From Burkholderiales bacterium 39-55-53 (GTDB taxonomy: Bacteria > Pseudomonadota > Gammaproteobacteria > Burkholderiales > Burkholderiaceae_C), in assembly GCA_002282445.1 (NCBI GenBank), contig NCJK01000006.1, forward strand, positions 1-64,000: DNA of 64,000 nt, given 5' to 3'. The notes beneath the pieces are model-generated. The model ran no database searches, was not told the origin of the DNA, and saw only the letters and a list, made by a program, of their open reading frames with translations. Shown piece by piece: positions 1 to 64,000 of this stretch (positions are counted from its first letter, which is position 1; the number at the start of each line of letters is the position of its first letter). Both the position numbers and the translations under genes were made by a program.

Positions 1-39
1 CTCGTCCTTGAATTCAGGAGCGTATTTGGTCCGTTGCAT
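1..39 (-). CDS. IS3-family transposase OrfA, 5' end only (partial)
   Basis: Only the first 13 codons are inside the window. They read MQRTKYAPEFKDE, the usual start of the small helix-turn-helix OrfA subunit of IS3-family transposases, which binds the element ends and is fused to OrfB by frameshifting. A GGAG ribosome site lies 8 bases upstream of the ATG. The gene reads out of the window at the left edge, so the rest of the element cannot be seen. The family call rests on a very short stretch, supported by a plausible IS3-type end just upstream. Confidence 0.6.
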   Translation of the reverse strand, partial: MQRTKYAPEFKDE

Positions 40-74
40 TTGCTTTTCTCCATTTCAGTTTTGACATCATTATT

Positions 75-104
75 TGTCTACTGATTTGGGGGAATGCCAA
101 TCCA
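75..104 (-). mobile_element. Probable IS3-family terminal inverted repeat
   Basis: Read on the - strand this stretch begins TGGATTGG and ends CCAAATCAGTAGACA, resembling IS3-family ends, which start with TG and often carry a C-run followed by AGTAGACA. It lies 36 bases upstream of the orfA start, the usual spacing. The outer edge would be base 104, so the insertion sits 33 bases before the HUH gene at 138. The matching right end lies outside the window, so the call is inferred. Confidence 0.45.
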
Positions 105-137
105 AGTATTACAAATTAGTAAAGATTCTTTACCCCA

Positions 138-659
138 ATGGCCGTTGATCCCACCCGCCCCTCTCAGTTGTTCCAGCGTAAAACACAGGTCGCTTGGATT
201 AACTCAAGCGCACAGTGGACTCATGCTGTGACCCTTACATTCCCGCGCAACAAGCTCGGTATAGCTCCAAGCGAAGAAGCTGCCTGCAACACTGCCAATC
301 ATTTGGTGAACGTACTCAACAGAATTCTGCTCGGTCGTGGGAACGTTCGCAATGGTCACAAGATCGGTTCTGCATTCGTTTTTGGAACTGGGCCGTATGG
401 TGACCATCCTCACATTCACATGGCCCTTGCTGCCCCGCCTAGCCTTTCAAATGAGGCGATGACGCAAGAGATAGATAACGCCATCCACCAAATTGAAGGG
501 CTTGGCCATCAGTTGCTGATCAAGCCTTACAAAGATGCCGGATGGATTGACTACATGCTTGATCATTGCTCAGACGGTTTTGAAGTTGAGTTGAATTTTC
601 CTGCCACGCCTCAAAAAGCGACCTCGGTCTTACCTAAATGGAGTCCGAGAGGTGGGTAA
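138..659 (+). CDS. HUH-endonuclease-like (rolling-circle Rep/relaxase type) protein, module 1
   Basis: This 173-residue protein carries the three marks of a single-tyrosine HUH nuclease. Motif 1 is HAVTLTFP at about residues 29-36. The metal-binding HUH motif is PHIHM near residue 93. A candidate catalytic tyrosine lies in WIDYMLDHC near residue 136. Such enzymes nick one DNA strand and stay covalently attached; roles include replication initiation, transposition and mobilisation. No helicase domain is present. A near twin lies at 7964-8458. There the stop is TGA, but here the same codon is TTA, so this copy reads on for nine extra residues. Its expected upstream partners (integrase, ParB-like) are missing and an IS3-type end lies 33 bases away. 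The HUH call is by motif; its substrate is unknown. Confidence 0.65.
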   Translation: MAVDPTRPSQLFQRKTQVAWINSSAQWTHAVTLTFPRNKLGIAPSEEAACNTANHLVNVLNRILLGRGNVRNGHKIGSAFVFGTGPYGDHPHIHMALAAPPSLSNEAMTQEIDNAIHQIEGLGHQLLIKPYKDAGWIDYMLDHCSDGFEVELNFPATPQKATSVLPKWSPRGG

Positions 660-690
660 CAGGGCTGAGGCCTTGATTAGGCGAGCTCAC
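624..690 (+). other. Hairpin pair downstream of HUH gene, module 1
   Basis: TCGGTCT at 624-630 faces AGTCCGA at 642-648, with one mismatch. GCCT-TGATT-AGGC follows at 670-682, between GGGT and CACCC arms. The same layout, with better pairing, follows the second HUH gene at 8450-8518. It could be a substrate of the HUH protein or an RNA structure; this is inference from conservation. Confidence 0.4.
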
Positions 691-700
691 CCTAAAGAAA

Positions 701-985
701 GTGAAAGTGAAAGTGAAAGTAATTGACAAGCTGGACAAGGCTAACTGGAATGGATCCGTACGGTACGGCTGGATCAATCTAGGCAAGGCTGACCGCCTTC
801 CTGTTTATTCCTTCCTCCCCTACAGGAAAGGCACAAGCAGGATGTTGTCTCTCAATGTTTTTGCGCGGCGCGCTTTGCACATTTCGATCCGTCTTGCAGT
901 GTGTTGCAGGCTTCTTAAATGGACGTACAGGCGCTCTTCATTTGATGCGAAGGGGTCTGTGTGCATAAGGTTAACGTCGCCTTAA
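701..985 (+). CDS. Small hypothetical protein between HUH and zinc-ribbon genes
   Basis: This is a 94-residue frame with a GTG start, weakly supported by any ribosome site. At first it looks like spacer, but the matching region of module 2 aligns in this same frame. All length differences are multiples of three, several changes are silent (for example GTT/GTC, TTG/CTT, GCT/GCA, CTT/CTC, TGC/TGT), and VYSFLPY, SRMLSLNVFARRALHI and KGSVC are shared. The first codons contain an in-frame GTGAAA hexamer repeated three times, giving alternating Lys-Val. No known domain was recognised. In module 2 the frame is broken by stops, so this may be the only intact copy, or both may be decaying. Confidence 0.4.
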   Translation: MKVKVKVIDKLDKANWNGSVRYGWINLGKADRLPVYSFLPYRKGTSRMLSLNVFARRALHISIRLAVCCRLLKWTYRRSSFDAKGSVCIRLTSP

Positions 986-1026
986 AAGGGCGTTATTCCA
1001 GTTGATTTCGTTTTCAGGAGTTTGTC

Positions 1027-1611
1027 ATGGCAAGTGGTGGCGCAAGATGGGGGGCAGGTCGTCCAGCCCAGCGGTTGAAAGCTGAGAACGCAACATCACT
1101 TGATGTGAACTACCTTTCCCGCAATGGGCATCTCGATGAGGGAAATTGGAAACGTCTTTATTGGCGGCAGTATGGCGAGGTGCGTATGGAGGGATTGATC
1201 AAGGCGTTTGATCGCCACATCACCATTGATATTGGATCAACCACTCATTGGTTGTACTTGACGCGCACGCCTTGTCACCTTGGCGGTTATCGTCGCTGGT
1301 TCATTTGCCCTAAATGCCAAAACCGTATGGCTGTTTTGTATCTGCGCAATAGATGTTTTGGATGCCGCAGATGCCAGAAGATCTCTTACCAATCTCAGTC
1401 TGGTGATGCAGAAGATCGGATGGTTTGGAAGTACCACACGCTAAGCGACAAGGTGTTTAACTGGAAGTTTAAGAAGGCGGCTCGGTTCAACCGAACCTAT
1501 GACAAGTTCTTAGATGTTGCAGACCAGTTTGAAGATTTGGTGGAGCGAGGTCTACAGCGCATTGCCATGGCAGATGGTGGGTATGACGCTACTGCAATTG
1601 GAACCACTTGA
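1027..1611 (+). CDS. Zinc-ribbon DNA-binding-like protein, module 1
   Basis: This 194-residue basic protein has an N-terminal Gly/Arg stretch (GGARWGAGRPA) that recalls AT-hook or terminase-small-subunit tails. A four-cysteine zinc ribbon lies at about residues 97-119 (CPKC, then CFGCRRC), and a basic C-terminal helix region follows. A CAGGAG ribosome site lies 8 bases before the ATG. The paralogue at 8832-9392 is highly similar until the last few residues, where the ends diverge abruptly, marking a module boundary. Its place downstream of a HUH nuclease suggests an accessory role in the element's DNA processing or regulation. The function is unknown. Confidence 0.6.
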   Translation: MASGGARWGAGRPAQRLKAENATSLDVNYLSRNGHLDEGNWKRLYWRQYGEVRMEGLIKAFDRHITIDIGSTTHWLYLTRTPCHLGGYRRWFICPKCQNRMAVLYLRNRCFGCRRCQKISYQSQSGDAEDRMVWKYHTLSDKVFNWKFKKAARFNRTYDKFLDVADQFEDLVERGLQRIAMADGGYDATAIGTT

Positions 1612-1636
1612 CCGAACCGTCCCAGTGGATTACACT
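1608..1636 (+). promoter_or_regulatory. Promoter of the higBA-type operon
   Basis: TTGACC (1608-1613) and TACACT (1631-1636) are separated by exactly 17 bases, a good sigma-70 match. The toxin ATG begins only 7 bases after the -10 box, where transcription should start, so the mRNA may be leaderless. Confidence 0.6.
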
Positions 1637-1642
1637 AATTCC

Positions 1643-1990
1643 ATGTTGACCATCGCAGAGTTATCCACATTTATACGCAGCGCCGAAAAGCTGTTGGATG
1701 CTGGTGAGCGCCAAGATGTGATCCGCTACCTAGCGGAGCACCCCAAAGCTGGCGATGTGATGGAAGGCACTGGTGGTGTGCGCAAACTACGTTGGAGCAG
1801 GGGAAGCCAAGGGAAAAGCGGTGGGGTTCGTGTGATTTACTACTTTCACAATGAATCCATGCCGCTCTATCTGTTGACCCTGTATGCAAAAAATGAGCGC
1901 AGCAATCTAACTAAAGCGCAGCGCAATGATCTGTCTGAATTGACAGCCCTGTTGGTTCGCGCATGGCAAAGGAAACGAAATGAACACTGA
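1643..1990 (+). CDS. higB: HigB-type RelE-family toxin
   Basis: This 115-residue protein has the RelE/HigB-2 hallmarks: GTGGVRKLRW, then GKSGGVRVIYYF, then LYLLTLYAKNERSNL. Family members are ribosome-dependent mRNA endonucleases. The toxin-first order followed by an HTH antitoxin is typical of HigBA. The ATG at 1643 is chosen because it sits directly after a strong promoter and gives the usual family length. No Shine-Dalgarno sequence fits between promoter and start. The gene overlaps the antitoxin by 11 bases. It occupies the slot between the zinc-ribbon gene and the 58-residue small gene; module 2 carries a different toxin-antitoxin pair there. Confidence 0.85.
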   Translation: MLTIAELSTFIRSAEKLLDAGERQDVIRYLAEHPKAGDVMEGTGGVRKLRWSRGSQGKSGGVRVIYYFHNESMPLYLLTLYAKNERSNLTKAQRNDLSELTALLVRAWQRKRNEH

Positions 1991-2267
1991 ATTCGAAAGC
2001 ATCAAACAAGGTTTGCTTGAGGCCATTGATCATGCCGAAGGCCGTTTACCGAAAACCGTTATTCACCGTCCACACGCAGTTGACGTAAAGTCTGTGCGTA
2101 CAAAAATTGGCATGACGCAAGAGCAATTTGCTGCGCGTTTTGGCTTCTCTACTGCGACGCTACGCCACTGGGAAAGAGGTGACCGCGTGCCTCATGGCCC
2201 AGCTTTAGTGTTGCTCAACGTCATCCAACACAATCCGAAAGCAGTGATTGCGGCTTTGACAGCCTGA
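1980..2267 (+). CDS. higA: HigA-type HTH antitoxin
   Basis: This 95-residue protein has a central XRE-type helix-turn-helix (KIGMTQEQFAARFGFSTATL, about residues 41-60) followed by RHWERGDRVPHGPA. It should neutralise the upstream RelE-like toxin and repress their shared promoter. Its start lies inside the toxin gene (11-base overlap), which couples translation. Confidence 0.85.
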   Translation: MNTEFESIKQGLLEAIDHAEGRLPKTVIHRPHAVDVKSVRTKIGMTQEQFAARFGFSTATLRHWERGDRVPHGPALVLLNVIQHNPKAVIAALTA

Positions 2268-2275
2268 CCACAAAC

Positions 2276-2299
2276 AAAAAAGCCCCGCAACAGCGAGGC
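2276..2299 (-). terminator. Rho-independent terminator of the - strand surface-gene cluster, module 1
   Basis: On the - strand GCCTCGC-TGTT-GCGGGGC is followed by six T. It lies just past the end of the 58-residue small gene and also after higA on the other strand. It fits best as the - strand terminator. Confidence 0.6.
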
Positions 2300-2322
2300 C
2301 CCATAGTGACACTACCTAAACG

Positions 2323-2499
2323 TCACACCAGCAACAACACATTCTCCCCATCTAGCCCTGCATCAGGTAGGCCGGTGATCACCACGCAGTCTTCTTTTCC
2401 TTCACTGCTGACGTGCAGATAAGCACCGTCCTCTAAAGGCAGCCAACCGAATGACTCGGCGGCTAGCTCTTTGAGTTCTTGGTCGAAGTTGGGGAGCAT
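2323..2499 (-). CDS. Conserved 58-residue small protein, module 1
   Basis: This short frame starts 5 bases after the stop of the DUF6447-type gene, suggesting translational coupling. It begins MLPNFDQELKELAAESFGWL and contains VVITGLPDAGLDGENVLLLV at its C-terminus. The module 2 counterpart (10664-10840) has the same length and 49 of 58 identical residues, with many silent DNA changes, so it is very likely a real gene. It is acidic, has no membrane segment and matches no family I recognise. The position suggests a role with the surface protein or its DUF6447 partner. Confidence 0.65.
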   Translation of the reverse strand: MLPNFDQELKELAAESFGWLPLEDGAYLHVSSEGKEDCVVITGLPDAGLDGENVLLLV

Positions 2500-2504
2500 C
2501 GTGC

Positions 2505-2717
2505 TTAGTTGAAGCTAATTTTGTCACCCATGGCAGGCGCTAGTGCTTCATTCAATGCTTTGGCATACGCCATACGTGCGGTTTGATAAGCCGCGGCTTG
2601 GGCTTGCAGGCGCTGCAACTCTTGGTCACAGAACTGCATTGAAATCAATTGAGCTTTGGCTTCGCCGGACAGCTTGTCGTAGTCGTATTCTTTGTTGTCG
2701 ATGTTGATTGTTGTCAT
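2505..2717 (-). CDS. DUF6447-type small protein, module 1
   Basis: This 70-residue protein reads MTTINIDNKEYDYDKLSGEA, followed by a predicted helix rich in Gln and Ala (AQLISMQFCDQELQRLQAQA). This matches the DUF6447 pattern as I know it; the function is not established. Genes of this type are found beside secreted repeat proteins, as here. I chose the ATG at 2717 rather than the one at 2732 because AAAGG lies 8 bases upstream and the module 2 copy starts at the same residue. Confidence 0.65.
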   Translation of the reverse strand: MTTINIDNKEYDYDKLSGEAKAQLISMQFCDQELQRLQAQAAAYQTARMAYAKALNEALAPAMGDKISFN

Positions 2718-2737
2718 GATTTGACCTTTCATAAAAG

Positions 2738-2768
2738 GAAAAACCCCACTACCTTTTGAGTAGTGGGG
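2738..2768 (-). terminator. Terminator of the truncated surface gene, module 1
   Basis: On the - strand CCCCACTAC (2760-2768) pairs perfectly with GTAGTGGGG (2744-2752) around a 7-base loop and is followed by TTTTTCC. It lies between the surface-protein stop and the DUF6447-type gene, so the latter is made by read-through or from its own promoter. Confidence 0.8.
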
Positions 2769-2827
2769 CGGAAGGTGTAGAACCTTAACCAGTCACCCTT
2801 TTGTGGGGTGATTTGGTTTGTTGGCTA

Positions 2828-5155
2828 TTAAGCTGTAACGTCTGCAGCAAATGTTGGCACAGTAGTCACGCCTGTCAACTTAATGAAAATGTCATCAGCC
2901 ACAGTGAACGTTGTGTTTGCACCATTTGTTTCATACAAAACATAAGTGTCGCCACCAAATGTTGCAAAAGAAACACCGAGATCAGTTGCGTTTGCATTAG
3001 CCATTGCATTTGCAATTTGTGCAGCAGTTGAAGTAGATGCGAGAGCAGTAACAGCAGCCTGAACTGCAGTTTGCTCAACAGAAACAACATCCGTAACGGT
3101 CAGGAATTGCAGTTTGTCTGTGCCAGCGACAAAGTCGGTAATAGTATCAAAACCACCGATAGCTGAATGGTTGGCAGCAGCAGCAGCAGCATCAAACGCG
3201 AATGTATCGGCATTTGCTCCGCCTGTCATGATGTCGTTACCAGTACCACCCGTGATTACATCTTCGCCTGCACCAGCACTAATGGTGTCAACACCTGAAC
3301 CGCCTGTAATAGTGTCCACGCCTGTGCCACCATTAATTACGCTACCAATAGTGCTGCTACCTTTGAGTGTGTTGGCACCTGCAGTAGCAGTCATTGTTAC
3401 TTTAGCGAGTGCAGCTGAGAAGTCCAAGACGTCAGTACCACTTGTAGAGCCTGTCACAACTGAATCAGTTGTCAGAGCACCAGATGTCAATGTCACGCCG
3501 GCCTTTGTCACACCAGATGCATTAAATGTAGTCAATGCCGTACCAGTGTGGGTCAAATTCAAACCATTGTCACCGCTTACATTAATTGTGGTTGCATTTG
3601 CATCCGTGAGTGTCATTGTTGCTTTTTGGGCAGTAGTTGACGCTGTGGAATCATCAAGAGCAATGTTCACAGTTTCGACACCAGGGAGCGCAAAAGTACC
3701 AAACACGCGAGCCGCTGTTGACAGATCACCTTTGAGGCTCACATTGATCACATCAGAAGCACCAGTAATTGTGTTCGTAGTAACGCTAGTACCAGCTGCA
3801 CTGTAAGTAGATTCAATGGTTAAACCAGTCGCTGCACCTGTAAAGACTTGAGCAGCCGCGGCAGATGTGAACTTGACCGTATTGAATGTTCCAACCGCAT
3901 CCAAGTCAATAGTTGATGCAGCTTGTGCAGTGATATCCAATGTCTCGAAGCCCGTAACGGCAGTTGCGAAGGCAGTTTGAACGGCGCCAGCAGTAGACAA
4001 GGTAACGGCATTAGCGTTAGACAATTTCAAGGTGTCAGTGCCATCACCACCAGTAATTGAGCCCAAGGCGCCCAAAGCAGTAACCGACACTGTAGCAATG
4101 TCATTGCCAGCACCCAATGCAATAGCCTTATTTGTTGCACCAACAGAAATACGATCTTGACCTGCGCCACCGATTACTGCAGTGTTTACACCAACAGTAA
4201 ATGTGTTAGCACCAGTCAAGGAGCCAGAAGCTGGAGCTGCAGCTGTAGATGCAGAAAGATCCAAAGTTGCCAAGTTTGCAACAGCAGACACATCAGCAGC
4301 AACACCGCCAGAACCTGTAACATTGATTGTAGTCAAGGCAGCATTACCTGCGCCAGCTGTCAATGTGTTCAAGTTTGTACCGCCAAGGTTCAATGTTGTC
4401 GCAAGAGCAGCAACGACAGCTGTAGTCGCTGCGGCATTCGTATTAACGTTAACAGTAGTGGCCTTTGCAACAGTCAATGTACCGAAGTCTTGTGCGCCGG
4501 TCACATTCAAAGTTGCTGTAGTTGCCTGTGCATCAGTTAATCCACCTTGCGTAGTCGTACCAGAAGCATTAATTGTCAGGGCACGTGTACCAGCAGCTGA
4601 AGTAACAGTTGTCAAGCCTGCAACCGCGTTGATATTCACAGTTGTAACACCGTTGCCGTTGATTGCTGCCGAAGCTGCTTTTGTAACTGTAGCTGTATTG
4701 AGCGTGCTACCCTGAGTTGCAGTTGTAGTTGCATCAGTATCAGTGATTGTCACAGCATCAAATGCATTAGCCGTGCTAACGAAAGAGATCGAGGTCGCCG
4801 CAGCCAACACTGCAGACTGAGCGCCAGCACCTGTAGCACCCGCATCGGTAACAGACAATGTTTTCACACCTGTACCGAAAGTTGTATTGGTGATAGCAGT
4901 TGTGTTTGTAGCTGCACCAGTACGGCTGATACTTACATTCTCAAGACCAGAAAATGTTGCAGAAGCTGGGATTGTGAGTGCTGCAGTAGCATCAGACACT
5001 GCTAGATTCAGTGTGTCTGTGCCTAGGCCGCCCACAATTGCGTCAAAAGAGTTCAACGTACCTGCGTTTGCAGCAACAACTGTTCCGTTAAATACATCAT
5101 TGCTTGCAGTACCTGTAACTGTATCCACACCAGTAGTGAGCGACCTATGAGCCAA
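2828..5155 (-). pseudogene. RTX/S-layer-like surface protein, lacking its 5' end
   Basis: The frame encodes 775 residues of Thr/Ala/Val/Gly-rich beta-repeat sequence, with calcium-binding RTX-type nonapeptides near the C-terminus (GGTGVDTITGGSGVDTISAG and the following repeats) and a C-terminal tail typical of type I secreted proteins. It opens directly with LTTGVDTVTG, the position that follows the DUF4214 region in complete relatives such as the gene at 11169-14639. The only available start is a TTG with no ribosome site. The break falls at CGCTCACTACTGGT, a 14-base string also present at the equivalent point of the complete gene. The C-terminus differs from that gene, so it is not a simple recent duplicate. 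It is either a dead remnant or a promoterless storage copy. Confidence 0.7.
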
Positions 5156-5185
5156 AACTCTAAGTTATTGATTTTAAATGCATAA

Positions 5186-5201
5186 ATGCTACTAATAGGC
5201 C
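5186..5201 (-). repeat. 16-base direct repeat, copy a
   Basis: GGCCTATTAGTAGCAT (- strand) recurs with two changes at 5866-5881 in the same orientation. It overlaps the 12-base palindrome AATAGGCCTATT (5194-5205). The rest of 5156-5361 holds no gene I can support. Confidence 0.4.
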
Positions 5202-5361
5202 TATTTATCCGTTTGACCAACGAATGGCCATTGCTTTGGGACAAGCAGCCAGTTCAACCACCCTAGGAAACGAACATTTGATAGAAGGCGCCTCAGCAAC
5301 GTCTTTAAATCTCGGTCAGCCAATGACCCACAAATTACCCAAGCGCGTCAAGTTCGACTAC

Positions 5362-5847
5362 CTAGTCTTTAGCTTTTCGCTTACGCAAAAGGTGCTCTCC
5401 CAATTCAGACAAAGGGCCCTTGATTATTGGACTGATGTCCTGCGGTGCGAGTTGTTGGCTGAGTTCAGTTAAGGGCCCTTTCTTTCCCATCAGCATCTTT
5501 TGCCGAGCGACTTCTTCGCTTGCGAGCGTCAAGGGGCCCTTGCGATCAGACCTGCGTAACGCCTCATTCATTAAACGCAACTCGGCATTGTCCAAGGCTT
5601 GTGTGTCAGCTACTACCGTCAAGTTGCCCCCACTAAAAAAGTCCACTTGCACGCCAGCTTTGCTAAAAATTTCCATTGCCTGAAGCAATAGATCAGCTTT
5701 AGGGCTTACTTCAAGCGTCTCAATACGTGCAATGGTCGACTTCGCAACAGCCATTTCATCAGCAAATTCTTGCTGATTCCAGCCAATTGCAGCACGCGCA
5801 GTACGCAGGGCGACAGCAATCTTCACATTTTTTTTCAAAGATGACAT
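5362..5847 (-). CDS. XRE-family HTH regulator with KGPL repeats
   Basis: This 161-residue protein has an N-terminal XRE helix-turn-helix (about residues 8-65; WNQQEFADEMAVAKSTIARI). The C-terminal half carries three spaced repeats beginning KGPL (KGPLTLASEEV, KGPLTELSQQL, KGPLSELGEHL). The gene diverges from the integrase and is likely its regulator or that of the element. Each KGPL codon run is a near-palindromic AAGGGCCCTT in the DNA. No HipA-like partner follows. The second half matches nothing I recognise. Confidence 0.65.
   Translation of the reverse strand: MSSLKKNVKIAVALRTARAAIGWNQQEFADEMAVAKSTIARIETLEVSPKADLLLQAMEIFSKAGVQVDFFSGGNLTVVADTQALDNAELRLMNEALRRSDRKGPLTLASEEVARQKMLMGKKGPLTELSQQLAPQDISPIIKGPLSELGEHLLRKRKAKD
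5412..5542. repeat. Three GGGCCC palindromes inside the XRE gene
   Basis: AAGGGCCCTT occurs at 5412-5421 and 5471-5480, and the odd palindrome CAAGGGGCCCTTG at 5530-5542. The spacing is 59-60 bases. They encode the KGPL repeats but could also be protein-binding sites. Confidence 0.6.
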
Positions 5848-5865
5848 GGATTCTTATATCCTGTT

Positions 5866-5881
5866 ATGCTACTATTAGACC
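5866..5881 (-). repeat. 16-base direct repeat, copy b, in the XRE/integrase divergent region
   Basis: GGTCTAATAGTAGCAT (- strand) lies between the XRE start and the integrase start, inside a plausible XRE promoter (TTGCTT, 17 bases, CATAAC). It differs from copy a (5186-5201) at two bases. It may be an operator or a recombinase core. Confidence 0.4.
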
Positions 5882-5920
5882 AGAAAAGCAAGTTTATTGA
5901 TCTCTCAAACACAGTTCAAA

Positions 5921-7129
5921 ATGCCCAAACTCAAGTTCACGCCACAGTTCGTCAAGTCAGCTATTTGCGAGCATGGGAAGAGAAAAACACTCTACTTCGA
6001 CATGGATTGCAAATGGCTAGTTCTTGAGGTTCGATCAACTAAGACAGCGACCTATTATCTGCGTTATCAGGATGCTAGAGGCACAACACGCCTATTAAAA
6101 GTTGGGGATTCCAGAGATTTATCGTTGGTGCAGGCACGACAGATGGCCGACAAGTACCGAAGCATGATCGCAATGGGGGAGGACCCAGCTTCCGATAAAG
6201 CTGAACTCAAACAAGTCCCCACGCTTTACGACTTCATACACAACAGCTATCTGCCATTTGTTGAGGGATACAAGCGTTCGTGGAAATGCGACGAAGGCTT
6301 GCTAAGAAAGCACATCGAGCCTGTCTGGGGCAAGAAGTACCTAGACCAGATTAGCAAGGCAGACATCATTTCTCTGTTTGCCAAACACCGCACTACGCAC
6401 GCGCCCGGTTCATGTAACCGCCTGCTCATTTTGTTGCGATACATGTTCTCACTGGCAAAGAAGTGGGAAATTCCAGCCATCAAGAGCAATCCAACGGAAG
6501 GCATTCCGTTGATGAAAGAGGACAACCAACGTGAACGCTTTCTGACGTCTGAAGAAGCACACACCCTCTACGAAGAGCTGAAGCGCTCCGACAACAAGAT
6601 GCTTCAGTACATCGTTCCAATGCTGATCCTGACTGGCGCTCGTAAGCGTGAAGTTCTGGATGCCCGTTGGGAGGACTTTGATTTCGAACGTCGCTCATGG
6701 CGGATTCATACAACCAAGCTGGGGCGTCCACGCCATGTTCCTTTGTCGGATGGTGTGATCTCACTGCTCAACTCCATTCCTCGTTTTGATTGCGAGTGGG
6801 TTTTGCCAAACCCTAAAACGCTCAAGCCATACGTTCAGATCTTTTCTTCATGGGATACAGCGCGCAATGCAGTTGGGCTGAGTGATGTCCGAATGCACGA
6901 CCTGCGTCATTCGTATGCGTCTTTCTTGGTTAACTCTGGTCGAACGTTGTATGAGGTCCAGCGTCTACTGGGTCATACGCAAATCAAGACAACGCAACGC
7001 TACGCACACCTTTCACCAGACACCTTGCTGGATGCCACAAACGCAGCCAACCGAGCCGTTGGTGGAATGTTCCTGCCGTTTGTTGCCGCCTCTGATGCAT
7101 CGACATCACAAATATCTATTGGAGCATGA
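5921..7129 (+). CDS. int: Tyrosine recombinase (P4-type integrase)
   Basis: This 402-residue site-specific recombinase has an N-terminal DUF4102-like arm-binding region (to about residue 90), a SAM-like core-binding domain, and a C-terminal catalytic domain. Catalytic residues visible are Arg in TGARKREVLDARWEDF, Lys in TTKLGRPR, HDLRHS (His-x-x-Arg), LGHTQIKTTQRYAH (His and the nucleophilic Tyr). All are intact, so it should be active. I use the ATG at 5921 rather than an upstream TTG. Its stop overlaps the next start as ATGA, so it is co-translated with the ParB-like gene. No tRNA or obvious attachment repeat was found beside it. Confidence 0.9.
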   Translation: MPKLKFTPQFVKSAICEHGKRKTLYFDMDCKWLVLEVRSTKTATYYLRYQDARGTTRLLKVGDSRDLSLVQARQMADKYRSMIAMGEDPASDKAELKQVPTLYDFIHNSYLPFVEGYKRSWKCDEGLLRKHIEPVWGKKYLDQISKADIISLFAKHRTTHAPGSCNRLLILLRYMFSLAKKWEIPAIKSNPTEGIPLMKEDNQRERFLTSEEAHTLYEELKRSDNKMLQYIVPMLILTGARKREVLDARWEDFDFERRSWRIHTTKLGRPRHVPLSDGVISLLNSIPRFDCEWVLPNPKTLKPYVQIFSSWDTARNAVGLSDVRMHDLRHSYASFLVNSGRTLYEVQRLLGHTQIKTTQRYAHLSPDTLLDATNAANRAVGGMFLPFVAASDASTSQISIGA

Positions 7130-7962
7130 CCATGGGGCAATTGAAACTTATTGCACTTGATCAGATTCGCATAGATGGCGCTACGCAGTTCCGAGACCAA
7201 ATTAACCAAGACGTGGTCAAAGAATACAAACAGGCAATGCTCGACGGAGCGGAGTTCCCACCGATGCAGTGCACGTTCGATGGAAAGCATTACTGGCTTT
7301 GGGACGGATTTCACCGTTACTTAGCCATCAAGTCGATTGGCATCAAGCAGGCCGAGGTGGAGTTCATGCCCGGTGCCCAAGAGGACGCACAGGACTTGGC
7401 ATTGAGTGCCAATGCACACCATGGCCACAACCGCAACAACGAGACCAAGCGCAAGCAAGTTGAAGCAGCTCTAGCCATGACTCGCCACGCTGAGAAAAGC
7501 AATCGTGAATTGGCCAAGCTGTGCCAAGTGTCCGACAAGTTTGTGGCTGCAATCCGCAACCTAGAGGCCAAGGAAAAGCAAGAGAGCAATCGCAAAAACT
7601 CAAACGAGAAGAAATACTCTAGCGCTCAAAATGATGGCAAGTGCGATCCGATCGCACTTGACGTCAATCTGACGGATTCACCTGCCATTGAAGGGCAACA
7701 CCTTGATCAAGGCCACGCCCCCGACGAGGAAGAGTTGAAGGCGATGGAGCTTGCCATGGAAGCCGACCGCAAATTACTGAACGACATACTTGACTCGAAC
7801 GAGCCCATGAAACTCCTCCACGACGAGGTGACTCGCTTGAACTACTTGGTGGCTCAAAAAGAAATCCGCATCGCGTCACTCATGAACGAAAAGAATACAG
7901 CAGTGAAGATGGTGAACGATTTGCAACGCCAAGTTGATAGGGCTAATCAGCGTCGGAATTGA
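7126..7962 (+). CDS. ParB-like nuclease-domain protein with coiled-coil tail
   Basis: This 278-residue protein has a ParB/Srx fold in its N-terminal 90 residues, with the conserved DGFHRYLAIKSIG box. An HTH-like region (SNRELAKLCQVSDKFVAAI) lies near residues 125-143, followed by a hydrophilic linker and a heptad-rich C-terminal coiled coil (about residues 225-275). ParB-fold proteins bind CTP and DNA or act as nucleases; which applies here is not clear. It overlaps the integrase stop by 4 bases and ends one base before the HUH gene. No ParA is present, so a classical partition role is unlikely. Confidence 0.7.
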   Translation: MTMGQLKLIALDQIRIDGATQFRDQINQDVVKEYKQAMLDGAEFPPMQCTFDGKHYWLWDGFHRYLAIKSIGIKQAEVEFMPGAQEDAQDLALSANAHHGHNRNNETKRKQVEAALAMTRHAEKSNRELAKLCQVSDKFVAAIRNLEAKEKQESNRKNSNEKKYSSAQNDGKCDPIALDVNLTDSPAIEGQHLDQGHAPDEEELKAMELAMEADRKLLNDILDSNEPMKLLHDEVTRLNYLVAQKEIRIASLMNEKNTAVKMVNDLQRQVDRANQRRN

Positions 7963-7963
7963 T

Positions 7964-8458
7964 ATGGCCTTCGACCCCACTCGACCCACAATGTTGTTGT
8001 TACGTAAAGAGCGCGCTGCTTGGATCGACTCAAGCGCGGTGTGGACTCATGCTGTGACGCTAACCTTTCCGCGAAGCAAGTTTGGCATCGCTCCAAGTGA
8101 GCAAGCCGCTTGCAACACTGCCAATCATTTGGTGAACGTGCTCAACAGAAATTTACTGGGCCGTGGGAACGTTCGCAATGGTCACAAGATCGGTTCTGCA
8201 TTCGTTTTTGGAACTGGCCCGTATGGTGACCATCCTCACATTCACATGACTCTTGCTGCCCCGTCAGGGCTTTCACATGAGGCGATGAAGAAAGAGATTG
8301 ATAACGCCATCCATCAAATTGAAGGGCTTGGCCATCAACTGGTGATCAAGCCTTACAGCGATTCTGGCTGGATCGAATACATGCTTGACCACTGCTCAGA
8401 CGGCTTTGACGTCAAGTTGGTTTTTCCCACCACGCCAGAACAAGCGACCTCGGTCTGA
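7964..8458 (+). CDS. HUH-endonuclease-like protein, module 2
   Basis: This 164-residue protein is close to the module 1 protein: motif 1 HAVTLTFP, HUH motif PHIHM, and tyrosine in WIEYMLDHC. I use the ATG at 7964, which gives the same N-terminus (MAFDPTRP) as module 1 and follows the ParB-like stop by one base. It should be co-expressed with the integrase, an unusual pairing because tyrosine recombinases and HUH nucleases are separate mobility chemistries. About 87 bases around the HUH motif are almost identical to module 1 while the flanks differ more. The TGA stop lies at the base of a hairpin. Confidence 0.65.
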   Translation: MAFDPTRPTMLLLRKERAAWIDSSAVWTHAVTLTFPRSKFGIAPSEQAACNTANHLVNVLNRNLLGRGNVRNGHKIGSAFVFGTGPYGDHPHIHMTLAAPSGLSHEAMKKEIDNAIHQIEGLGHQLVIKPYSDSGWIEYMLDHCSDGFDVKLVFPTTPEQATSV

Positions 8459-8518
8459 CCTAAATGGAGACCGAGCGGTGGGTGACAGGGCTTGGGCCTT
8501 GATTAGGCGAACTCACCC
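8450..8518 (+). other. Hairpin array at the 3' end of the HUH gene, module 2
   Basis: TCGGTCT (8450-8456) pairs perfectly with AGACCGA (8468-8474) around an 11-base loop that holds most of the HUH stop codon. A second structure has an outer stem GGGTGA/TCACCC (8480-8485 with 8513-8518) and an inner hairpin GCCT-TGATT-AGGC (8496-8508). The layout is shared with module 1. Candidate roles are a HUH nicking site or a 3' RNA structure. Confidence 0.45.
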
Positions 8519-8778
8519 TAAAGAAAAGTGACAAGCAGGACAAGGCTGGATGGGACAGACAAGAACGGCACTTACGGATCAAGCTGGACAAGGCTTACTC
8601 CCTTCAGGTCTATTCCTTCCTCCCCTACGGGAAAGGCATAAGCAGGATGCTTTCTCTCAATGTTTTTGCGCGGCGCGCATTGCACATTTGGACTCTTTAA
8701 GGAATGCGTCGCCGCCTTCTCAAAGAGGCACGCAAGCGGCTTTGTTTTAGTTCGAAGGGGTCTGTGTGTTTCAAGTAA
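8503..8778 (+). pseudogene. Degraded counterpart of the small protein at 701-985
   Basis: Read in the frame aligned with 701-985, this gives KLDKAYSLQVYSFLPYGKGI, then RMLSLNVFARRALHIW, then a TAA at 8698-8700, then RRRLLKEARKRLCFSSKGSV and a final TAA at 8776-8778. It has no clear start codon. The segment between the shared GACAAGGCT and TATTCC is 60 bases in both modules, and other gaps are multiples of three, supporting past coding function. Confidence 0.35.
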
Positions 8779-8831
8779 ACATCTCCTTCAACGGGCGTAA
8801 ATCCAGTTGATTTCGTTTTCAGGAGGTTTGC

Positions 8832-9392
8832 ATGGCAAGAGGTGGCGCAAGATGGAGGGCTGGTCGTCCAGCGCATCGATTGAAAGCAGAAGACACAACG
8901 GCACTTGATGTGAACTATCTCGCGAGAAACGGCTATCTGATCGATGGCAACTGGAAGCGTGTTTATTGGAAGCGATTTGACGAGATACGTTTGACGGGGC
9001 TTATCAAGGCATCTGCTCGCTACATCACCATTGATATTGGATCAACTTCGCATTGTCTTTTCTTGACGCAAACACGCTGTCACCTTGGAGGTTATCGTCG
9101 CTGGTTCATTTGCCCAACATGCCAAAATCGCATGGGTGTTTTGTATCTCGGAAACAGATGCTTTGGGTGCCGCAGGTGCCAAAAGATCTCATACCAGTCA
9201 CAGTCTGGTGATGCCGAAGATCGGATGGTGTGGAAGTACCACTCGCTATCAGACAAGGTGTTTAACTGGAAGTTAAAGAAGGCGGCTCGGTTCAGCCGAA
9301 CCTATGACAAGTTCTTAGATGTTGCAGAACGATTTGAGGATCTGGTGGATCGCAGGTTCCAGCGAATTGCTATGGCTGATGTTAATTATTGA
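8832..9392 (+). CDS. Zinc-ribbon DNA-binding-like protein, module 2
   Basis: This 186-residue paralogue of the gene at 1027 has the Gly/Arg-rich start (RGGARWRAGRPAH), the four-cysteine ribbon (CPTC, then CFGCRRC) and the same basic C-terminal half (MVWKYHSLSDKVFNWKLKKA). AGGAGG lies 5-6 bases before the ATG, a strong ribosome site. The upstream string CCAGTTGATTTCGTTTTC is shared exactly with module 1. Similarity ends a few residues before the stop, suggesting that the mobile module ends here. The function is not known. Confidence 0.6.
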   Translation: MARGGARWRAGRPAHRLKAEDTTALDVNYLARNGYLIDGNWKRVYWKRFDEIRLTGLIKASARYITIDIGSTSHCLFLTQTRCHLGGYRRWFICPTCQNRMGVLYLGNRCFGCRRCQKISYQSQSGDAEDRMVWKYHSLSDKVFNWKLKKAARFSRTYDKFLDVAERFEDLVDRRFQRIAMADVNY

Positions 9393-9441
9393 ATCCACTT
9401 AACATAATCACCTTTGATCAACGATCATTCAATTTTGTTGG

Positions 9442-9479
9442 TTGCATGATCAATTTAGTTGTGCCACAATGTAGCTACA
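9442..9479 (+). promoter_or_regulatory. Promoter and operator of the relBE-type operon
   Basis: TTGCAT (9442-9447) and CACAAT (9465-9470) are 17 bases apart. The perfect palindrome TGTAGCTACA (9470-9479) touches the -10 box, a fitting place for an antitoxin operator. Confidence 0.45.
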
Positions 9480-9492
9480 AGTGGGGGTTTAT

Positions 9493-9756
9493 ATGTCTAG
9501 CAATGCCGTAGTTCGCGCTCGTATTGATGAGCAAATTAAAGAAGAGGCCAGCGTCGTGTTGGCCACTATGGGGCTTACTGTCTCGGATGCATTGCGCATG
9601 ATGTTGACTCGTGTTGCGCGCGAGCAATCTCTGCCATTTGAACCACTTGTACCAAACGCTACAACCATCAAAGCCATGCGTGAAGCACGTGCTGGCAAAA
9701 CTACCAAACACAAATCACTTGACTCGTTGATGGCTGACCTACATGCGGGTGATTGA
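9493..9756 (+). CDS. dinJ: RelB/DinJ-family antitoxin
   Basis: This 87-residue protein has an N-terminal ribbon-helix-helix (VVRARIDEQIKEEASVVLAT, then MGLTVSDALRMMLTRVA), the DinJ/RelB signature, and a C-terminal tail that should wrap the toxin. I choose the ATG at 9493 over an in-frame GTG at 9481 because it gives the family N-terminus. It overlaps the toxin gene by 14 bases and is expected to autoregulate. Confidence 0.85.
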   Translation: MSSNAVVRARIDEQIKEEASVVLATMGLTVSDALRMMLTRVAREQSLPFEPLVPNATTIKAMREARAGKTTKHKSLDSLMADLHAGD

Positions 9757-10024
9757 GAAAACTGGTCAATTCAAACGCGACTACAAACGAGAATCTAAAG
9801 GGCAACATCGCTTAGTGCTTGATGCCTCGTTGCTCGCCGTTCTTCGGTTGCTAATACAAGACAAGCCACTGCCAACAAAGTATCGCGATCACCCGTTAAG
9901 CGGCGACTGGAGCGACCATCGTGATTTGCATATCAAGCCTGACTTAGTTCTGATTTATAGGCTTCCAGATAACGGTACTTTGCAGCTAGTGCGTATGGGA
10001 TCACATAGCGAACTTGGCCTGTAA
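9743..10024 (+). CDS. yafQ: YafQ/RelE-family toxin
   Basis: This 93-residue protein matches the YafQ pattern: FKRDYKRESKG near the start, LPTKYRDHPLSGDWSDHRDL in the middle (with the His/Asp residues typical of the YafQ active site) and LVLIYRLPDN. The family cleaves mRNA on the ribosome. It forms a standard antitoxin-first pair with the preceding gene. The pair sits in the same slot as higBA in module 1. Confidence 0.85.
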   Translation: MRVIEKTGQFKRDYKRESKGQHRLVLDASLLAVLRLLIQDKPLPTKYRDHPLSGDWSDHRDLHIKPDLVLIYRLPDNGTLQLVRMGSHSELGL

Positions 10025-10121
10025 TTTACAAGTCGTTCAGAGCTTGATGCATTCTTTGCATCTGTGAAAGACTCGATTTCAAAAATAAAAAAGCTCCGCA
10101 TCAGTGAGGCTCTCATCCGTT

Positions 10122-10134
10122 GCTCACACCAGCA
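10122..10134. repeat. 13-base direct repeat, left copy
   Basis: GCTCACACCAGCA is repeated exactly at 10662-10674 and brackets the gene at 10165-10647. The right copy is the 3' end of the 58-residue gene; the left copy lies beside the module's terminator remnant. The insert between the copies is about 540 bp. Confidence 0.6.
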
Positions 10135-10164
10135 GGTCTTAGTATTCCAGTCTGCAGAGCCGAA

Positions 10165-10647
10165 TCAAGCACACCAAATTGGAAGGTTGTATTTCAAATA
10201 ATTAATTGCTGCACCAAACACTTCATCAAGCGCCAATCTAGACCCATTCTCTAGAGTTACGAATAGCATCGATTCGTGTTCGGTTACTGGATTGCCTCCT
10301 ATGAATGAGAAATGAACGCCAGTGATCTGGGAATCCGATGACGCAACTTTCCCATTAGGAGTTGAAACAACTGCATGCTTGTGTGCGGTAGCTATATCAT
10401 GCAATATGCCTAATTCTGGACACTCCTGTAACAACTCAAGTCGGAAAGATTTTTTCTTATCTTTTAATGTAGTTTTGTCTGCGTCAGGATTAAGCTGAAC
10501 TACAACCCACTCTTGTAGATGCCATAAACACGTTGCAAGGTTGAATGCAGATCGAGCTGTCTTAGTCCGTTCATATTCGATTGCATTTGGTTCAACTACT
10601 TCTTGCCAATAATGGTGTGCGTTGTGAATGCCAAGAACAGTTTGCAT
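10165..10647 (-). CDS. Hypothetical alpha-helical protein in an inserted segment
   Basis: This 160-residue protein contains FNLATCLWHLQEWVVVQLNP near residues 35-54 and PELGILHDIATAHKHAVV around residues 77-94. This layout resembles small helical proteins of genomic islands. It has no signal peptide or membrane segment. I do not recognise the family with confidence; a HEPN-like fold is possible, but the R-x4-6-H motif is not obvious. The 13-base direct repeats on either side suggest that it arrived as a unit. Confidence 0.5.
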   Translation of the reverse strand: MQTVLGIHNAHHYWQEVVEPNAIEYERTKTARSAFNLATCLWHLQEWVVVQLNPDADKTTLKDKKKSFRLELLQECPELGILHDIATAHKHAVVSTPNGKVASSDSQITGVHFSFIGGNPVTEHESMLFVTLENGSRLALDEVFGAAINYLKYNLPIWCA

Positions 10648-10661
10648 GTCTTAATGTACAA

Positions 10662-10674
10662 GCTCACACCAGCA
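10662..10674. repeat. 13-base direct repeat, right copy
   Basis: This is an exact copy of 10122-10134. It overlaps the last codons and stop of the 58-residue gene (10664-10840). Confidence 0.6.
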
Positions 10675-10840
10675 ACAGCACATTCTCCCCATCCAACCCA
10701 GCATCAGGCAGACCTGTGATCACCACACGGTCGTCTTTGCCTTCACTGCTGATGTGCAGATAAGCACCGTTCTCTAAAGGTAGCCAACCGATGGACTCGG
10801 CGGCTAGCCCAGCTAGTTCTTGCTCGAGGTTGGGGAGCAT
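10664..10840 (-). CDS. Conserved 58-residue small protein, module 2
   Basis: This counterpart of 2323-2499 has 58 residues with nine substitutions, mostly conservative (F/L, D/E, V/I, D/N). It ends with the identical string TGLPDAGLDGENVLLLV. It begins 5 bases after the stop of the DUF6447-type gene, just as in module 1, so coupling is likely. The function is unknown. The conserved length, frame and position argue that it is translated. Confidence 0.65.
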   Translation of the reverse strand: MLPNLEQELAGLAAESIGWLPLENGAYLHISSEGKDDRVVITGLPDAGLDGENVLLLV

Positions 10841-10845
10841 GGTGC

Positions 10846-11064
10846 TTAGTTGAAGCTGATCTTGTCGCCTTGGATTGCTTCAGCAGCTAGCGATGCTTGC
10901 AGTGCTTTGGCATAGGCTTGGCGTGCAGTTTGTAATGCAGCACCCTGCGCTTGAAGGCGCTTTAGCTCTTGATCACAAAACTGCATGGAGATCAGCTGGG
11001 CTTTTGCTTCGGCGGAGATTTTGTCGCTGTCGTATTCTTTGTTATCGATGGTTATAGTGGTCAT
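10846..11064 (-). CDS. DUF6447-type small protein, module 2
   Basis: This 72-residue protein begins MTTITIDNKEYDSDKISAEA, followed by a Gln/Ala-rich helix region. The ATG at 11064 is preceded by AAGGAT. A longer frame upstream only translates the terminator region and is not used. It lies downstream of the intact surface-protein gene, separated by a strong terminator. The family function is not established. Confidence 0.65.
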   Translation of the reverse strand: MTTITIDNKEYDSDKISAEAKAQLISMQFCDQELKRLQAQGAALQTARQAYAKALQASLAAEAIQGDKISFN

Positions 11065-11086
11065 AAAAATATCCTTTTTAACAAAA

Positions 11087-11117
11087 AAACCCCACCCCCT
11101 TATGAGGGATGGGGTTT
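11087..11117 (-). terminator. Terminator of the intact surface-protein gene
   Basis: On the - strand AAACCCCA pairs with TGGGGTTT (one internal mismatch lower in the stem, then CCC/GGG) and runs into a T-rich tail. It lies between the surface-protein stop and the DUF6447-type gene, as in module 1. Confidence 0.75.
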
Positions 11118-11168
11118 GTAGGTTTTTAACCTCACCCCGTGCCAAAGCCTGGGGTTTGATTGGACTTA

Positions 11169-14100
11169 TTAAGAGTAGATAACTGAGCCAGTTGCAAATG
11201 CTGCAGCCAAGAGTGCGAGTGAAGTAATTCCAGTCAAGTTAGCCAATTCAACTGCGTCGTTAGCAGTTTCACCGTTTGCATCGTAAGCAACTTTAGCTGT
11301 GTTTGTATCGGTATCAAAGAAGATAACCGTTACTTCACTTGCCGCTGCAAAAGTACCTGCAGCATAAGCTGCAGCAACGTTGGCATAACCCACAGCGGTC
11401 AATACAACAATTTCATCAGTGGTAGCAACACCGGCAGCCGCACCTTCAAAGTAGGTGTTAGCAGCGGGAGTTCCGACAACAATTGACAAGAAGTCTGCTG
11501 CGGAGAAGTCTGTAATGACATCCAAATCAGCTTCTGTAATCTGAACAGCGAAGGTATCAGCACCAGCGCCACCAGTCATTACATCCACGCCATCACCACC
11601 AATGATTGTGTTGGCAGTAGCAGAACCAACAATGTAGTCAGCTAAGTTGGTGCCAGTTACGTTGTTGATGTTTGCCAATGTGTCAATCACAGAAGCGTTG
11701 GTGTTCGACTCGTTGCTGAACAAGTAAGTCGATGAACCTGCTGCGACGCTTGCTTGCAGTGAAGTCAAGAAAAGAGCACTAGCTGTGTTCACTGCAGTTG
11801 CAGTCAAAGCATCAGCACTCAAGTTGATCACAGCACCTGATGTAGTGCCAGAACCAGCTTGCTCAACAACGTTTGCAGAAGAGAACACATAAGTGTTGGT
11901 GCCTGCACCGCCATCGATCACGTCAGCAGCTGAGCCGCCAGTGATGGAGTCGTTACCTGCATCGCCATTCAATGTGTTGGCTTTGGTAGCCGAACCGGTG
12001 ATGGTGTCGTTACCAGCACCACCGTTGATGGTTACGCCAGCAACAGCAGCTGAGGCAGCGTTCAATGTGTCGTTACCTGCACCGCCAGTGATGGTGGCCG
12101 CTGCGGCCAAAGCTGCAGTTGTGTATGTAACTGGACCAACTGTGACTCCAGAAGCGTTGAACGAAGTCAAAGCAGTACCCAAATCGCTGTTGGCGAAGGT
12201 CATGCCAGCGTTACCTGTGATAGTCACAGTTTTCACTGAAGTGCTGTCCAAATTAGCGTCAAAAGCTGTTGCTGCAGCTGTTGTGTCGCTATCTGTAGTT
12301 GTGATGGTCAATGTTTCAATGTCAGCCAAAGTCAAGGAGCCGGCGTTGGCATAGCCATCAGTGCCAGTCATACCCAAGTTGAAACTGTCGTTGGTGCCAG
12401 CAGCGAATGCAGCGCCAGACAGAGTCACGTTTTGTGCAGTACCCAACAAAGCAGTTTGATTGAACGTACCGCCAGTAGTGAAACCGGAGATCACTTGGGC
12501 GCGAGCACCACCAGTAGATGCAGTAGCACCAGCCGATGTCACGTGGTTGTAGTTGTTCATGTTGGCCAAGTTAACTGTCACACCAGCAGCATCAGCGTAA
12601 GCACCCAAAGACAAACGCTCAACGTTAGTCACTTTGGCAGCAAAAGCAGCGCTTGCAGTTGCGGTTGCAGCGTCAGCGGCAGCCATCAACAATGTGTCAG
12701 TACCGTCGCCACCATTGATGCTACCTGTACCCAATGTAGAGGCAGTGATCGTGTCATCACCAGCACCAGTGTTAATGGTTCCTGTAGCGCCAGCGCCAGC
12801 AGTAACCTTATCCACAGTGGCTGAACCAGTGTAAGTAGCAGCAGCAGTCAATGCGCCAGCCAATTCAACAGTGCCAGTAGATGTGTTGACAATAGTAGTT
12901 GTCAAAGTGCCACCCAAAGTGTTGGCTGTCAGTTTCAGGCTGCCAGAACCAGCAATGTTCAATGTGGTCATGTCGGCAGCAACTAGATCGGCGATCACTG
13001 TTGTACCAGTGTTGGTCAAGTTGATCGTCGTGAAACCGTCATCAGCAGCAGCTTCAGAGTCAGTAATTGTGTTTGTGCCAGTCAAAGTATTGGTGTTCAA
13101 GGCCAATGTGTTTGCTGTAGGAACGGCTGTCAAAGCACCGCGGCTGATGCCCATTGTGCCGCCTGTGCCGCCCAATGTGACGCTGGTCAAAGCGCTTGAG
13201 TCAACTGTTGAGTTGCCAAAGTTTGTCAATGAGACTGAAGCAATGGAACCAGCCTTAGTTGCGTCAGCAGCGTTAACGTCGGTGATAGTGACAGCACCGT
13301 TGAGGATGTCTACCACAGTAGCAGTTGCACCAGCAGCGGCAGCTGTTTGAGTCACAGTTACCGATGTTGTATCAGCAGTACCGGTAACACCAACCGCACC
13401 GACCGTCAATGAGTCACCGGTATCATCACCAGTACCAGCAGTAACAAAGCTGTTAACTGTAACTGTTGTACCACCGGTGATGGAGATTGTGGAACCAGTT
13501 GCATCAACGTTACCTACACCGTCAACACCTGTTTCTGTGTGAGTTACAGATACAGCACCCTTAGCGGCAGTTGTAGCACCGATGATGATTTGACCTGATG
13601 TTGCTGGACCGTTGGTCAATGTAACTGAATCTGCAGAAACTGTAGTGACGTTTTTGCCACCGTTAACTGAAAGTTCCGCAGCATTAGTACCGTCGCTAGA
13701 CAGTGCAGTAGCGCTTGCAATTACGTCTGTTGTAGCTGCTGCTACGATGGCGATGTCGTCTGTACCAGTAACGTTCAATTTTGTGATACCAGCGGTAGCC
13801 CAAGCGGCCGCTGTTGTGTCTGCTGTAACGCCAAGTGAGCCATTGATGCTCAATGTTTCCATGCTCTTCACTGAAGCACCGACAGGCATTGCGAGTGTGT
13901 AGGCCGTTGCGTTAGCAGCAGCGTCATTCAATGTCAAAGAGTCTGTACCTGTACCACCATCGATAGCGTCGCCGATTCCGAATGTAGCTGCGGCAATACC
14001 CACTGTCGCGATAAATGTGTCGTTGCCAGTTGTCACAGTTGACTTTGTAACATCGGCTTGCAGGTTGCCGGAGATATCCGAACCAGTAGTGAGCGTGAAA

Positions 14101-14639
14101 GTCGAGCCAGCAGCGCCGCCGACAGCCACAACAGCAGCAGCAGCTGTATCAACAGCAGCAACAGCAGTTGCCAAGTTAGCAGCAGTAGTCACGCCAGCCA
14201 ACCATGTTTTGGCAGCTGCGTTAGCAGTTGCGCCTGTGTAACCCAAGATCTCAGCGTTTGTGTCCAAAGCTGCTGTGAAAGCAGTAGCAGCAGTCACGCG
14301 GCTATCAACTGTCACCTTGTCGGTACCTTGAGAACCAGCAGAAACTGCCAGAGCCAAGTTAGCAACAGAAATATTGCCAGCTTCAACTTGACCTGCCCAG
14401 TAGAGCAAGCCAGAAGCTTCAGCATCACGACCGAACAAGTTTTGGTAAACCACGTTCACTTTTTGCGCACTTGTCAAACCGCTGAATGCAGCTGAGTACT
14501 CAGTTTGCTGAGCGAATGTTGCGTACAGGTCAGCAACTGAACCTGTGTAAGCTTGCCAGTAAGCCAAGCCAACTGGGTCCGCTGGGCGGCTGAAGAATGT
14601 GACGTACGCTTGTTGAATTTGCGCAGTTGTTAGTGCCAT
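11169..14639 (-). CDS. Large secreted RTX/S-layer-like protein with DUF4214 N-terminus
   Basis: This 1156-residue protein starts MALTTAQIQQAYVTFFSRPA, a DUF4214-type region extending to about residue 110 (FFSRPADPVGLAYW, LFGRDAEASGLLYW). A very long Thr/Ala/Val/Gly-rich beta-repeat body follows. RTX calcium-binding repeats lie near the C-terminus (GGAGNDTITG, GDAGNDSITG, GGAGADTF). It has no Sec signal peptide, consistent with type I export, though no exporter is in the window. It probably forms a surface layer or adhesin. AACGAGG lies 8 bases before the chosen ATG. Longer upstream extension is possible but lacks support. A CRP-type site lies about 110 bases upstream. Confidence 0.8.
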   Translation of the reverse strand: MALTTAQIQQAYVTFFSRPADPVGLAYWQAYTGSVADLYATFAQQTEYSAAFSGLTSAQKVNVVYQNLFGRDAEASGLLYWAGQVEAGNISVANLALAVSAGSQGTDKVTVDSRVTAATAFTAALDTNAEILGYTGATANAAAKTWLAGVTTAANLATAVAAVDTAAAAVVAVGGAAGSTFTLTTGSDISGNLQADVTKSTVTTGNDTFIATVGIAAATFGIGDAIDGGTGTDSLTLNDAAANATAYTLAMPVGASVKSMETLSINGSLGVTADTTAAAWATAGITKLNVTGTDDIAIVAAATTDVIASATALSSDGTNAAELSVNGGKNVTTVSADSVTLTNGPATSGQIIIGATTAAKGAVSVTHTETGVDGVGNVDATGSTISITGGTTVTVNSFVTAGTGDDTGDSLTVGAVGVTGTADTTSVTVTQTAAAAGATATVVDILNGAVTITDVNAADATKAGSIASVSLTNFGNSTVDSSALTSVTLGGTGGTMGISRGALTAVPTANTLALNTNTLTGTNTITDSEAAADDGFTTINLTNTGTTVIADLVAADMTTLNIAGSGSLKLTANTLGGTLTTTIVNTSTGTVELAGALTAAATYTGSATVDKVTAGAGATGTINTGAGDDTITASTLGTGSINGGDGTDTLLMAAADAATATASAAFAAKVTNVERLSLGAYADAAGVTVNLANMNNYNHVTSAGATASTGGARAQVISGFTTGGTFNQTALLGTAQNVTLSGAAFAAGTNDSFNLGMTGTDGYANAGSLTLADIETLTITTTDSDTTAAATAFDANLDSTSVKTVTITGNAGMTFANSDLGTALTSFNASGVTVGPVTYTTAALAAAATITGGAGNDTLNAASAAVAGVTINGGAGNDTITGSATKANTLNGDAGNDSITGGSAADVIDGGAGTNTYVFSSANVVEQAGSGTTSGAVINLSADALTATAVNTASALFLTSLQASVAAGSSTYLFSNESNTNASVIDTLANINNVTGTNLADYIVGSATANTIIGGDGVDVMTGGAGADTFAVQITEADLDVITDFSAADFLSIVVGTPAANTYFEGAAAGVATTDEIVVLTAVGYANVAAAYAAGTFAAASEVTVIFFDTDTNTAKVAYDANGETANDAVELANLTGITSLALLAAAFATGSVIYS

Positions 14640-14654
14640 GTTTGATACCTCGTT

Positions 14655-14690
14655 AAAAAAAAGTTTGACACAAGCATTCACAGCGAATGC
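14655..14690 (-). promoter_or_regulatory. Leader hairpin followed by a T8 tract before the surface gene
   Basis: On the - strand GCATTC-GCTGT-GAATGC is followed, about 11 bases later, by eight T, then the ribosome site. It may act as an attenuator or mRNA stabiliser. The gap between stem and T-run makes it a poor classical terminator. Confidence 0.35.
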
Positions 14691-14747
14691 CCATGGACGG
14701 TTATGACCGTTGGCTTGCCAATTGTTAGCGAGCCTTAGCCACAATTT

Positions 14748-14763
14748 TGTGACCTGGATCACA
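14748..14763 (-). promoter_or_regulatory. CRP-type operator upstream of the surface-protein gene
   Basis: TGTGACCTGGATCACA is an exact TGTGA-N6-TCACA palindrome, extended on both sides by T/A-rich flanks. It lies about 110 bases upstream of the surface-protein ATG. The CRP-like regulator encoded at 19401-20105 has the recognition-helix residues expected to read this sequence. I could not fix a -10/-35 pair. Confidence 0.7.
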
Positions 14764-14845
14764 TTTTTACATGGAATGCGCTAATTCAGAAAAGAATTGT
14801 GCTCACGCCACGGCATTGTTGCGGCTCAACAACACTCCGAATACA

Positions 14846-15769
14846 TTATAGCTCGTCTACGACATCTGGCAACAACTTTTTTGCCATGCGCAGCGCGATC
14901 GCCCAAACAACAACTCCCAGTACGAGCGGGTAAAGCATCGCTGAGTACTCGGGGGCCGCTTCATACGCCAGCACCGACTGGTAGGCCTGCACGATCGGGA
15001 GGAGTGGATTAAGGGCTATAACCCTCTGCGCGTACTCTGGCAGCACGGAGAGCGGGTAGACCACCGGAGTGAGCCAAAAGAGCAGCTGCAACGTTATCGC
15101 CAAGAGTTGCGCAACGTCCCTGAAGAACACATTCACAAGGGCGAGCACGAGGCCAAGCCCCGAGGCAAAAAAAACAAGCAGTGCCAACACTGGCAGCAGG
15201 TGCGGCCACACGCCCCAAGCTCCGCCCCCAAGCAAGAGCAGCACGACAAACACTAGCGAGGTCATGATGATGTGGTTGAGCACGCCAGACGCGAGCGTGA
15301 TCACGGGTAAGCACTCCCATGGAAAGCGAACCTTCTTCAAGAGGTTCGCGTTGTCCACAAAGAGAGTGGTCAGACGTGTCAATAACTCAGCGAAGAGATT
15401 CCAAGCTACGAGCCCCGCACAAAGAAAAATGCTGTAGCTCGCCTCACCCTGCAAGCTGGGAATCTTGGCCTGCATCAGTCGCGAGAAGACCACCGTGTAG
15501 ATGAGGATCATCACTGCGGGCTGCAGGAAGGGCCACGCGGGGCCGAGCAGAGAGTTTGTGTAGCGCGACTGGAACTCGCGGCGCACGCTGCCCGCGACAA
15601 AGTGGCGTGCGCCCCAGAGCGTGGAAAGTGTTGCGCTTTCACCCCAACTCGAAACAGGTGTGTTCGTTGAAGAAGCGCCAGCCTTCAATGCTTCGGTATT
15701 TAAATTTTGATTTTTTACGTCGCCGCTTGCTGCTTCTGTTTCGTGCGTGGTGGCCGTTGTCTTTTTCAT
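14846..15769 (-). CDS. wzm: Polysaccharide ABC exporter permease (Wzm/KpsM-like)
   Basis: This 307-residue membrane protein of the ABC-2 type has about six transmembrane segments; EFQSRYTNSLLGPAWPFLQP near residue 65 is the family's amphipathic entry region, and FWLTPVVYPLSVLPE is the conserved late loop. It pairs with the ATPase at 26626-27849 to move a finished lipid-linked polysaccharide across the inner membrane. The start at 15769 was taken because the upstream extension overlaps the cyclase gene and is not hydrophobic. The N-terminus has a Ser/Thr/Ala-rich extension of about 45 residues. Unusually, it lies about 11 kb from its ATPase. Confidence 0.85.
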   Translation of the reverse strand: MKKTTATTHETEAASGDVKNQNLNTEALKAGASSTNTPVSSWGESATLSTLWGARHFVAGSVRREFQSRYTNSLLGPAWPFLQPAVMILIYTVVFSRLMQAKIPSLQGEASYSIFLCAGLVAWNLFAELLTRLTTLFVDNANLLKKVRFPWECLPVITLASGVLNHIIMTSLVFVVLLLLGGGAWGVWPHLLPVLALLVFFASGLGLVLALVNVFFRDVAQLLAITLQLLFWLTPVVYPLSVLPEYAQRVIALNPLLPIVQAYQSVLAYEAAPEYSAMLYPLVLGVVVWAIALRMAKKLLPDVVDEL

Positions 15770-15905
15770 GATCTTACTCAGTGCGGGCTCGTGGTTTGGT
15801 GTCTTTATTGCTGCCTTGTTGCCAGCCCCGCAACATCTCGGCGCTATCTCAAACTGTCTGTACAAAAACGCCAGCTGAACCGGCTTTGCAGGGGTTTTGT
15901 ACTGG

Positions 15906-17867
15906 CTAATTTTTCGGCTGGTGCAGGCTCTGTGAGGCATAGACGTTTCCTGTCCCTTCCCCCTCCACGATGGCCTTTTGCAGCTCGGCAGGCCCTAGCT
16001 CGCCGCAAGTATAGACGTCGATCTGCGAGTCCGTGCCCCTGATGTCGAGGCTGCCCACGAGCCTTATAGCGTGCTGCGAGGACATCCCCGCAGCGACCGG
16101 CCCCACGAGCAAGCTCACGCCGAACTTTGAAGCCGCGGCCTCGATACGAGAGGCGTGGTTCACGCACTCGCCGATTGCCGTGTAGGTCGTCCTAAATCGC
16201 GTGCCCATCTCACCCACCACCGCATCGCCTCCCTCGACACCGATGCGCATGCCGATCGGCTCGAGCCCCCTCTCGGCCCTGCGGGCGTTTAGCTTGGCGA
16301 AGTCCGCGAGGATCTGAAGCGCAGCCTCGATAGCGAGGTCTGCGGAGTTCTCACACGGCAGCGGCGCCCCCCAAAACGCGAGAAGCCCGTCTCCCATGTA
16401 CTTGTCGAGTGTGCCGCCCTTCTCAAGCACGGGGCCGGTGATACAGTCCAAGAACTCGCGCGTGAGCTCAACCATCTCCTCAAGCGGCACGCTCGAGGTC
16501 TGGCGCGTGTAGTCGGCCATGTCCGCAACTAGCACGGTCACGGTCCTCGCCTGCGGGACCAGCACTTGGAAGTCACCGCTCTTGGTGATCGCGTCAATCA
16601 CGGGCCTCGCCACGTACCTGCTCAGCGTGCTGCGAAGGTTCCTGCCCTGCGCCTGCGAGAGCCACCACTCGAGCGGCACCAGCGTGACCAAGAGTGCCAA
16701 GATACCCAAGAGTGGCGAGACCAGCGAGAGCTCGTACTGGCGAGCCGCCATCTGGTAGGCGAGCGCGAGCCAAGCGAAGGAAGCCCCTACGAGGTAGGCC
16801 ATACTCACGAGCGCGCCGCCCCTCGCGACCACCCACACCGCGAGCGAGAAAAACACCAAGCACCAAAGCACCACTACGCCAGAGCCGTCCGCGGGCAGCG
16901 AGACGACCCCCTGTCGGAGGTCCAAAAGGCCAGAGAGCGCGGCCGCGTGCACCATGAGCCCCGCGGTGAGGGGCGCCAGCGGCGTGCTCACGCGGTCGCC
17001 AAGACTCAAAGAGGAGGAGCCCACCAGCACGTAACGGCCCTTGAGCAGGCCCTCGGGCAGCCTGTTTGCAAGCACATCTCCGGCGGATACTACCGTGTAG
17101 GCGGACTGCGCGCGGGTGTAGGGCACGCGCCACGTCGAGCGCGAGTAAAAACCGTCAACGGGGTGCGCGACGTCCGAAGGGCTCGAGGGCGTCGCGCAAC
17201 GCATCATCGCGTCCGACAGACCCACGTAGCCTAGCCCCTCGTAGACGCTGAGGGTAGGCAGGCGCCTCAAGACCCCGTCGGCGTCGGGCACGAAGCCAAC
17301 GTTGCCCGCGCACCTCGCGCCAGAAAAGAATTCGTGGTTGGCCATGTGGCCGTGGGCCTGGAGGTAGCCAAGCTTTTCGGGCCTCGAGCTTAGTTCTGAA
17401 CCCAAGCCAAAGCCAGCGCCGAGCTCCATGCCGCCGTTGGGCATACCCTCCTCGAGAGGCTCGCCGCGGCCGCCCGTGTAGTCGAGCACCTGAGCTTCGG
17501 TGACGGGCATGTTCTCCAGGAGCAGCGCGAGTCGCTCGTCGCCGACCTCGTCGCCCCTGCGTGTAAAGACGATGTCAAGCGCGACTTTCCTCGCGCCCTG
17601 CTCCATCACAAGCACCTCAACGAGGTCCGCGACCCGAGCGCGAGGCCACGGCCACGGCCCGAGCTCCTGGATCGAGCCGTCATCGATGTCGACCACGGCG
17701 ATGCGTTCCTCAGGCTGCTCGCTCGCGTGCAGCCTCACGAAGATGTCCCTGAGCCCCTCGTCAAACCTCGCCACGTAAGCGGGCTGCAGGGACTGCAGCA
17801 GGACGACCAGCGCGAAAGCTAACGCCGCAAATGCAGCGCGGCAAAGGCGACGCGCCCACGCCGTCAC
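15906..17867 (-). CDS. CHASE2-domain class III adenylate/guanylate cyclase
   Basis: The protein has about 653 residues. An N-terminal membrane helix precedes a periplasmic CHASE2 sensor (RIAVVDIDDGSIQELGPWPW). About three membrane helices follow (roughly residues 330-420), then a cytoplasmic cyclase domain. Visible catalytic features are VLVADMADYT (metal Asp), LDKYMGDGLLAFWG (Lys and second metal Asp) and CVNHASRIE (transition-state Asn and Arg). These suggest an active cyclase, probably making cAMP. I prefer the GTG at 17867: it overlaps the previous stop as GTGA and has GGGGGAG upstream; the ATG at 17903 would overlap by 40 bases. It sits in the operon with a CRP-like gene. Confidence 0.85.
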   Translation of the reverse strand: MTAWARRLCRAAFAALAFALVVLLQSLQPAYVARFDEGLRDIFVRLHASEQPEERIAVVDIDDGSIQELGPWPWPRARVADLVEVLVMEQGARKVALDIVFTRRGDEVGDERLALLLENMPVTEAQVLDYTGGRGEPLEEGMPNGGMELGAGFGLGSELSSRPEKLGYLQAHGHMANHEFFSGARCAGNVGFVPDADGVLRRLPTLSVYEGLGYVGLSDAMMRCATPSSPSDVAHPVDGFYSRSTWRVPYTRAQSAYTVVSAGDVLANRLPEGLLKGRYVLVGSSSLSLGDRVSTPLAPLTAGLMVHAAALSGLLDLRQGVVSLPADGSGVVVLWCLVFFSLAVWVVARGGALVSMAYLVGASFAWLALAYQMAARQYELSLVSPLLGILALLVTLVPLEWWLSQAQGRNLRSTLSRYVARPVIDAITKSGDFQVLVPQARTVTVLVADMADYTRQTSSVPLEEMVELTREFLDCITGPVLEKGGTLDKYMGDGLLAFWGAPLPCENSADLAIEAALQILADFAKLNARRAERGLEPIGMRIGVEGGDAVVGEMGTRFRTTYTAIGECVNHASRIEAAASKFGVSLLVGPVAAGMSSQHAIRLVGSLDIRGTDSQIDVYTCGELGPAELQKAIVEGEGTGNVYASQSLHQPKN

Positions 17868-19099
17868 CTCGTGACTCCCCCAGCCGACCCGGCAAGCGAA
17901 CACCCCTCGCCGTGGGCGCGTTCACCAGAGCTGGGGCTATCCTTCAGGCCATGGGCCCTTGCGACCTTTCTGTACACGCCCAGCGTCTCCTCCGCACAAC
18001 GCTCCCAGCTAAACGAGGCTGCGCGCTCGAGCCCCAGCCCGACCAAGCGCGCAGAGAGCTCCGCGTCCTCGAGCATCGACGCCAAACTGTCGCGCATCCC
18101 GCCCACGTCGTCGGGGTCGACCATGAGACCGGCTGCGCCCACGACCTCGGGCAGCGACGTGGCGTTAGAGGTGAGCACGGGCACGCCCGACGCCATCGCC
18201 TCCAGCGCCGGCAGCCCGAAGCCCTCGTACCGCGACGGGTAGCAAAAAGCGGCCGCCCCTGCGTAGACCGCGGGCATCTGCACGTCGTCCAGGTAGCCAA
18301 GAAAGCGCAGCTCGCCCTCGTCGACCAGCGCGCGCGCGTTGCCCAGCAGCTCGTCATACTTCCACCCCATCATTCCCACAACCACCAGCGGGAAGCGCTG
18401 ACGCAGCTGCTTTGGCAGCCCCGCGAACGCGGCGAAGAGTGTCGAGAGGTTCTTGCGCGGCTCGAGCGTGCCCACCGTGAGCACGTAGCCCTTGGGGCTC
18501 AAACCCAGGTTCACCAGCGGCCCCAGCAATTCGTCGCGCCCGAGCGGGCGAAACGACGGTGCCGCGGCCAGGTAGGTCACCGTGATCCTCTCGTCGGGCA
18601 CCCCGAACCAGCGCTGCAGGGCCCTCTTGGAGTCCTGCGAGATCACCAGCACGTGGTCTGCGCGCTCCAGGGCCGGCGGCAGGCCTTCATGAAATAGCCT
18701 CACCCGCTCCTTGGGGTGCGTCTCAGGATGGTCAAAGCACGACATGTCGCACACCGTCAGCACGAGCGGACCCTCAAACTTGATCGGCAGGTAGTTGGGC
18801 TCGTGGTAAATGGCGTCGCGCAGGGCGTGGCGTGTCTGGTAGCGAAACATCAGCCCCTCGACGAGACGCTTGGCCGCCCTAGGCCTTGGCAGCACCTTCA
18901 GGGCGAGTTTTCTGAGAAAGGGCGAGTCGACCACCCCGGGCTCGGGCGCATTGCTGTAGCCGCGGACGATTCGAGAGCCGTAGGACATGCGCAGATCAGC
19001 GCCGCCCACGCGCTCCATGGCGGAGAAGAGGTTGTGGATGTACTGGCCGATGCCCGTTCTCGGGGTCATCAGGGGGCTGGCGTTAACGAGGACTTTCAT
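17864..19099 (-). CDS. Glycosyltransferase family 4
   Basis: This 411-residue GT-B enzyme has the retaining GT4 marks: VGTLEPRKNLSTL near residue 207 and the EGFGLPALEAMASG (E-x7-E) donor-binding motif near residue 293. The closest pattern is mannosyl/rhamnosyl transferases of O-antigen clusters, which fits GDP-D-rhamnose made by the neighbouring gmd and rmd. It has a hydrophilic 30-residue tail. The start overlaps the preceding small gene by 4 bases, so it belongs to the long operon. Confidence 0.85.
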   Translation of the reverse strand: MKVLVNASPLMTPRTGIGQYIHNLFSAMERVGGADLRMSYGSRIVRGYSNAPEPGVVDSPFLRKLALKVLPRPRAAKRLVEGLMFRYQTRHALRDAIYHEPNYLPIKFEGPLVLTVCDMSCFDHPETHPKERVRLFHEGLPPALERADHVLVISQDSKRALQRWFGVPDERITVTYLAAAPSFRPLGRDELLGPLVNLGLSPKGYVLTVGTLEPRKNLSTLFAAFAGLPKQLRQRFPLVVVGMMGWKYDELLGNARALVDEGELRFLGYLDDVQMPAVYAGAAAFCYPSRYEGFGLPALEAMASGVPVLTSNATSLPEVVGAAGLMVDPDDVGGMRDSLASMLEDAELSARLVGLGLERAASFSWERCAEETLGVYRKVARAHGLKDSPSSGERAHGEGCSLAGSAGGVTR

Positions 19100-19404
19100 G
19101 TGCGGATCGATGCGTTGATGAGGAGGCCGAAGGGGACGGCTAGGCCCACGCCCACGCAGTTGCTCAACAAGTCATAGTAGCAAAAGCCCGTGCCGAAGTA
19201 CTTGTCCCAGACCTCCTTCACGAGCCCCACCAATAGGGTGAGCGCGAGCGCCACGGTAACCGGCGCGATCACGCTGAGCGCGATGTAGATTACGAAACTG
19301 CAGGCCACATGCTGACGCTTGTCGGGCTGCGAGGCGAGCACGGCCGAGCGCGCAAGCAAGCGCGAGCCAAGAGCCAGGGCACGACGAGCGAGGCGCGGGC
19401 TCAC
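19096..19404 (-). CDS. Small membrane protein (VanZ/YfiM-like pattern)
   Basis: This 102-residue protein has two or three membrane helices. It contains DKRQHVACSF, then KEVWDKYFGTGFCYYDLLSN and a Gly-rich last helix. The DK-x2-H, KE-x2-D and D-x4-N spacing resembles the VanZ/DUF2279 group of small membrane proteins. The function is unknown. Four-base overlaps with the CRP-like gene upstream and the glycosyltransferase downstream place it firmly in the operon. Confidence 0.5.
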   Translation of the reverse strand: MSPRLARRALALGSRLLARSAVLASQPDKRQHVACSFVIYIALSVIAPVTVALALTLLVGLVKEVWDKYFGTGFCYYDLLSNCVGVGLAVPFGLLINASIRT

Positions 19405-20105
19405 GCGAGCTCACCCAGCCCTGAGCCGCGCCTAAGCTCGTCGGGCCTGCGCACGATGAGCCGCTGGTAGTCGCGCTCGATGACCCCTCGCTCGACGAGA
19501 ACCCGCATCGCACGCGTGACAGTCTCTCGACTAGTATTGATCATGATCGCAAGCTGCTGCTGGGTGGGGACGTTGTTGATGACGCAGAGCCCGCCGGGGG
19601 CCACCACCGTGAGGTGGGAGAGCATGGCGCAAACGCGCTGGCTAACCGTGGGCATGGAGAGGATCACGCGCTGGAAGGAGCTCTCCCTCACCGTGTTGGC
19701 GAGCCTGCTGAGGACGCGCTCCACGACGAGGGGCTGGTTGTGAAAAAGCTCGAGCGCCATGGACCTGCGAAGTGCAAGCAACCTGGACTTGGAGGTGGCT
19801 ACCACCGACGCGTTTCTTGGGAGCCCATCGATCACCGAGAGCTCGCCAAAGTAGTCGCCTGGCTTTAAGAAGCTGATGCCGATCTCGCGCCCCTCCTCCG
19901 TCGAGTCGATCACCTGCAGACGCCCCATGAGCAGGAAGAACAGGTGCGCGCCCCTCTCCCCCTTGTGGATCACCCACTCCTCCCTCTCCAGCGTCCTGAA
20001 CTCGGCACTCTGGGCGACCTGCCTGAGCACGTGCTCGTCGAGCCCCTCAAAAAGTGAGAGGCCCGAGACCGCACTGAGCACGTCGTCACGGCCGGAGAGC
20101 GCCAC
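19401..20105 (-). CDS. CRP/FNR-family regulator with CRP-type recognition helix
   Basis: This 234-residue protein has an N-terminal cyclic-nucleotide fold (about residues 15-130) with the phosphate-binding cassette FGELSVIDGLPRNASVVA. A long dimer helix and a C-terminal winged HTH follow. The recognition helix reads SRETVTRAM, keeping the Arg, Glu and Arg that E. coli CRP uses to read TGTGA. It lacks FNR-type cysteines. Being in one operon with a CHASE2 cyclase suggests a local cAMP circuit. A perfect TGTGA-N6-TCACA site lies before the surface-protein gene at 14639. Regulation of the polysaccharide genes themselves is not shown. Confidence 0.85.
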   Translation of the reverse strand: MALSGRDDVLSAVSGLSLFEGLDEHVLRQVAQSAEFRTLEREEWVIHKGERGAHLFFLLMGRLQVIDSTEEGREIGISFLKPGDYFGELSVIDGLPRNASVVATSKSRLLALRRSMALELFHNQPLVVERVLSRLANTVRESSFQRVILSMPTVSQRVCAMLSHLTVVAPGGLCVINNVPTQQQLAIMINTSRETVTRAMRVLVERGVIERDYQRLIVRRPDELRRGSGLGELA

Positions 20106-20118
20106 CAGGAACCGCGCC

Positions 20119-22027
<1,909 letters not shown>

Positions 22028-22063
22028 GTCGCACCCTCGTCCTTGTATTTTTGTTGCCGGCAC

Positions 22064-25000
22064 TCACAGCACCTCCGCCAGCAGCTGCGCCGCGCTTTCT
22101 TGCCAGCTCGTTGCTTTCACGCCCGAGCTCTGGGGCGCCTCGCCCCGCTCGACGACCCCTAGCCAGGCGGCCAGGTCGTCCCGCAGCCCGTGCGCGTCCT
22201 CGGTCCCGAAGTAGGTCGCGAAGGGCCCCGCGATCTCCCTGAACACATCAATATCCCTCGCCAGGATTGGCAGCCCGTGATGTGCGGCCTCGACCAACGG
22301 CAGCCCGAAGCCCTCGGCCATAGAGGCCATCAGCAAGCCCGCGCAGTTTGCGTAGAGGTGGGCAAGGCTCGCGTCGTCGGCAGACTCAAACCAGAAGAGC
22401 CTTCGCCCCAGCTCGGGGTGGGACCTGATCCTGTCGCACAGTGGCCCGACGTCCCAACCCGCGGCACCCGCGATCACCAGCGGGGCACTGCCACCGCCGG
22501 CCCACAGCACCTCGAAGGCATCCAGCGCCTGGGCGTGGCCCTTGCGTGGCTCGACCGTGCCGACCATGAGGACAGCGCCAGACAGCTCAGCCTGCCGCAC
22601 AGACTCGCTGGCAACACCCACACCACCCTCACCTGGCTCCGGCGCGACGCCACCCGCGTGCTCCAGGCCAGCCCCAAGGCGGAAGTGCGAAATCTCGGGC
22701 AGCGCCCCCTCCTCCGTGTGTGCGCACCACCACAGCCGCAGCTCGTCGGCCACGGAGCGCGAGATGCAGACCGCACGGTCGCACTGGCGGCGAAGGGAGC
22801 GGGCCCAGTGGCCAAACGCCTCGGGCGTGCCCGGATAAGCAAGCTCAGGGTGCTGTAGCGGGATGATGTCGTAGACCACGTAGCAGACCCGCACGCCCGA
22901 GACCCGCCAGCGGGTGAGCAACGCCTCCGCCGCTGGGAAGAGGTGCGCCGTGAGGTCCAGCCCCACAAAGACGTCGCCCACCCCAACACGCACCGGCTCG
23001 ACACCCAACTCGGGCCCGTTTGCGCGGGCGACACCGCCAGTAAAGGCCCGCGCGTGGCAGTAGGCACCGCTGGCCTCATCAAAGCGCACCGGCAGCACCT
23101 CGTAGCCCTTGGGAGGGCTCAACAGCCATTCGCGCAAGATGTTGCGCACGACGCGCTGGATGCCCGTGCCCGTGTCGTGCTTGGCGATCTGTGTGACGTC
23201 GACCAGCAGCCCGCGCTTACTCCCCTGCATGCGCTCAGGTACGAGCTCGGGATCACTCTCGAAATTGGGCGACTCAAACACTTGCGGGTGGCGGCGGTCC
23301 TCGTCCAGCCCGCGTATGGCAGCACGCAGCCTCTGGGAAGCGTGTGACCAGGACCTTGAAGCTAGCCACGAGCGTTGATTCGCGTAGACGGTCGACTCCG
23401 TGTGGGGCGAGGCGAGCAGCTCGGTCACCCCACGGACGACGTCGCTTGGCTGGGTTCCCTCGAGGCGGTAGGTGCACGCGGACAGGTCGGAGAAGATCTC
23501 CTGCGGGCTCACGAGCACGGGCCTGTGGGTCGCAAGCCCGACGGTGACCGCGCCGCTCGCGCTCTCGCGGGTGGGGCCGTAGACAAAGAGCTGCACGTCC
23601 GCAACGCCGAGGCAGCGCAGTGACTCTTCCAGGGGTAAGAAGTCGGTGACCCAGACAATGTCCGTTTCGACGCCAAGCGCCTGCGCGACGCTCTGGCACT
23701 CGGCCAGCGTCTGGGACGAGGCCTCGTCGATCACCGCAGTCACTGCCAAGAGCTTGACACGCCTGCCGCTGGCCTGCGCGAGGAGCGGCATGCTCCTGAC
23801 GACCGCTTCCACGCCCTTGTGGGGCCACAGGATGCCAAAGCAGCCCAGCACGAGATCCGCTTGGGCAAAGCCGAAGCGATCGCGCGCAGACTCGGGCAGC
23901 GGCGCGTCTAGGCTGGCGACCGCTAGGGGCAGGCACATCACGTTCTCCGCGAGCCCGAGGCCCAGCATGCAGTTCACGTCGTCGACCTTGTGCACGACGA
24001 CCAGGTCAAGGCCTCTCAAGGCCTGCGCCGCGACACGCCCGATGCGGCCCTCTCGGACCATGGGCAACGTTGAGTGGAGCTCAACGATGACTCGTACCCC
24101 GTGTGCCCTGATCCGGCCCAGGGCCGTGCAGACCTCGTCCGTGAGCAAGAACAGGCTCTGCTGGTGCTGCACGCACAGCACGTCCAATAGGCCCGACTCG
24201 GCCTGCTGGCAGAGCGCGTCAAGCAACTCAAGAACGCCCGACTGCCGACCGACCACCCAGCTCGGCACGAAGAGAGACTGCGAGGGATCCGCCGTGGTCC
24301 TGTGGTCGCAGTAGACACGCACGTCAAAGTGCTCCTGCCAGCCCGCAAAGAGCGCCTGCGCGTACTCTGCGATGCCGCAGGTGGTATGCCACGGGCTGAC
24401 CACAGCCAAGCGCTGTCGACGACTCTGTGTCGCAGGGGCCTGTAGAAGCCGACGCGCAATCGCGTCGACATGCAGTGCGCACTCGCCCCAGCCATAGCGC
24501 TCGGCCATCCAGCGCGGGGCATCGCCTTGACGCTCAGAGCTTGCGAGCAATGGACCCAATTCCTCCTGATTCACCACATTTCTTGCACGATTCCAGACAG
24601 ACTCCATATGCACGCCGAGCAGGTGGGCGTCTGGCTCCAGCCAGTGTGCATCCCCCTCGTTGACATGACTTCGAGAGGGCGCGCACCTGTAGGGGACCAG
24701 CCCAGCAAATTCAAGCGAGGCAAAGTCAGACTGACCACCACCCGCGGTTGTGATCAGTGGGGTGCCCATCGCCAAGGCCCGTGCCTGCGGGAGCCCAAAG
24801 CCCTCACCACGCGTGGGCAGGACCATCGCGGACGCGCTGCGGTACAGGGCGTCCATCTCCCCCTCGTTGAGCTCGCTCACGTCAAGCGTCACCGGGGGAG
24901 GATTGGTCAGGCCAGCGCGCCACTCACTCACCTGTCGACCTATGTCGTGGTGCGGGTTTGCGAAGGTTTTGAGGTAGAGCTCTACCGCATCGTCACCGTC

Positions 25001-26629
25001 AAACGTCTCCCCATAGGCACGCAGCAAAACATCCACCCCCTTGCGCTCAAAGGCCGACGAGACATGCAGGAATCTGAAGCGCCCGTCGCTTGAACCCCTC
25101 TTAACAGAAGGATCCATCTCAGCCGCGCCACGCACACCCAAAGGGACGACAAATATTGGCCGGTCGCACCCCGAGTGCCTCAGCACACGCTTAACGAAAC
25201 GACTCGCGACTAGCACCCCATCGGACCCAGAGTTAAGGAGATCGACGACCGCCTTGGGGACCAGCGACTCCTCCCAGAAGAACATCACCAGACGAAGCTG
25301 TGACGCCTCGGGATCCGACATCGGCGGGTAGTGGTGGACGAGGGAGACGACGCAAGAGCCCTCGGGGAGGGCTCGCCCCACCATCTGCTCAAGGGCATTT
25401 GTAGACACAGACTTGGGGGTGAAGCCCTGGCCGTGCCAGGGAACAAAACGCAGGCGCCCTTGGCTGAGCTGATCCAACTCAGTCGCGAGTGACCTGTTCA
25501 CCTCAGCGAGGCTGTAGTGCCCCTCCAGGTGCCCCGTCAACCGCCACCAGAGCTCTGGACCACCCTGCGCGGCCTCCAAAAGCCTAGGCGCAAGGGCGTG
25601 CTTGCCGAGCACATTCTCGTGCCAGTAAGTGAACCTAGGCTTCGACGGGCCATGGGACGAGCTTTGGAAACTTCCCTCGAGTGAAACCGAAGAGTCATGA
25701 CCGGGCCCAGCATCTTTGGCCTCAGGCCCCCCTAACTTATGACGGGCTACTTTTTTTTTTAGGGCCCTGAGGGCCCTAGCAACCAAACGCAGTGGACGCG
25801 TTAGCCTCCAAGAAAGGCTGTTTACAACCGCGTCAAGCTCGGACCTGAATTTCTCTGCCTGCTCTAGCTCATGTGATGCAGTCACGACCTCTTCTTTGAA
25901 GGCCCTTAAGTCAAGCTGGCTCTTCTCCAAAGCTAGGCGCAGCCTTTCTTGTTCAGCCGGCACGAAGTCATCAAAGACATTGGGGGGGGCAACAAAGTGC
26001 TCAGCCAACGACATACGCTCGTCAGCCACGTAGTAACGGTTCAAACCGTCGAACCACACAAAGCGGTAACCGGAGTCCGTCAGCAAGGGCTCCCACCCGA
26101 GCTCTAGATCCTGAGAGTTAGGCTTGGTGGCCTCAACAACCACAAGCCAGGGACGCCACCTAGTGAGGTCTATGCCCTGAAGCACCGAGGCCTCAAAGCC
26201 CTCCACGTCGACCTTCAAGAAGTGAATCTGCTCGGGGGCATGAGCCGCCAAAATCGTATCGAGCCGTTGAACTGGCACCCGACACTGTCGAACCACGCCT
26301 CCAGCAGCTCGTCGCGCCTCCGCCACCTCCAAGGAGGCAGTGGCAAGCCCGCGAACGTCTGAGTCGTAAAGATCAATTTCCCCTTCCTGCGCACCAGCAG
26401 CGACTTGCAGATTCACGTCTCGCAGGCGCACGCGCGCAAGCTCCTCGTAGTGCTCCCGCAGCGGCTCGATGTTGATGCCTGACCAACCCCTATCGTAGAA
26501 GGACTTAGTCACCGAGTCGTGACTCGGGTGGTTCGCCCCAACGTCGACATAAAAGCCACCACGAACATGCCTCAGTGCACGCCAAAGCAACACATCTTCC
26601 CGGTTTTGCGCGTGGGAAATAAAGGTCAT
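22064..26629 (-). CDS. FkbM methyltransferase / coiled coil / triple glycosyltransferase fusion
   Basis: This is an exceptionally large 1521-residue protein. Residues 1-220 form an FkbM-type SAM methyltransferase (VDVGAN near 28, KVDVEG near 139). Residues about 225-275 are a charged helix with coiled-coil character, followed by WRLTRPLRLVARALRALKKK. Three GT-B units follow: about 340-760 (TRGEGFGLPQARAL), 770-1130 (SPWHTTCGIAEYAQ) and 1150-1521 (VGTVEPRKGHAQ, MAEGFGLPLVEAA). The last unit resembles WbdA-type mannosyl/rhamnosyl polymerases. I infer that one chain extends the D-rhamnan and methyl-caps it, the cap being read by Wzt. The gene contains C8 and A10 tracts beside the coiled coil. 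Its start overlaps the wzt stop (ATGA). Confidence 0.8.
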   Translation of the reverse strand: MTFISHAQNREDVLLWRALRHVRGGFYVDVGANHPSHDSVTKSFYDRGWSGINIEPLREHYEELARVRLRDVNLQVAAGAQEGEIDLYDSDVRGLATASLEVAEARRAAGGVVRQCRVPVQRLDTILAAHAPEQIHFLKVDVEGFEASVLQGIDLTRWRPWLVVVEATKPNSQDLELGWEPLLTDSGYRFVWFDGLNRYYVADERMSLAEHFVAPPNVFDDFVPAEQERLRLALEKSQLDLRAFKEEVVTASHELEQAEKFRSELDAVVNSLSWRLTRPLRLVARALRALKKKVARHKLGGPEAKDAGPGHDSSVSLEGSFQSSSHGPSKPRFTYWHENVLGKHALAPRLLEAAQGGPELWWRLTGHLEGHYSLAEVNRSLATELDQLSQGRLRFVPWHGQGFTPKSVSTNALEQMVGRALPEGSCVVSLVHHYPPMSDPEASQLRLVMFFWEESLVPKAVVDLLNSGSDGVLVASRFVKRVLRHSGCDRPIFVVPLGVRGAAEMDPSVKRGSSDGRFRFLHVSSAFERKGVDVLLRAYGETFDGDDAVELYLKTFANPHHDIGRQVSEWRAGLTNPPPVTLDVSELNEGEMDALYRSASAMVLPTRGEGFGLPQARALAMGTPLITTAGGGQSDFASLEFAGLVPYRCAPSRSHVNEGDAHWLEPDAHLLGVHMESVWNRARNVVNQEELGPLLASSERQGDAPRWMAERYGWGECALHVDAIARRLLQAPATQSRRQRLAVVSPWHTTCGIAEYAQALFAGWQEHFDVRVYCDHRTTADPSQSLFVPSWVVGRQSGVLELLDALCQQAESGLLDVLCVQHQQSLFLLTDEVCTALGRIRAHGVRVIVELHSTLPMVREGRIGRVAAQALRGLDLVVVHKVDDVNCMLGLGLAENVMCLPLAVASLDAPLPESARDRFGFAQADLVLGCFGILWPHKGVEAVVRSMPLLAQASGRRVKLLAVTAVIDEASSQTLAECQSVAQALGVETDIVWVTDFLPLEESLRCLGVADVQLFVYGPTRESASGAVTVGLATHRPVLVSPQEIFSDLSACTYRLEGTQPSDVVRGVTELLASPHTESTVYANQRSWLASRSWSHASQRLRAAIRGLDEDRRHPQVFESPNFESDPELVPERMQGSKRGLLVDVTQIAKHDTGTGIQRVVRNILREWLLSPPKGYEVLPVRFDEASGAYCHARAFTGGVARANGPELGVEPVRVGVGDVFVGLDLTAHLFPAAEALLTRWRVSGVRVCYVVYDIIPLQHPELAYPGTPEAFGHWARSLRRQCDRAVCISRSVADELRLWWCAHTEEGALPEISHFRLGAGLEHAGGVAPEPGEGGVGVASESVRQAELSGAVLMVGTVEPRKGHAQALDAFEVLWAGGGSAPLVIAGAAGWDVGPLCDRIRSHPELGRRLFWFESADDASLAHLYANCAGLLMASMAEGFGLPLVEAAHHGLPILARDIDVFREIAGPFATYFGTEDAHGLRDDLAAWLGVVERGEAPQSSGVKATSWQESAAQLLAEVL
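25751..25760 (-). repeat. A10 homopolymer in the fusion glycosyltransferase gene
   Basis: Ten T on the + strand read as A10 in the gene and encode Leu-Lys-Lys-Lys at about residues 290-293, just after the coiled-coil region. Such a tract is prone to replication or transcriptional slippage, and it stands out in a GC-rich gene. Confidence 0.8.
25982..25989 (-). repeat. C8 homopolymer in the fusion glycosyltransferase gene
   Basis: Eight G on the + strand read as C8 in the gene (Ala-Pro-Pro, about residue 214) at the boundary between the methyltransferase and the coiled coil. Tracts of this type can vary in length. Confidence 0.75.
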
Positions 26630-27849
26630 ACTTCCTCAATCCTTATCACTGGCTCGGCCCAGACCAAGCCCTCGAAAGTTGTTTTATCAACATTGACAAC
26701 CTTAAAGATTAAGGCAAGGTCTTTCCACTCGTAGTTAGCCCCGATGTGCGACCCCTCATCAACGAGCGCAGTTTGCACTGAAAATGACCCCTCACCTAGG
26801 TTGACAGGAAACTCGATCAAAAACTTGTACCGAGTCCCTGCCCTCACACCGACCAAGGCTTGCTTGGTCAGCCAAGTATTCGTGCCGTACATCACCTGTC
26901 CGAGCCTGTTCTTGATGCCGTAACCTAGCACCAGAGTCGGCAGGTCCTTGTTCACGAGCACGACGACCTCCAGCCGCGCGAGGGAGCCTATGTGCAGCTC
27001 CTCCAAACGCTCACCTGCTTGGTCTAAAAGCCTCACCGTTTGGACGATGGCCTCCAGTGAGCCCGAACGGGTTGACACCGCCCCTTCCTGGATCTGGGTT
27101 TGCTGAACAGAGTCCGCCGCGTCTGGCGAGAGCAGTGCGTTGTAGTAGTCCATGACGAGCTCAGGCGGCCCGTCCTTGACCACCTCACCATTGGAGAGCA
27201 GTATGGCCCTGTCGCAGATGGCCTGTATCGCGTTGCGGTCGTGACTCACGAGCAGCAGCGTCGTGCCCTGCTTAGCGAACTCCCTGATCCGCTCAAAGCT
27301 CTTGTGCTGGAAGTACGCATCGCCAACAGACAGCGCCTCATCGACGATCAAAACATCGGGCCGCACGCAAGTGGCAACCGCAAAGGCCAGCCTGACCTGC
27401 ATGCCACTGGAGTAGACCCGCACGGGCATATGGATGTACTCACCGATCTCCGCGAAGGCTTCGATCTCAGGCATGAGCTCTAGCATCTGCTGGGCACTCA
27501 CCCCCATCAACTGGCCCGCCATGACGGCATTTTGGCGTCCAGTGAAGTCTGGGTGAAAGCCCATGCCCAACTCCAACAGTGCGGCAACCTTGCCCCGTAT
27601 CTCGACGCTACCTGTGGTGCAGTGGCTGGTGCCGGTGATGAGCTTGAGTAGGGTGCTCTTGCCGGCACCGTTGAGCCCAACGATGGCAACGGCCTGACCG
27701 GCCTCAACCTCAAAGCTGATGTCTCGCAGGACCCACCGAAGATGATATCTCGCCCGTCCATTAGGCAACAGCCACTCAGCCAAGCGCGCCCAGCGGCTAG
27801 GGTACTGCCTGTAGGCTTTTCCGACCTGAATGACCTTGATACTTCCCAT
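26626..27849 (-). CDS. wzt: Polysaccharide ABC exporter ATPase with carbohydrate-binding tail (Wzt-like)
   Basis: The protein has 407 residues. The N-terminal ATPase carries Walker A GLNGAGKSTLLKL, signature YSSGMQVRLAFA, and Walker B DVLIVDEALSVGD. Residues about 260-407 form an extra beta-sandwich domain like the Wzt C-terminal domain that recognises the capped non-reducing end of O9a/O8-type polysaccharides. This agrees with a methyl-capping enzyme next door. AAGGA lies before the ATG at 27849. It works with Wzm (14846-15769). Confidence 0.9.
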   Translation of the reverse strand: MGSIKVIQVGKAYRQYPSRWARLAEWLLPNGRARYHLRWVLRDISFEVEAGQAVAIVGLNGAGKSTLLKLITGTSHCTTGSVEIRGKVAALLELGMGFHPDFTGRQNAVMAGQLMGVSAQQMLELMPEIEAFAEIGEYIHMPVRVYSSGMQVRLAFAVATCVRPDVLIVDEALSVGDAYFQHKSFERIREFAKQGTTLLLVSHDRNAIQAICDRAILLSNGEVVKDGPPELVMDYYNALLSPDAADSVQQTQIQEGAVSTRSGSLEAIVQTVRLLDQAGERLEELHIGSLARLEVVVLVNKDLPTLVLGYGIKNRLGQVMYGTNTWLTKQALVGVRAGTRYKFLIEFPVNLGEGSFSVQTALVDEGSHIGANYEWKDLALIFKVVNVDKTTFEGLVWAEPVIRIEEV

Positions 27850-27893
27850 GAATTTCCTTCGATAACACCACTGCAAGCATGAGGCTAAGGGGC

Positions 27894-29174
27894 TCAATAG
27901 CCCCAAGTCTTTCTGTAGCTCAGCTGCAACGACCTGGCCTCGTACTCAAAGAGCTTGACGTTTTCTTGGTTGCGCTGGTGTCTTGCCTCTAAGGACCACA
28001 GCTCGGTCTTGCTTTGGGGCAACAAGAGCGCGACAGAGGTCGTTGAGATCAACTGGTTACGGGCCTCGTCGATGAGACCAGGGGAGTAAGCCTGCGAGCC
28101 TCGCCAAGACTGCGCATCCCAGGCCAACTTGAAAAAGACGCTCTTGTCTCTCAGCATTCCCATCACTTGGAGCAAGTTAAATCCAAGTCTGTTGCCGCTC
28201 TTGTCACCCCCCGGACGAGTCTCTTTTGCAGAGTCCGTTGAATGTTGCGCATAAACCTCGAGCCTCGAGCCGACCCACTCGCGGCTCAACGATAGCTGCA
28301 AGTCCCTTGGTCTGGCAGACATGTTTGCATAAGCGGTGTAATCGACCTGACTGGCGGCAACACCCAAAATCAAATCCCAACCAGGAAGTGGCTGTGCTCG
28401 TGGCCTGAGGCCAAGGCGCAGCCTCGTGCTTCGCTGAAAAGGCGCGCCTCCGAGTGTCGCCTGAGCTAGCCCCGCGCCCCAGTCGAGTCGGCCAAACTCC
28501 GTGTGCTGTGGAATCGAAGTATCTAGACCCACGCTCAACACATTGAGCGATTTGAGTTGGTCGTTGTCCCTCTGCTGAAAGCTTAGTTGGGCATTCGCAC
28601 CAGCCCCCGGGCTGGCAAGCCTGAGGGCCCCACTGATCTGCGTGTAAGCATCGGGCGTCTTGCCATACTGGGGCAAGAGCTGCACGGGAACAGGACCGAC
28701 CGCACTTGGAAGTTCAAGACTCAGGCTACTCACACCTTGATTCATGTTGCTGGTGTGACCACGCGCCACCTCAAGCTCAACCTCACGCATTGCCGACTCT
28801 TGTAAGCAACCTCGAGAACGGCCCTGGTTGATGACAGCCCTTAGCGACAAGGGAGGACTAAAGCGCGCCTCGATCTCGTCCCAGATCTGGTTTGCCCTGT
28901 CGACGTCGCCGAGCTGGCAATGGATCAGGCTCAGGTCCAGCCACGCGCCGGCATTGTTCGGATTTAACTCAACCGCTTTTTCCATGAGCAGCTTGGCTTG
29001 AAATATGTCGCTCCTTGCGAGATAGCCGAGGCCCTGCTGGTAAACCTCCTCACCCTTTGGGCTTGTTGAATCTTGTGCATGTGCACAAAAGGAATAGAGG
29101 CACAACACAAACAACACCAGCCATGACCTCACGGCTTGCGCCAAGCCAGACTGCTGGCCTACAATCAGTCTCAT
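27894..29174 (-). CDS. Exported TPR protein with outer-membrane-like C-terminus
   Basis: This 426-residue protein starts MRLIVGQQSGLAQAVRSWLV, a signal peptide cut after CAHAQ. TPR-like repeats lie at about residues 40-125 (LLMEKAVELNPNNAGAWLDL). The C-terminal 270 residues have alternating polar/hydrophobic strands typical of an outer-membrane barrel, ending in SLQLSYRKTWGY (terminal aromatic). It may sense or help export the polymer. Its start overlaps the FecR start on the other strand, leaving no space between the genes. No clear ribosome site is visible. Confidence 0.6.
   Translation of the reverse strand: MRLIVGQQSGLAQAVRSWLVLFVLCLYSFCAHAQDSTSPKGEEVYQQGLGYLARSDIFQAKLLMEKAVELNPNNAGAWLDLSLIHCQLGDVDRANQIWDEIEARFSPPLSLRAVINQGRSRGCLQESAMREVELEVARGHTSNMNQGVSSLSLELPSAVGPVPVQLLPQYGKTPDAYTQISGALRLASPGAGANAQLSFQQRDNDQLKSLNVLSVGLDTSIPQHTEFGRLDWGAGLAQATLGGAPFQRSTRLRLGLRPRAQPLPGWDLILGVAASQVDYTAYANMSARPRDLQLSLSREWVGSRLEVYAQHSTDSAKETRPGGDKSGNRLGFNLLQVMGMLRDKSVFFKLAWDAQSWRGSQAYSPGLIDEARNQLISTTSVALLLPQSKTELWSLEARHQRNQENVKLFEYEARSLQLSYRKTWGY
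29073..29088. promoter_or_regulatory. Inverted repeat upstream of the FecR-domain gene
   Basis: TTGTGCA-TG-TGCACAA is a perfect inverted repeat lying inside the start of the TPR gene, 85 bases before the FecR ATG. The spacing is not CRP-type. Candidate operator only. Confidence 0.3.
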
Positions 29175-30477
29175 GGATAACCGTTCAATCTCGACATGGA
29201 AACTTGCAACGCGCACATTGGTAGTTGCGCTTGGACTGACGCTTGCCTTTTTAGCCCGTGCCGAGCCCTCGGCAGTTGAGGTGGGTCGAGTCTTACAGGC
29301 TGTTGGAAAAGCATTTGTGGGCGGGGAGTTGGCCCAGAAAGGCACCCCTGTAATCGAGGGAGCACAGCTCTCAACAGGAGCCGATGGGTACTTGTACATT
29401 CAGACAATTGATAACGGTTTTCTAATTCTACGTCCTAGAACAGAGGCCAGTGTTCCTCTATACCGAGTTGACCCAAAATCTCCTGCTGACAGCAAATTCA
29501 AGTTTGAGCTCAAGAGTGGCGTCGCGCGCAGCGTCTCGGGCAGTGCTGTTGCACCGGCGCGTGGCAACTATCGATTCAACACACCCATAGCAGCGATTGG
29601 CGTCTTGGGCACGGACTTCACTGTCTCAACCGATGCTGAGACTTCAAAAATCATTGTTTCAAGTGGTGGTGTGATCGTCAGCGGGATAGGCCCTGGCTGT
29701 AGCGCAGAGAGCCTCGGGCCTTGCAACGTTTCATCAGGCCAGCGCCTGCTGGCAAGCCAGACAGGTGTTGCACTTGAGGTCAAACGAGGGACGATGCTAC
29801 CCCAAGCCATCAAGGACATGACTCAGAACCCTGACAGTGTCGCCCCCCCACGTGCCGACGAGCCTGCAAAAAAGGGCACCGACCAGACACTTATTGAGAG
29901 CTCACTGAACACTCAAAAAGTCTCATTGCTGCAGGATGCTAGGCTCGCAAAACTCAATACGCCACAAGCCATTATCTGGGGCCGCTGGCAAGCCCTTGCC
30001 GATCAAGCCGCTGACCTAAACCTAGTCGGCGCGATGGACCAAGCAAAGCTCTTCGGACTGTCCCCTCACTTTGCAGCCTTGAGGTCCAACAATGCGCAGT
30101 GGCTCATGCCGCAAGAAACGCTGGTTGACTTTCGGTTGTCCGATTACCGCGCACAGATCTTAGATGCGAACAACTCTGCGCCCCAAGCTGCGAGCATTGA
30201 GAACGGAAAACTTCAGGTCAATTTTGCGAATCAGTCCTTCAACACATCTTTTGACCTGCGCTCCAGCAATCAGAAGATCAACCTCTACGCCAATGGTGTT
30301 GTTGGTACTAACGGGTCTTTGTCCAACTCCAGCCAGTTTGCGATTGACAGTAATACGTATGTTCAGGGCGTGCTTGCAAACCCTATCGGTCAGTCAGGGC
30401 AGCTTGCGGGCTATGTCTTCCAAAGTCGCTTAGACGCATCACGAGTTGCCAGCGGCGCCACACTGTGGGCGCGCTAA
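29173..30477 (+). CDS. FecR-domain periplasmic protein
   Basis: This 434-residue protein has an N-terminal signal (KLATRTLVVALGLTLAFLARAE), a FecR domain over about residues 55-200 (GYLYIQTIDNGFLILRPRTE, PIAAIGVLGTDFTV), then a long region without known motifs. FecR domains often occur near CHASE2 cyclases and TPR proteins, and all three are present here. It may be a periplasmic sensor or scaffold for the polysaccharide machinery; no sigma factor is nearby, so a FecI-type system is unlikely. It is the only + strand gene within the locus. Confidence 0.75.
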   Translation: MDNRSISTWKLATRTLVVALGLTLAFLARAEPSAVEVGRVLQAVGKAFVGGELAQKGTPVIEGAQLSTGADGYLYIQTIDNGFLILRPRTEASVPLYRVDPKSPADSKFKFELKSGVARSVSGSAVAPARGNYRFNTPIAAIGVLGTDFTVSTDAETSKIIVSSGGVIVSGIGPGCSAESLGPCNVSSGQRLLASQTGVALEVKRGTMLPQAIKDMTQNPDSVAPPRADEPAKKGTDQTLIESSLNTQKVSLLQDARLAKLNTPQAIIWGRWQALADQAADLNLVGAMDQAKLFGLSPHFAALRSNNAQWLMPQETLVDFRLSDYRAQILDANNSAPQAASIENGKLQVNFANQSFNTSFDLRSSNQKINLYANGVVGTNGSLSNSSQFAIDSNTYVQGVLANPIGQSGQLAGYVFQSRLDASRVASGATLWAR

Positions 30478-30545
30478 TCTAGTCCGAAGTGTGGACAGCT
30501 ATCTCGGCTGGCACGCAAAGAAGTCTCGTTCACAGAAGTCTGAGC

Positions 30546-31931
30546 CTAGTAGGCGTTCTTATGAAAAAAGCCTTTAATCACAGTAAGTACGATGATCTTC
30601 AAGTCGAGTGCCAGTGACATGTTCTCTATGTAATACAGGTCCATCTCCACGCGCCTCTCCATCTTTTCCATTCGATCGATCTCACCCCTGTACCCATTGA
30701 CCTGCGCCCAGCCGGTGATGCCTGGCTTGACCTTGTGGCGCAGCATGTAGCGAGGAACGTGTACCTTGTAGTATTCGTTGTGGACAACAGAGTGTGGGCG
30801 CGGCCCAACGATCGACATCTTCCCTTGCAGGACATTTATGAACTGTGGCAGCTCATCCAGACTGCTTCTGCGCAAGAACCTACCCAAAGGTGTGACCCTC
30901 GGATCGTCACGGGTAGCCGGTGTTACTTGCTCTGCACCCTCTGAGTGCTGGACCATGGTTCTGAACTTATAGACATTGATACGCCGCCCGTTCCAGCCAT
31001 GGCGCTGCTGTTTGAAGATCACCGGCCCGCCCATGCTGACTTTGATAGCAAGTGCAATGCCAAACATCAACGGGCTGATCAAGACCAAGATGATCGAGGC
31101 GAGGACCTTGTCCTCGATCTCCTTGAGCATCCAACTCATCCCCGAGTTCGAGGCTGAGGAGATGTCCAACATCGGGATCCCGAGCATCTCACTCACGCCA
31201 TGGTTCATCAGGCGCAGCGAGAACCAATCAGGGACAAGTCGTATATTTGCCGTGCTCTGACCAAGCGCTTCTAGGGCGACTTGAACACGTCGTTCCTCAC
31301 TCATGGGCAAGCAGATCCAGACCTCCTGAGGGCCACGCTCCCCCATAACCTGCAACTGCTCGGCGAGCTGCTCAGGCTGCACCTGCCCCACCACACGCAG
31401 CCCGCTAAAGGGGGATGCTGCGATGATCCTGATCACCTCGTCACTGGTGGCACTGTGGCCAACGATCAACAGTGTGCGGTAGTTGTAGCCGCGCCCCCTC
31501 AGGGAGCGCAAGAGGTAGTAGGCAAAGAGCCTGATAACCGACAACGCGACGAACGTGCCAATGCCAAACAAGAGGAACCACCCCCTCGACACGTGCGTGG
31601 ACGACTTACTCAAGAAGAGGACGACGATCTCGACCATAAGAACAGCCATCCAGACCTTGGACCACGTCCCAAGCAGCGCCAAAATCTTGTTAAGCCGCCA
31701 CGACCGGTAAAGCCGGTCAAACTGAAACGCGAGTAGGAGGATGGGCGCACCTACCAGTAGCCAGTATGTGGACGGCATCTCGTGGGGCAAGAGGAACGCG
31801 TCAAGGTAGAACCAGTAGGCAAAGACTGCCACGACGTTGATCACAACCACGTCAGCGGCCATGGCAAGGTATGCCATCAGCGGGGACGACAACCGCAGGC
31901 GTGATCGTGGGTTTGACTCGAGGGAGCTCAT
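30546..31931 (-). CDS. Undecaprenyl-phosphate sugar-1-phosphate transferase (WcaJ/WbaP type)
   Basis: This 461-residue initiating enzyme has four N-terminal helices, a CoA-binding-like middle domain ([18 protein letters not shown]), a fifth helix and the catalytic domain (VYKFRTM, then [38 protein letters not shown]). It transfers a hexose-1-phosphate, most likely glucose, to undecaprenyl phosphate to prime the glycan. The length is normal. It lies between FecR (convergent) and a glycosyltransferase gene 11 bases upstream. Confidence 0.9.
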
Positions 31932-31942
31932 ATCTTCTTTTT

Positions 31943-33079
31943 CTAGGCCAAGCGCGCAGCCATGAACTCGTCCACCTTCTGATTGACGAAGGCCGAGAAC
32001 TCTAGCCTGAATCGTCCTTGAGAGAAGCGCAGGGCATTCTCACGGCACGCTGCCCCATTAATCTTTGTTTGCTCAAACTTGAGCACGGCGTCAATGATGG
32101 CGTCCACACTCTGCTCGGCAAAGAAAACGGCTGTAGGCTGTGCGGCGTCGATCCCGCACAGGGTTTCTGTTGCCCCCCCTTTGGCAAAGGCGATCACAGG
32201 TGTGCCGCAGGCCTGAGCCTCGAGAGGGGCGATGCCAAAATCCTCCTCCGCAGCAAAGACAAATGCGCGTGCTTGTTGGAGGTGCATCTTCAAGACATCG
32301 CTGGGCTGGTGTCCTAGTAACTCGACATTGGGGCCAGCCATTTTCTTGCAGCGCTCAAAATCTGGGCCGTCACCAATAATGACGAGCCGCTTGTCCGGCA
32401 TCTTTGAAAACGCCTCAGCGATGAGAGGGACCATCTTGTAGGGGACCATCCTCGAGGCGGTCACGTAATAGTCCTGCTTTTGAAGGATGAACTCAAAGTT
32501 GTCAGTGTCAACCGGCGGGTAGATCACCACCGAGTCCCGGCGGTATGTTTTGCTGATGCGACGCGCAATGAACTTAGAGATGGCGATGAAATGATCGACC
32601 CCGTTTGCGGTGCGTAAGTCCCAAATTCTGAAGCGGTGAAGCAGCCACCTAGCGGCCCAGCTCTTGATGCCAACGCTGAGGCCTGCCTCCCTCAGGTACT
32701 GGGCCTGCAGGTCCCATGCGTATCGAACGGGGGTGTAGCAAAGGCAAATATGCAATTGGTCTGGCGAGACCAGCACACCCTTTGCGACTGCGTGTGAGCT
32801 AGAGATCACGAGGTCGTAGCCAGACAAGTCCAGCTGCTCGATGGCCAAGGGCATGAGCGGAAGATAATGCCGGTACTTTTTTTGAGCCCAAGGCAGCCCC
32901 TGAATAAAGGTAGTCTTGACGCTGTGCCCGCCCAGGAAGGCCCTGTCTTTTGACGGGACAAAATCGACGGTGCTGAACACCTCTGCGCCTGGGTAGCAGA
33001 GCAGCATCTGCTCTAAGACTCGTTCAGCGCCAGCGTATGTGACCAGCCAATCATGAACAATCGCGACCTTCAAACTCAC
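31943..33079 (-). CDS. Glycosyltransferase family 4 (WbaZ-like)
   Basis: This 378-residue GT-B enzyme starts MSLKVAIVHDWLVTYAGAER, with the SSSHAVAKG and CYTPVRYAWDLQAQYL strings seen in mannosyltransferases of the WbaZ group. The C-terminal donor site reads EEDFGIAPLEAQACGTPVIA. It probably adds an early mannose or rhamnose residue on the primed lipid. It overlaps manC by 4 bases. Confidence 0.85.
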   Translation of the reverse strand: MSLKVAIVHDWLVTYAGAERVLEQMLLCYPGAEVFSTVDFVPSKDRAFLGGHSVKTTFIQGLPWAQKKYRHYLPLMPLAIEQLDLSGYDLVISSSHAVAKGVLVSPDQLHICLCYTPVRYAWDLQAQYLREAGLSVGIKSWAARWLLHRFRIWDLRTANGVDHFIAISKFIARRISKTYRRDSVVIYPPVDTDNFEFILQKQDYYVTASRMVPYKMVPLIAEAFSKMPDKRLVIIGDGPDFERCKKMAGPNVELLGHQPSDVLKMHLQQARAFVFAAEEDFGIAPLEAQACGTPVIAFAKGGATETLCGIDAAQPTAVFFAEQSVDAIIDAVLKFEQTKINGAACRENALRFSQGRFRLEFSAFVNQKVDEFMAARLA

Positions 33080-34536
33080 AGCCCGCCCGCCTCAACTCTT
33101 CCGTAGTTGTCTTCCAACCTAACAATGTCATCCTCGCCAAGGTAGCTGCCGGACTGGACCTCAATCATCTCTAGGTCAACACCACCCGTGTTGGTCAGGC
33201 GGTGCACGACCCCCACAGGGATGTAGGTCGATTCGTTTTGATTTAGTGTGAATTTTTTCTCAGCACAGGTCACCTCTGCGGTGCCTCGAACAACGATCCA
33301 GTGCTCTGCACGGTGCGCATGTTTTTGCAGGCTGAGGCTGGCACCTGGATTCACCAAAATCCGTTTGACCTTGAAGTTGTCGGCCTCCTCTAAGGAGTCA
33401 TACCAACCCCAAGGGCGCTGCACCTTGCGATGCAGCAGGTGCACATCTCGCTTATTTTGCGACTCGAGTGATTGAACGACCTTCTTGACCTCTTGGCTAG
33501 CGTCTCGTCGAGCGACAAGCACTGCGTCTGCCGTCTCAACCACCACGAGGTCGCTTATACCGACAGTTGCAACCAGACGTGAGGTAGCAAAAACCAAGGA
33601 GTCCTTCGTGTCAACAATGACGGTATCTCCCTTGGCCACGTTGCCATTGGCATCCTGATCTGATGTCATCCAGACTGACTCCCATGCCCCCAAGTCATTC
33701 CAGCCTGCATCGAGCGGCACGACACGGACACCAAACTCTGTGCCTGGACACTTTTCCATCACCGCATAGTCAATCGACTCGCTTGGAATGTGTGCAAATA
33801 ATTCTTTTGACGGACGAATAAACCTCTGGTCTGTTAACCTGCCCTGCCAAGCACTCTCCGTAGCCCGCTTGATATCCGGACGGAATTCTTGCAAGAGTTG
33901 AAGCCATCTGCTCGCCAGCACCACAAAGATGCCACTGTTCCACGTATGGCGCCCACCCGACATGTAGTCCATTGCAAGTTCTAGGTTTGGCTTTTCTGTA
34001 AAGGCTTCGACCTCATAATCGCCAAAAGAGCCTGCATCTTTGGCTGCGCGTTTGATATAGCCGAACCCAGTTTCGGGCCTGGTGGGCTTTACGCCCATGG
34101 TCAACATATCACCTCTTTGCGCGGCAGAAAGGCATCGGCACAGTGAACCCATAAAGGCCTGGTCGTCCTTGACCGTCTGATCTGCGGGCATGACCACGAG
34201 CAGTGAATCCTCACTCCCCTCAGTCGCCTGTAACGCTGCAAGCGTGAGGGCTGGGGCCGTGTTACGGCCTTCAGGCTCAAGTAGATAGATTGCCTCGCCA
34301 TGGTGCAATTCACGGTATTGCTCAAGCGCTAAGAAGCGGTGCTCTTCGTTGGTCACGATCAAGGGTGTGTTCAACACGTATCCTTGCTCATCCACCGGAA
34401 ATATACGCCTAAGCGTCTGCTGGAAAAGGCTCTCCGTTCCAGAGAGCACTAGAAACTGTTTTGGAAATCCAGATCGAGACAAGGGCCAGAGCCGCGACCC
34501 CGATCCTCCGCATAGCACTACAGGTGTTACTTTCAT
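33076..34536 (-). CDS. manC: Mannose-1-phosphate guanylyltransferase / mannose-6-phosphate isomerase
   Basis: This 486-residue two-domain enzyme has an N-terminal nucleotidyltransferase (VVLCGGSGSRLWPLSRSGFP) and FTEKPN, with a C-terminal cupin isomerase domain (QKHAHRAEHWIVVRGTAEVT) that carries the metal-binding His residues. It makes GDP-mannose, feeding gmd and rmd. It is the first gene of the locus. No phosphomannomutase is in the window, so that step must be encoded elsewhere. Confidence 0.95.
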   Translation of the reverse strand: MKVTPVVLCGGSGSRLWPLSRSGFPKQFLVLSGTESLFQQTLRRIFPVDEQGYVLNTPLIVTNEEHRFLALEQYRELHHGEAIYLLEPEGRNTAPALTLAALQATEGSEDSLLVVMPADQTVKDDQAFMGSLCRCLSAAQRGDMLTMGVKPTRPETGFGYIKRAAKDAGSFGDYEVEAFTEKPNLELAMDYMSGGRHTWNSGIFVVLASRWLQLLQEFRPDIKRATESAWQGRLTDQRFIRPSKELFAHIPSESIDYAVMEKCPGTEFGVRVVPLDAGWNDLGAWESVWMTSDQDANGNVAKGDTVIVDTKDSLVFATSRLVATVGISDLVVVETADAVLVARRDASQEVKKVVQSLESQNKRDVHLLHRKVQRPWGWYDSLEEADNFKVKRILVNPGASLSLQKHAHRAEHWIVVRGTAEVTCAEKKFTLNQNESTYIPVGVVHRLTNTGGVDLEMIEVQSGSYLGEDDIVRLEDNYGRVEAGGL

Positions 34537-34547
34537 TTTTTTAATTT

Positions 34548-34575
34548 CTTATATCGGAATTATTATTTATCACAA
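34548..34575 (-). promoter_or_regulatory. Possible manC promoter
   Basis: On the - strand TTGTGA and TATAAG are 16 bases apart. The predicted start would leave only a few bases before the ATG. Several TGTGA half-sites lie upstream, but none forms a full CRP palindrome. The remaining AT-rich stretch to 34638 shows nothing else. Confidence 0.3.
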
Positions 34576-34638
34576 CATTCATTATCAATCACACCATCAC
34601 ACCTAATGTTTCCCTAAGATTTCTTTAAGAATAAGTTA

Positions 34639-34667
34639 TTGATTCAAGATAACCTACAAGTTAAAGT
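34639..34667 (+). promoter_or_regulatory. Phasin gene promoter
   Basis: TTGATT (34639-34644) and TAAAGT (34662-34667) are 17 bases apart and lie 33 bases before the phasin ATG. Confidence 0.45.
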
Positions 34668-34699
34668 GGGGCGAACTCAAACCATCGCGAAAACTAACC

Positions 34700-35173
34700 A
34701 TGTCAACCAAAAACCCATTCGACCCCGCAGCCATGTCCGACAACGTGAAAGAGCAAGCCCAGCAAATTTGGCTGGCTGGCTTGGGCGCATTTGCTAAGGC
34801 ACAGCAAGACGGCACCAAAGCGTTTGAAAAGTTGGTGAGCGATGGCATCACCATGCAACGCAAGGTACACACCACAGCCGAAGAAAAGCTGGCCGAGGCC
34901 ACACAGAAAGCCCAGCAAGCAGCCCACACACTGAGCGAGCGCGCCACCGGCCAATGGGGCAAGCTGGAAGGCATTTTTGAAGATCGCGTGGCCAAGGCCA
35001 TGCATGGTTTGGGCGTGCCGTCAGCAGCTGAGTTGCAAGCTCTGCATGCGCGTGTGGCTGCGCTGGAAGCTCAGCTGGGTGCAAAGCCAAAAGCCGCAAC
35101 GAAAACTGCGACCAAGCCAGCGACTAAAACTGCCGCGAAGAAAGCGCCAACCAAGAAAACAGCCAAAAAATAA
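34700..35173 (+). CDS. Phasin-family protein with Lys/Ala-rich tail
   Basis: This 157-residue protein has a long amphipathic helical region (about residues 15-125) with QQIWLAGLGAFAKAQQDG, the PhaF/PhaI-type phasin signature. The C-terminal tail (KAATKTATKPATKTAAKKAP) resembles the histone-H1-like DNA-binding tail of PhaF. Such proteins coat polyhydroxyalkanoate granules and can tether them to DNA. It is followed by a TetR-type gene 27 bases on. Confidence 0.8.
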   Translation: MSTKNPFDPAAMSDNVKEQAQQIWLAGLGAFAKAQQDGTKAFEKLVSDGITMQRKVHTTAEEKLAEATQKAQQAAHTLSERATGQWGKLEGIFEDRVAKAMHGLGVPSAAELQALHARVAALEAQLGAKPKAATKTATKPATKTAAKKAPTKKTAKK

Positions 35174-35194
35174 TTGGGTTCTGACCCCAATAAG
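35171..35194 (+). repeat. Dispersed short repeat, copy 1
   Basis: TAATTGGGTTCTGACCCCAA, followed by TAAG, recurs with a few changes at 35881-35904 in the same orientation. The inner TTGGG/CCCAA arms can pair. Similar short elements are common in related genomes as I recall. Confidence 0.5.
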
Positions 35195-35200
35195 TTAACT

Positions 35201-35848
35201 ATGGCAAAGAAAGCGCCACGCCGTACCGCAGAGCGGATTTTGGAGGTCACGCTCGACCTCTTCAACCGCTTTGGCGAGCCCAATGTGTCGACCACGTTGA
35301 TCTCGTCCGAGCTCAACATCAGCCCCGGCAACCTGTACTACCACTACCCTGCCAAAGAGGAGCTGGTCACGGCGCTGTTCAACCGCTATGAAGCGGCGCT
35401 GAATGAACTGCTAGACGCAGCGCCAGGCGTGCACGATGTGGAAGACGCTTGGTTTTTCATGCACACGCTGTTTGAGCTGGTGTGGCAATACCGCTTTTTG
35501 TACCGCGACTTGAACGACTTGCTCAGCAAGAACCGCAAGCTGGAAACCCACATCAAAGACGCTCTGCTGCACAAGACCACCGCGTTTCGTACGCTGCTGG
35601 ACAGCCTACAGCACGACGGCGCACTGGCCATCACCGTGAGCGAACGTGAAGCCACCGCAACGCACATGGTGGTAATGCTGACGTGGTGGCTAAGCTACGA
35701 ATACGTGCGCGATCCGCGCCATGCACTAGAGCCTGAAAGCGCGCAGGCATCGCTGCTGCGCGGCGCTAAGAGTGTGTTGAGTTTGTTGCTGCCCTATGCA
35801 ACGGCGGAACACAAAGAGCACTTGAACGCGCTGCTCTCTGCTTACTGA
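35201..35848 (+). CDS. TetR-family regulator (PhaD-like)
   Basis: This 215-residue protein has an N-terminal TetR helix-turn-helix (ISSELNISPGNLYYHYPAKE, about residues 34-53) and a helical ligand domain. The adjacency to a phasin gene and the general layout resemble PhaD, which responds to a PHA-related intermediate. The ATG at 35201 is preferred; an earlier start would translate the short repeat. Confidence 0.8.
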   Translation: MAKKAPRRTAERILEVTLDLFNRFGEPNVSTTLISSELNISPGNLYYHYPAKEELVTALFNRYEAALNELLDAAPGVHDVEDAWFFMHTLFELVWQYRFLYRDLNDLLSKNRKLETHIKDALLHKTTAFRTLLDSLQHDGALAITVSEREATATHMVVMLTWWLSYEYVRDPRHALEPESAQASLLRGAKSVLSLLLPYATAEHKEHLNALLSAY

Positions 35849-35880
35849 CACCCAACCACTCACAACCGCTGTGAGTTAAA

Positions 35881-35904
35881 TAATTGGGCTCTGACCCCGA
35901 TTAG
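35881..35904 (+). repeat. Dispersed short repeat, copy 2
   Basis: TAATTGGGCTCTGACCCCGA, followed by TTAG, matches 35171-35194 at most positions. The two copies flank the TetR-type gene. Confidence 0.5.
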
Positions 35905-35909
35905 AGAAA

Positions 35910-37094
35910 TTAACGTAGCGAGGACTCAACGAGCTTGACCCAATAGGTCGCACCCAGAGGAATGAGTGCGTCGTTGAAGTCATAGTTGGGGTTGTGCAAG
36001 GTGCATGGGCCTTCGCCGTGACCGATTTCGCGATGCACACCATCGCCATTGCCGATGAAGCAATACGCGCCGGGTTTGGCTTGCAGCATGTATGAGAAGT
36101 CTTCTGCGCCCATGGTGGGTTCTTGCCCCAACACGTTGTCTGCACCCACGATGTCAGCCATCACTTCGCGTGCGAAGTTGGCCTCAGAGGGGTGGTTGAT
36201 GGTGGGCGGGTAGTTGCGCTCAAACTCAAAGGTACAGGTCGCGCCAAAGGCGGCGCTGGTGTGTGCGGCTACGTCGCGCATGCGCTGCTCGATCATGTCT
36301 AGCACTTCGACGCTAAAGGTGCGCACCGTGCCTTGCAGTTCGCAGTGGTCAGGCACGACGTTGGTGGCTTCGCCTGCGTTGATCATGGTGACAGAGATCA
36401 CGCCTGCATCCACTGGCTTTTTGTTGCGGCTGATGATGGTTTGAAAGGCCTGCACCATTTGGCAAGCAATCACCACTGGGTCAATGCCGTTGTGTGGCAA
36501 GGCGGCATGACAGCCTTTGCCGTGGATGGTGATTTTGAATTCGTTGCTTGACGCCATGACTGGGCCAGCACTCAAAGCAAACTGACCTTCTTTGAGGCCC
36601 GGCCAGTTGTGCATGCCATAGACGGCTTGCATGGGGAATTGTTCGAACAAGCCATCACGAATCATTTCGCGTGCGCCGCCACCGCCCTCTTCGGCGGGCT
36701 GGAAGATGAAGTACACCGTGCCATCAAAGTCTTGGTGCTTTGACAAATATTGCGCTGCCGCCAAGAGCATAGCCACATGACCGTCGTGGCCGCAAGCGTG
36801 CATCTTGCCGGCGTGTTGGCTGGCGTGGGCGAATTGGTTGAACTCTTGCATGGGCAAGGCGTCCATGTCGGCGCGCAAGCCTATGGCACGGTCGCTCGTG
36901 CCGCATTTCAAGATGCCCACCACGCCAGTTTTGCCCATGCCGCGATGGATGGGGATGCCCCACTCGGTCAGCTTTTGCGCCACCAGATCGGCCGTGCGAA
37001 TTTCTTCAAAGCACAGCTCGGGATGGGCGTGGATGTCGCGCCGAATGGCCGCAATGGAGGAAGCTTGCTTGGTGAGTGAATCAAGGACTTGCAT
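35910..37094 (-). CDS. M20-family amidohydrolase (hippurate hydrolase-like)
   Basis: This 394-residue metallopeptidase-family enzyme has the metal site HACGHDGHVAM near residue 98, the catalytic PAEEGGGGARE near residue 134, a dimerisation domain in the middle and the late MGAEDFSYML box. The family removes acyl groups from N-acyl amino acids such as hippurate or N-acetyl amino acids. It has no partner genes. Only the family, not the exact substrate, can be assigned. Confidence 0.85.
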   Translation of the reverse strand: MQVLDSLTKQASSIAAIRRDIHAHPELCFEEIRTADLVAQKLTEWGIPIHRGMGKTGVVGILKCGTSDRAIGLRADMDALPMQEFNQFAHASQHAGKMHACGHDGHVAMLLAAAQYLSKHQDFDGTVYFIFQPAEEGGGGAREMIRDGLFEQFPMQAVYGMHNWPGLKEGQFALSAGPVMASSNEFKITIHGKGCHAALPHNGIDPVVIACQMVQAFQTIISRNKKPVDAGVISVTMINAGEATNVVPDHCELQGTVRTFSVEVLDMIEQRMRDVAAHTSAAFGATCTFEFERNYPPTINHPSEANFAREVMADIVGADNVLGQEPTMGAEDFSYMLQAKPGAYCFIGNGDGVHREIGHGEGPCTLHNPNYDFNDALIPLGATYWVKLVESSLR

Positions 37095-37170
37095 GTGCTT
37101 GAGTCTAGCCGCAGCGCTGGCCCTCTGTCATGAAGGGCTATCCCGTTCAATCCAAAGTTATTACAGCGCG

Positions 37171-37980
37171 TTAGTAAAGCGCGCGTGAGGGCCACACAGG
37201 CGATGGATGGTCTAAACGCTGCTTGGCAATTTCCAGCAGTCCATCAAAGATCAGCGAGTCAACCAGCTCAAACTGCACCGACATGCTCGGGGCCATCTTC
37301 CAGCCTGCACCGCCCGTCATGTAGCACGCGGGCTCTGTGCCGCAGTGTTGACGGACGTGTTGCACCATGCGCTCGACCGCGCCTGCAATGGCGTATGTGC
37401 CGCCGCTGGTGAGGGCATCGCTGGTGTTGGTGGGGAACTCGCACACCTCACCCGTTGGCACGCGCAGGCCTGCCGTGCCGGACTCGAGCGCGCGCAGCAT
37501 GATGCCGTGACCGGGCAAGATAAAACCACCCAGAAACTTGCCATTCGAATCAATAGCTTCCACCGTCACCGCCGTGCCCACCATCACCACCACCATGGGT
37601 TTGGGAGCGCCACCGCTGACGGTACGAAGCATGCGTGCATGCGCCCCAATCATGGCGACCCAGCGGTCTGCGCCTAGGCGTGTGGGGTGGTCATAGCCGT
37701 TGGTCAAGCCCGCTTCAGCAGCAGAGGACACGGCCCAGTGGGGCGTGATGTCCCAGAGCTCCATTTGCTCTTCGACGCGGCGGCGAATGGCTTCGCCCGC
37801 CACGATGCAGCCCAGCATATGGGTGGGTTCTGGCAGTTCACGCCAGTCTTCGTCGGCCAAACGGTCGATGTTTTCTAGGAACACCGCGCCACTGCCCAGC
37901 AGCTTGGCGCCGGGTGCGGGGCTGTCGTACAGCCCCCACTTGAGGCGTGTGTTGCCCACATCGAGTGCAAGAAATGTCAT
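37171..37980 (-). CDS. coaX: Type III pantothenate kinase
   Basis: This 269-residue ASKHA-fold kinase for the first step of coenzyme A synthesis has [10 protein letters not shown] (phosphate 1), LGADRW near residue 105, [13 protein letters not shown] and [10 protein letters not shown]. The start at 37980 places the first beta strand ([11 protein letters not shown]) correctly. It lies 10 bases downstream of the rhodanese gene on the same strand. Confidence 0.92.
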
Positions 37981-37990
37981 GGAATGTGAA

Positions 37991-38392
37991 TCAGTTTTGA
38001 CGCCAAGGCAAGCCGCGCATGCGCCAGCCGCCTTGTGTGCCGCGATGGCCATCTGCGTTGGCATCGCCCTCGAAGCCTTCGAGGATGTTGTAGGCCTCAA
38101 GCCCTAACTCTGTGGCGCGTTTGGCGGCGGCGATGGAACGCACACCACTGCGACACAGCAACACAATTTTTTTGCCGTCAGCTGCTGCTTTGACGGCCTC
38201 GTCAAAAGCAGCGTTCATGGCCATGCCCGGCCACTGCTTCCAAGGCACGGGCACAGCGCCCGGCACAAAGCCGACCCAAGCCAACTCTGCGTCACTACGC
38301 ACGTCAATCATCACAGCCTGACCGGACTGCATCCATTCGTTGGCAAGCTCAGGGGTGACATCACCCGCGTAACCCAGCTCGTTGTTGCTCAT
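37991..38392 (-). CDS. Rhodanese-domain protein
   Basis: This 133-residue single rhodanese domain has the active-site loop [10 protein letters not shown] (catalytic Cys) and the CH2A-type start [11 protein letters not shown] followed by [14 protein letters not shown]. Such proteins carry persulfide sulfur or serve as sulfur donors. The ATG at 38392 is chosen; a TTG lies five codons upstream. Confidence 0.85.
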
Positions 38393-38568
38393 AGTTGTAA
38401 CGTTCAATCAATTTGTGGCTCAGTATAGAAGCGGGCGGTCCCCAAGGAGACAAATTCGGGGGTTTTGATGCATCGCCCTAGGGCAAACCCACCCCGAGCC
38501 GCCTCTGCAAGAGATAAGAATCGCGATTCCCATTCATGTCTTTGACAAAACACTAGGAGACTCCCCTC

Positions 38569-39687
38569 ATGACCGATATCAAGAAGACAACTGCACGTCG
38601 CAACGTACTCAAGGGCGCAGCTGCCGCCGCTGGTGCTGTTGCCGCGCCAATGGCCATTGCACAAACTGGCCCAATCAACATGCGTTGGCAGAGCACTTGG
38701 CCCGCCAAGGACATCTTCCACGAGTACGCACTCGACTACGCGAAGAAGGTCAACGACATGACCGGTGGCGATTTGAAGATCGAAGTGTTGCCCGCAGGTT
38801 CTGTGGTGCCAGCTTTCGGTTTGCTCGAAGCTGTGTCTAAAGGCACTTTGGACGGTGGTCACGGCGTGTTGGGCTACCACTACGGTAAGCAAAACGCTTT
38901 GGCTCTGTGGAACTCTGGCCCAGCCTTCGGCATGGACGCCAACATGATTTTGGCTTGGCACAAGTACGGCGGCGGCGCTGAGTTGTTGGCCAAGTTGTAC
39001 GCTTCTATCGGCGGCAACGTGCAATCATTCTTGTACGGCCCAATGTCTACCCAACCTCTGGGCTGGTTCAAAAAGCCAATCACCAAGTCTTCTGACTTCA
39101 AGGGCTTGAAGTTCCGTACCAACGGTTTGGCCATTGACTTGTTCACCGCCATGGGCGCTGCTGTGAACGCATTGCCAGGCGGCGAGATCGTGCCAGCGAT
39201 GGACCGCGGCTTGCTGGACGGCGCTGAATTCAACAACGCCACTTCTGACCGCTTGTTGGGCTTCCCTGATGTGTCTAAGGTGTGCATGTTGCAAAGCTTC
39301 CACCAAAGCGCTGAAACATTCGAGATCATGTTCAACAAGACCAAGTACGACGCGTTGCCATCGAAGATGAAGGCCATCATTGCCGGCGCGACTGAAGCGG
39401 CTTCTGCTGACATGTCTTGGAAGGCTGTGGACCGTTACTCCAAAGACTACGCTGAGTTGCAAACCAAAGACAAGGTCAAGTTCTACAAGACACCTGACGC
39501 GATTTTGCAAGAGCAGCTCAAGCTGTGGTCTGAAATTGTGGAGAAGAAGTCTGCTGAGAACCCACTGTTCAAAGAGATCGTGGCTTCACAAAAAGCCTTC
39601 GCTCAACGTGCAGTGAAGTGGGACCAAGACACCAACATCAACCGTCGCATGGCGGTCAACCACTTCTTCGGTGCTAAGAAGGCCTAA
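38569..39687 (+). CDS. dctP: TRAP transporter substrate-binding protein (DctP family)
   Basis: This 372-residue periplasmic receptor has a signal with a twin-Arg-like stretch (TTARRNVLKGAAAAAG) ending near AIAQ, then the DctP fold. LKFRTNGLAIDLFTAMGA contains the conserved substrate-binding Arg, and EFNNATSDRLLGF follows. The subfamily is often annotated for mannitol or chloroaromatics, but 2-oxo acids are likely; the substrate cannot be read from sequence. GGAG lies 9-12 bases before the ATG. A hairpin follows the gene. Confidence 0.88.
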   Translation: MTDIKKTTARRNVLKGAAAAAGAVAAPMAIAQTGPINMRWQSTWPAKDIFHEYALDYAKKVNDMTGGDLKIEVLPAGSVVPAFGLLEAVSKGTLDGGHGVLGYHYGKQNALALWNSGPAFGMDANMILAWHKYGGGAELLAKLYASIGGNVQSFLYGPMSTQPLGWFKKPITKSSDFKGLKFRTNGLAIDLFTAMGAAVNALPGGEIVPAMDRGLLDGAEFNNATSDRLLGFPDVSKVCMLQSFHQSAETFEIMFNKTKYDALPSKMKAIIAGATEAASADMSWKAVDRYSKDYAELQTKDKVKFYKTPDAILQEQLKLWSEIVEKKSAENPLFKEIVASQKAFAQRAVKWDQDTNINRRMAVNHFFGAKKA

Positions 39688-39721
39688 ACTCACTTAGCTC
39701 TCACGAGCTATTGCGTTTTTC

Positions 39722-39753
39722 ATCAGCCATCCGAATTGTTTCGGGTGGCTGAT
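39722..39753 (+). promoter_or_regulatory. Intercistronic hairpin after dctP
   Basis: ATCAGCCATCCGAA pairs with TTCGGGTGGCTGAT (one mismatch/wobble) around TTGT. Without a long U-run, it probably protects the receptor mRNA, raising its level over the permeases. Confidence 0.6.
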
Positions 39754-39772
39754 TCATTTAAGTCAGCACACC

Positions 39773-40399
39773 ATGCAAAAACTATTACTCACCATTGACA
39801 AAATCAGCACGCAGATCGGCCAAGCGTTTGCTTGGTTAATTTTGTCACTCACCCTCATGATCACTTGGGAGGTGTTTTCACGCTACGTGATGGACAACCC
39901 ACACCCTTGGGCGTTTGACGTCATGAGCATGATGTATGGCTCACTCTTCATGATGGCCGGCGCGTACACCTTGTCCAAGAACGGGCATGTGCGTGGCGAC
40001 GTGTTGTATGGCTTTTTCACACCACGCTTGCAAGCGAGTTTTGATTTGGCACTGTACATCCTCTTCTTCATTCCGGGCATCGTGGCTTTGGCTTGGGCCG
40101 GCTTCGAGTACGCAGGCGAATCCTGGGCGATCAACGAACATTCCAACGTGACGGCCAACGGCCCTCCGGTGTATCCCTTTAAAACCATCATTCCGATTGC
40201 GGGCGTTTTGTTGCTGCTGCAAGGTTTGGTAGAAATTGTGCGCTGCGTGGTTTGCTTGCAAACCGGCGAATGGCCCTCACGCGGTGACGACGTGGACGAA
40301 GTGGACGTAGAAAAACTCAAAGAAATGGTTCACGTGAAAGACGAAGACATCGCCAAGCTCGATGTCTACGTTGTGGGCGACAAGGGAGCACACAAATGA
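39773..40399 (+). CDS. dctQ: TRAP transporter small permease (DctQ family)
   Basis: This 208-residue protein has four membrane helices; the family motif WEVFSRYVMDNPHPWAFD lies near residues 32-49. The C-terminal 45 residues are acidic and cytoplasmic, longer than usual. It helps the large permease take up the substrate delivered by DctP using the sodium gradient. It overlaps dctM by 4 bases. Confidence 0.88.
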   Translation: MQKLLLTIDKISTQIGQAFAWLILSLTLMITWEVFSRYVMDNPHPWAFDVMSMMYGSLFMMAGAYTLSKNGHVRGDVLYGFFTPRLQASFDLALYILFFIPGIVALAWAGFEYAGESWAINEHSNVTANGPPVYPFKTIIPIAGVLLLLQGLVEIVRCVVCLQTGEWPSRGDDVDEVDVEKLKEMVHVKDEDIAKLDVYVVGDKGAHK

Positions 40400-42312
40400 A
40401 AAAAGAAATTTGGTTTGGCCTGAGCATCATGGCCATGGTGGTGTTAGCCGCCTTTGTTTTGCTGCCTCCCGTTTCCGAAATGACCAATGGTCACTTGGGC
40501 TTGCTGATGCTGGCCTTGGTTGTGGTGGCCATCATGTTGGGCTTCCCCACCGCCTTTACCCTGATGGGCATGGGCATGATCTTCGCGTGGCTGGCTTATC
40601 GAAGCCAGAACCCCGAACTGGCTGTGACGCAAACCCTAGACTTGATGGTGCAACGCACGTATTCGGTCATGTCCAACGATGTGTTGATTTCCATTCCGTT
40701 GTTCGTGTTCATGGGTTACCTCATTGAACGCGCCAACTTGATTGAAAAGCTCTTCAAGAGCATGCATTTGGCCACCGCGCGTGTGCCAGGCTCATTGGCT
40801 GTGGCCACCATCATCACCTGCGCCATCTTCGCAACTGCCACCGGCATTGTGGGTGCGGTGGTGACCTTGATGGGCTTGCTGGCCTTACCCGCCATGTTGC
40901 GTGCGGGTTACAGCGTGCAGTTGTCTGCGGGTGCGATTACCGCTGGTGGTTGTTTGGGCATCTTGATTCCACCATCCGTGATGTTGATCGTGTACGGTGC
41001 AACGGCTGGTGTGTCGGTGGTTAAGTTGTATGCGGGTGCATTCTTCCCCGGTCTGATGTTGGCGACCTTGTATTTGGCCTATGTGATTATTTTGGCCAAA
41101 CTCAAGCCACACATGGCACCGCCCATGTCAGCTGAAGATCGCTACGTGCCATTGCCACCTGTGGCACACGAAGTGTCAATGACCATCAGCGACAAAGTGT
41201 TGCCTGGTTTGATCGGCGCGATCAAAGGCAAGCGCAACGCTGCTGTGCCAATGAACGAGTTGCTCAAGCAACTGGGCATCGCCTTGTTGCCTGCTATTTC
41301 TGCCTTGGTGATCATGGGAGCCATCTTCATGGCCGTGACTGCACCAGCGCCGCTGGAAGAAACGCAAGGCGTTGTGGCCATGGGCGAAGGATTTGACGAA
41401 GCGCCCTCAGCAGAAGAAGAAGGTGCATTGGCCGAACCTGAAGGCGACGGCCTGCAAGCCCCTCCTGGCACTGACGACGCAGCGGCTAAGGTTGTAGCCG
41501 AGGCTGCACCTTCGGCGCAAGCTGCCCCCGCCGAACCTGCGGCTGCGCAAGAGCGCTTGGATGCACCAGCCTCCTTCTGGATTGGCTTGGTCAGCGTGGC
41601 GGTGGCTTTGGCCATCTTCTATGCGTACTTCAGCTTTGCACGTCTTGAGATTTTCAAGATGTTGCTGGGTTCGTTTTTCCCACTGGCCATCATGATTTTG
41701 GCCGTGCTGGGCACCATCGTGTTTGGTTTGGCCACACCCACGGAAGCTGCAGCCATGGGATCGATGGGTGGCTTATTGTTGGCGGGCGCTTACCGCCGTC
41801 TCAACATGACGGTGATGCGCGAGTCGGTGTACCTGACCGCCAAGACCAGTGCCATGGTGTGCTGGTTGTTTGTGGGCTCTAGCATCTTCTCAGCAGCGTT
41901 TGCGTTGTTGGGCGGACAAGAGCTGATCAACACTTGGGTGCTGGGCATGGACCTGACACCGACTCAGTTCATGATCTTGGCGCAAGTCGTGATCTTCTTG
42001 CTGGGCTGGCCGCTGGAGTGGACTGAGATCATCGTGATCTTTATGCCCATCTTCATCCCGTTGCTGCCGCACTTCAACATCGACCCGCTGTTCTTCGGCT
42101 TGTTGGTGGCGTTGAACCTGCAGACCGCCTTCTTGAGCCCACCTGTGGCGATGGCAGCGTTCTATTTGAAGGGTGTGAGCCCTCCTCATGTGACGTTGAA
42201 CCAGATCTTTGCGGGCATGTTGCCGTTCATGGCGATCCAAGTGTTTGCCATCTTCTTGCTCTACATGTTCCCAGCGATTGGCATGTGGCTGCCTAACGTG
42301 CTTTACAAATAA
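40396..42312 (+). CDS. dctM: TRAP transporter large permease (DctM family) with long internal insert
   Basis: This 638-residue permease is larger than the usual roughly 430 residues. Twelve or more helices are visible with family strings GGCLGILIPPSVMLIVYG and FGLATPTEAAAMGSMGGLLL. Between about residues 315 and 390 is an acidic Ala/Pro/Glu-rich low-complexity insert (EEEGALAEPEGDGLQAPPGT). Large forms like this occur in Burkholderiales. The insert should not disturb the transport core, but its role is unknown. Confidence 0.88.
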   Translation: MKKEIWFGLSIMAMVVLAAFVLLPPVSEMTNGHLGLLMLALVVVAIMLGFPTAFTLMGMGMIFAWLAYRSQNPELAVTQTLDLMVQRTYSVMSNDVLISIPLFVFMGYLIERANLIEKLFKSMHLATARVPGSLAVATIITCAIFATATGIVGAVVTLMGLLALPAMLRAGYSVQLSAGAITAGGCLGILIPPSVMLIVYGATAGVSVVKLYAGAFFPGLMLATLYLAYVIILAKLKPHMAPPMSAEDRYVPLPPVAHEVSMTISDKVLPGLIGAIKGKRNAAVPMNELLKQLGIALLPAISALVIMGAIFMAVTAPAPLEETQGVVAMGEGFDEAPSAEEEGALAEPEGDGLQAPPGTDDAAAKVVAEAAPSAQAAPAEPAAAQERLDAPASFWIGLVSVAVALAIFYAYFSFARLEIFKMLLGSFFPLAIMILAVLGTIVFGLATPTEAAAMGSMGGLLLAGAYRRLNMTVMRESVYLTAKTSAMVCWLFVGSSIFSAAFALLGGQELINTWVLGMDLTPTQFMILAQVVIFLLGWPLEWTEIIVIFMPIFIPLLPHFNIDPLFFGLLVALNLQTAFLSPPVAMAAFYLKGVSPPHVTLNQIFAGMLPFMAIQVFAIFLLYMFPAIGMWLPNVLYK

Positions 42313-42330
42313 GCTGCTTTAGCACCACGC

Positions 42331-42365
42331 AAAGCCGCAGCGCCTTTGGCCCTGCGGCTTTTTTT
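42331..42365 (+). terminator. Terminator of the TRAP operon
   Basis: AAAGCCGCAG pairs perfectly with CTGCGGCTTT, followed by a seven-base T-run. Confidence 0.85.
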
Positions 42366-42430
42366 ATTAGGGCAAATCCTCCCCAATTCATAGCCAACTT
42401 ATTCCCACATGTGCCGGCAAATCGGTATCA

Positions 42431-42461
42431 TTGACGTTTACGTAAACGTAAACTGTGTTTA
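42431..42461 (+). promoter_or_regulatory. Candidate MerR-type operator/promoter of icmF
   Basis: Two overlapping inverted repeats share arms: TTGACGT-TT-ACGTAAA (42431-42446) and TTTACGT-AA-ACGTAAA (42437-42452). TTGACG can serve as -35 and TGTTTA (42456-42461) as -10 with a 19-base spacer, the long spacer of MerR-controlled promoters. The motif resembles sites I recall for LiuR, the MerR regulator of branched-chain acyl-CoA genes. The regulator itself is not in the window. Confidence 0.5.
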
Positions 42462-42485
42462 ATCTTCCGTCTTCCGGAGCACCGC

Positions 42486-45400
42486 ATGTCTGACTTGTCC
42501 GCCGAATTCCAAGCCCTTGCCAACTACAAGCCCACGCAAAAAGTGCGCTTCGTCACTGCTGCATCTTTGTTTGACGGCCACGACGCCGCCATCAACATCA
42601 TGCGCCGCATCTTGCAGGGCATGGGCGCTGAAGTGATTCACTTGGGCCACAACCGCTCGGTGGATGAGGTGGTGACGGCAGCGCTGCAAGAAGACGTACA
42701 AGGCATTGCCATCAGCTCGTACCAAGGCGGCCATGTGGAGTACTTCAAGTACATGGTCGATTTGCTGCGCCAACGTGGTGGAGAACACATCCAAGTGTTT
42801 GGCGGCGGCGGCGGCGTGATCGTGCCCCCAGAAATTCGCGAACTGCAAGCCTACGGCGTGACACGCATTTACAGCCCAGAAGACGGTCAGAAAATGGGTC
42901 TGCAAGGCATGATTGGTGAGATGATCATGCGTTGCGACAAAGACTTGTCTGGCTACGCACCCAAGGCCGTGAAAGAGATTCAAGGCCATGACGAAATGTC
43001 TTGGCGCAAGTTGGCGCAGCTCATCACTGCGCTGGAGAACGAGAAGGCTGATCCAAAAGTGGTCGAAGCCGTGCGCAAAGAGTCACTGAATCACAAAGTG
43101 CCCGTGCTCGGCATCACAGGCACAGGCGGTGCGGGCAAGTCATCGCTCACCGACGAACTGGTGCGACGCATCCGTTTGGACCAAGGCGATGCGCTACGCA
43201 TTGCCGTGATCTCTATCGACCCGTCACGTCGCAAGAGCGGTGGTGCTTTGTTGGGCGATCGCATTCGCATGAACGCTATCGGCCCATGGAGCAGCGGACA
43301 ACGCGTGTTCATGCGCTCACTGGCTACACGCGACTTTGGCAGCGAAATCAGTGCAGCCCTGCCCGATGTATTGGCCGCCACCAAGTGCGCTGGCTTTGAT
43401 CTGATCATTGTGGAAACCTCAGGCATTGGCCAAGGCGACGCCGCCATCGTGCCGCACGTAGATGTGCCCATGTATGTGATGACGCCTGAGTTTGGCGCAG
43501 CCAGCCAGCTGGAAAAAATCGACATGCTGGACTTTGCCGAGTTTGTGGCCATCAACAAGTTTGACCGCAAAGGCGCCAGCGACGCGCTGCGCGATGTGGC
43601 CAAGCAAGTGCAGCGCAACAAAGAAGCGTGGCACACCCCCACCGAGCAAATGCCCGTGTTTGGCACGATGGCTGCGCGCTTCAACGACGACGGCGTGACC
43701 GCGCTGTACCAAGCCCTCAAAGGCCGCTTGACCGAGCTGGGCCTGACTTTCAAAGAAGGCCGTTTGCCGCTGGTGGACGTGCGCCACAGCAGCAACCAAA
43801 TGCCTGTGGTGCCTGCCGCTCGCACACGCTACTTGGCCGAGATCACCGACACTGTGCGCGGCTACAAAAAACGCGCACGAACACAAGCCAAACTGGCTCG
43901 CGAAATTCAACAACTACGCGAAGCTGCACGCATGTTGTCTGAGGACAAACCAGGCCGCGCCAAAGCCTCTGAAGCCGCCATCGACTTGGCCTTTGCACGC
44001 GAAGAAAACTTAGGCGCCGCAGAGCGCAAGCTCTTGGCCCAGTGGCCTGACATGCAAGCCGCCTATGCAGGCGACGAATACGTGGTCAAGATTCGCGACA
44101 AAGAGATTCGCACCGCACTCACCACCAAGTCCCTCAGCGGCACAGTGATTCGTAAAGTGGCATTGCCCACGTACGAAGACCACGGCGAAATTTTGAAGTG
44201 GCTCATGCTCGACAACGTTCCCGGCAGCTACCCCTACACCGCTGGCACATTCGCGTTCAAACGCGAAGGCGAAGACCCAACCCGTATGTTTGCGGGTGAA
44301 GGTGACCCCTTCCGCACCAACCGCCGCTTCAAGCTGGTGAGCGAGGGCATGGATGCCAAGCGTTTGTCTACCGCGTTTGACTCGGTCACGCTCTACGGCA
44401 ACGACCCAGATCCACGTCCGGACATCTACGGCAAGGTGGGCAACTCAGGCGTGAACGTGGCCACGCTGGACGACATGAAGGTGTTGTACGACGGGTTTGA
44501 CCTGTGCAACCCCACCACCAGCGTGTCGATGACCATCAACGGTCCTGCACCTTCTATCTTGGCGATGTTCATGAACACCGCCATCGACCAAAACATCGAG
44601 AAGTTCAAAAAGGACAACGGCCGCGACCCCACCGAAACCGAGACTGCCAAGATCAAAGAGTGGGTCATGCAAAACGTGCGTGGCACGGTGCAAGCCGACA
44701 TCTTGAAAGAAGACCAAGGTCAGAACACGTGCTTGTTCAGTACCGAGTTTTCATTGAAGGTGATGGGCGACATCGCGCAGTACTTTGTGCACAACCAAGT
44801 GCGCAACTTCTACAGCGTGTCGATCAGCGGTTATCACATTGCCGAAGCGGGTGCGAACCCCATTTCTCAACTGGCGTTCACGTTGTCCAACGGTTTCACA
44901 TTTGTGGAAGCCTACTTGGCGCGCGGCATGCACATCGACGACTTCGCACCGAACCTGAGCTTCTTCTTCAGCAACGGCATGGACCCCGAGTACACCGTGA
45001 TGGGCCGCGTGGCACGCCGCATTTGGGCCGTGGCCATGAAAGAGAAATATGGCGCGAATGAGCGTTCACAAAAACTCAAATATCACATCCAAACCTCTGG
45101 CCGCTCATTACACGCGCAAGAGATTCAGTTCAACGACATCCGCACCACGCTGCAAGCGCTGATTGCGATTTACGACAACTGCAACAGCTTGCATACCAAC
45201 GCGTTTGACGAAGCCATCACCACGCCCACCGAAGACTCGGTGCGTCGCGCCATGGCGATTCAGCTCATCATCAACCGCGAGTGGGGCTTGGCCAAAAACG
45301 AAAACCCCAACCAAGGCGCGTTCATCATCGAAGAACTCACCGAGTTGGTGGAAGAAGCCGTGCTGGCTGAGTTCGAGCGCATCGCCGAACGCGGCGGTGT

Positions 45401-45779
45401 GTTGGGCGCGATGGAAACCGGCTACCAACGCGGCAAGATTCAAGACGAATCGATGACCTACGAAATGCTCAAGCACACCGGCGAGCTGCCCATCATCGGC
45501 GTGAACACTTTCCGCAACCCGCACGGCGAACAAGTGATGGACAAGCTCGAACTGGCCCGCTCGACCGAAGAGGAAAAGCAAAGTCAGCTCAAGCGCTTGA
45601 ACGACTTCCACACCCACCACAAGGCCGAAGCTGAAGTGCAACTGGCACGCCTGCAACAAGCCGTCATCGACAACGCCAACGTGTTTGAGGTGTTGATGGA
45701 CGCGGTGCGTGTGTGTTCACTGGGGCAAATCACTAACGCCTTGTTTGAGGTGGGTGGTCAGTACCGCCGCAATATGTAA
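42486..45779 (+). CDS. icmF: Fused isobutyryl-CoA mutase with G-protein chaperone
   Basis: This 1097-residue B12-dependent enzyme interconverts isobutyryl-CoA and n-butyryl-CoA; some members also act on isovaleryl/pivalyl-CoA. Domain order: cobalamin-binding domain ([12 protein letters not shown], the DxH motif) to about residue 150, MeaI-like GTPase from about residue 205 ([17 protein letters not shown]) to about 510, then the mutase barrel. Length and order match known IcmF. It removes the need for separate icmA/icmB and chaperone genes. Confidence 0.93.
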
Positions 45780-45795
45780 TCTGTAACATCGGGGC

Positions 45796-47289
45796 ATGAG
45801 TATTCGCCCACCCTTCACCGCCCCCACCCGTCACACTGACGCCGACAGCGCCCTTGCCCAAGTGCAGGCGCTGTACCAAACCAGCCTTGACCACCTGCGC
45901 CAAGCCATGCGCGAGTTTGTGGCGGGCAAGCAGTTTGAACAACGTGTGCGTGCCTTCTACCCGTTTGTGCGCATCCACACCAAAACAGGCGCGCTACAAG
46001 CCAACAGCGAAAGCGCAGGCCTAAGCTACGGCTTTGTGGCCGAACCTGGCCGCTACGAGACCACCCTCACCCGCCCCGATTTGTTTGCCGCGTATTACCG
46101 CGAGCAATTCCGCCTACTGTTGCAAAACCACGGCGGCACGCTGGAGGTGGGCGTGAGCCATCAGCCCATCCCCGTGCATTTTTCGTTTGCAGACCACGAC
46201 CATGTGGAAGGCGAGATGAGCGCGGAGCGTCGCCAGCTCATGCGCGAGGTGTTTGACCTGCCCGACCTCACCGCCATGGACGACGGCATTGCCAATGGTA
46301 CGTTTGAGGCCAAGCCTAACGAGCCGCAGCCTTTGTCGCTGTTCACCGCAGCACGCATGGACTATTCGTTGCAGCGTCTGCGCCACTACAGCGGCACATC
46401 GCCTGAGCATTTTCAGAACTATGTGTTGTTTACCAACTACCAGTTCTACATCGACGAGTTTGTGCGCTTGGGTCATGAGGCCATGCAAGACCCCAAGAGC
46501 GAATACATCGCGTTTGTGGAGCCTGGCAACGTGGTCACGCGCCGCGTTGGCCTGCCCGCCGAAGCCAACGATGCGCTAGGCAAAGTGCCACCTCGTCTGC
46601 CGCAAATGCCCGGCTACCACTTGGTGCGCGCCGACCACACCGGCATCACAATGGTGAACATTGGCGTGGGGCCTGCCAATGCCAAAAACATCACCGACCA
46701 CATCGCCGTGCTGCGCCCGCACGCATGGCTGATGCTGGGCCACTGCGCGGGCTTGCGCAACACACAACAGCTGGGCGACTACGTGCTGGCCCACGGCTAT
46801 GTGCGTGAAGACCATGTACTGGACGAAGAGCTGCCACTGTGGGTCCCCATCCCCGCGCTGGCCGAAATTCAAGTAGCTCTAGAGCAAGCAGTGAAGGATG
46901 TGACGCAGTGCGAAGGCGCAGAGCTCAAACGCATCTTGCGCACAGGCACTGTGGCCAGCACCGACAACCGCAACTGGGAACTGTTACCAGACAACACCCC
47001 ACAGCGCCGCTTCAGCCAAAGCCGTGCTGTGGCACTCGACATGGAAAGCGCCACGATTGCTGCGAATGGTTTTCGATTCCGTGTGCCCTACGGCACGCTG
47101 CTGTGCGTGAGCGATAAGCCGCTGCACGGCGAAATCAAACTACCGGGCATGGCCAACCACTTTTACCGCGAGCGCGTGGACCAACATTTGCGCATTGGTA
47201 TGCGCGCAATTGAACTATTGCGCCAGCAAGGGCCTGCGCAACTGCACAGCCGCAAACTGCGCAGCTTTGCTGAAGTGGCGTTTCAATAA
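45796..47289 (+). CDS. amn: AMP nucleosidase
   Basis: This 497-residue enzyme splits AMP to adenine and ribose-5-phosphate. It has an Amn-type N-terminal domain (HFSFADHDHVEGEM) and a C-terminal phosphorylase-fold domain (GMTMVNIGVG-like string: TMVNIGVGPANAKNITDH, LDMESATIAANGFRFRVPYG). The length is normal. It starts 16 bases after icmF and may share its transcript. Confidence 0.92.
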   Translation: MSIRPPFTAPTRHTDADSALAQVQALYQTSLDHLRQAMREFVAGKQFEQRVRAFYPFVRIHTKTGALQANSESAGLSYGFVAEPGRYETTLTRPDLFAAYYREQFRLLLQNHGGTLEVGVSHQPIPVHFSFADHDHVEGEMSAERRQLMREVFDLPDLTAMDDGIANGTFEAKPNEPQPLSLFTAARMDYSLQRLRHYSGTSPEHFQNYVLFTNYQFYIDEFVRLGHEAMQDPKSEYIAFVEPGNVVTRRVGLPAEANDALGKVPPRLPQMPGYHLVRADHTGITMVNIGVGPANAKNITDHIAVLRPHAWLMLGHCAGLRNTQQLGDYVLAHGYVREDHVLDEELPLWVPIPALAEIQVALEQAVKDVTQCEGAELKRILRTGTVASTDNRNWELLPDNTPQRRFSQSRAVALDMESATIAANGFRFRVPYGTLLCVSDKPLHGEIKLPGMANHFYRERVDQHLRIGMRAIELLRQQGPAQLHSRKLRSFAEVAFQ

Positions 47290-47312
47290 GCAACTCGCCT
47301 CAAGTCAAGCGC

Positions 47313-47342
47313 AAAAAAGACCGCCTCAACAGAGGCGGCTTT
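47313..47342. terminator. Bidirectional terminator between amn and psd
   Basis: CCGCCTC-AACA-GAGGCGG, flanked by AAAAAA on the left and CTTTC on the right, lies between convergent genes. It is stronger on the - strand. Confidence 0.75.
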
Positions 47343-47362
47343 CACGTGTGCAAGGCGCTGCT

Positions 47363-48232
47363 TTAAGCGCGCACTGCATCACCCATCTTCTCGCCCAAGC
47401 GCACACCTTGTGCGGCTTGCCAAGCAGGGTTGAGCGCGATGGTGTTCTTTGGCCACAGCAACACCACTGTGGAGCCCAGCAAGAAGCGGCCCATTTCGTC
47501 GCCTTGGTTCAAGCTCAGATCTTGGTCGTCGTAGTTCCACTCACGCACCGTGCCGGGGCGGGGTGGGTTGACCACGCCATGCCACGGTGTGGCCATGCTG
47601 CCCACGATGGTCGCACCGACCAACACCAACACGTATTGCTGAGGTTTTTCACCCGAGGCGGTAGGCATGTCAAACACACACACCACGCGCTCGTTACGCG
47701 CAAACAAGCCGGGCACGCCACGGGCCGTCGCGGGGTTGACCGAGAACAAATCACCAGGCACATGAATCATGCGGCGCAGGCGACCCGCGCTAGGCATGTG
47801 AATGCGGTGGTAGTCCTTGGGGCTGAGGTAAATCGTGGCAAATTCGCCGTCTTGAAACTGCGCGGCCAAGGTGGCGTCGCCACCCACCAGCGCTTGGGTG
47901 CTGTAGCTGTGGCCTTTGGCTTGGAACACTTGGTCGCCATCGATGTGGCCCAGCTGGCTGATCGCGCCGTCCACCGGGCACACAAACGCGGCATCGGCCA
48001 AGGGGCGGGCACCGGGCTTGAGGGCGCGGGTGAAGAAGTCGTTGAAGCAGGCGTACTGCGTGATGTCGGGCTGGGCTGCCTCGTCCATGTTGACTTGGTA
48101 CTTGCCCACAAACCACTTGATGAGGGCGTGTGTCCATTTGCCACAACGCGCTCGCGCCACAGCGCCTGCAAACTGCGTGAGCAACTGTTTGGGCATCACA
48201 TATTGGGAGAGAACAAATAAGGTATCGGACAC
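47363..48232 (-). CDS. psd: Phosphatidylserine decarboxylase
   Basis: This 289-residue proenzyme makes phosphatidylethanolamine. The self-cleavage site LGST occurs in GRFLLGSTVVLLWP near residue 252, with the conserved CPVDGAISQ and SPKDYHRIHMP boxes containing the catalytic Asp and His. The length fits the proteobacterial membrane-bound type. Confidence 0.93.
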   Translation of the reverse strand: MSDTLFVLSQYVMPKQLLTQFAGAVARARCGKWTHALIKWFVGKYQVNMDEAAQPDITQYACFNDFFTRALKPGARPLADAAFVCPVDGAISQLGHIDGDQVFQAKGHSYSTQALVGGDATLAAQFQDGEFATIYLSPKDYHRIHMPSAGRLRRMIHVPGDLFSVNPATARGVPGLFARNERVVCVFDMPTASGEKPQQYVLVLVGATIVGSMATPWHGVVNPPRPGTVREWNYDDQDLSLNQGDEMGRFLLGSTVVLLWPKNTIALNPAWQAAQGVRLGEKMGDAVRA

Positions 48233-48337
48233 AGGCTTGCCTTGTAATAAGTTGCGTAGATTTTAGGCGCTTCACGCCTCGCGCCCGAGCGACAGACCGC
48301 ACAGCAAAACTGCCGTGCCACAGGCACAATTGACGCC

Positions 48338-49261
48338 ATGAGCACCTCACTTTTTGAATGCAAGCACCTTCTCAAACGCTATGGTGACAACACTGTGGTG
48401 AACGATGTGTCTTTCAGCATCGCCCCCGGCGAATGCTTGGGCGTCATTGGTCCCAATGGCGCAGGCAAAACCACAACGCTGCGCATGTGCCTTGGGCTCG
48501 CGCAGCCCGATGGCGGCAGCATCAACGCGTTTGGTTTGTCCATGCCCGATGACGCACTGGCCATCAAAGCGCGCTTAGGGGTAGTGAGCCAATTCGACAC
48601 CCTAGACCCTGACTTCACTTGCGCCGAAAACCTGATGGTGTTTGGCCGCTACTTCGGTATGAAGAAGGCCGACATTCAAGCGCGTATTCCGCAACTGCTG
48701 GAGTTCGCTGCGCTCTCACACAAAGCCAACGCCAAACCCGGCGAGTTGTCGGGCGGCATGAAGCGCAGACTCAGCCTTGCGCGTGCCCTGATCAACAACC
48801 CCGATTTGCTGCTGCTAGACGAGCCCACCACCGGTCTAGACCCCCAAGCCCGCCACCTGATGTGGGAGCGCTTGCAACAACTGCTGCAACAAGGCAAATC
48901 GATTTTGCTGACCACGCACTTCATGGACGAGGCCGAGCGCCTGTGCAACCGCCTGTTGGTGCTGGACCACGGCAAAAAGATTGCCGAAGGTACACCGCGT
49001 GATTTGATTGCGCAGCACCTAGAACCCGACGTGGTCGAGGTGTACGGCAATGGCGCATTGGCTTTGGTGGATAGTCCCATCGCCACACTGGCGCAGCGCG
49101 TGGAAACCAGCGGAGAGACCGTGTTCTTCTACACCCAAGATGCCGCGCAATTGCTGCAAGCGCTCAACGCCCACGCAGGCTTGCGAACGCTGCACCGCCC
49201 TGCCAATTTGGAAGACTTGTTTTTGAAAATGACCGGACGCCAAATCCGCGAGGAAGGCTAA
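48338..49261 (+). CDS. NodI-family ABC transporter ATPase
   Basis: This 307-residue ATPase has Walker A GPNGAGKTTTLRM, signature LSGGMKRRLSLARAL and Walker B LLLLDEPTTGLDPQ. Sequence and pairing with the next gene match NodI/DrrA-type exporters of lipo-oligosaccharides or drugs. The substrate in non-rhizobial betaproteobacteria is unknown. The permease begins 6 bases downstream. Confidence 0.85.
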   Translation: MSTSLFECKHLLKRYGDNTVVNDVSFSIAPGECLGVIGPNGAGKTTTLRMCLGLAQPDGGSINAFGLSMPDDALAIKARLGVVSQFDTLDPDFTCAENLMVFGRYFGMKKADIQARIPQLLEFAALSHKANAKPGELSGGMKRRLSLARALINNPDLLLLDEPTTGLDPQARHLMWERLQQLLQQGKSILLTTHFMDEAERLCNRLLVLDHGKKIAEGTPRDLIAQHLEPDVVEVYGNGALALVDSPIATLAQRVETSGETVFFYTQDAAQLLQALNAHAGLRTLHRPANLEDLFLKMTGRQIREEG

Positions 49262-49266
49262 ACGCG

Positions 49267-50040
49267 ATGCACACCTATTTCCGTTTCTGGCCCGTCTTCT
49301 TGCGCAACCTGTTGGTGTGGCGCAAGCTCGCCATTCCTAGCCTTGTGGCCAACATTGCCGAACCTTTGATGTGGCTCGTCGCCTTTGGCTATGGCCTAGG
49401 CGCTCTAGTTGGCGAGGTGACTTTGGATGAACAAAAAGTCCCTTACATCTTGTTCTTGGCCAGCGGCTCCATCTGCATGAGCGCCATGAATGCAGCAACG
49501 TTTGAAGCGCTGTACTCGGCCTTCTCTCGCATGCATGTGCAAAAAACATGGGATGGCATCTTGAACGCCCCCATGCGTTTGGACGATGTGCTCTTGGCCG
49601 AAATGCTGTGGGCCGCGTTCAAAGCCCTGTTCACCATCACCGCCATCTTGGGAGTGATGTTTGCTTTGGGCATCACCCAAAGCTGGAAGCTCTTGGCCGC
49701 GTGGCCCATCCTCTTGTTCGTAGGCATCACCTTCAGCTGCATAGCGCTCATCTTCAATGCGCTGGCTAAAGGCTACGACTTCTTCACCTACTACTTCACG
49801 CTGTTCCTCACACCCATGATGTTCTTGAGCGGCGTATTCTTCCCGCGCGATCAGCTGCCAGGCATCGTGCGCGATATCTCGGCGTGGCTTCCCCTCACCC
49901 AAGCCATCGACCTCGTACGACCCTTGTTCCTAGACCAGTGGCCTGCCAACCCTGCGCTGCACTTAGGCGTGTTGGCGGCTTATGCACTGATAGGTTGGAA
50001 GATTGCATTGCACCTGACGAAGAAGCGCTTTCGCGCCTAA
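49267..50040 (+). CDS. NodJ-family ABC-2 permease
   Basis: This 257-residue ABC-2 permease has six membrane helices. The family box FLSGVFFPRDQLPGIVRDIS lies near residue 180. It forms the exporter with the preceding ATPase. A long perfect inverted repeat lies 9 bases after its stop. Confidence 0.85.
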   Translation: MHTYFRFWPVFLRNLLVWRKLAIPSLVANIAEPLMWLVAFGYGLGALVGEVTLDEQKVPYILFLASGSICMSAMNAATFEALYSAFSRMHVQKTWDGILNAPMRLDDVLLAEMLWAAFKALFTITAILGVMFALGITQSWKLLAAWPILLFVGITFSCIALIFNALAKGYDFFTYYFTLFLTPMMFLSGVFFPRDQLPGIVRDISAWLPLTQAIDLVRPLFLDQWPANPALHLGVLAAYALIGWKIALHLTKKRFRA

Positions 50041-50048
50041 CTCCCGTA

Positions 50049-50120
50049 AGCGAGTTGGCTTGGGGCGGCTGACGATTTCTGGTACTCCAGCATGAGGAAG
50101 CCGCCCCAAGTCAACTCGCT
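50049..50120. repeat. 22-bp inverted repeat with 28-base loop
   Basis: The arm at 50049-50070 (AGCGAGTTGGCTTGGGGCGG and CT) pairs with 50099-50120 with a single G-T exception. No T-run follows, so it is not a standard terminator. It could be a small RNA, an mRNA end structure, or a miniature repeat. Confidence 0.7.
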
Positions 50121-50212
50121 GGAGCGCAAGAAATTGATGCACGTCAGCCAAACGCAACCCTTCCCCCGCTAACATTGATTTTTTTGATTCAACCGACAAC
50201 AAGGATTTCCCA

Positions 50213-51061
50213 ATGAGCATTCAAACCGTAGGCATCATCGGCGCTGGCACCATGGGCAATGGCATCGCACAAGCATGTGCAGTGTCTGGCGTGAACGTGG
50301 TGATGGTCGACATCTCTGACGCAGCTGTGGCCAAAGGCCTCGCCACCGTGTCGGGCAGCTTGGACCGTTTGATCAAGAAAGAAAAAATCACCGAAGCCGA
50401 CAAAGCTGCCGCCTTGTCACGCATCAAAACCAGCACCAGCTACGACGACCTCAAAGGCGCACAACTCGTCATCGAAGCCGCCACCGAGAACTACGACCTC
50501 AAGGTCAAGATCGTCAAGCAACTCGACGGCATGTTGGCCCCTGAAGCCATCATCGCTTCCAACACATCTTCCATCTCCATCACCAAACTGGCCGCGGTCA
50601 CTGCTCGCGCTGACCGCTTCATTGGCATGCACTTTTTCAACCCTGTGCCCATGATGGCCTTGGTTGAAATCATCCGTGGCTTGCAAACCTCGGATGCCAC
50701 CCATGCGGCTGTACATGACCTGTCCACCCGCTTAGGCAAGAGCCCCATCACCGTGAAGAACTCTCCCGGCTTTGTGGTCAACCGCATCTTGGTGCCCATG
50801 ATCAACGAAGCTTTCTTTGTCTTGGCCGAAGGTGTGGCCACGGCCGAAGACATCGACGCGGGCATGAAGCTCGGTTGCAACCAGCCCATTGGCCCATTGG
50901 CTTTGGCCGACATGATTGGCCTCGATGTGTGCGTGGCTGTGATGGACGTGTACTTGCAAGAATTTGGTGACAGCAAATACCGCGCTTGCCCGCTACTCAA
51001 AGAGATGGTGGCCGCAGGTCAGTTGGGTCGCAAAACCGGCAAAGGCGTTTACACCTACTAA
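50213..51061 (+). CDS. hbd: 3-hydroxybutyryl-CoA dehydrogenase
   Basis: This 282-residue NAD-dependent 3-hydroxyacyl-CoA dehydrogenase has the Rossmann motif GIIGAGTMGNGIAQACA, the catalytic His in GMHFFNPVPMM, and the NSPGFVVNRILVPMINEA domain junction. It acts in butyrate/PHB or aromatic-degradation pathways (PaaH-like is possible). AAGGA lies upstream. A clear terminator follows. Confidence 0.9.
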   Translation: MSIQTVGIIGAGTMGNGIAQACAVSGVNVVMVDISDAAVAKGLATVSGSLDRLIKKEKITEADKAAALSRIKTSTSYDDLKGAQLVIEAATENYDLKVKIVKQLDGMLAPEAIIASNTSSISITKLAAVTARADRFIGMHFFNPVPMMALVEIIRGLQTSDATHAAVHDLSTRLGKSPITVKNSPGFVVNRILVPMINEAFFVLAEGVATAEDIDAGMKLGCNQPIGPLALADMIGLDVCVAVMDVYLQEFGDSKYRACPLLKEMVAAGQLGRKTGKGVYTY

Positions 51062-51080
51062 GCGCTGCTGAAGCCCCAAA

Positions 51081-51110
51081 AGAAAAGCCACCCGAGGGTG
51101 GCTTTTCTTT
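51081..51110 (+). terminator. Terminator after hbd
   Basis: AGAAAAGCCACCC faces GGGTGGCTTTTCTTT. It is symmetrical and can also stop the convergent - strand gene ending at 51134. Confidence 0.85.
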
Positions 51111-51133
51111 TGGTCAAAACCGAGTGGTTTTGA

Positions 51134-52114
51134 TTAATCAGCGTAAACGCCTGCGGCCTGAATGACAGGTGCCCACTTGGCGATTTCAGCAGCCACGAAT
51201 TTCTTGTGCTCTGCTGCATCAGCACGCTTGTCGCTCACAACCACAGCGCCCAAGGCTTGTTGCTTCTTGATGAACTCTGGATCTTTCAAAGCGACTTTGA
51301 GTGCTTTGTTGATTTGCGCAGTCACATCAGCGGGGGTGCCTTTAGGAGCATACAAACCGTGCCAAATGGTGACTTCAAAACCTTTGAGGCCAGACTCTTG
51401 CAGGGTTGGCAGGTCTTTCAGTGCAGGTGTGGTCAAACGCTTGTTGGTGGTGACCGCAAATGCCTTGACGGTTTTGCCTTCGATTTGACCTGTGGTGTTG
51501 GTGGTTTGGTCGCACAACAAATCAATTTGGCCGCCCATCAAGTCGTTCAACGCAGGCGCAGTACCTTTGTAAGGCACGGTGGTCATGTCGACTTTCAATG
51601 CGCTTTGGAACATCAAACCGCACAGGTGTGAGGCAGCGCCCAAACCAGCATTACCCAAATTGATCTTGCCCTTGTTTTGCTCGATCCAAGTGGTCAACTC
51701 TTTGTAGTTGTTGGCGGGCAATGTGGGGCGACCGATCAAGGTCATAGGCACGTCATTGACCATGCCCAAGTATTCGAAATCTTCGAGGGTGTTGTAAGGC
51801 AGTTTGCGATACAGGGCTGGCGATGTGGCCATGCCGATGTGGTGCAAGAAGATGGTGTGGCCATCTTGTGGAGCCTTGGCAACTTTGTTTGCGCCAATCG
51901 TGCCACCAGCACCTGCCACGTTCTCGACCACCACGGTAGCGCCCAAAGGCTTGCGCATGGCTTCAGCCAAGTCACGTGCCACGCGGTCGGTTGGACCACC
52001 AGCAGCGAACGGCACCACGATGGTGACGGGCTTGTCTTTGATAGGGAAATCGGCAGCGTTAGCGCCAGTCAGTGTGGCCACGGCCAACACGCTCAATGCA
52101 AACAGTTTTTTCAT
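51134..52114 (-). CDS. Bug-family tripartite tricarboxylate receptor
   Basis: This 326-residue periplasmic binding protein has a Sec signal (MKKLFALSVLAVATLTGANA) and Bug hallmarks PVTIVVPFAAGGPTDRVARD and VVVENVAGAGGTIGANKVAK. The family binds small carboxylates and is hugely expanded in this order. No TctA/TctB membrane genes are nearby, so it is an orphan receptor. AAGGAGA precedes the ATG closely. Confidence 0.9.
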   Translation of the reverse strand: MKKLFALSVLAVATLTGANAADFPIKDKPVTIVVPFAAGGPTDRVARDLAEAMRKPLGATVVVENVAGAGGTIGANKVAKAPQDGHTIFLHHIGMATSPALYRKLPYNTLEDFEYLGMVNDVPMTLIGRPTLPANNYKELTTWIEQNKGKINLGNAGLGAASHLCGLMFQSALKVDMTTVPYKGTAPALNDLMGGQIDLLCDQTTNTTGQIEGKTVKAFAVTTNKRLTTPALKDLPTLQESGLKGFEVTIWHGLYAPKGTPADVTAQINKALKVALKDPEFIKKQQALGAVVVSDKRADAAEHKKFVAAEIAKWAPVIQAAGVYAD

Positions 52115-52209
52115 AGGGTCTCCTTAAGTTACAGCGCATGATAGTAGAAGCAAAAAATACCTCTGCATCGGCGGGAATTACGTAGGTAAAAGCGAGTGCT
52201 AAGAGAACT

Positions 52210-53454
52210 TTATTGGTACGTTCTCGCGTCTTCAATCACCTTGCCGTCATTGGGCAAACTGCCCTCTGCAACGAGCTCGACTTCCGCGCGTAATTTTGTG
52301 ATGTCGCGCACGGCATCACCAATCTTTTGCGCCAAACCTTCAGCCTGCGCTGCTTCAACTTTGATGCACATTTGGTCGTTGGCCATTTCGCCAGTGACCA
52401 CCAAACGCGCACGCTTGATTTCAGGAAAACGCTTGACCACTTCAGCCACTTGACCTGGGTGCACAAACATACCGCGCACCTTGGTGGTTTGATCAGCACG
52501 ACCCATCCAACCCTTGATGCGCACATTGGTGCGACCTGTAGGGCATTGGCCGGGCAACACAGCAGACAAGTCGCCAGTACCAAAGCGAATCAGCGGGTAA
52601 TCGGGGTTGAGAGATGTCACCACCAACTCGCCCACTTCGCCTTCAGGCACGGGGTCGCCAGTACCGGGGCGAACAATTTCAACAATCACGCCTTCGTCAA
52701 GCACCAAACCTTCACGAGCTTCGGTTTCATAGGCAATCAAGCCAAGGTCGGCTGTTGCATAGCACTGGTAGCCGGCAATGCCGTGCCCTGCCAACCAATC
52801 GCGCAAGCTAGGAGGAAACGCTTCGCCCGACACCAAGGCTTTGGTGACGCTGGGCAACTTCACACCCATCTCGGCAGCTTTTTCCACAATGATTTTCAAG
52901 AAGCTCGGTGTGCCGATGTAGCCCGCAGGCTTTAACTCAGCCATCGCACCCACTTGCTGCTCGGTCTGACCTGTACCACCGGCAAACACAGTGCAACCAA
53001 TGGCGTGAGCACCGGTTTCCATCATCGAGCCCGCAGGCGTGAAGTGGTAGCTGAAACAGTTGTGTGCGAGTTCGCCTTGACGAAAGCCTGCGGCGTAAAT
53101 GGCACGGGCCATACGCCAGTAGTCTGCACGCGCACCTTCGGGCTCGTAAATTGTGCCGGGGCTGGCAAACACGCGCGGCATGGCTTTGCCAAAACCAATC
53201 GCTGAAAAACCGCCAAACACGTTGGTGGCGCGCTGCTCTTGCTGCTGCGCCAACAACTCGTATTTGCGAATCACAGGCAATTTGGACAATGCTTCACGCG
53301 TGGTGATGCTGGCAGCATTCACACCGGCCAAAGACTTGGCGAATGCAGGTGAATGTTTTTGTGCGTGTGCAATTTGCGCAGGCAACGCGGCCATGAGCGC
53401 AGCTTCGCGCTCGACTGGGTTACGGGTTTCGAGCGCGTCGTAGTGTTTGGACAT
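52210..53454 (-). CDS. Phenylacetate-CoA ligase-like (PaaK family) protein
   Basis: This 414-residue ANL-superfamily enzyme of the PaaK type has the acidic adenylation patch near YQCYATADLGLIAYE and FGTGDLSAVLPGQCPTG, and the C-terminal subdomain ADQTTKVRGMFVHPGQVAEV. It probably activates an aromatic or related carboxylate to its CoA ester. It closes an operon with a liv-type importer. The classical nucleotide-binding S/T/G loop is degenerate (ASPGTIYEPEG). GAGGAG lies before the ATG. Confidence 0.8.
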   Translation of the reverse strand: MSKHYDALETRNPVEREAALMAALPAQIAHAQKHSPAFAKSLAGVNAASITTREALSKLPVIRKYELLAQQQEQRATNVFGGFSAIGFGKAMPRVFASPGTIYEPEGARADYWRMARAIYAAGFRQGELAHNCFSYHFTPAGSMMETGAHAIGCTVFAGGTGQTEQQVGAMAELKPAGYIGTPSFLKIIVEKAAEMGVKLPSVTKALVSGEAFPPSLRDWLAGHGIAGYQCYATADLGLIAYETEAREGLVLDEGVIVEIVRPGTGDPVPEGEVGELVVTSLNPDYPLIRFGTGDLSAVLPGQCPTGRTNVRIKGWMGRADQTTKVRGMFVHPGQVAEVVKRFPEIKRARLVVTGEMANDQMCIKVEAAQAEGLAQKIGDAVRDITKLRAEVELVAEGSLPNDGKVIEDARTYQ

Positions 53455-53466
53455 GCAACGCTCCTC

Positions 53467-54276
53467 TTACGCCAACCAACGCTTGCGGCGTTTGTAGCTC
53501 TTGGCGTCTTTGAAGCTCTTGCGTTCGCCGCCACCCATACCGAGGTAGAACTCTTTCACGTCTTCGTTGTTGGCGAGGTCAGATGCAGCGCCGTCCATCA
53601 CAATGCGGCCCGACTCCATGATGTAGCCGTAGTCGGCGTACTTCAAAGCCATGTTGGTGTTTTGCTCTGCAATGAGGAAGGTGACTTTTTCTTTTTCGTT
53701 CAAGTCTTTGACGATGTTGAACACCTCTTCCACGATTTGCGGGGCCAAGCCCATGGAGGGCTCGTCCAACAACACCATGTTTGGGTTGGCCATCAAAGCG
53801 CGGCCAATCGCACACATTTGCTGCTCACCACCAGAGGTGTAAGCGGCTTGCGATGTACGACGCGTTTTCAAACGTGGGAAGTAGTTGTAAACCTTTTCCA
53901 AGTTGGCTTCGATCTCGCCTTTGCTGGTGCGTGTATAGCTGCCAGTGAGCAAGTTTTCTTCAATGCTCAAGTGGGCAAAGCAATGACGGCCTTCCATCAC
54001 TTGCACCACGCCGCGTTTGACGAGGTCGGCTGGTGTGAGGTTCTCGATGCGCTCACCACGCAACTCAATGCTGCCTTTGGTCACCGCACCACGCTCGCCT
54101 TGCAACAAGTTAGAAATGGCGCGCAAGGTGGTGGTTTTGCCAGCGCCATTACCGCCCAGCAATGACACGATGCTACCCTCGGGCACATTGAGCGACACGC
54201 CCTTGAGCACCAAGATGACGTGGTTGTAAATGACTTCAATGCCATTGACGTTGAGAACGATGTTGTTGGCGCTCAT
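53467..54276 (-). CDS. livF: Branched-chain amino acid-type ABC ATPase LivF
   Basis: This 269-residue ATPase has Walker A GGNGAGKTTTLRAI, signature TSGGEQQMCAIGRALM and Walker B MVLLDEPSMGLAP. It works with LivG as the second ATPase. The tail is slightly longer and basic (KSFKDAKSYKRRKRW). It is separated from the receptor gene by three hairpins. Confidence 0.9.
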   Translation of the reverse strand: MSANNIVLNVNGIEVIYNHVILVLKGVSLNVPEGSIVSLLGGNGAGKTTTLRAISNLLQGERGAVTKGSIELRGERIENLTPADLVKRGVVQVMEGRHCFAHLSIEENLLTGSYTRTSKGEIEANLEKVYNYFPRLKTRRTSQAAYTSGGEQQMCAIGRALMANPNMVLLDEPSMGLAPQIVEEVFNIVKDLNEKEKVTFLIAEQNTNMALKYADYGYIMESGRIVMDGAASDLANNEDVKEFYLGMGGGERKSFKDAKSYKRRKRWLA

Positions 54277-54320
54277 AACTTACCTTGCTAAAAAAACGTT
54301 GTTGGACTGGACCAAACCTG

Positions 54321-54395
54321 AAAGCAAACCCTGTTGTTTGCTTTGAGGTTTGGCGGCTCGTGAGAGCCGCCAAATCATCAGCCCAGAGGGCTGAT
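54321..54395 (-). promoter_or_regulatory. Three consecutive hairpins between receptor gene and livF
   Basis: Perfect stems: AAAGCAAAC/GTTTGCTTT (54321-54344), TTTGGCGGCTC/GAGCCGCCAAA (54349-54374) and ATCAGCCC/GGGCTGAT (54377-54395). They probably protect the receptor mRNA 3' end and reduce livF expression. Confidence 0.65.
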
Positions 54396-54409
54396 TTCAT
54401 GCGTCGCTG

Positions 54410-55732
54410 TTATGCGCCGCAGTCTGCTGCGCTACGACGTGTGAGTTTCTTCTCAGCGGCGTACTTGTCAGCGTATTGCTTGACCAAAGGCTTGATGATG
54501 GATTCATCGGCTTCGATCCAGTCAGACGTGAAGTTCCACTTCTTGCCGTCCCATGTGTGAACGCGTGCTGAACGCGAACCTTCGTGGTCCAAGCAAGATG
54601 TGCTGATTGGCTTCATCACAGTACCCAAGCCGAGCTTGTCGAGTGCTTTTTGGTCCAAAGTCAAGTTCTCCAAACCCCAACGGATTTGTTCGCCTGTCAT
54701 GACCTTGCCTTTGCCGTAGCGGCTTTGCGCTTGACGCACACCTTCCACAGCCAAAGCGGCGCTGACCATGCCACGGTTGTAAAGCACAGTGCCCACTTCG
54801 TCGGCTGGGCCAGTGCCCATCTTCTTGCCGTGCACGTGAGTCTTGATGTCAGCAATGATCTTGCCGCCGTCACCTGTCACGATCAAGCCGTTGTAGCCCT
54901 TGGCAGCTTCGCCCACGTCTTTGACGTCTGGCTCAGCAGCTGACCACCAAATGCCGTACATCTTCTCGCGTGGATAACCTGTGGCCACAGCTTCTTTCAA
55001 CGCGGCAGAGTTCATCACGCCCCAGCCCCACAACAAGACATAGTCTGGGCGAGCTTGACGCACTTGCAACCAAGTGGCTTTTTGCTCAACGCCTGGGTGA
55101 GCCACTGGCAACAAGCTCAGCTCAAAGCCTTGCATCTTGGCGCGCTCTTGCAAGAGTGCGATTGGCTCTTTGCCGTATGGGCTGTCGTGATAGACCAAAG
55201 CGATCTTCTTACCCTTGATGTTGCCACCTTCTTTTTTGGTGATTTGCTGCATGATGATGTCAGCGCCAGACCAATAGGTGCCCATCAGTGGGAAGTTCCA
55301 CTTGAACACTTGACCATCGCTGGACTCTGAACGGCCATAGCCGCCAGTGATGAGCGAGTTTTTGTCGTTAGGGGCTTTCTCAGTCAAAGCGAATGTGATA
55401 CCAGTCGACAAAGGCTGGAAGATCGCGCCTTGAGCTTTGCCCTTCAGGCGCTCGTAGCACTCCACACCGCGGTCAGTGGCGTAAGCGGTGTCGCACTCTT
55501 CAAAAGAGATCTTGACGCCGTTGATACCACCATCACGTGCATTGATGACTTTCAAATAGTCAGCATAGCCGTTGGCCCATGGCACACCGTTGGGTGCATA
55601 AGCGCCCGTGCGGTATGGCAACACGGGGAAGAATTGCTCTTTAGCTTGCGCTTGAGCGGATGTGGTGACCACAGCGCTGGCCAAACCAGTTGCTGCAACG
55701 GCCACAGCCATCATGAGGGAACGAATTTTCAT
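54410..55732 (-). CDS. Liv-type ABC transporter substrate-binding protein
   Basis: This 440-residue periplasmic receptor has a signal (MKIRSLMMAVAVAATGLASA) ending near AQAQA. It belongs to the type I periplasmic-binding fold, with FFPVLPYRTGAYAPNGVPWA at the start of the mature chain. It is larger than LivJ/K, like the group found with aromatic-acid and CoA-ligase genes. The substrate is not determined. The start at 55732 is given by the signal peptide. Confidence 0.88.
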   Translation of the reverse strand: MKIRSLMMAVAVAATGLASAVVTTSAQAQAKEQFFPVLPYRTGAYAPNGVPWANGYADYLKVINARDGGINGVKISFEECDTAYATDRGVECYERLKGKAQGAIFQPLSTGITFALTEKAPNDKNSLITGGYGRSESSDGQVFKWNFPLMGTYWSGADIIMQQITKKEGGNIKGKKIALVYHDSPYGKEPIALLQERAKMQGFELSLLPVAHPGVEQKATWLQVRQARPDYVLLWGWGVMNSAALKEAVATGYPREKMYGIWWSAAEPDVKDVGEAAKGYNGLIVTGDGGKIIADIKTHVHGKKMGTGPADEVGTVLYNRGMVSAALAVEGVRQAQSRYGKGKVMTGEQIRWGLENLTLDQKALDKLGLGTVMKPISTSCLDHEGSRSARVHTWDGKKWNFTSDWIEADESIIKPLVKQYADKYAAEKKLTRRSAADCGA

Positions 55733-55775
55733 TGAAGTCTCCTTAGAAAAATTATGCGAACACCAGAAAACCAAC

Positions 55776-56852
55776 TCAGTGAGGAAACGGCCACAAACGC
55801 AGCTTTTGTTTACCCACACTCCACAACTTGGCCAAGCCATGCGGCTCGACGATCAAGAACCAAACAATCAAAGCACCGAAGATCATTTGCTCGGCATGCG
55901 TCAAAGCAGCGGTGCTGACCTCGATGCCCGCCATCGCCCCGAGGGATGGCAAGATCAAATTGATCGCAATGGGCAGCACCACAATGAAGGCCGCGCCAAA
56001 GAAGCTACCCATGATGGAGCCCATACCACCCAAGATGACCATGAACAACAACTGGAATGAACGGTCCACAGAGAACGCCGCTGGCTCCCAAGAACCGAGG
56101 TAAACGAAGGCCCACAAAGCGCCAGCCACGCCCACAATAAATGAGCTCACAGCAAAAGCGCTGAGCTTGGCGTACATCGGGCGAATGCCGATCACGGCAG
56201 CCGCCACGTCCATGTCGCGAATGGCCATCCACTCACGGCCAATCGCGCTACGCACGAGGTTTTTAGCAAGCAAACCAAACACCACCAAGAACACCAAACA
56301 GAAGGTGTATTTTTCGTATGGCGTGTTGATGGGCATGCCAAACACTTGCAAGTCGGCCACAGAGGCTGTGCCAGAAGCTGAATCGTTGGTGAACCACTTG
56401 ATACGCAGGAACGCCCAGTCACAGAAGAACTGCGCGGCCAGCGTGGCCACTGCCAAATACAGGCCCTTCACACGCAAACTTGGAATGCCAAAGAACATGC
56501 CGACCAAGGTAGCGAAGAAACCACCCATCAGCAAAGCCACGATCAGCGGCATGCCTTCGATACGCACAAAGAAGTTGTAAGCGGCATAAGCCCCCACCGC
56601 CATGAAAGCACCAGAGCCCAGGGAGATCTGGCCGCAGTAACCCACCAAGATGTTCACACCCAAAGCAGCGAGGGACAAGATGAGGAAGGGAATAAGAATC
56701 GCGCGCAACATGTATTCATCAGCGAGCATGGGCACGCCGATGAATGCAAATGCGATGAGCAGCAACACGCCAATGCGGTCTTGCGTGATCGGGAAGATCT
56801 GCTGATCTTCCTTGTAAGTGGTTTTGAATTGACCGTTTTCTCTGTAAAACAT
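55776..56852 (-). CDS. livM: Liv-type ABC permease LivM
   Basis: This 358-residue permease has about ten helices. Family strings are GYCGQISLGSGAFMAVGAYA and GREWMAIRDMDVAAAVIGI. It begins 12 bases after livH on the same transcript. An N-terminal hydrophilic stretch of about 25 residues precedes the first helix. Confidence 0.92.
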   Translation of the reverse strand: MFYRENGQFKTTYKEDQQIFPITQDRIGVLLLIAFAFIGVPMLADEYMLRAILIPFLILSLAALGVNILVGYCGQISLGSGAFMAVGAYAAYNFFVRIEGMPLIVALLMGGFFATLVGMFFGIPSLRVKGLYLAVATLAAQFFCDWAFLRIKWFTNDSASGTASVADLQVFGMPINTPYEKYTFCLVFLVVFGLLAKNLVRSAIGREWMAIRDMDVAAAVIGIRPMYAKLSAFAVSSFIVGVAGALWAFVYLGSWEPAAFSVDRSFQLLFMVILGGMGSIMGSFFGAAFIVVLPIAINLILPSLGAMAGIEVSTAALTHAEQMIFGALIVWFLIVEPHGLAKLWSVGKQKLRLWPFPH

Positions 56853-56863
56853 GTTTCTTTTCC

Positions 56864-57793
56864 TTACACGCGGTCGATGATCTTCTCGCCGAAGAGACCT
56901 TGTGGACGAACCAACAAAAAGCCCAAGGCCAAGACATAAGCAAACCAAATTTCGATACCACCGCCCACATAGGGGCCGAGGAACACTTCAGACAATTTCT
57001 CGCCCACACCGATGATCAGGCCGCCGATGATGGCGCCGGGCACGGATGTCAGGCCACCCAAAATCACCACCGGCAAGGCACGCAAAGCCACGGTGGAGAG
57101 TGAGAACTGAACGCCCAACTTAGAACCCCAAATCATGCCGGCCACCAAAGCCACCACACCGGCGACACACCAAACGATGACCCAAATGCGGTTGAGTGGA
57201 ATACCAATGGATTGAGCCGCTTGGTGGTCATCCGCCACAGCGCGCAAGGCGCGACCGGTGGTGGTCTTTTGGAAGAACACACTGAGCAAGGCAACCAGTG
57301 CAGCTGCGATCACGGCCGCGACCAAGTCTTCTTGGTTGATCATGATGCCGCCGTCAAAAGTAGACTGCATCAACAACAACGGTTCTTTGGGCATGCCCAC
57401 GTCAATTTTGTAGATGTCGCTGCCGAAGATGGTTTGACCCACACCGTCCAAGAAATAGGTAATACCCAAGGTCGCCATCAACAAGGTCGTGCCTTCTTGG
57501 TTGACCAAGTGACGCAACACCAAGTATTCAATCACCCAAGCCACGATGAACATCACCGCCGCAGCGCCAGCGAAGGCCAGCAAGTTGACGAGCACAAAGT
57601 GGGTGATGCCAAAGTACATCGGGATCCATTCGCCAAAGCGGGCCATGGCCAACGCAGCAAACAACACCATCGCACCTTGCGCGAAGTTAAACACGCCAGA
57701 GGCTTTGTAAATCAGCACGAAGCCGAGGGCCACCAACGAATACAGCATGCCTGCCATGAGGCCGCCGAAGAGGGTTTCAAGAAAAAATCCCAT
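56864..57793 (-). CDS. livH: Liv-type ABC permease LivH
   Basis: This 309-residue permease starts MGFFLETLFGGLMAGMLYSL, with FVLIYKASGVFNFAQGAMVL and GRALRAVADDHQAAQSIGI as family marks. It pairs with LivM. AAGGA lies before the ATG, and livG ends 10 bases upstream. Confidence 0.92.
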   Translation of the reverse strand: MGFFLETLFGGLMAGMLYSLVALGFVLIYKASGVFNFAQGAMVLFAALAMARFGEWIPMYFGITHFVLVNLLAFAGAAAVMFIVAWVIEYLVLRHLVNQEGTTLLMATLGITYFLDGVGQTIFGSDIYKIDVGMPKEPLLLMQSTFDGGIMINQEDLVAAVIAAALVALLSVFFQKTTTGRALRAVADDHQAAQSIGIPLNRIWVIVWCVAGVVALVAGMIWGSKLGVQFSLSTVALRALPVVILGGLTSVPGAIIGGLIIGVGEKLSEVFLGPYVGGGIEIWFAYVLALGFLLVRPQGLFGEKIIDRV

Positions 57794-57803
57794 GGTCTTG
57801 TCC

Positions 57804-58586
57804 TTAGTGTGAAGTGCCGAGGTAAGCGCTGATCACTTCCTCGTTGTTGCGCACCTCATCGGGGGTGCCGTCGCCGATCTTTTTGCCGTAGTCGAGCACA
57901 ACCACGCGATCAGAAATATCCATCACCACACCCATGTCGTGTTCGATCAACACGATGGTGGTGCCAAATTCGTCGTTCACGTCCAAGATGAAGCGACACA
58001 TGTCTTGCTTCTCTTCCACGTTCATACCGGCCATGGGCTCGTCGAGCAACAACACTTGCGGCTCAAGCGCCAGCGCGCGTCCTAAGTCCACACGCTTTTG
58101 CAAACCGTAGGGCAACTGGCCCACAGGTGTTTTACGGAAGGCTTGAATTTCAAGGAAGTCGATGATGCGCTCGACTTTTTCGCGATGCATCATTTCTTCT
58201 TGCTCTGCGGGGCCAATGCGCAAGGCTTGCATGAAGAGATTGCTCTTCATGCGCAGGTTACGGCCCGTCATGATGTTGTCGAGCACGCTCATGCCTTTGA
58301 ACAAAGCTAAGTTTTGAAAGGTGCGCGCAATGCCCATGGTGGCCACTTGGTGGCTGTCCATGTGGTCAAAAGTTTGGCCACGAAAGGTGATGGAGCCCTC
58401 TTGCGGCGTGTACACACCGTTGATGCAGTTGAGCATCGAGCTCTTACCTGCGCCGTTGGGGCCAATGATGGCGCGCACTTCGTGCTCTTTGACGTTGAAC
58501 GAAATGTCCGTCAACGCCTTCACGCCGCCGAAACGCAAACTGATGTTGTTGACGTCGAGGATGACGTCGCCGATTTTCTTACTCAT
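57804..58586 (-). CDS. livG: Liv-type ABC ATPase LivG
   Basis: This 260-residue ATPase has Walker A GPNGAGKSSMLNC, signature-region LPYGLQKRVDLGRALALEPQ and Walker B VLLLDEPMAGMN. Its start overlaps the acyl-CoA ligase stop as ATGA, proving tight coupling of ligase and importer. Confidence 0.92.
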   Translation of the reverse strand: MSKKIGDVILDVNNISLRFGGVKALTDISFNVKEHEVRAIIGPNGAGKSSMLNCINGVYTPQEGSITFRGQTFDHMDSHQVATMGIARTFQNLALFKGMSVLDNIMTGRNLRMKSNLFMQALRIGPAEQEEMMHREKVERIIDFLEIQAFRKTPVGQLPYGLQKRVDLGRALALEPQVLLLDEPMAGMNVEEKQDMCRFILDVNDEFGTTIVLIEHDMGVVMDISDRVVVLDYGKKIGDGTPDEVRNNEEVISAYLGTSH

Positions 58587-60529
58587 GCTGCTTTCCCCAC
58601 AGGTGCGAAGGTTTTCGCGTCTGACAGTTTCAATGTCGCGCTGACGCTGCCTGTGCGGCCGTCTTCAAACTTCACTTGGGTTTCAATGAATTGTTCGGTT
58701 GCGCCGTTGTAGAGCGCGGTGACCAAGGCGTCGTATTTTTCGGCGATGAAGCCACGACGCACTTTGTTGGTACGTGTCAGCTCGCCGTCGTCCGCATCCA
58801 ACTCTTTGTGCAAAACGAGGAAGCGGCTCACTTGGCTACCGGCCAAGAGTTCATCAGCTGCCAAATCGGCGTTGACTTTTTCAACGCACTCTTTGATCAG
58901 CTGATATACCTCAGGCTTTTGCGCCAAATCGGTGTAGCCAGCGTAGGGCAAGTTGCGACGCTCAGCCCAGTTACCTACGGCTTCCATGTCGATGTTGATC
59001 ATCACGCACACTTTTTCGCGTTGGTCGCCATAGGCCACCACTTCTTTGATGTGCGGGAAGAACTTGAGTTTGTTCTCCACGTACTTCGGTGCAAACATAG
59101 CACCGTCGTTTTCGCCGCCTTTGATGCGACCCACGTCTTTGACACGGTCGATGATTTTCAAGTGACCATGCGCATCCAAGAAACCTGCATCACTGGTGTG
59201 ATACCAGCCGTCAGCAGTGAGCACTTCAGCGGTGGCCTTGTCGTTCTTGTAGTAGCCCTTGAGCAGGCCTGGTGACTTGACCAAGATTTCGCCGTTGTCT
59301 GCCACTTTGATTTCTACACCGGAGCAAGGCACGCCCACGGTGTCGGCGCGAGCTTCGTGGTCGGGCTGCAAGCAGACGAACACGGCGGTTTCTGTGGAAC
59401 CATAAAGCTGCTTCAAGTTCACGCCAATGGCGCGATAGAAGCTGAACAGATCTGGGCCAATCGCCTCACCTGCGGTGTAGGCCACGCGCACACGGCTCAT
59501 GCCGAGGTTGTTGCGCAGTGGGCCATACACAAAGAAGTTACCCAATGTGTAGAGCAAGCTGCCGGCCAAACCAATGGATTTGCCATCCATTTTGGTGGGG
59601 CCGTATTTGCGAGCCACGTCCATGAAGTAATGGAACATACCGCGCTTGAGTGCGCTGGCATCTTCCATGCGAATCATCACACTGGTCAGCAAGCCTTCAA
59701 ACACGCGGGGTGGCGCGAAGTAGTAAGTGGGGCCAACTTCTTTCAAGTCGATGGTGACGGTGGCAGCCGACTCGGGGCAGTTCACCACATAACCGCAGTA
59801 CAACCACTGGGCGTAACTGAAGATGTTTTGACCAATCCAAGCGGGTGGCAAATAGGCCAACACGTCTTCGTGAGAGGTGAGTTTGTCGAACAAAGCGCCA
59901 GCTTCAGCACGGTTGATGAGCGAGTTGTGCGTGTGCACGACACCTTTGGGGTTACCTGTTGTACCCGAGGTGAAGAACATCGCGCCGACGTCGTCGGTGT
60001 GCGCTTTTTCAACTTCGTCTTTGAAAAACTCAGGATGCTGCTTTGCAAACACCTCGCCAGCCGCGAGCAATTCTTCGATTGACCCCAGACCTGGCTCGTC
60101 GTACTTGCGAAGACCGCGTGGATCATCAAAGAAGATGCGTGCAATTTGTGGGCATTGCTCACGAATCTCGAGCAGCTTGTCGACTTGTTCTTGGTCCTCC
60201 ACCACCGCAAAACGCACTTCGGCGTTGTTGAGTGGGAACACGCACTCTGGCGCTGCCGCGTCTTGATACAGAGGAATTGGGATTGCGCCCAATGATTGCG
60301 CCGCCAGCATGGTGGCGTAAAGGCGGGGGCGGTTGGAACCAATCACCACCATGTGCTCGTTGCGCGTGAGCCCTGCTTGGTGCAAGCCGCACGCCATGTG
60401 CTCCACCATCTTGGCCATGTCGGCCCAAGTGGTGGTTTGCCAAATGCCGTATTCCTTCTCACGCATGGCGGGCGCTGCGGGACGCTCGCTGGCATGCTTG
60501 AGTAACAGTCGTGGGAACGTGGTCTGCAT
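58583..60529 (-). CDS. Long-chain acyl-CoA synthetase-like AMP-binding protein
   Basis: This 648-residue ANL enzyme has the phosphate loop FFTSGTTGNPKGVVHTHN, the QLYGSTETAVFV motif, WYHTSDAGFLDAHGHLKIID and the late KDVGRIKGGE. It activates a carboxylate with ATP and CoA; fatty or aromatic acids are possible. It is the first gene of the operon acs-livG-livH-livM-receptor-livF-paaK. The ATG at 60529 has AAGGA upstream; an upstream TTG is less likely. Confidence 0.88.
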   Translation of the reverse strand: MQTTFPRLLLKHASERPAAPAMREKEYGIWQTTTWADMAKMVEHMACGLHQAGLTRNEHMVVIGSNRPRLYATMLAAQSLGAIPIPLYQDAAAPECVFPLNNAEVRFAVVEDQEQVDKLLEIREQCPQIARIFFDDPRGLRKYDEPGLGSIEELLAAGEVFAKQHPEFFKDEVEKAHTDDVGAMFFTSGTTGNPKGVVHTHNSLINRAEAGALFDKLTSHEDVLAYLPPAWIGQNIFSYAQWLYCGYVVNCPESAATVTIDLKEVGPTYYFAPPRVFEGLLTSVMIRMEDASALKRGMFHYFMDVARKYGPTKMDGKSIGLAGSLLYTLGNFFVYGPLRNNLGMSRVRVAYTAGEAIGPDLFSFYRAIGVNLKQLYGSTETAVFVCLQPDHEARADTVGVPCSGVEIKVADNGEILVKSPGLLKGYYKNDKATAEVLTADGWYHTSDAGFLDAHGHLKIIDRVKDVGRIKGGENDGAMFAPKYVENKLKFFPHIKEVVAYGDQREKVCVMINIDMEAVGNWAERRNLPYAGYTDLAQKPEVYQLIKECVEKVNADLAADELLAGSQVSRFLVLHKELDADDGELTRTNKVRRGFIAEKYDALVTALYNGATEQFIETQVKFEDGRTGSVSATLKLSDAKTFAPVGKAA

Positions 60530-60614
60530 TCCTAATCCTTGCGTTGTGTTCGACAAAAAATCATGACGCGCAAGAACTGCGCTTCAGATGTTGGGTGCGA
60601 TAGTAGGCTCGGGT

Positions 60615-60644
60615 TTGACGCCAAGTTGTCGTTTCGACGACAAT
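60615..60644 (+). promoter_or_regulatory. Promoter with overlapping 18-base operator upstream of the CRP/FNR gene
   Basis: TTGACG (60615-60620) and GACAAT (60639-60644) are 18 bases apart. The perfect inverted repeat TTGTCGT-TTCG-ACGACAA (60626-60643) fills the spacer and -10 box, a repressor-type position between divergent genes. Confidence 0.5.
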
Positions 60645-60702
60645 CTAGGGTAGACACTGAGCAGTGATTACCCGAATAAAACTTTTGACTTGATTGACGG
60701 CT

Positions 60703-61410
60703 ATGGCAAATGCATCGAGTGTTTTTCAGCGCAGACGTAGCGCAACCCCCTCCGAATTGGCCGCCATCCCATGGCTTGCATTGTTGACTTTGAACGAGCG
60801 CAAACGCATCGAATCTCAAGTGGTGGTGAGCGATCCCATGCCTGGCGACTATGTGTGCCGCATGGGACGTGAAGCCACCTTTTGGTTTGGTGTGGTGGAA
60901 GGCCTGTTGAAAATGAGCACTGACAGCGCCAGCGGCCGCACCATCACCTTCACGGGCGTGCCGCCCGGCGGCTGGTTTGGCGAGGGCACAGCGATCAAGC
61001 GTGAGACTTACCGCTACAACATCATGGCGCTGCGGCACAGCGTGGTGGCTGGCATTCCTGTCGACACCTTTCACTGGTTGCTCGACAACTCGATTGGCTT
61101 TAACCGCTTTGTGATGAATCAACTCAACGAGCGTTTGGCACAGTTCATTGAAGCACGCGAGATTGACCGCTCCACTGACCCCGATGTGCGCGTAGCGAGA
61201 AACTTGGCCACACTGTTTAATCCCACGCTCTACCCAGGCGTGGGCGAGGTGTTGCGCATCACTCAGCAAGAGTTGGCCTACCTCGTTGGCTTGTCGCGCC
61301 AGCGCGTGAATGTCGCGTTGAATCGTCTCGAAGAGCAAGGCGCGATTCGCATTGAATACGGCGGCATGCGCGTGCTCAACCTTTCGGCTTTACGCGCCAG
61401 TGGCACTTAG
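60703..61410 (+). CDS. CRP/FNR-family regulator
   Basis: This 235-residue protein has an N-terminal cyclic-nucleotide-type fold and a C-terminal winged HTH (ITQQELAYLVGLSRQRVNVA). The recognition helix SRQRVNVAL differs from CRP, and the phosphate cassette (WFGEGTAIKRETYRYNI) lacks the PR-x-A/S core, so cAMP binding is doubtful. It is divergent from the acyl-CoA ligase/liv operon and is a likely regulator of it. The ATG at 60703 is chosen over an upstream TTG. Confidence 0.82.
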   Translation: MANASSVFQRRRSATPSELAAIPWLALLTLNERKRIESQVVVSDPMPGDYVCRMGREATFWFGVVEGLLKMSTDSASGRTITFTGVPPGGWFGEGTAIKRETYRYNIMALRHSVVAGIPVDTFHWLLDNSIGFNRFVMNQLNERLAQFIEAREIDRSTDPDVRVARNLATLFNPTLYPGVGEVLRITQQELAYLVGLSRQRVNVALNRLEEQGAIRIEYGGMRVLNLSALRASGT

Positions 61411-61422
61411 AATTTGCCCCTT

Positions 61423-62280
61423 ATGCCAGACACCCCCTCAGAACTCATCCGCCTCAACAAACGCATGGCCGAACTTGGCCTGTGCTCACGCCGCGAGGCC
61501 GATGCGTGGATAGACCAAGGCTGGGTGTTGGTCAACGGCCGCCCTGCTGAAATGGGCGTGAAAGTTGGCCCCAACGACCGCGTGGAGGTGGATCCTCGCG
61601 CCAAGGGCCACCAAGACACGCAAGTCACGATCCTGCTGCACAAGCCCATGGGCTATGTGAGCGGCCAAGCCGAAGACGGGCATGAGCCCGCGATCATGTT
61701 GATCAACCCTCGCACGCATTGGACGGGCGACTCATCCAAGCGACGCTTCACACCCACACAGTTGCGCAGCCTCGCCCCTTCGGGCCGACTCGACATCGAC
61801 TCCACTGGCTTGTTGGTGCTGACCCAAGACGGCCGCGTTGCGCGCCAGTTGATTGGCGAAGACTCGGACATGGAAAAAGAGTATTTGGTGCGCGTGACCT
61901 ACACCGGCCAAGAAAACACCGCCGCGGCCACCGCTGCATCTGCCACCTATGGCGGCAGAGCCAACCAACTCAGCGCCATTGGCGACCACGACCGCGTGAC
62001 CAACAACGTCCAATCGGTCTTTCCAAAGGCTCAGCTCGAACGTTTACGCCACGGCTTGAGTTTGGATGGCAAGCCACTCAAACGTGCACAAGTGGAATGG
62101 CAAAACCCAGAGCAGCTTCGCTTTGTTCTGACCGAAGGGAAAAAGCGCCAAATTCGCCGCATGTGCGAACAAGTCGGCCTTCAGGTTGTAGGCCTCAAGC
62201 GCATCCGTATTGGACACGTCCAACTGGGGCAGCTGCCTGCGGGGCAATGGCGCTACCTTGGGGCGCATGAGCGCTTTTAA
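61423..62280 (+). CDS. rRNA pseudouridine synthase (RsuA/RluF family)
   Basis: This 285-residue protein has an N-terminal S4 RNA-binding domain (RLNKRMAELGLCSRREADAW) and a catalytic domain with the Asp in PSGRLDIDSTGLLVLT. The late EGKKRQIRRMCEQVGLQV box is typical of the RsuA/RluB/E/F group. The arrangement favours RluF-type action on 23S rRNA, but RsuA cannot be excluded. It starts 12 bases after the CRP/FNR gene. Confidence 0.85.
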   Translation: MPDTPSELIRLNKRMAELGLCSRREADAWIDQGWVLVNGRPAEMGVKVGPNDRVEVDPRAKGHQDTQVTILLHKPMGYVSGQAEDGHEPAIMLINPRTHWTGDSSKRRFTPTQLRSLAPSGRLDIDSTGLLVLTQDGRVARQLIGEDSDMEKEYLVRVTYTGQENTAAATAASATYGGRANQLSAIGDHDRVTNNVQSVFPKAQLERLRHGLSLDGKPLKRAQVEWQNPEQLRFVLTEGKKRQIRRMCEQVGLQVVGLKRIRIGHVQLGQLPAGQWRYLGAHERF

Positions 62281-62326
62281 TTTCCGCAAATTTCCTGCGC
62301 TTGATCCCTCTTGAAATTTAGGCCTG

Positions 62327-62355
62327 CGCCCCACATCTTGGGGCGTTGTTTTTTT
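62327..62355 (+). terminator. Terminator before htpG
   Basis: CGCCCCA-CATCT-TGGGGCG followed by TTGTTTTTTT. Confidence 0.85.
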
Positions 62356-62376
62356 GTAATTTAGTTTTTGAAGACC

Positions 62377-64000
62377 ATGACCAAACAAACCCATTCCTTC
62401 CAAGCCGAAGTTTCACAGCTGCTGCACCTTGTCACGCACTCGCTGTACTCCAACAAAGAAATCTTCTTGCGCGAGCTGGTGTCCAACGCCTCCGACGCCT
62501 GCGACAAGCTCCGCTATGAAGGTTTGAACAACGATGCCTTGTTTGAAGGACAGTCAGACCTCGAAGTGCGCGTGAGCTTTGACAAAGACGCTCGCACACT
62601 GACCATTGCCGACAACGGCATTGGCATGAGCCAAGAAGAAGCCATCGCCCACCTCGGCACGATTGCCAAGAGCGGCACACGCGAGTTCATGGGCAAGCTC
62701 AGCGGCGATGACAAAGCCAATGCCAAAGACCAAGGCGCTTTGATTGGCCAGTTTGGTGTGGGCTTTTACTCTGGCTACATCGTGGCGGACCGCATCACGG
62801 TGGAATCTCGCCGCGCAGGCCTGAAAGCGAGCGAGGGCGTGCGCTGGAGTAGCACCGGCACGGGCGACTTTGAGGTAGAGACCATCACCCAAGCCGAGCG
62901 CGGCACAAAAATCATTCTTCACTTGCGTGACGACGCCGAGGAATATCTGAGCGCGTGGAAGCTCAAGTCGGTCATCAACAAATACTCAGACCACATTTCT
63001 TTGCCCATCCGCATGCGCAAAGAAGAATGGAAAGAGGGCCAGAACGATCAGCCCGGCGAAATGGTGCTGACCGACGAATGGGAAACCATCAACCAAGCCA
63101 ACGCGCTCTGGGCACGCCCCAAGAAGGACGTGACCGACGAGCAACACAACGAGTTTTACAAACACATCAGCCACGACTTTGAGCCACCTTTGGCTTGGAG
63201 CCACAACCGCGTGGAAGGCAGCACCGAATACACCCAGCTGTTGTACATCCCTGGCAAAGCGCCGATGGACTTGTTCAACCGCGACAAAAAAGCGGGCTTG
63301 AAGCTGTACGTGAAACGCGTGTTCATCATGGACGATGCCGAGGCCTTGATGCCCTCTTACCTGCGCTTCATCAAAGGCGTGGTGGACTCGGCCGATTTGC
63401 CACTGAACGTGAGCCGTGAGTTGCTGCAAGAAAGCCGCGACGTCAAAGCCATTCGCGAAGGCAACACTCGCCGCGTGTTGGCCGTGTTGGAAGACTTGGC
63501 CAAACACGACAAAGCTCCTGCGGCTGGAGACGATGGCGTGACGGATGTGCTGAATGACGAAGACAAGCCCAAGCAAGGCAAATACAGCCAGTTTTACGCC
63601 GAGTTCGGCGCAGTGCTGAAGGAAGGCTTGGGCGAAGACTTTTCCAACAAAGACAAGATCGCCAAGCTGCTGCGCTTTGCCAGCACCAGCACTGACACCG
63701 TGAGCGTGTCATTTGCCGACTACAAAGCTCGCATGAAAGAAGGCCAAGAGGCCATCTACTACATCACCGCTGACACATTGGCTGCTGCCAAGAACAGCCC
63801 ACAGCTCGAAGTGTTCCGCAAAAAGGGCATCGAAGTCTTGTTGATGACCGACCGCGTGGACGAGTGGGCCTTGAACTTTGTGCAAGAGTTTGACGGCACA
63901 CCATTGCAATCTGTCGCCAAGGGGGCTGTGGATTTAGGCTCGCTGCAAGACGAAGCCGAGAAGAAAGCAGCGGAAGATGCTGCTGAAAACTTCAAGCCTG
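62377..64000 (+). CDS. htpG: Hsp90 chaperone HtpG (3' end outside window)
   Basis: The frame is open from the ATG at 62377 to the right edge (541 codons; the family usually has about 620-650), so only the C-terminal end is missing. The GHKL ATPase domain shows [23 protein letters not shown] and [13 protein letters not shown], and the middle domain contains [12 protein letters not shown]. It is a heat-inducible ATP-dependent chaperone. No sigma-32 promoter was found with confidence. Confidence 0.95.

Follow-up and report, generated by a model that had tools for sequence, protein, structure and literature searches.

Genes of a Burkholderiales window look like part of an integrative element that appears to exchange the C-terminal part of a surface protein

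We analysed a window of 64,000 nucleotides from Burkholderiales bacterium 39-55-53, the features of which are collected in Table 1. The first-pass annotation had described positions 5921-9392 as a closely packed unit of integrase, ParB-like, HUH-motif and zinc-ribbon (ZNR) genes, and we confirmed this packing and its coordinates. The TGA stop codon of the integrase gene overlaps the ParB-like start at 7126 (ATGA), and the HUH-motif gene starts at 7964, following the ParB-like stop at 7962; the integrase frame can also be read from a TTG further upstream, at 5897. The block from the HUH-motif gene to the ZNR gene is repeated, as had been noticed, at 138-1576 (80.7% identity over 1441 bp), and the dN/dS between the two copies (0.18 for HUH and 0.19 for ZNR) indicates that their similarity is not by chance. 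The contig starts at base 1, right at an IS3-like stretch (1-137), the reverse strand of which reads like the start of an IS3 OrfA; the IS3 end previously placed there is plausible.

Table 1. Features of the window, in order of position.
Feature	Position	Strand	Remarks
Putative HUH gene of element A	138..659	+	Repeat of the HUH gene at 7964..8458
Zinc-ribbon gene of element A	1027..1611	+	Repeat of the ZNR gene at 8832..9392
RelE/HTH toxin-antitoxin cargo of element A	1514..2267	+	Pfam
Displaced RTX1 C-terminal part	2828..5142	-	Open frame lacking its start; closes element A, the older tandem copy
Left attachment core CGCTCACTACTGGT	5129..5142	-	Codes for LTTG, with which the displaced RTX1 C-terminal part opens
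XRE-type regulator	5362..5847	-	Divergent from integrase
Tyrosine integrase (INT)	5921..7129	+	PF00589, PF13356; defines the family
ParB-like gene	7126..7962	+	Phage-like, variable part
Putative HUH endonuclease gene	7964..8458	+	HPHIH, Tyr139
Hairpins at and after the HUH gene end	8449..8519	+	Resemble those of copy A and L163; may serve as nick site or regulator
Zinc-ribbon protein (ZNR)	8832..9392	+	CxxC...CxxC
RelBE-type toxin-antitoxin cargo	9481..10024	+	RelB has a Pfam match; RelE assigned from position and reading
Hypothetical protein, 160 aa	10165..10647	-	Relative in Polynucleobacter array
Two small genes	10664..11145	-	One DUF6447-like; also after RTX1 (2323-2732)
Element-borne RTX2 C-terminal part	11169..14095	-	Reads on in frame from the resident N-terminal part
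Right attachment core CGCTCACTACTGGT	14082..14095	-	Identical 14 bp; in frame within intact RTX2, between DUF4214 N-terminal and C-terminal parts
Resident N-terminal part of surface gene (DUF4214)	14096..14639	-	Sole strong copy in the genome

The assignment of the third protein to the HUH endonucleases is weak and its catalysis putative. It is based on an HxH motif, a TLTF stretch (TVTS in L163) and a tyrosine, the motif and the tyrosine being conserved in three proteins, but Pfam and PHROGs gave no match to the protein and NCBIfam none that was informative. Its structure model is of low confidence (pLDDT 63), and no HUH structure was among the Foldseek matches listed. The one HUH relative outside this genome, reached only via the integrase scan, is in Limnohabitans ND3_Bin_13 (L163), where the gene order is XRE, integrase, HUH and ZNR, with an ATGA overlap of the integrase and HUH genes. 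We rejected the HUH gene as a family marker, as no relative outside this genome was found by tblastn in plasmids and phages, or in scans of viral contigs, 399 genomes of the order and a first set of genome contigs. ZNR relatives occur in 22 of the 399 genomes (this one included) and in 27 plasmid records; ZNR was also rejected as a marker, with relatives in other islands and none of 20 stretches having an HUH or ParB relative (BLAST). The segment in which a small frame had been noted between the HUH and ZNR genes is present in both copies, but the listed frames differ between them and most of the segment is missing in L163, ruling out a conserved small protein.

A joint search of the proteins for shared order, suggested in the first-pass annotation, recovered the integrase-HUH-ZNR order once (L163), but the four genes do not form a fixed set: no ParB relative was found in L163 by tblastn, and a ParB relative lies directly after the integrase in L169 and near it in L164, two loci in which tblastn found no HUH relative. 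The order in L163 and the scattered ParB genes rule out one conserved operon of four genes. The ParB-like gene is phage-like and carried by some elements only.

The locus does look like an integrative element, as had been proposed, but with other edges. Similarity between the two copies does end shortly (a few codons) upstream of the ZNR stop (9381/1576), as had been observed; at this point the shared backbone gives way to a toxin-antitoxin slot of variable content. Better-supported edges are two identical direct repeats of 14 bp, which enclose approximately 8.95 kb. Both repeats are in the same codon phase, and the integrase gene lies at one end of the element. Since the right repeat is inside an intact RTX/DUF4214 gene and the left repeat opens a 5'-less RTX gene, the element appears to be inserted in a surface-protein gene. 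It also appears to supply an in-frame C-terminal part of its own that displaces the resident one, and the genes at 5921-9392 look like part of this larger element. RTX repeats were found in RTX2 and, when 20 displaced parts were scanned, in 11 of them, RTX1 included; the resident N-terminal part has two weak matches on contig 3 of the same genome. Element A is an older copy in tandem with the 8.95-kb element, its integrase end lying beyond the contig start.

The comparison with empty sites envisaged in the first-pass annotation could show none in a close relative, because the N-terminal surface part is found in this genome only among 84 genomes of the genus (E 1e-20); what comes closest to such a site is the intact gene of another genome, G455. 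No conjugation (T4SS) genes were recognised between the cores, and the HUH protein by itself could provide mobilisation at most, not conjugation. There was no convincing match to a known RNA in 1-16000, and models of defence systems gave weak regulator-type matches at best.

Both ends are visible in seven elements (the window, G296, G273, L161, L162, L173 and Yoonia L202/L268). The ends are identical over 20 bp in G296 and have only 6 bp in common in L162, and the G273 element splits a flagellin gene. The intact gene of G296 has ABC, HlyD and OEP genes upstream, that of Yoonia has HlyD before and SapC after it, which links these genes to secretion and the S-layer (ABC, HlyD and OEP being of the type I kind). 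The PF10119 methyltransferase family occurs after the displaced part in G270 and after the intact gene in G455. Tandem integrases number four in Polynucleobacter sp. 31A-FELB, four in Yoonia (two per direction) and two in Vreelandella, and Limnohabitans sp. Rim28 has four integrase copies. Both ends, the reading phase, the truncation at the core, the tandem copies and the recurrence elsewhere are features of the DNA itself. Truncated RTX parts with no N-terminal part in reach lie by the integrase in C12 of this genome, G455 C49, G270 and L159, and our proposal leaves these unaccounted for.

A surface-like divergent ORF lies beside 28 of 37 related integrases with sufficient upstream sequence (26 read as truncated; L185 and L208 carry the N-terminal part, and so are untruncated), by a criterion that itself seeks surface-type genes and whose composition thresholds were chosen after the first cases were seen. 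By record name these come from 22 genomes, several loci sharing a genome, and L206 duplicates the G296 contig, giving an independent count of 27/36. By the same criterion nine of the 37 lack such an ORF, and it was found beside none of 20 more distant integrases and in 1 of 52 cases on the control side. The surface-gene junction tracks the integrase family, mostly in loci for which a limited search found no HUH gene, and we see no need for the two competing mobility chemistries invoked in the first-pass annotation. A scan of 17 further integrase loci of the order (L111-L127) found an RTX motif within 1.5 kb in two, a flagellin in L117 and, over a wider stretch, RTX in G296; the junction was not seen in 13 of these loci, some of which are short contigs or have more distant integrases. 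Blind 12-mer matching of the ends gave no separation (7/79 true versus 0 to 5 permuted). Relatives of the XRE gene were found by tblastn in 25 of 91 loci (79 integrase loci and 12 others), adjacency to the integrase not being established for all.

The LT motif, which was likewise chosen after the first cases were seen, was listed for 23 of the 79 loci, among which L210 and L186 were judged chance matches and L213 misplaced. For the codon count we used 19 of these 23 rows (without L178, L186, L210 and L213) and six other rows, leaving the intact RTX2 uncounted. The DNA of the core is conserved beyond codon usage, with CTC in 21 of 24 (expected 2.7) and ACT in 19 of 24 (expected 7.4); the window, C12 of this genome and G455 are circular in this count, and without them CTC and ACT each reach 18/21. 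The L178 core reads CTT ACT. The core DNA pattern has six matches in the 84 genomes of the genus (three in this genome, two in G455 and one unrelated), and the control none; eight other genomes of the genus have a related integrase, and G455 alone among them shows the core.

We consider the best explanation, in which we have good confidence, to be an integrative element of approximately 8.95 kb that swaps the C-terminal part of a surface protein at the core through its integrase. The integrase would recombine a core, set between an integrase-side arm region and a start-less RTX C-terminal part, with the identical core in the resident surface-protein gene. Integration would fuse the resident N-terminal part in frame to the C-terminal part of the element and push the old C-terminal part past the integrase end, where it would presumably be silent. 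Repeated insertion at the same core could produce the tandem arrays, and excision would restore the older C-terminal version. The integrase is probably controlled by the XRE regulator. The HUH protein would probably nick the element once it is excised as a circle, allowing rolling-circle replication or mobilisation; the zinc-ribbon protein would probably assist it by binding DNA, and the ParB-like and toxin-antitoxin genes would be variable parts. Integrase activity, the expression state, switching and phage escape as the benefit are all inferred here, as are the roles of the HUH and zinc-ribbon proteins.

The strongest alternative is an ordinary gene-restoring island whose integrase happens to act at a conserved site of a surface gene, the replacement end serving only to keep that gene working, with switching as an unselected side effect. 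The same anatomy would be expected from such an island, and the cargo is diverse, with no family in more than 4 among 109 proteins scanned (107 of 162 selected and two from G273). The replacement is however no near-copy, the two G296 parts sharing one 93-bp stretch at 73% besides the core, and displaced parts remain open over 352 to 1573 codons. The observed targets are also of surface type, although the survey criterion seeks such genes. We regard this explanation as possible but on the doubtful side. Less probable is a host-owned, non-mobile cassette system (shufflon- or integron-like) that arose by gene duplication beside a resident integrase. The integrases that adjoin host genes at the row end (C12 of this genome, G455 and G270) form one clade in a tree of 80 integrases (those with stops or <300 aa excluded; the tree does not include the fourth Polynucleobacter copy). 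Against this, each of the other units observed has an integrase of its own and cargo unrelated to that of the rest, and members of the integrase group occur in Alpha-, Beta- and Gammaproteobacteria. It is also improbable, somewhat more so, that the locus is a phage satellite (PICI, P4-like or PLE) or a prophage remnant that exploits a helper through a captured ParB-like gene. This gene is indeed close to phage genes (78.5% nucleotide identity to phage contig L047; 39% over 98% of its length to MW202545), with a dN/dS of 0.12, but no capsid or packaging gene was recognised between the cores (Pfam; PHROGs for the four genes and the copy only), and no ParB relative was found in the sister locus L163. 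An HUH-driven transposon (IS91/ISCR-like or a rolling-circle element) with the integrase as passenger could explain the duplicated HUH-ZNR block and the HUH-type genes followed by a ZNR relative on plasmids (4/5 Psychrobacter and 3/5 Rhodobacterales records; four others without), but is very improbable given that the ends are direct repeats in target codons, resembling integrase cores, and that the junction is kept by related integrases mostly at loci where a limited search (tblastn with four HUH queries; Pfam on the cargo sample) found no HUH gene.

Phages are known to use surface layers and flagella as receptors. The similar arrangements in other bacteria suggest a way in which bacteria may change their outer coat. 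Returning to the proposed integrase-driven exchange, we think it an even question whether it represents a class of cassettes that is widespread in Proteobacteria and that propagates itself together with parts of surface proteins, with a codon-level core in S-layer-like or flagellin genes and a replacement C-terminal part as constant payload. The arrival of such a cassette would itself rewrite the receptor surface. Through tandem accretion and through excision, an archive of coats would be kept that is heritable, resembles an integron and is probably under selection by phages. If so, a mobile element would spread by hitting a receptor gene and altering the receptor, tying its fitness to phage pressure. 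Circles, C-terminal switching and altered phage adsorption would be predicted in Polynucleobacter sp. 31A-FELB and Limnohabitans sp. Rim28, and an explanation would be at hand for RTX genes that lack a start and lie next to integrases, genes that may be annotated as pseudogenes. Like the first-pass annotation, our searches found no named family for the element, and no account of such elements was among the matches listed in the open-access literature, subscription papers being mostly outside this scope.

The plasmid pairs resemble the window in having an HUH-motif gene followed by a zinc-ribbon relative (the Psychrobacter HUH gene is annotated as inovirus-type Gp2), but the HUH proteins have no detectable similarity (hhalign P 0.11), and no tyrosine integrase adjoins the pairs in the parts examined, save one about 2 kb off in L055. 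Gene-restoring elements, such as e14 or phage 21 in icd and islands in tRNA genes, supply a replacement end to their target gene. The element shares with them a site-specific integrase, a core inside a gene and a replacement end that keeps the gene intact; unlike their near-copy of a short end, the replacement here is a long and different surface-protein C-terminal part, and displaced parts pile up in arrays. In integrons, cassettes that lack a start or a promoter are lined up after a single position that is expressed. Start-less cassettes would be lined up in a comparable way here, but the units observed mostly have their own integrase, a cassette consists of the C-terminal part of a single gene, and the window integrase scores 59 against the integron integrase profile TIGR02249 (cut-off 265). 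A genomic islet at the E. coli flk locus is said to be excised by an integrase and to carry an entire second flagellin gene; in the elements described here the gene is instead split and its C-terminal part swapped. According to the titles of two papers cited in PMC7018530 (J Bacteriol 2008 and NAR 2012), that islet mediates flagellar phase variation, and so resembles the present elements in changing flagellin. GInts, as portrayed in PMC5385486, are tyrosine-recombinase islands with short imperfect direct repeats and variable cargo, all of which is similar here; their ginABCD operon has three integrases and a small helix-loop-helix protein, whereas a single integrase, often with an XRE gene, is present here (in the window, one between the cores). 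The PinQ/e14 inversion makes a chimeric gene and blocks adsorption of phage T2, according to PMC12529663. There too coding parts are recombined into a chimera, with a change in phage adsorption, but the enzyme is a serine recombinase that inverts a prophage segment, whereas the rearrangement proposed here would be the insertion of a mobile C-terminal part.

RTX1, the start-less RTX gene at the left end of the window, lacks an N-terminal domain, and its RTX-like reading opens with CGCTCACTACTGGT, which encodes LTTG. The intact gene at the right, RTX2, combines a DUF4214 N-terminal part with RTX repeats and contains the same 14 bp in identical codon phase. The two cores lie 8.95 kb apart; the left one is adjoined by the XRE regulator and integrase genes, and between the cores are XRE, integrase, ParB, HUH, zinc-ribbon and RelBE genes, followed by an unknown gene, a pair of small genes of which one is DUF6447-like, and the RTX2 C-terminal part. 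The RTX1 and RTX2 C-terminal parts match by BLASTN in stretches of 35 bp and 50 bp only, and the small genes that come after them show 78% identity across 452 bp. The simplest reading of these sequences is that the integrase inserted the element into a surface-protein gene and that a new C-terminal part came with it. Given such an insertion, positions 1-5142, with HUH and zinc-ribbon genes, another toxin-antitoxin pair, small genes and the RTX1 C-terminal part, would be an older tandem element of the same kind. The first base of the window is base 1 of contig 9 of the 2.56-Mb genome. To judge by relatives of the integrase, the host may be a Limnohabitans-like member of the Comamonadaceae.

Positions of the element genes, cores and flanking features in the window
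Feature	Position	Remarks
Second HUH/zinc-ribbon copy	138-1611	
RTX1	2828-5142	
Left core	5129-5142	
Integrase	5921-7129	Pfam Phage_integrase and Arm-DNA-bind_3 domains
ParB-like	7126-7962	ATGA overlap with integrase; matches phage family phrog_1033
HUH-motif protein	7964-8458	
Zinc-ribbon protein	8832-9392	
RTX2	11169-14639	
Right core	14082-14095	

The first-pass annotation placed all four genes and the second HUH/zinc-ribbon copy correctly, and proposed that the integrase, ParB-like, HUH and zinc-ribbon genes form one coupled, undescribed integrative unit. Part of this unit recurs: Limnohabitans ND3_Bin_13 (L163) has the order integrase, HUH, zinc-ribbon (HUH 46% and zinc-ribbon 52% identical); there, an XRE-like gene precedes the integrase, and integrase and HUH overlap by ATGA. 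However, ParB relatives lie directly after an integrase in locus L169 (43%) and near one in L164 (31%), and no HUH relative was found in either. The window ParB gene is 78.5% identical in DNA, over 777 bp inside the gene, to one on a phage contig (L047, 7914-8813), where the start of a helicase-like gene overlaps the ParB-like stop with the same ATGA that joins integrase and ParB in the window. Among 109 cargo proteins, each Pfam family turned up in four at most. From these loci and the cargo scan, we regard HUH, zinc-ribbon and ParB as parts of some elements; the recurring set is integrase, core and surface part, often with XRE.

The two HUH/zinc-ribbon copies are 80.7% identical across 1441 bp, the match stopping at 9381 and 1576. 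Both genes appear to be kept as proteins, since dN/dS between copies is 0.18 (HUH) and 0.19 (zinc-ribbon); neither had a significant family match in searches including Pfam, PHROGs and NCBIfam. The slot after the zinc-ribbon gene holds differing toxin-antitoxin pairs (1514-2267 and 9481-10024). Three HUH proteins have WTHA.T, HxH and YMLDH in common. The strand-helix order of a low-confidence structure model (three sequences; pLDDT 63) agrees with that usual in HUH proteins; a Foldseek search with this model had no match at E 0.001, and none of its 50 listed matches is an HUH structure. When profiles were compared with those of HUH-type plasmid proteins and a protein of genome G273, P was 0.11. 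Hairpins beside the HUH gene end are alike in three copies (folding z-scores -2.8, -1.2 and -1.3). An HUH-type gene precedes a zinc-ribbon relative in 4/5 Psychrobacter and 3/5 Rhodobacterales plasmid records examined, and was absent from this position in 4 other plasmid records examined. These plasmid pairs (L050, L054, L057 and L061; L051, L053 and L055) are possibly an undescribed two-gene module. On the basis of the motifs, hairpins and plasmid pairs, we propose that the putative HUH protein would nick the excised circle.

Across 84 genomes of the genus, the core pattern has six matches, and the control none. Three are in the source genome, namely the two window cores and a third RTX part on contig 12 that adjoins an integrase 43% identical to that of the window. 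Two are in G455, one of them in a truncated RTX part that adjoins an integrase, the other in an intact surface gene; the sixth (G462) sits in unrelated genes. Among eight other genus genomes with a related integrase (E 1e-30), the core pattern was present in G455 only. Across 399 genomes of the order, an integrase match at E 1e-60 was present in 17. An RTX motif lay within 1.5 kb in two of the 17 loci (L121 and L123), L117 had a truncated flagellin, and a wider fetch gave an RTX part in G296; no RTX or flagellin junction was seen in the remaining 13. At locus L123 (G236), a truncated RTX part, XRE and the integrase are arranged as in the window.

On contig 12 (157000-170331, L085), the third start-less RTX part adjoins an integrase that belongs to another clade; next come a second integrase and, by reading, a pntB-like gene. 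Farther along, a 60% relative of the window integrase is accompanied by AbiE-like genes and one primase-like gene. The integrase-to-core interval of L085 matches that of locus L087 (122 bp, mostly non-coding, 73% identity), and its repeated ACGACG/CGTCGTT are candidate arm-type integrase sites.

Scanning with seven integrases yielded 79 loci from the best 80 of 121 matches: a near group (the first 56, integrase identity at least 46%) and a distant group (the other 23, 39 to 45%). With thresholds fixed after the first cases were already known, a surface-like ORF on the opposite strand started within 3 kb of the integrase in 28 of those 37 near loci whose upstream sequence spans 1.5 kb or more, and in 0/20 distant loci, among these best 80 of 121; the downstream-side control gave 1/52 and 0/18. 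By reading, 26 of the 28 ORFs are 5'-truncated and 2 have an N-terminal part; the loci represent 22 genomes by record name, L206 repeating the G296 contig. Under a strict pattern, an XRE-like frame lay within 400 bp of the integrase in 12/56 near and 0/23 distant loci (again the best 80 of 121). In the integrase tree, surface-linked integrases are scattered through the near group and missing from the distant one; no surface link occurs in two small clades of the near group (L197/L205/L207 and L210/L211/L212/L214). Codons were counted at 24 junctions, 19 placed by protein motif plus the window, own contig 12, G455, G270 and G236. Leucine was CTC in 21/24 (2.7 expected from the genes' own codon usage) and threonine ACT in 19/24 (7.4 expected); this excess points to a conserved DNA site beyond the protein motif alone. 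RTX repeats occur in 11/20 displaced parts.

One Comamonadaceae genome has three integrase copies (L169, L191, L193) alongside three different surface-type genes, whose frames open near a Cys-Ile-Thr codon run, likely a second core type. In Pseudomonas (L184, L186), related integrases adjoin a different surface-like gene that may be truncated and lacks the LTTG core, perhaps another target type.

Both ends are visible in seven elements: the window, G296, G273, L161, L173, L162 and Yoonia. The shared ends measure 14 bp in the window, 9 bp in L161, 12 bp in L173 and 6 bp in L162. The complete 15.7-kb element of G296 has an identical 20 bp core at each end. Genes for ABC, HlyD and OEP proteins lie upstream of the N-terminal part, and the C-terminal parts have one 93-bp stretch in common apart from the core. 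The intact Yoonia gene contains CGCTCACT, with HlyD before it and SapC after; the opposite end (L202) has the identical 8 bp. G273 (L117, L128) has, in order, an intact flagellin, a PF23343 (Rep-type) gene, a 297-aa gene, integrase, XRE and a second flagellin, whose shared reading begins INSAKDD at position 34 of the Flagellin_N model. Its ends have 56 bp in common within homologous flagellins, which are 81% (378 bp) and 84% (437 bp) identical at their conserved ends and divergent in the middle; a tandem is likely, because the second flagellin match extends past the genes.

Arrays also occur. In Polynucleobacter sp. 31A-FELB, a 32-kb stretch holds four integrases that all point the same way. 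A surface-like part lies to the left of each; three of these parts open at LTTGID, and the fourth reads PLTTSSA. Yoonia has four integrases, two per direction, and the two of Vreelandella share one direction. A truncated part lies beside the integrase with no N-terminal part in reach on own contig 12 and in G455, G270, L159 and the last Polynucleobacter copy. The displaced part of G270 is followed by a PF10119 methyltransferase, a family that also follows the intact gene of G455, which fits displacement of a resident end.

We infer the name S-layer from RTX repeats, DUF4214, SapC and, in two genomes, neighbouring genes for type I secretion; given the kind of gene that is targeted, our guess is that the benefit would be phage escape. 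At icd and tRNA genes, elements are known whose insertion restores the gene, and a genomic islet reportedly mediates flagellin change in E. coli. No published account of the present arrangement was found among the open-literature matches listed, and beside these gene-restoring elements and the flagellin-changing islet it is apparently an undescribed variant. GInts (PMC5385486) differ in having three integrases, whereas the element here has one.
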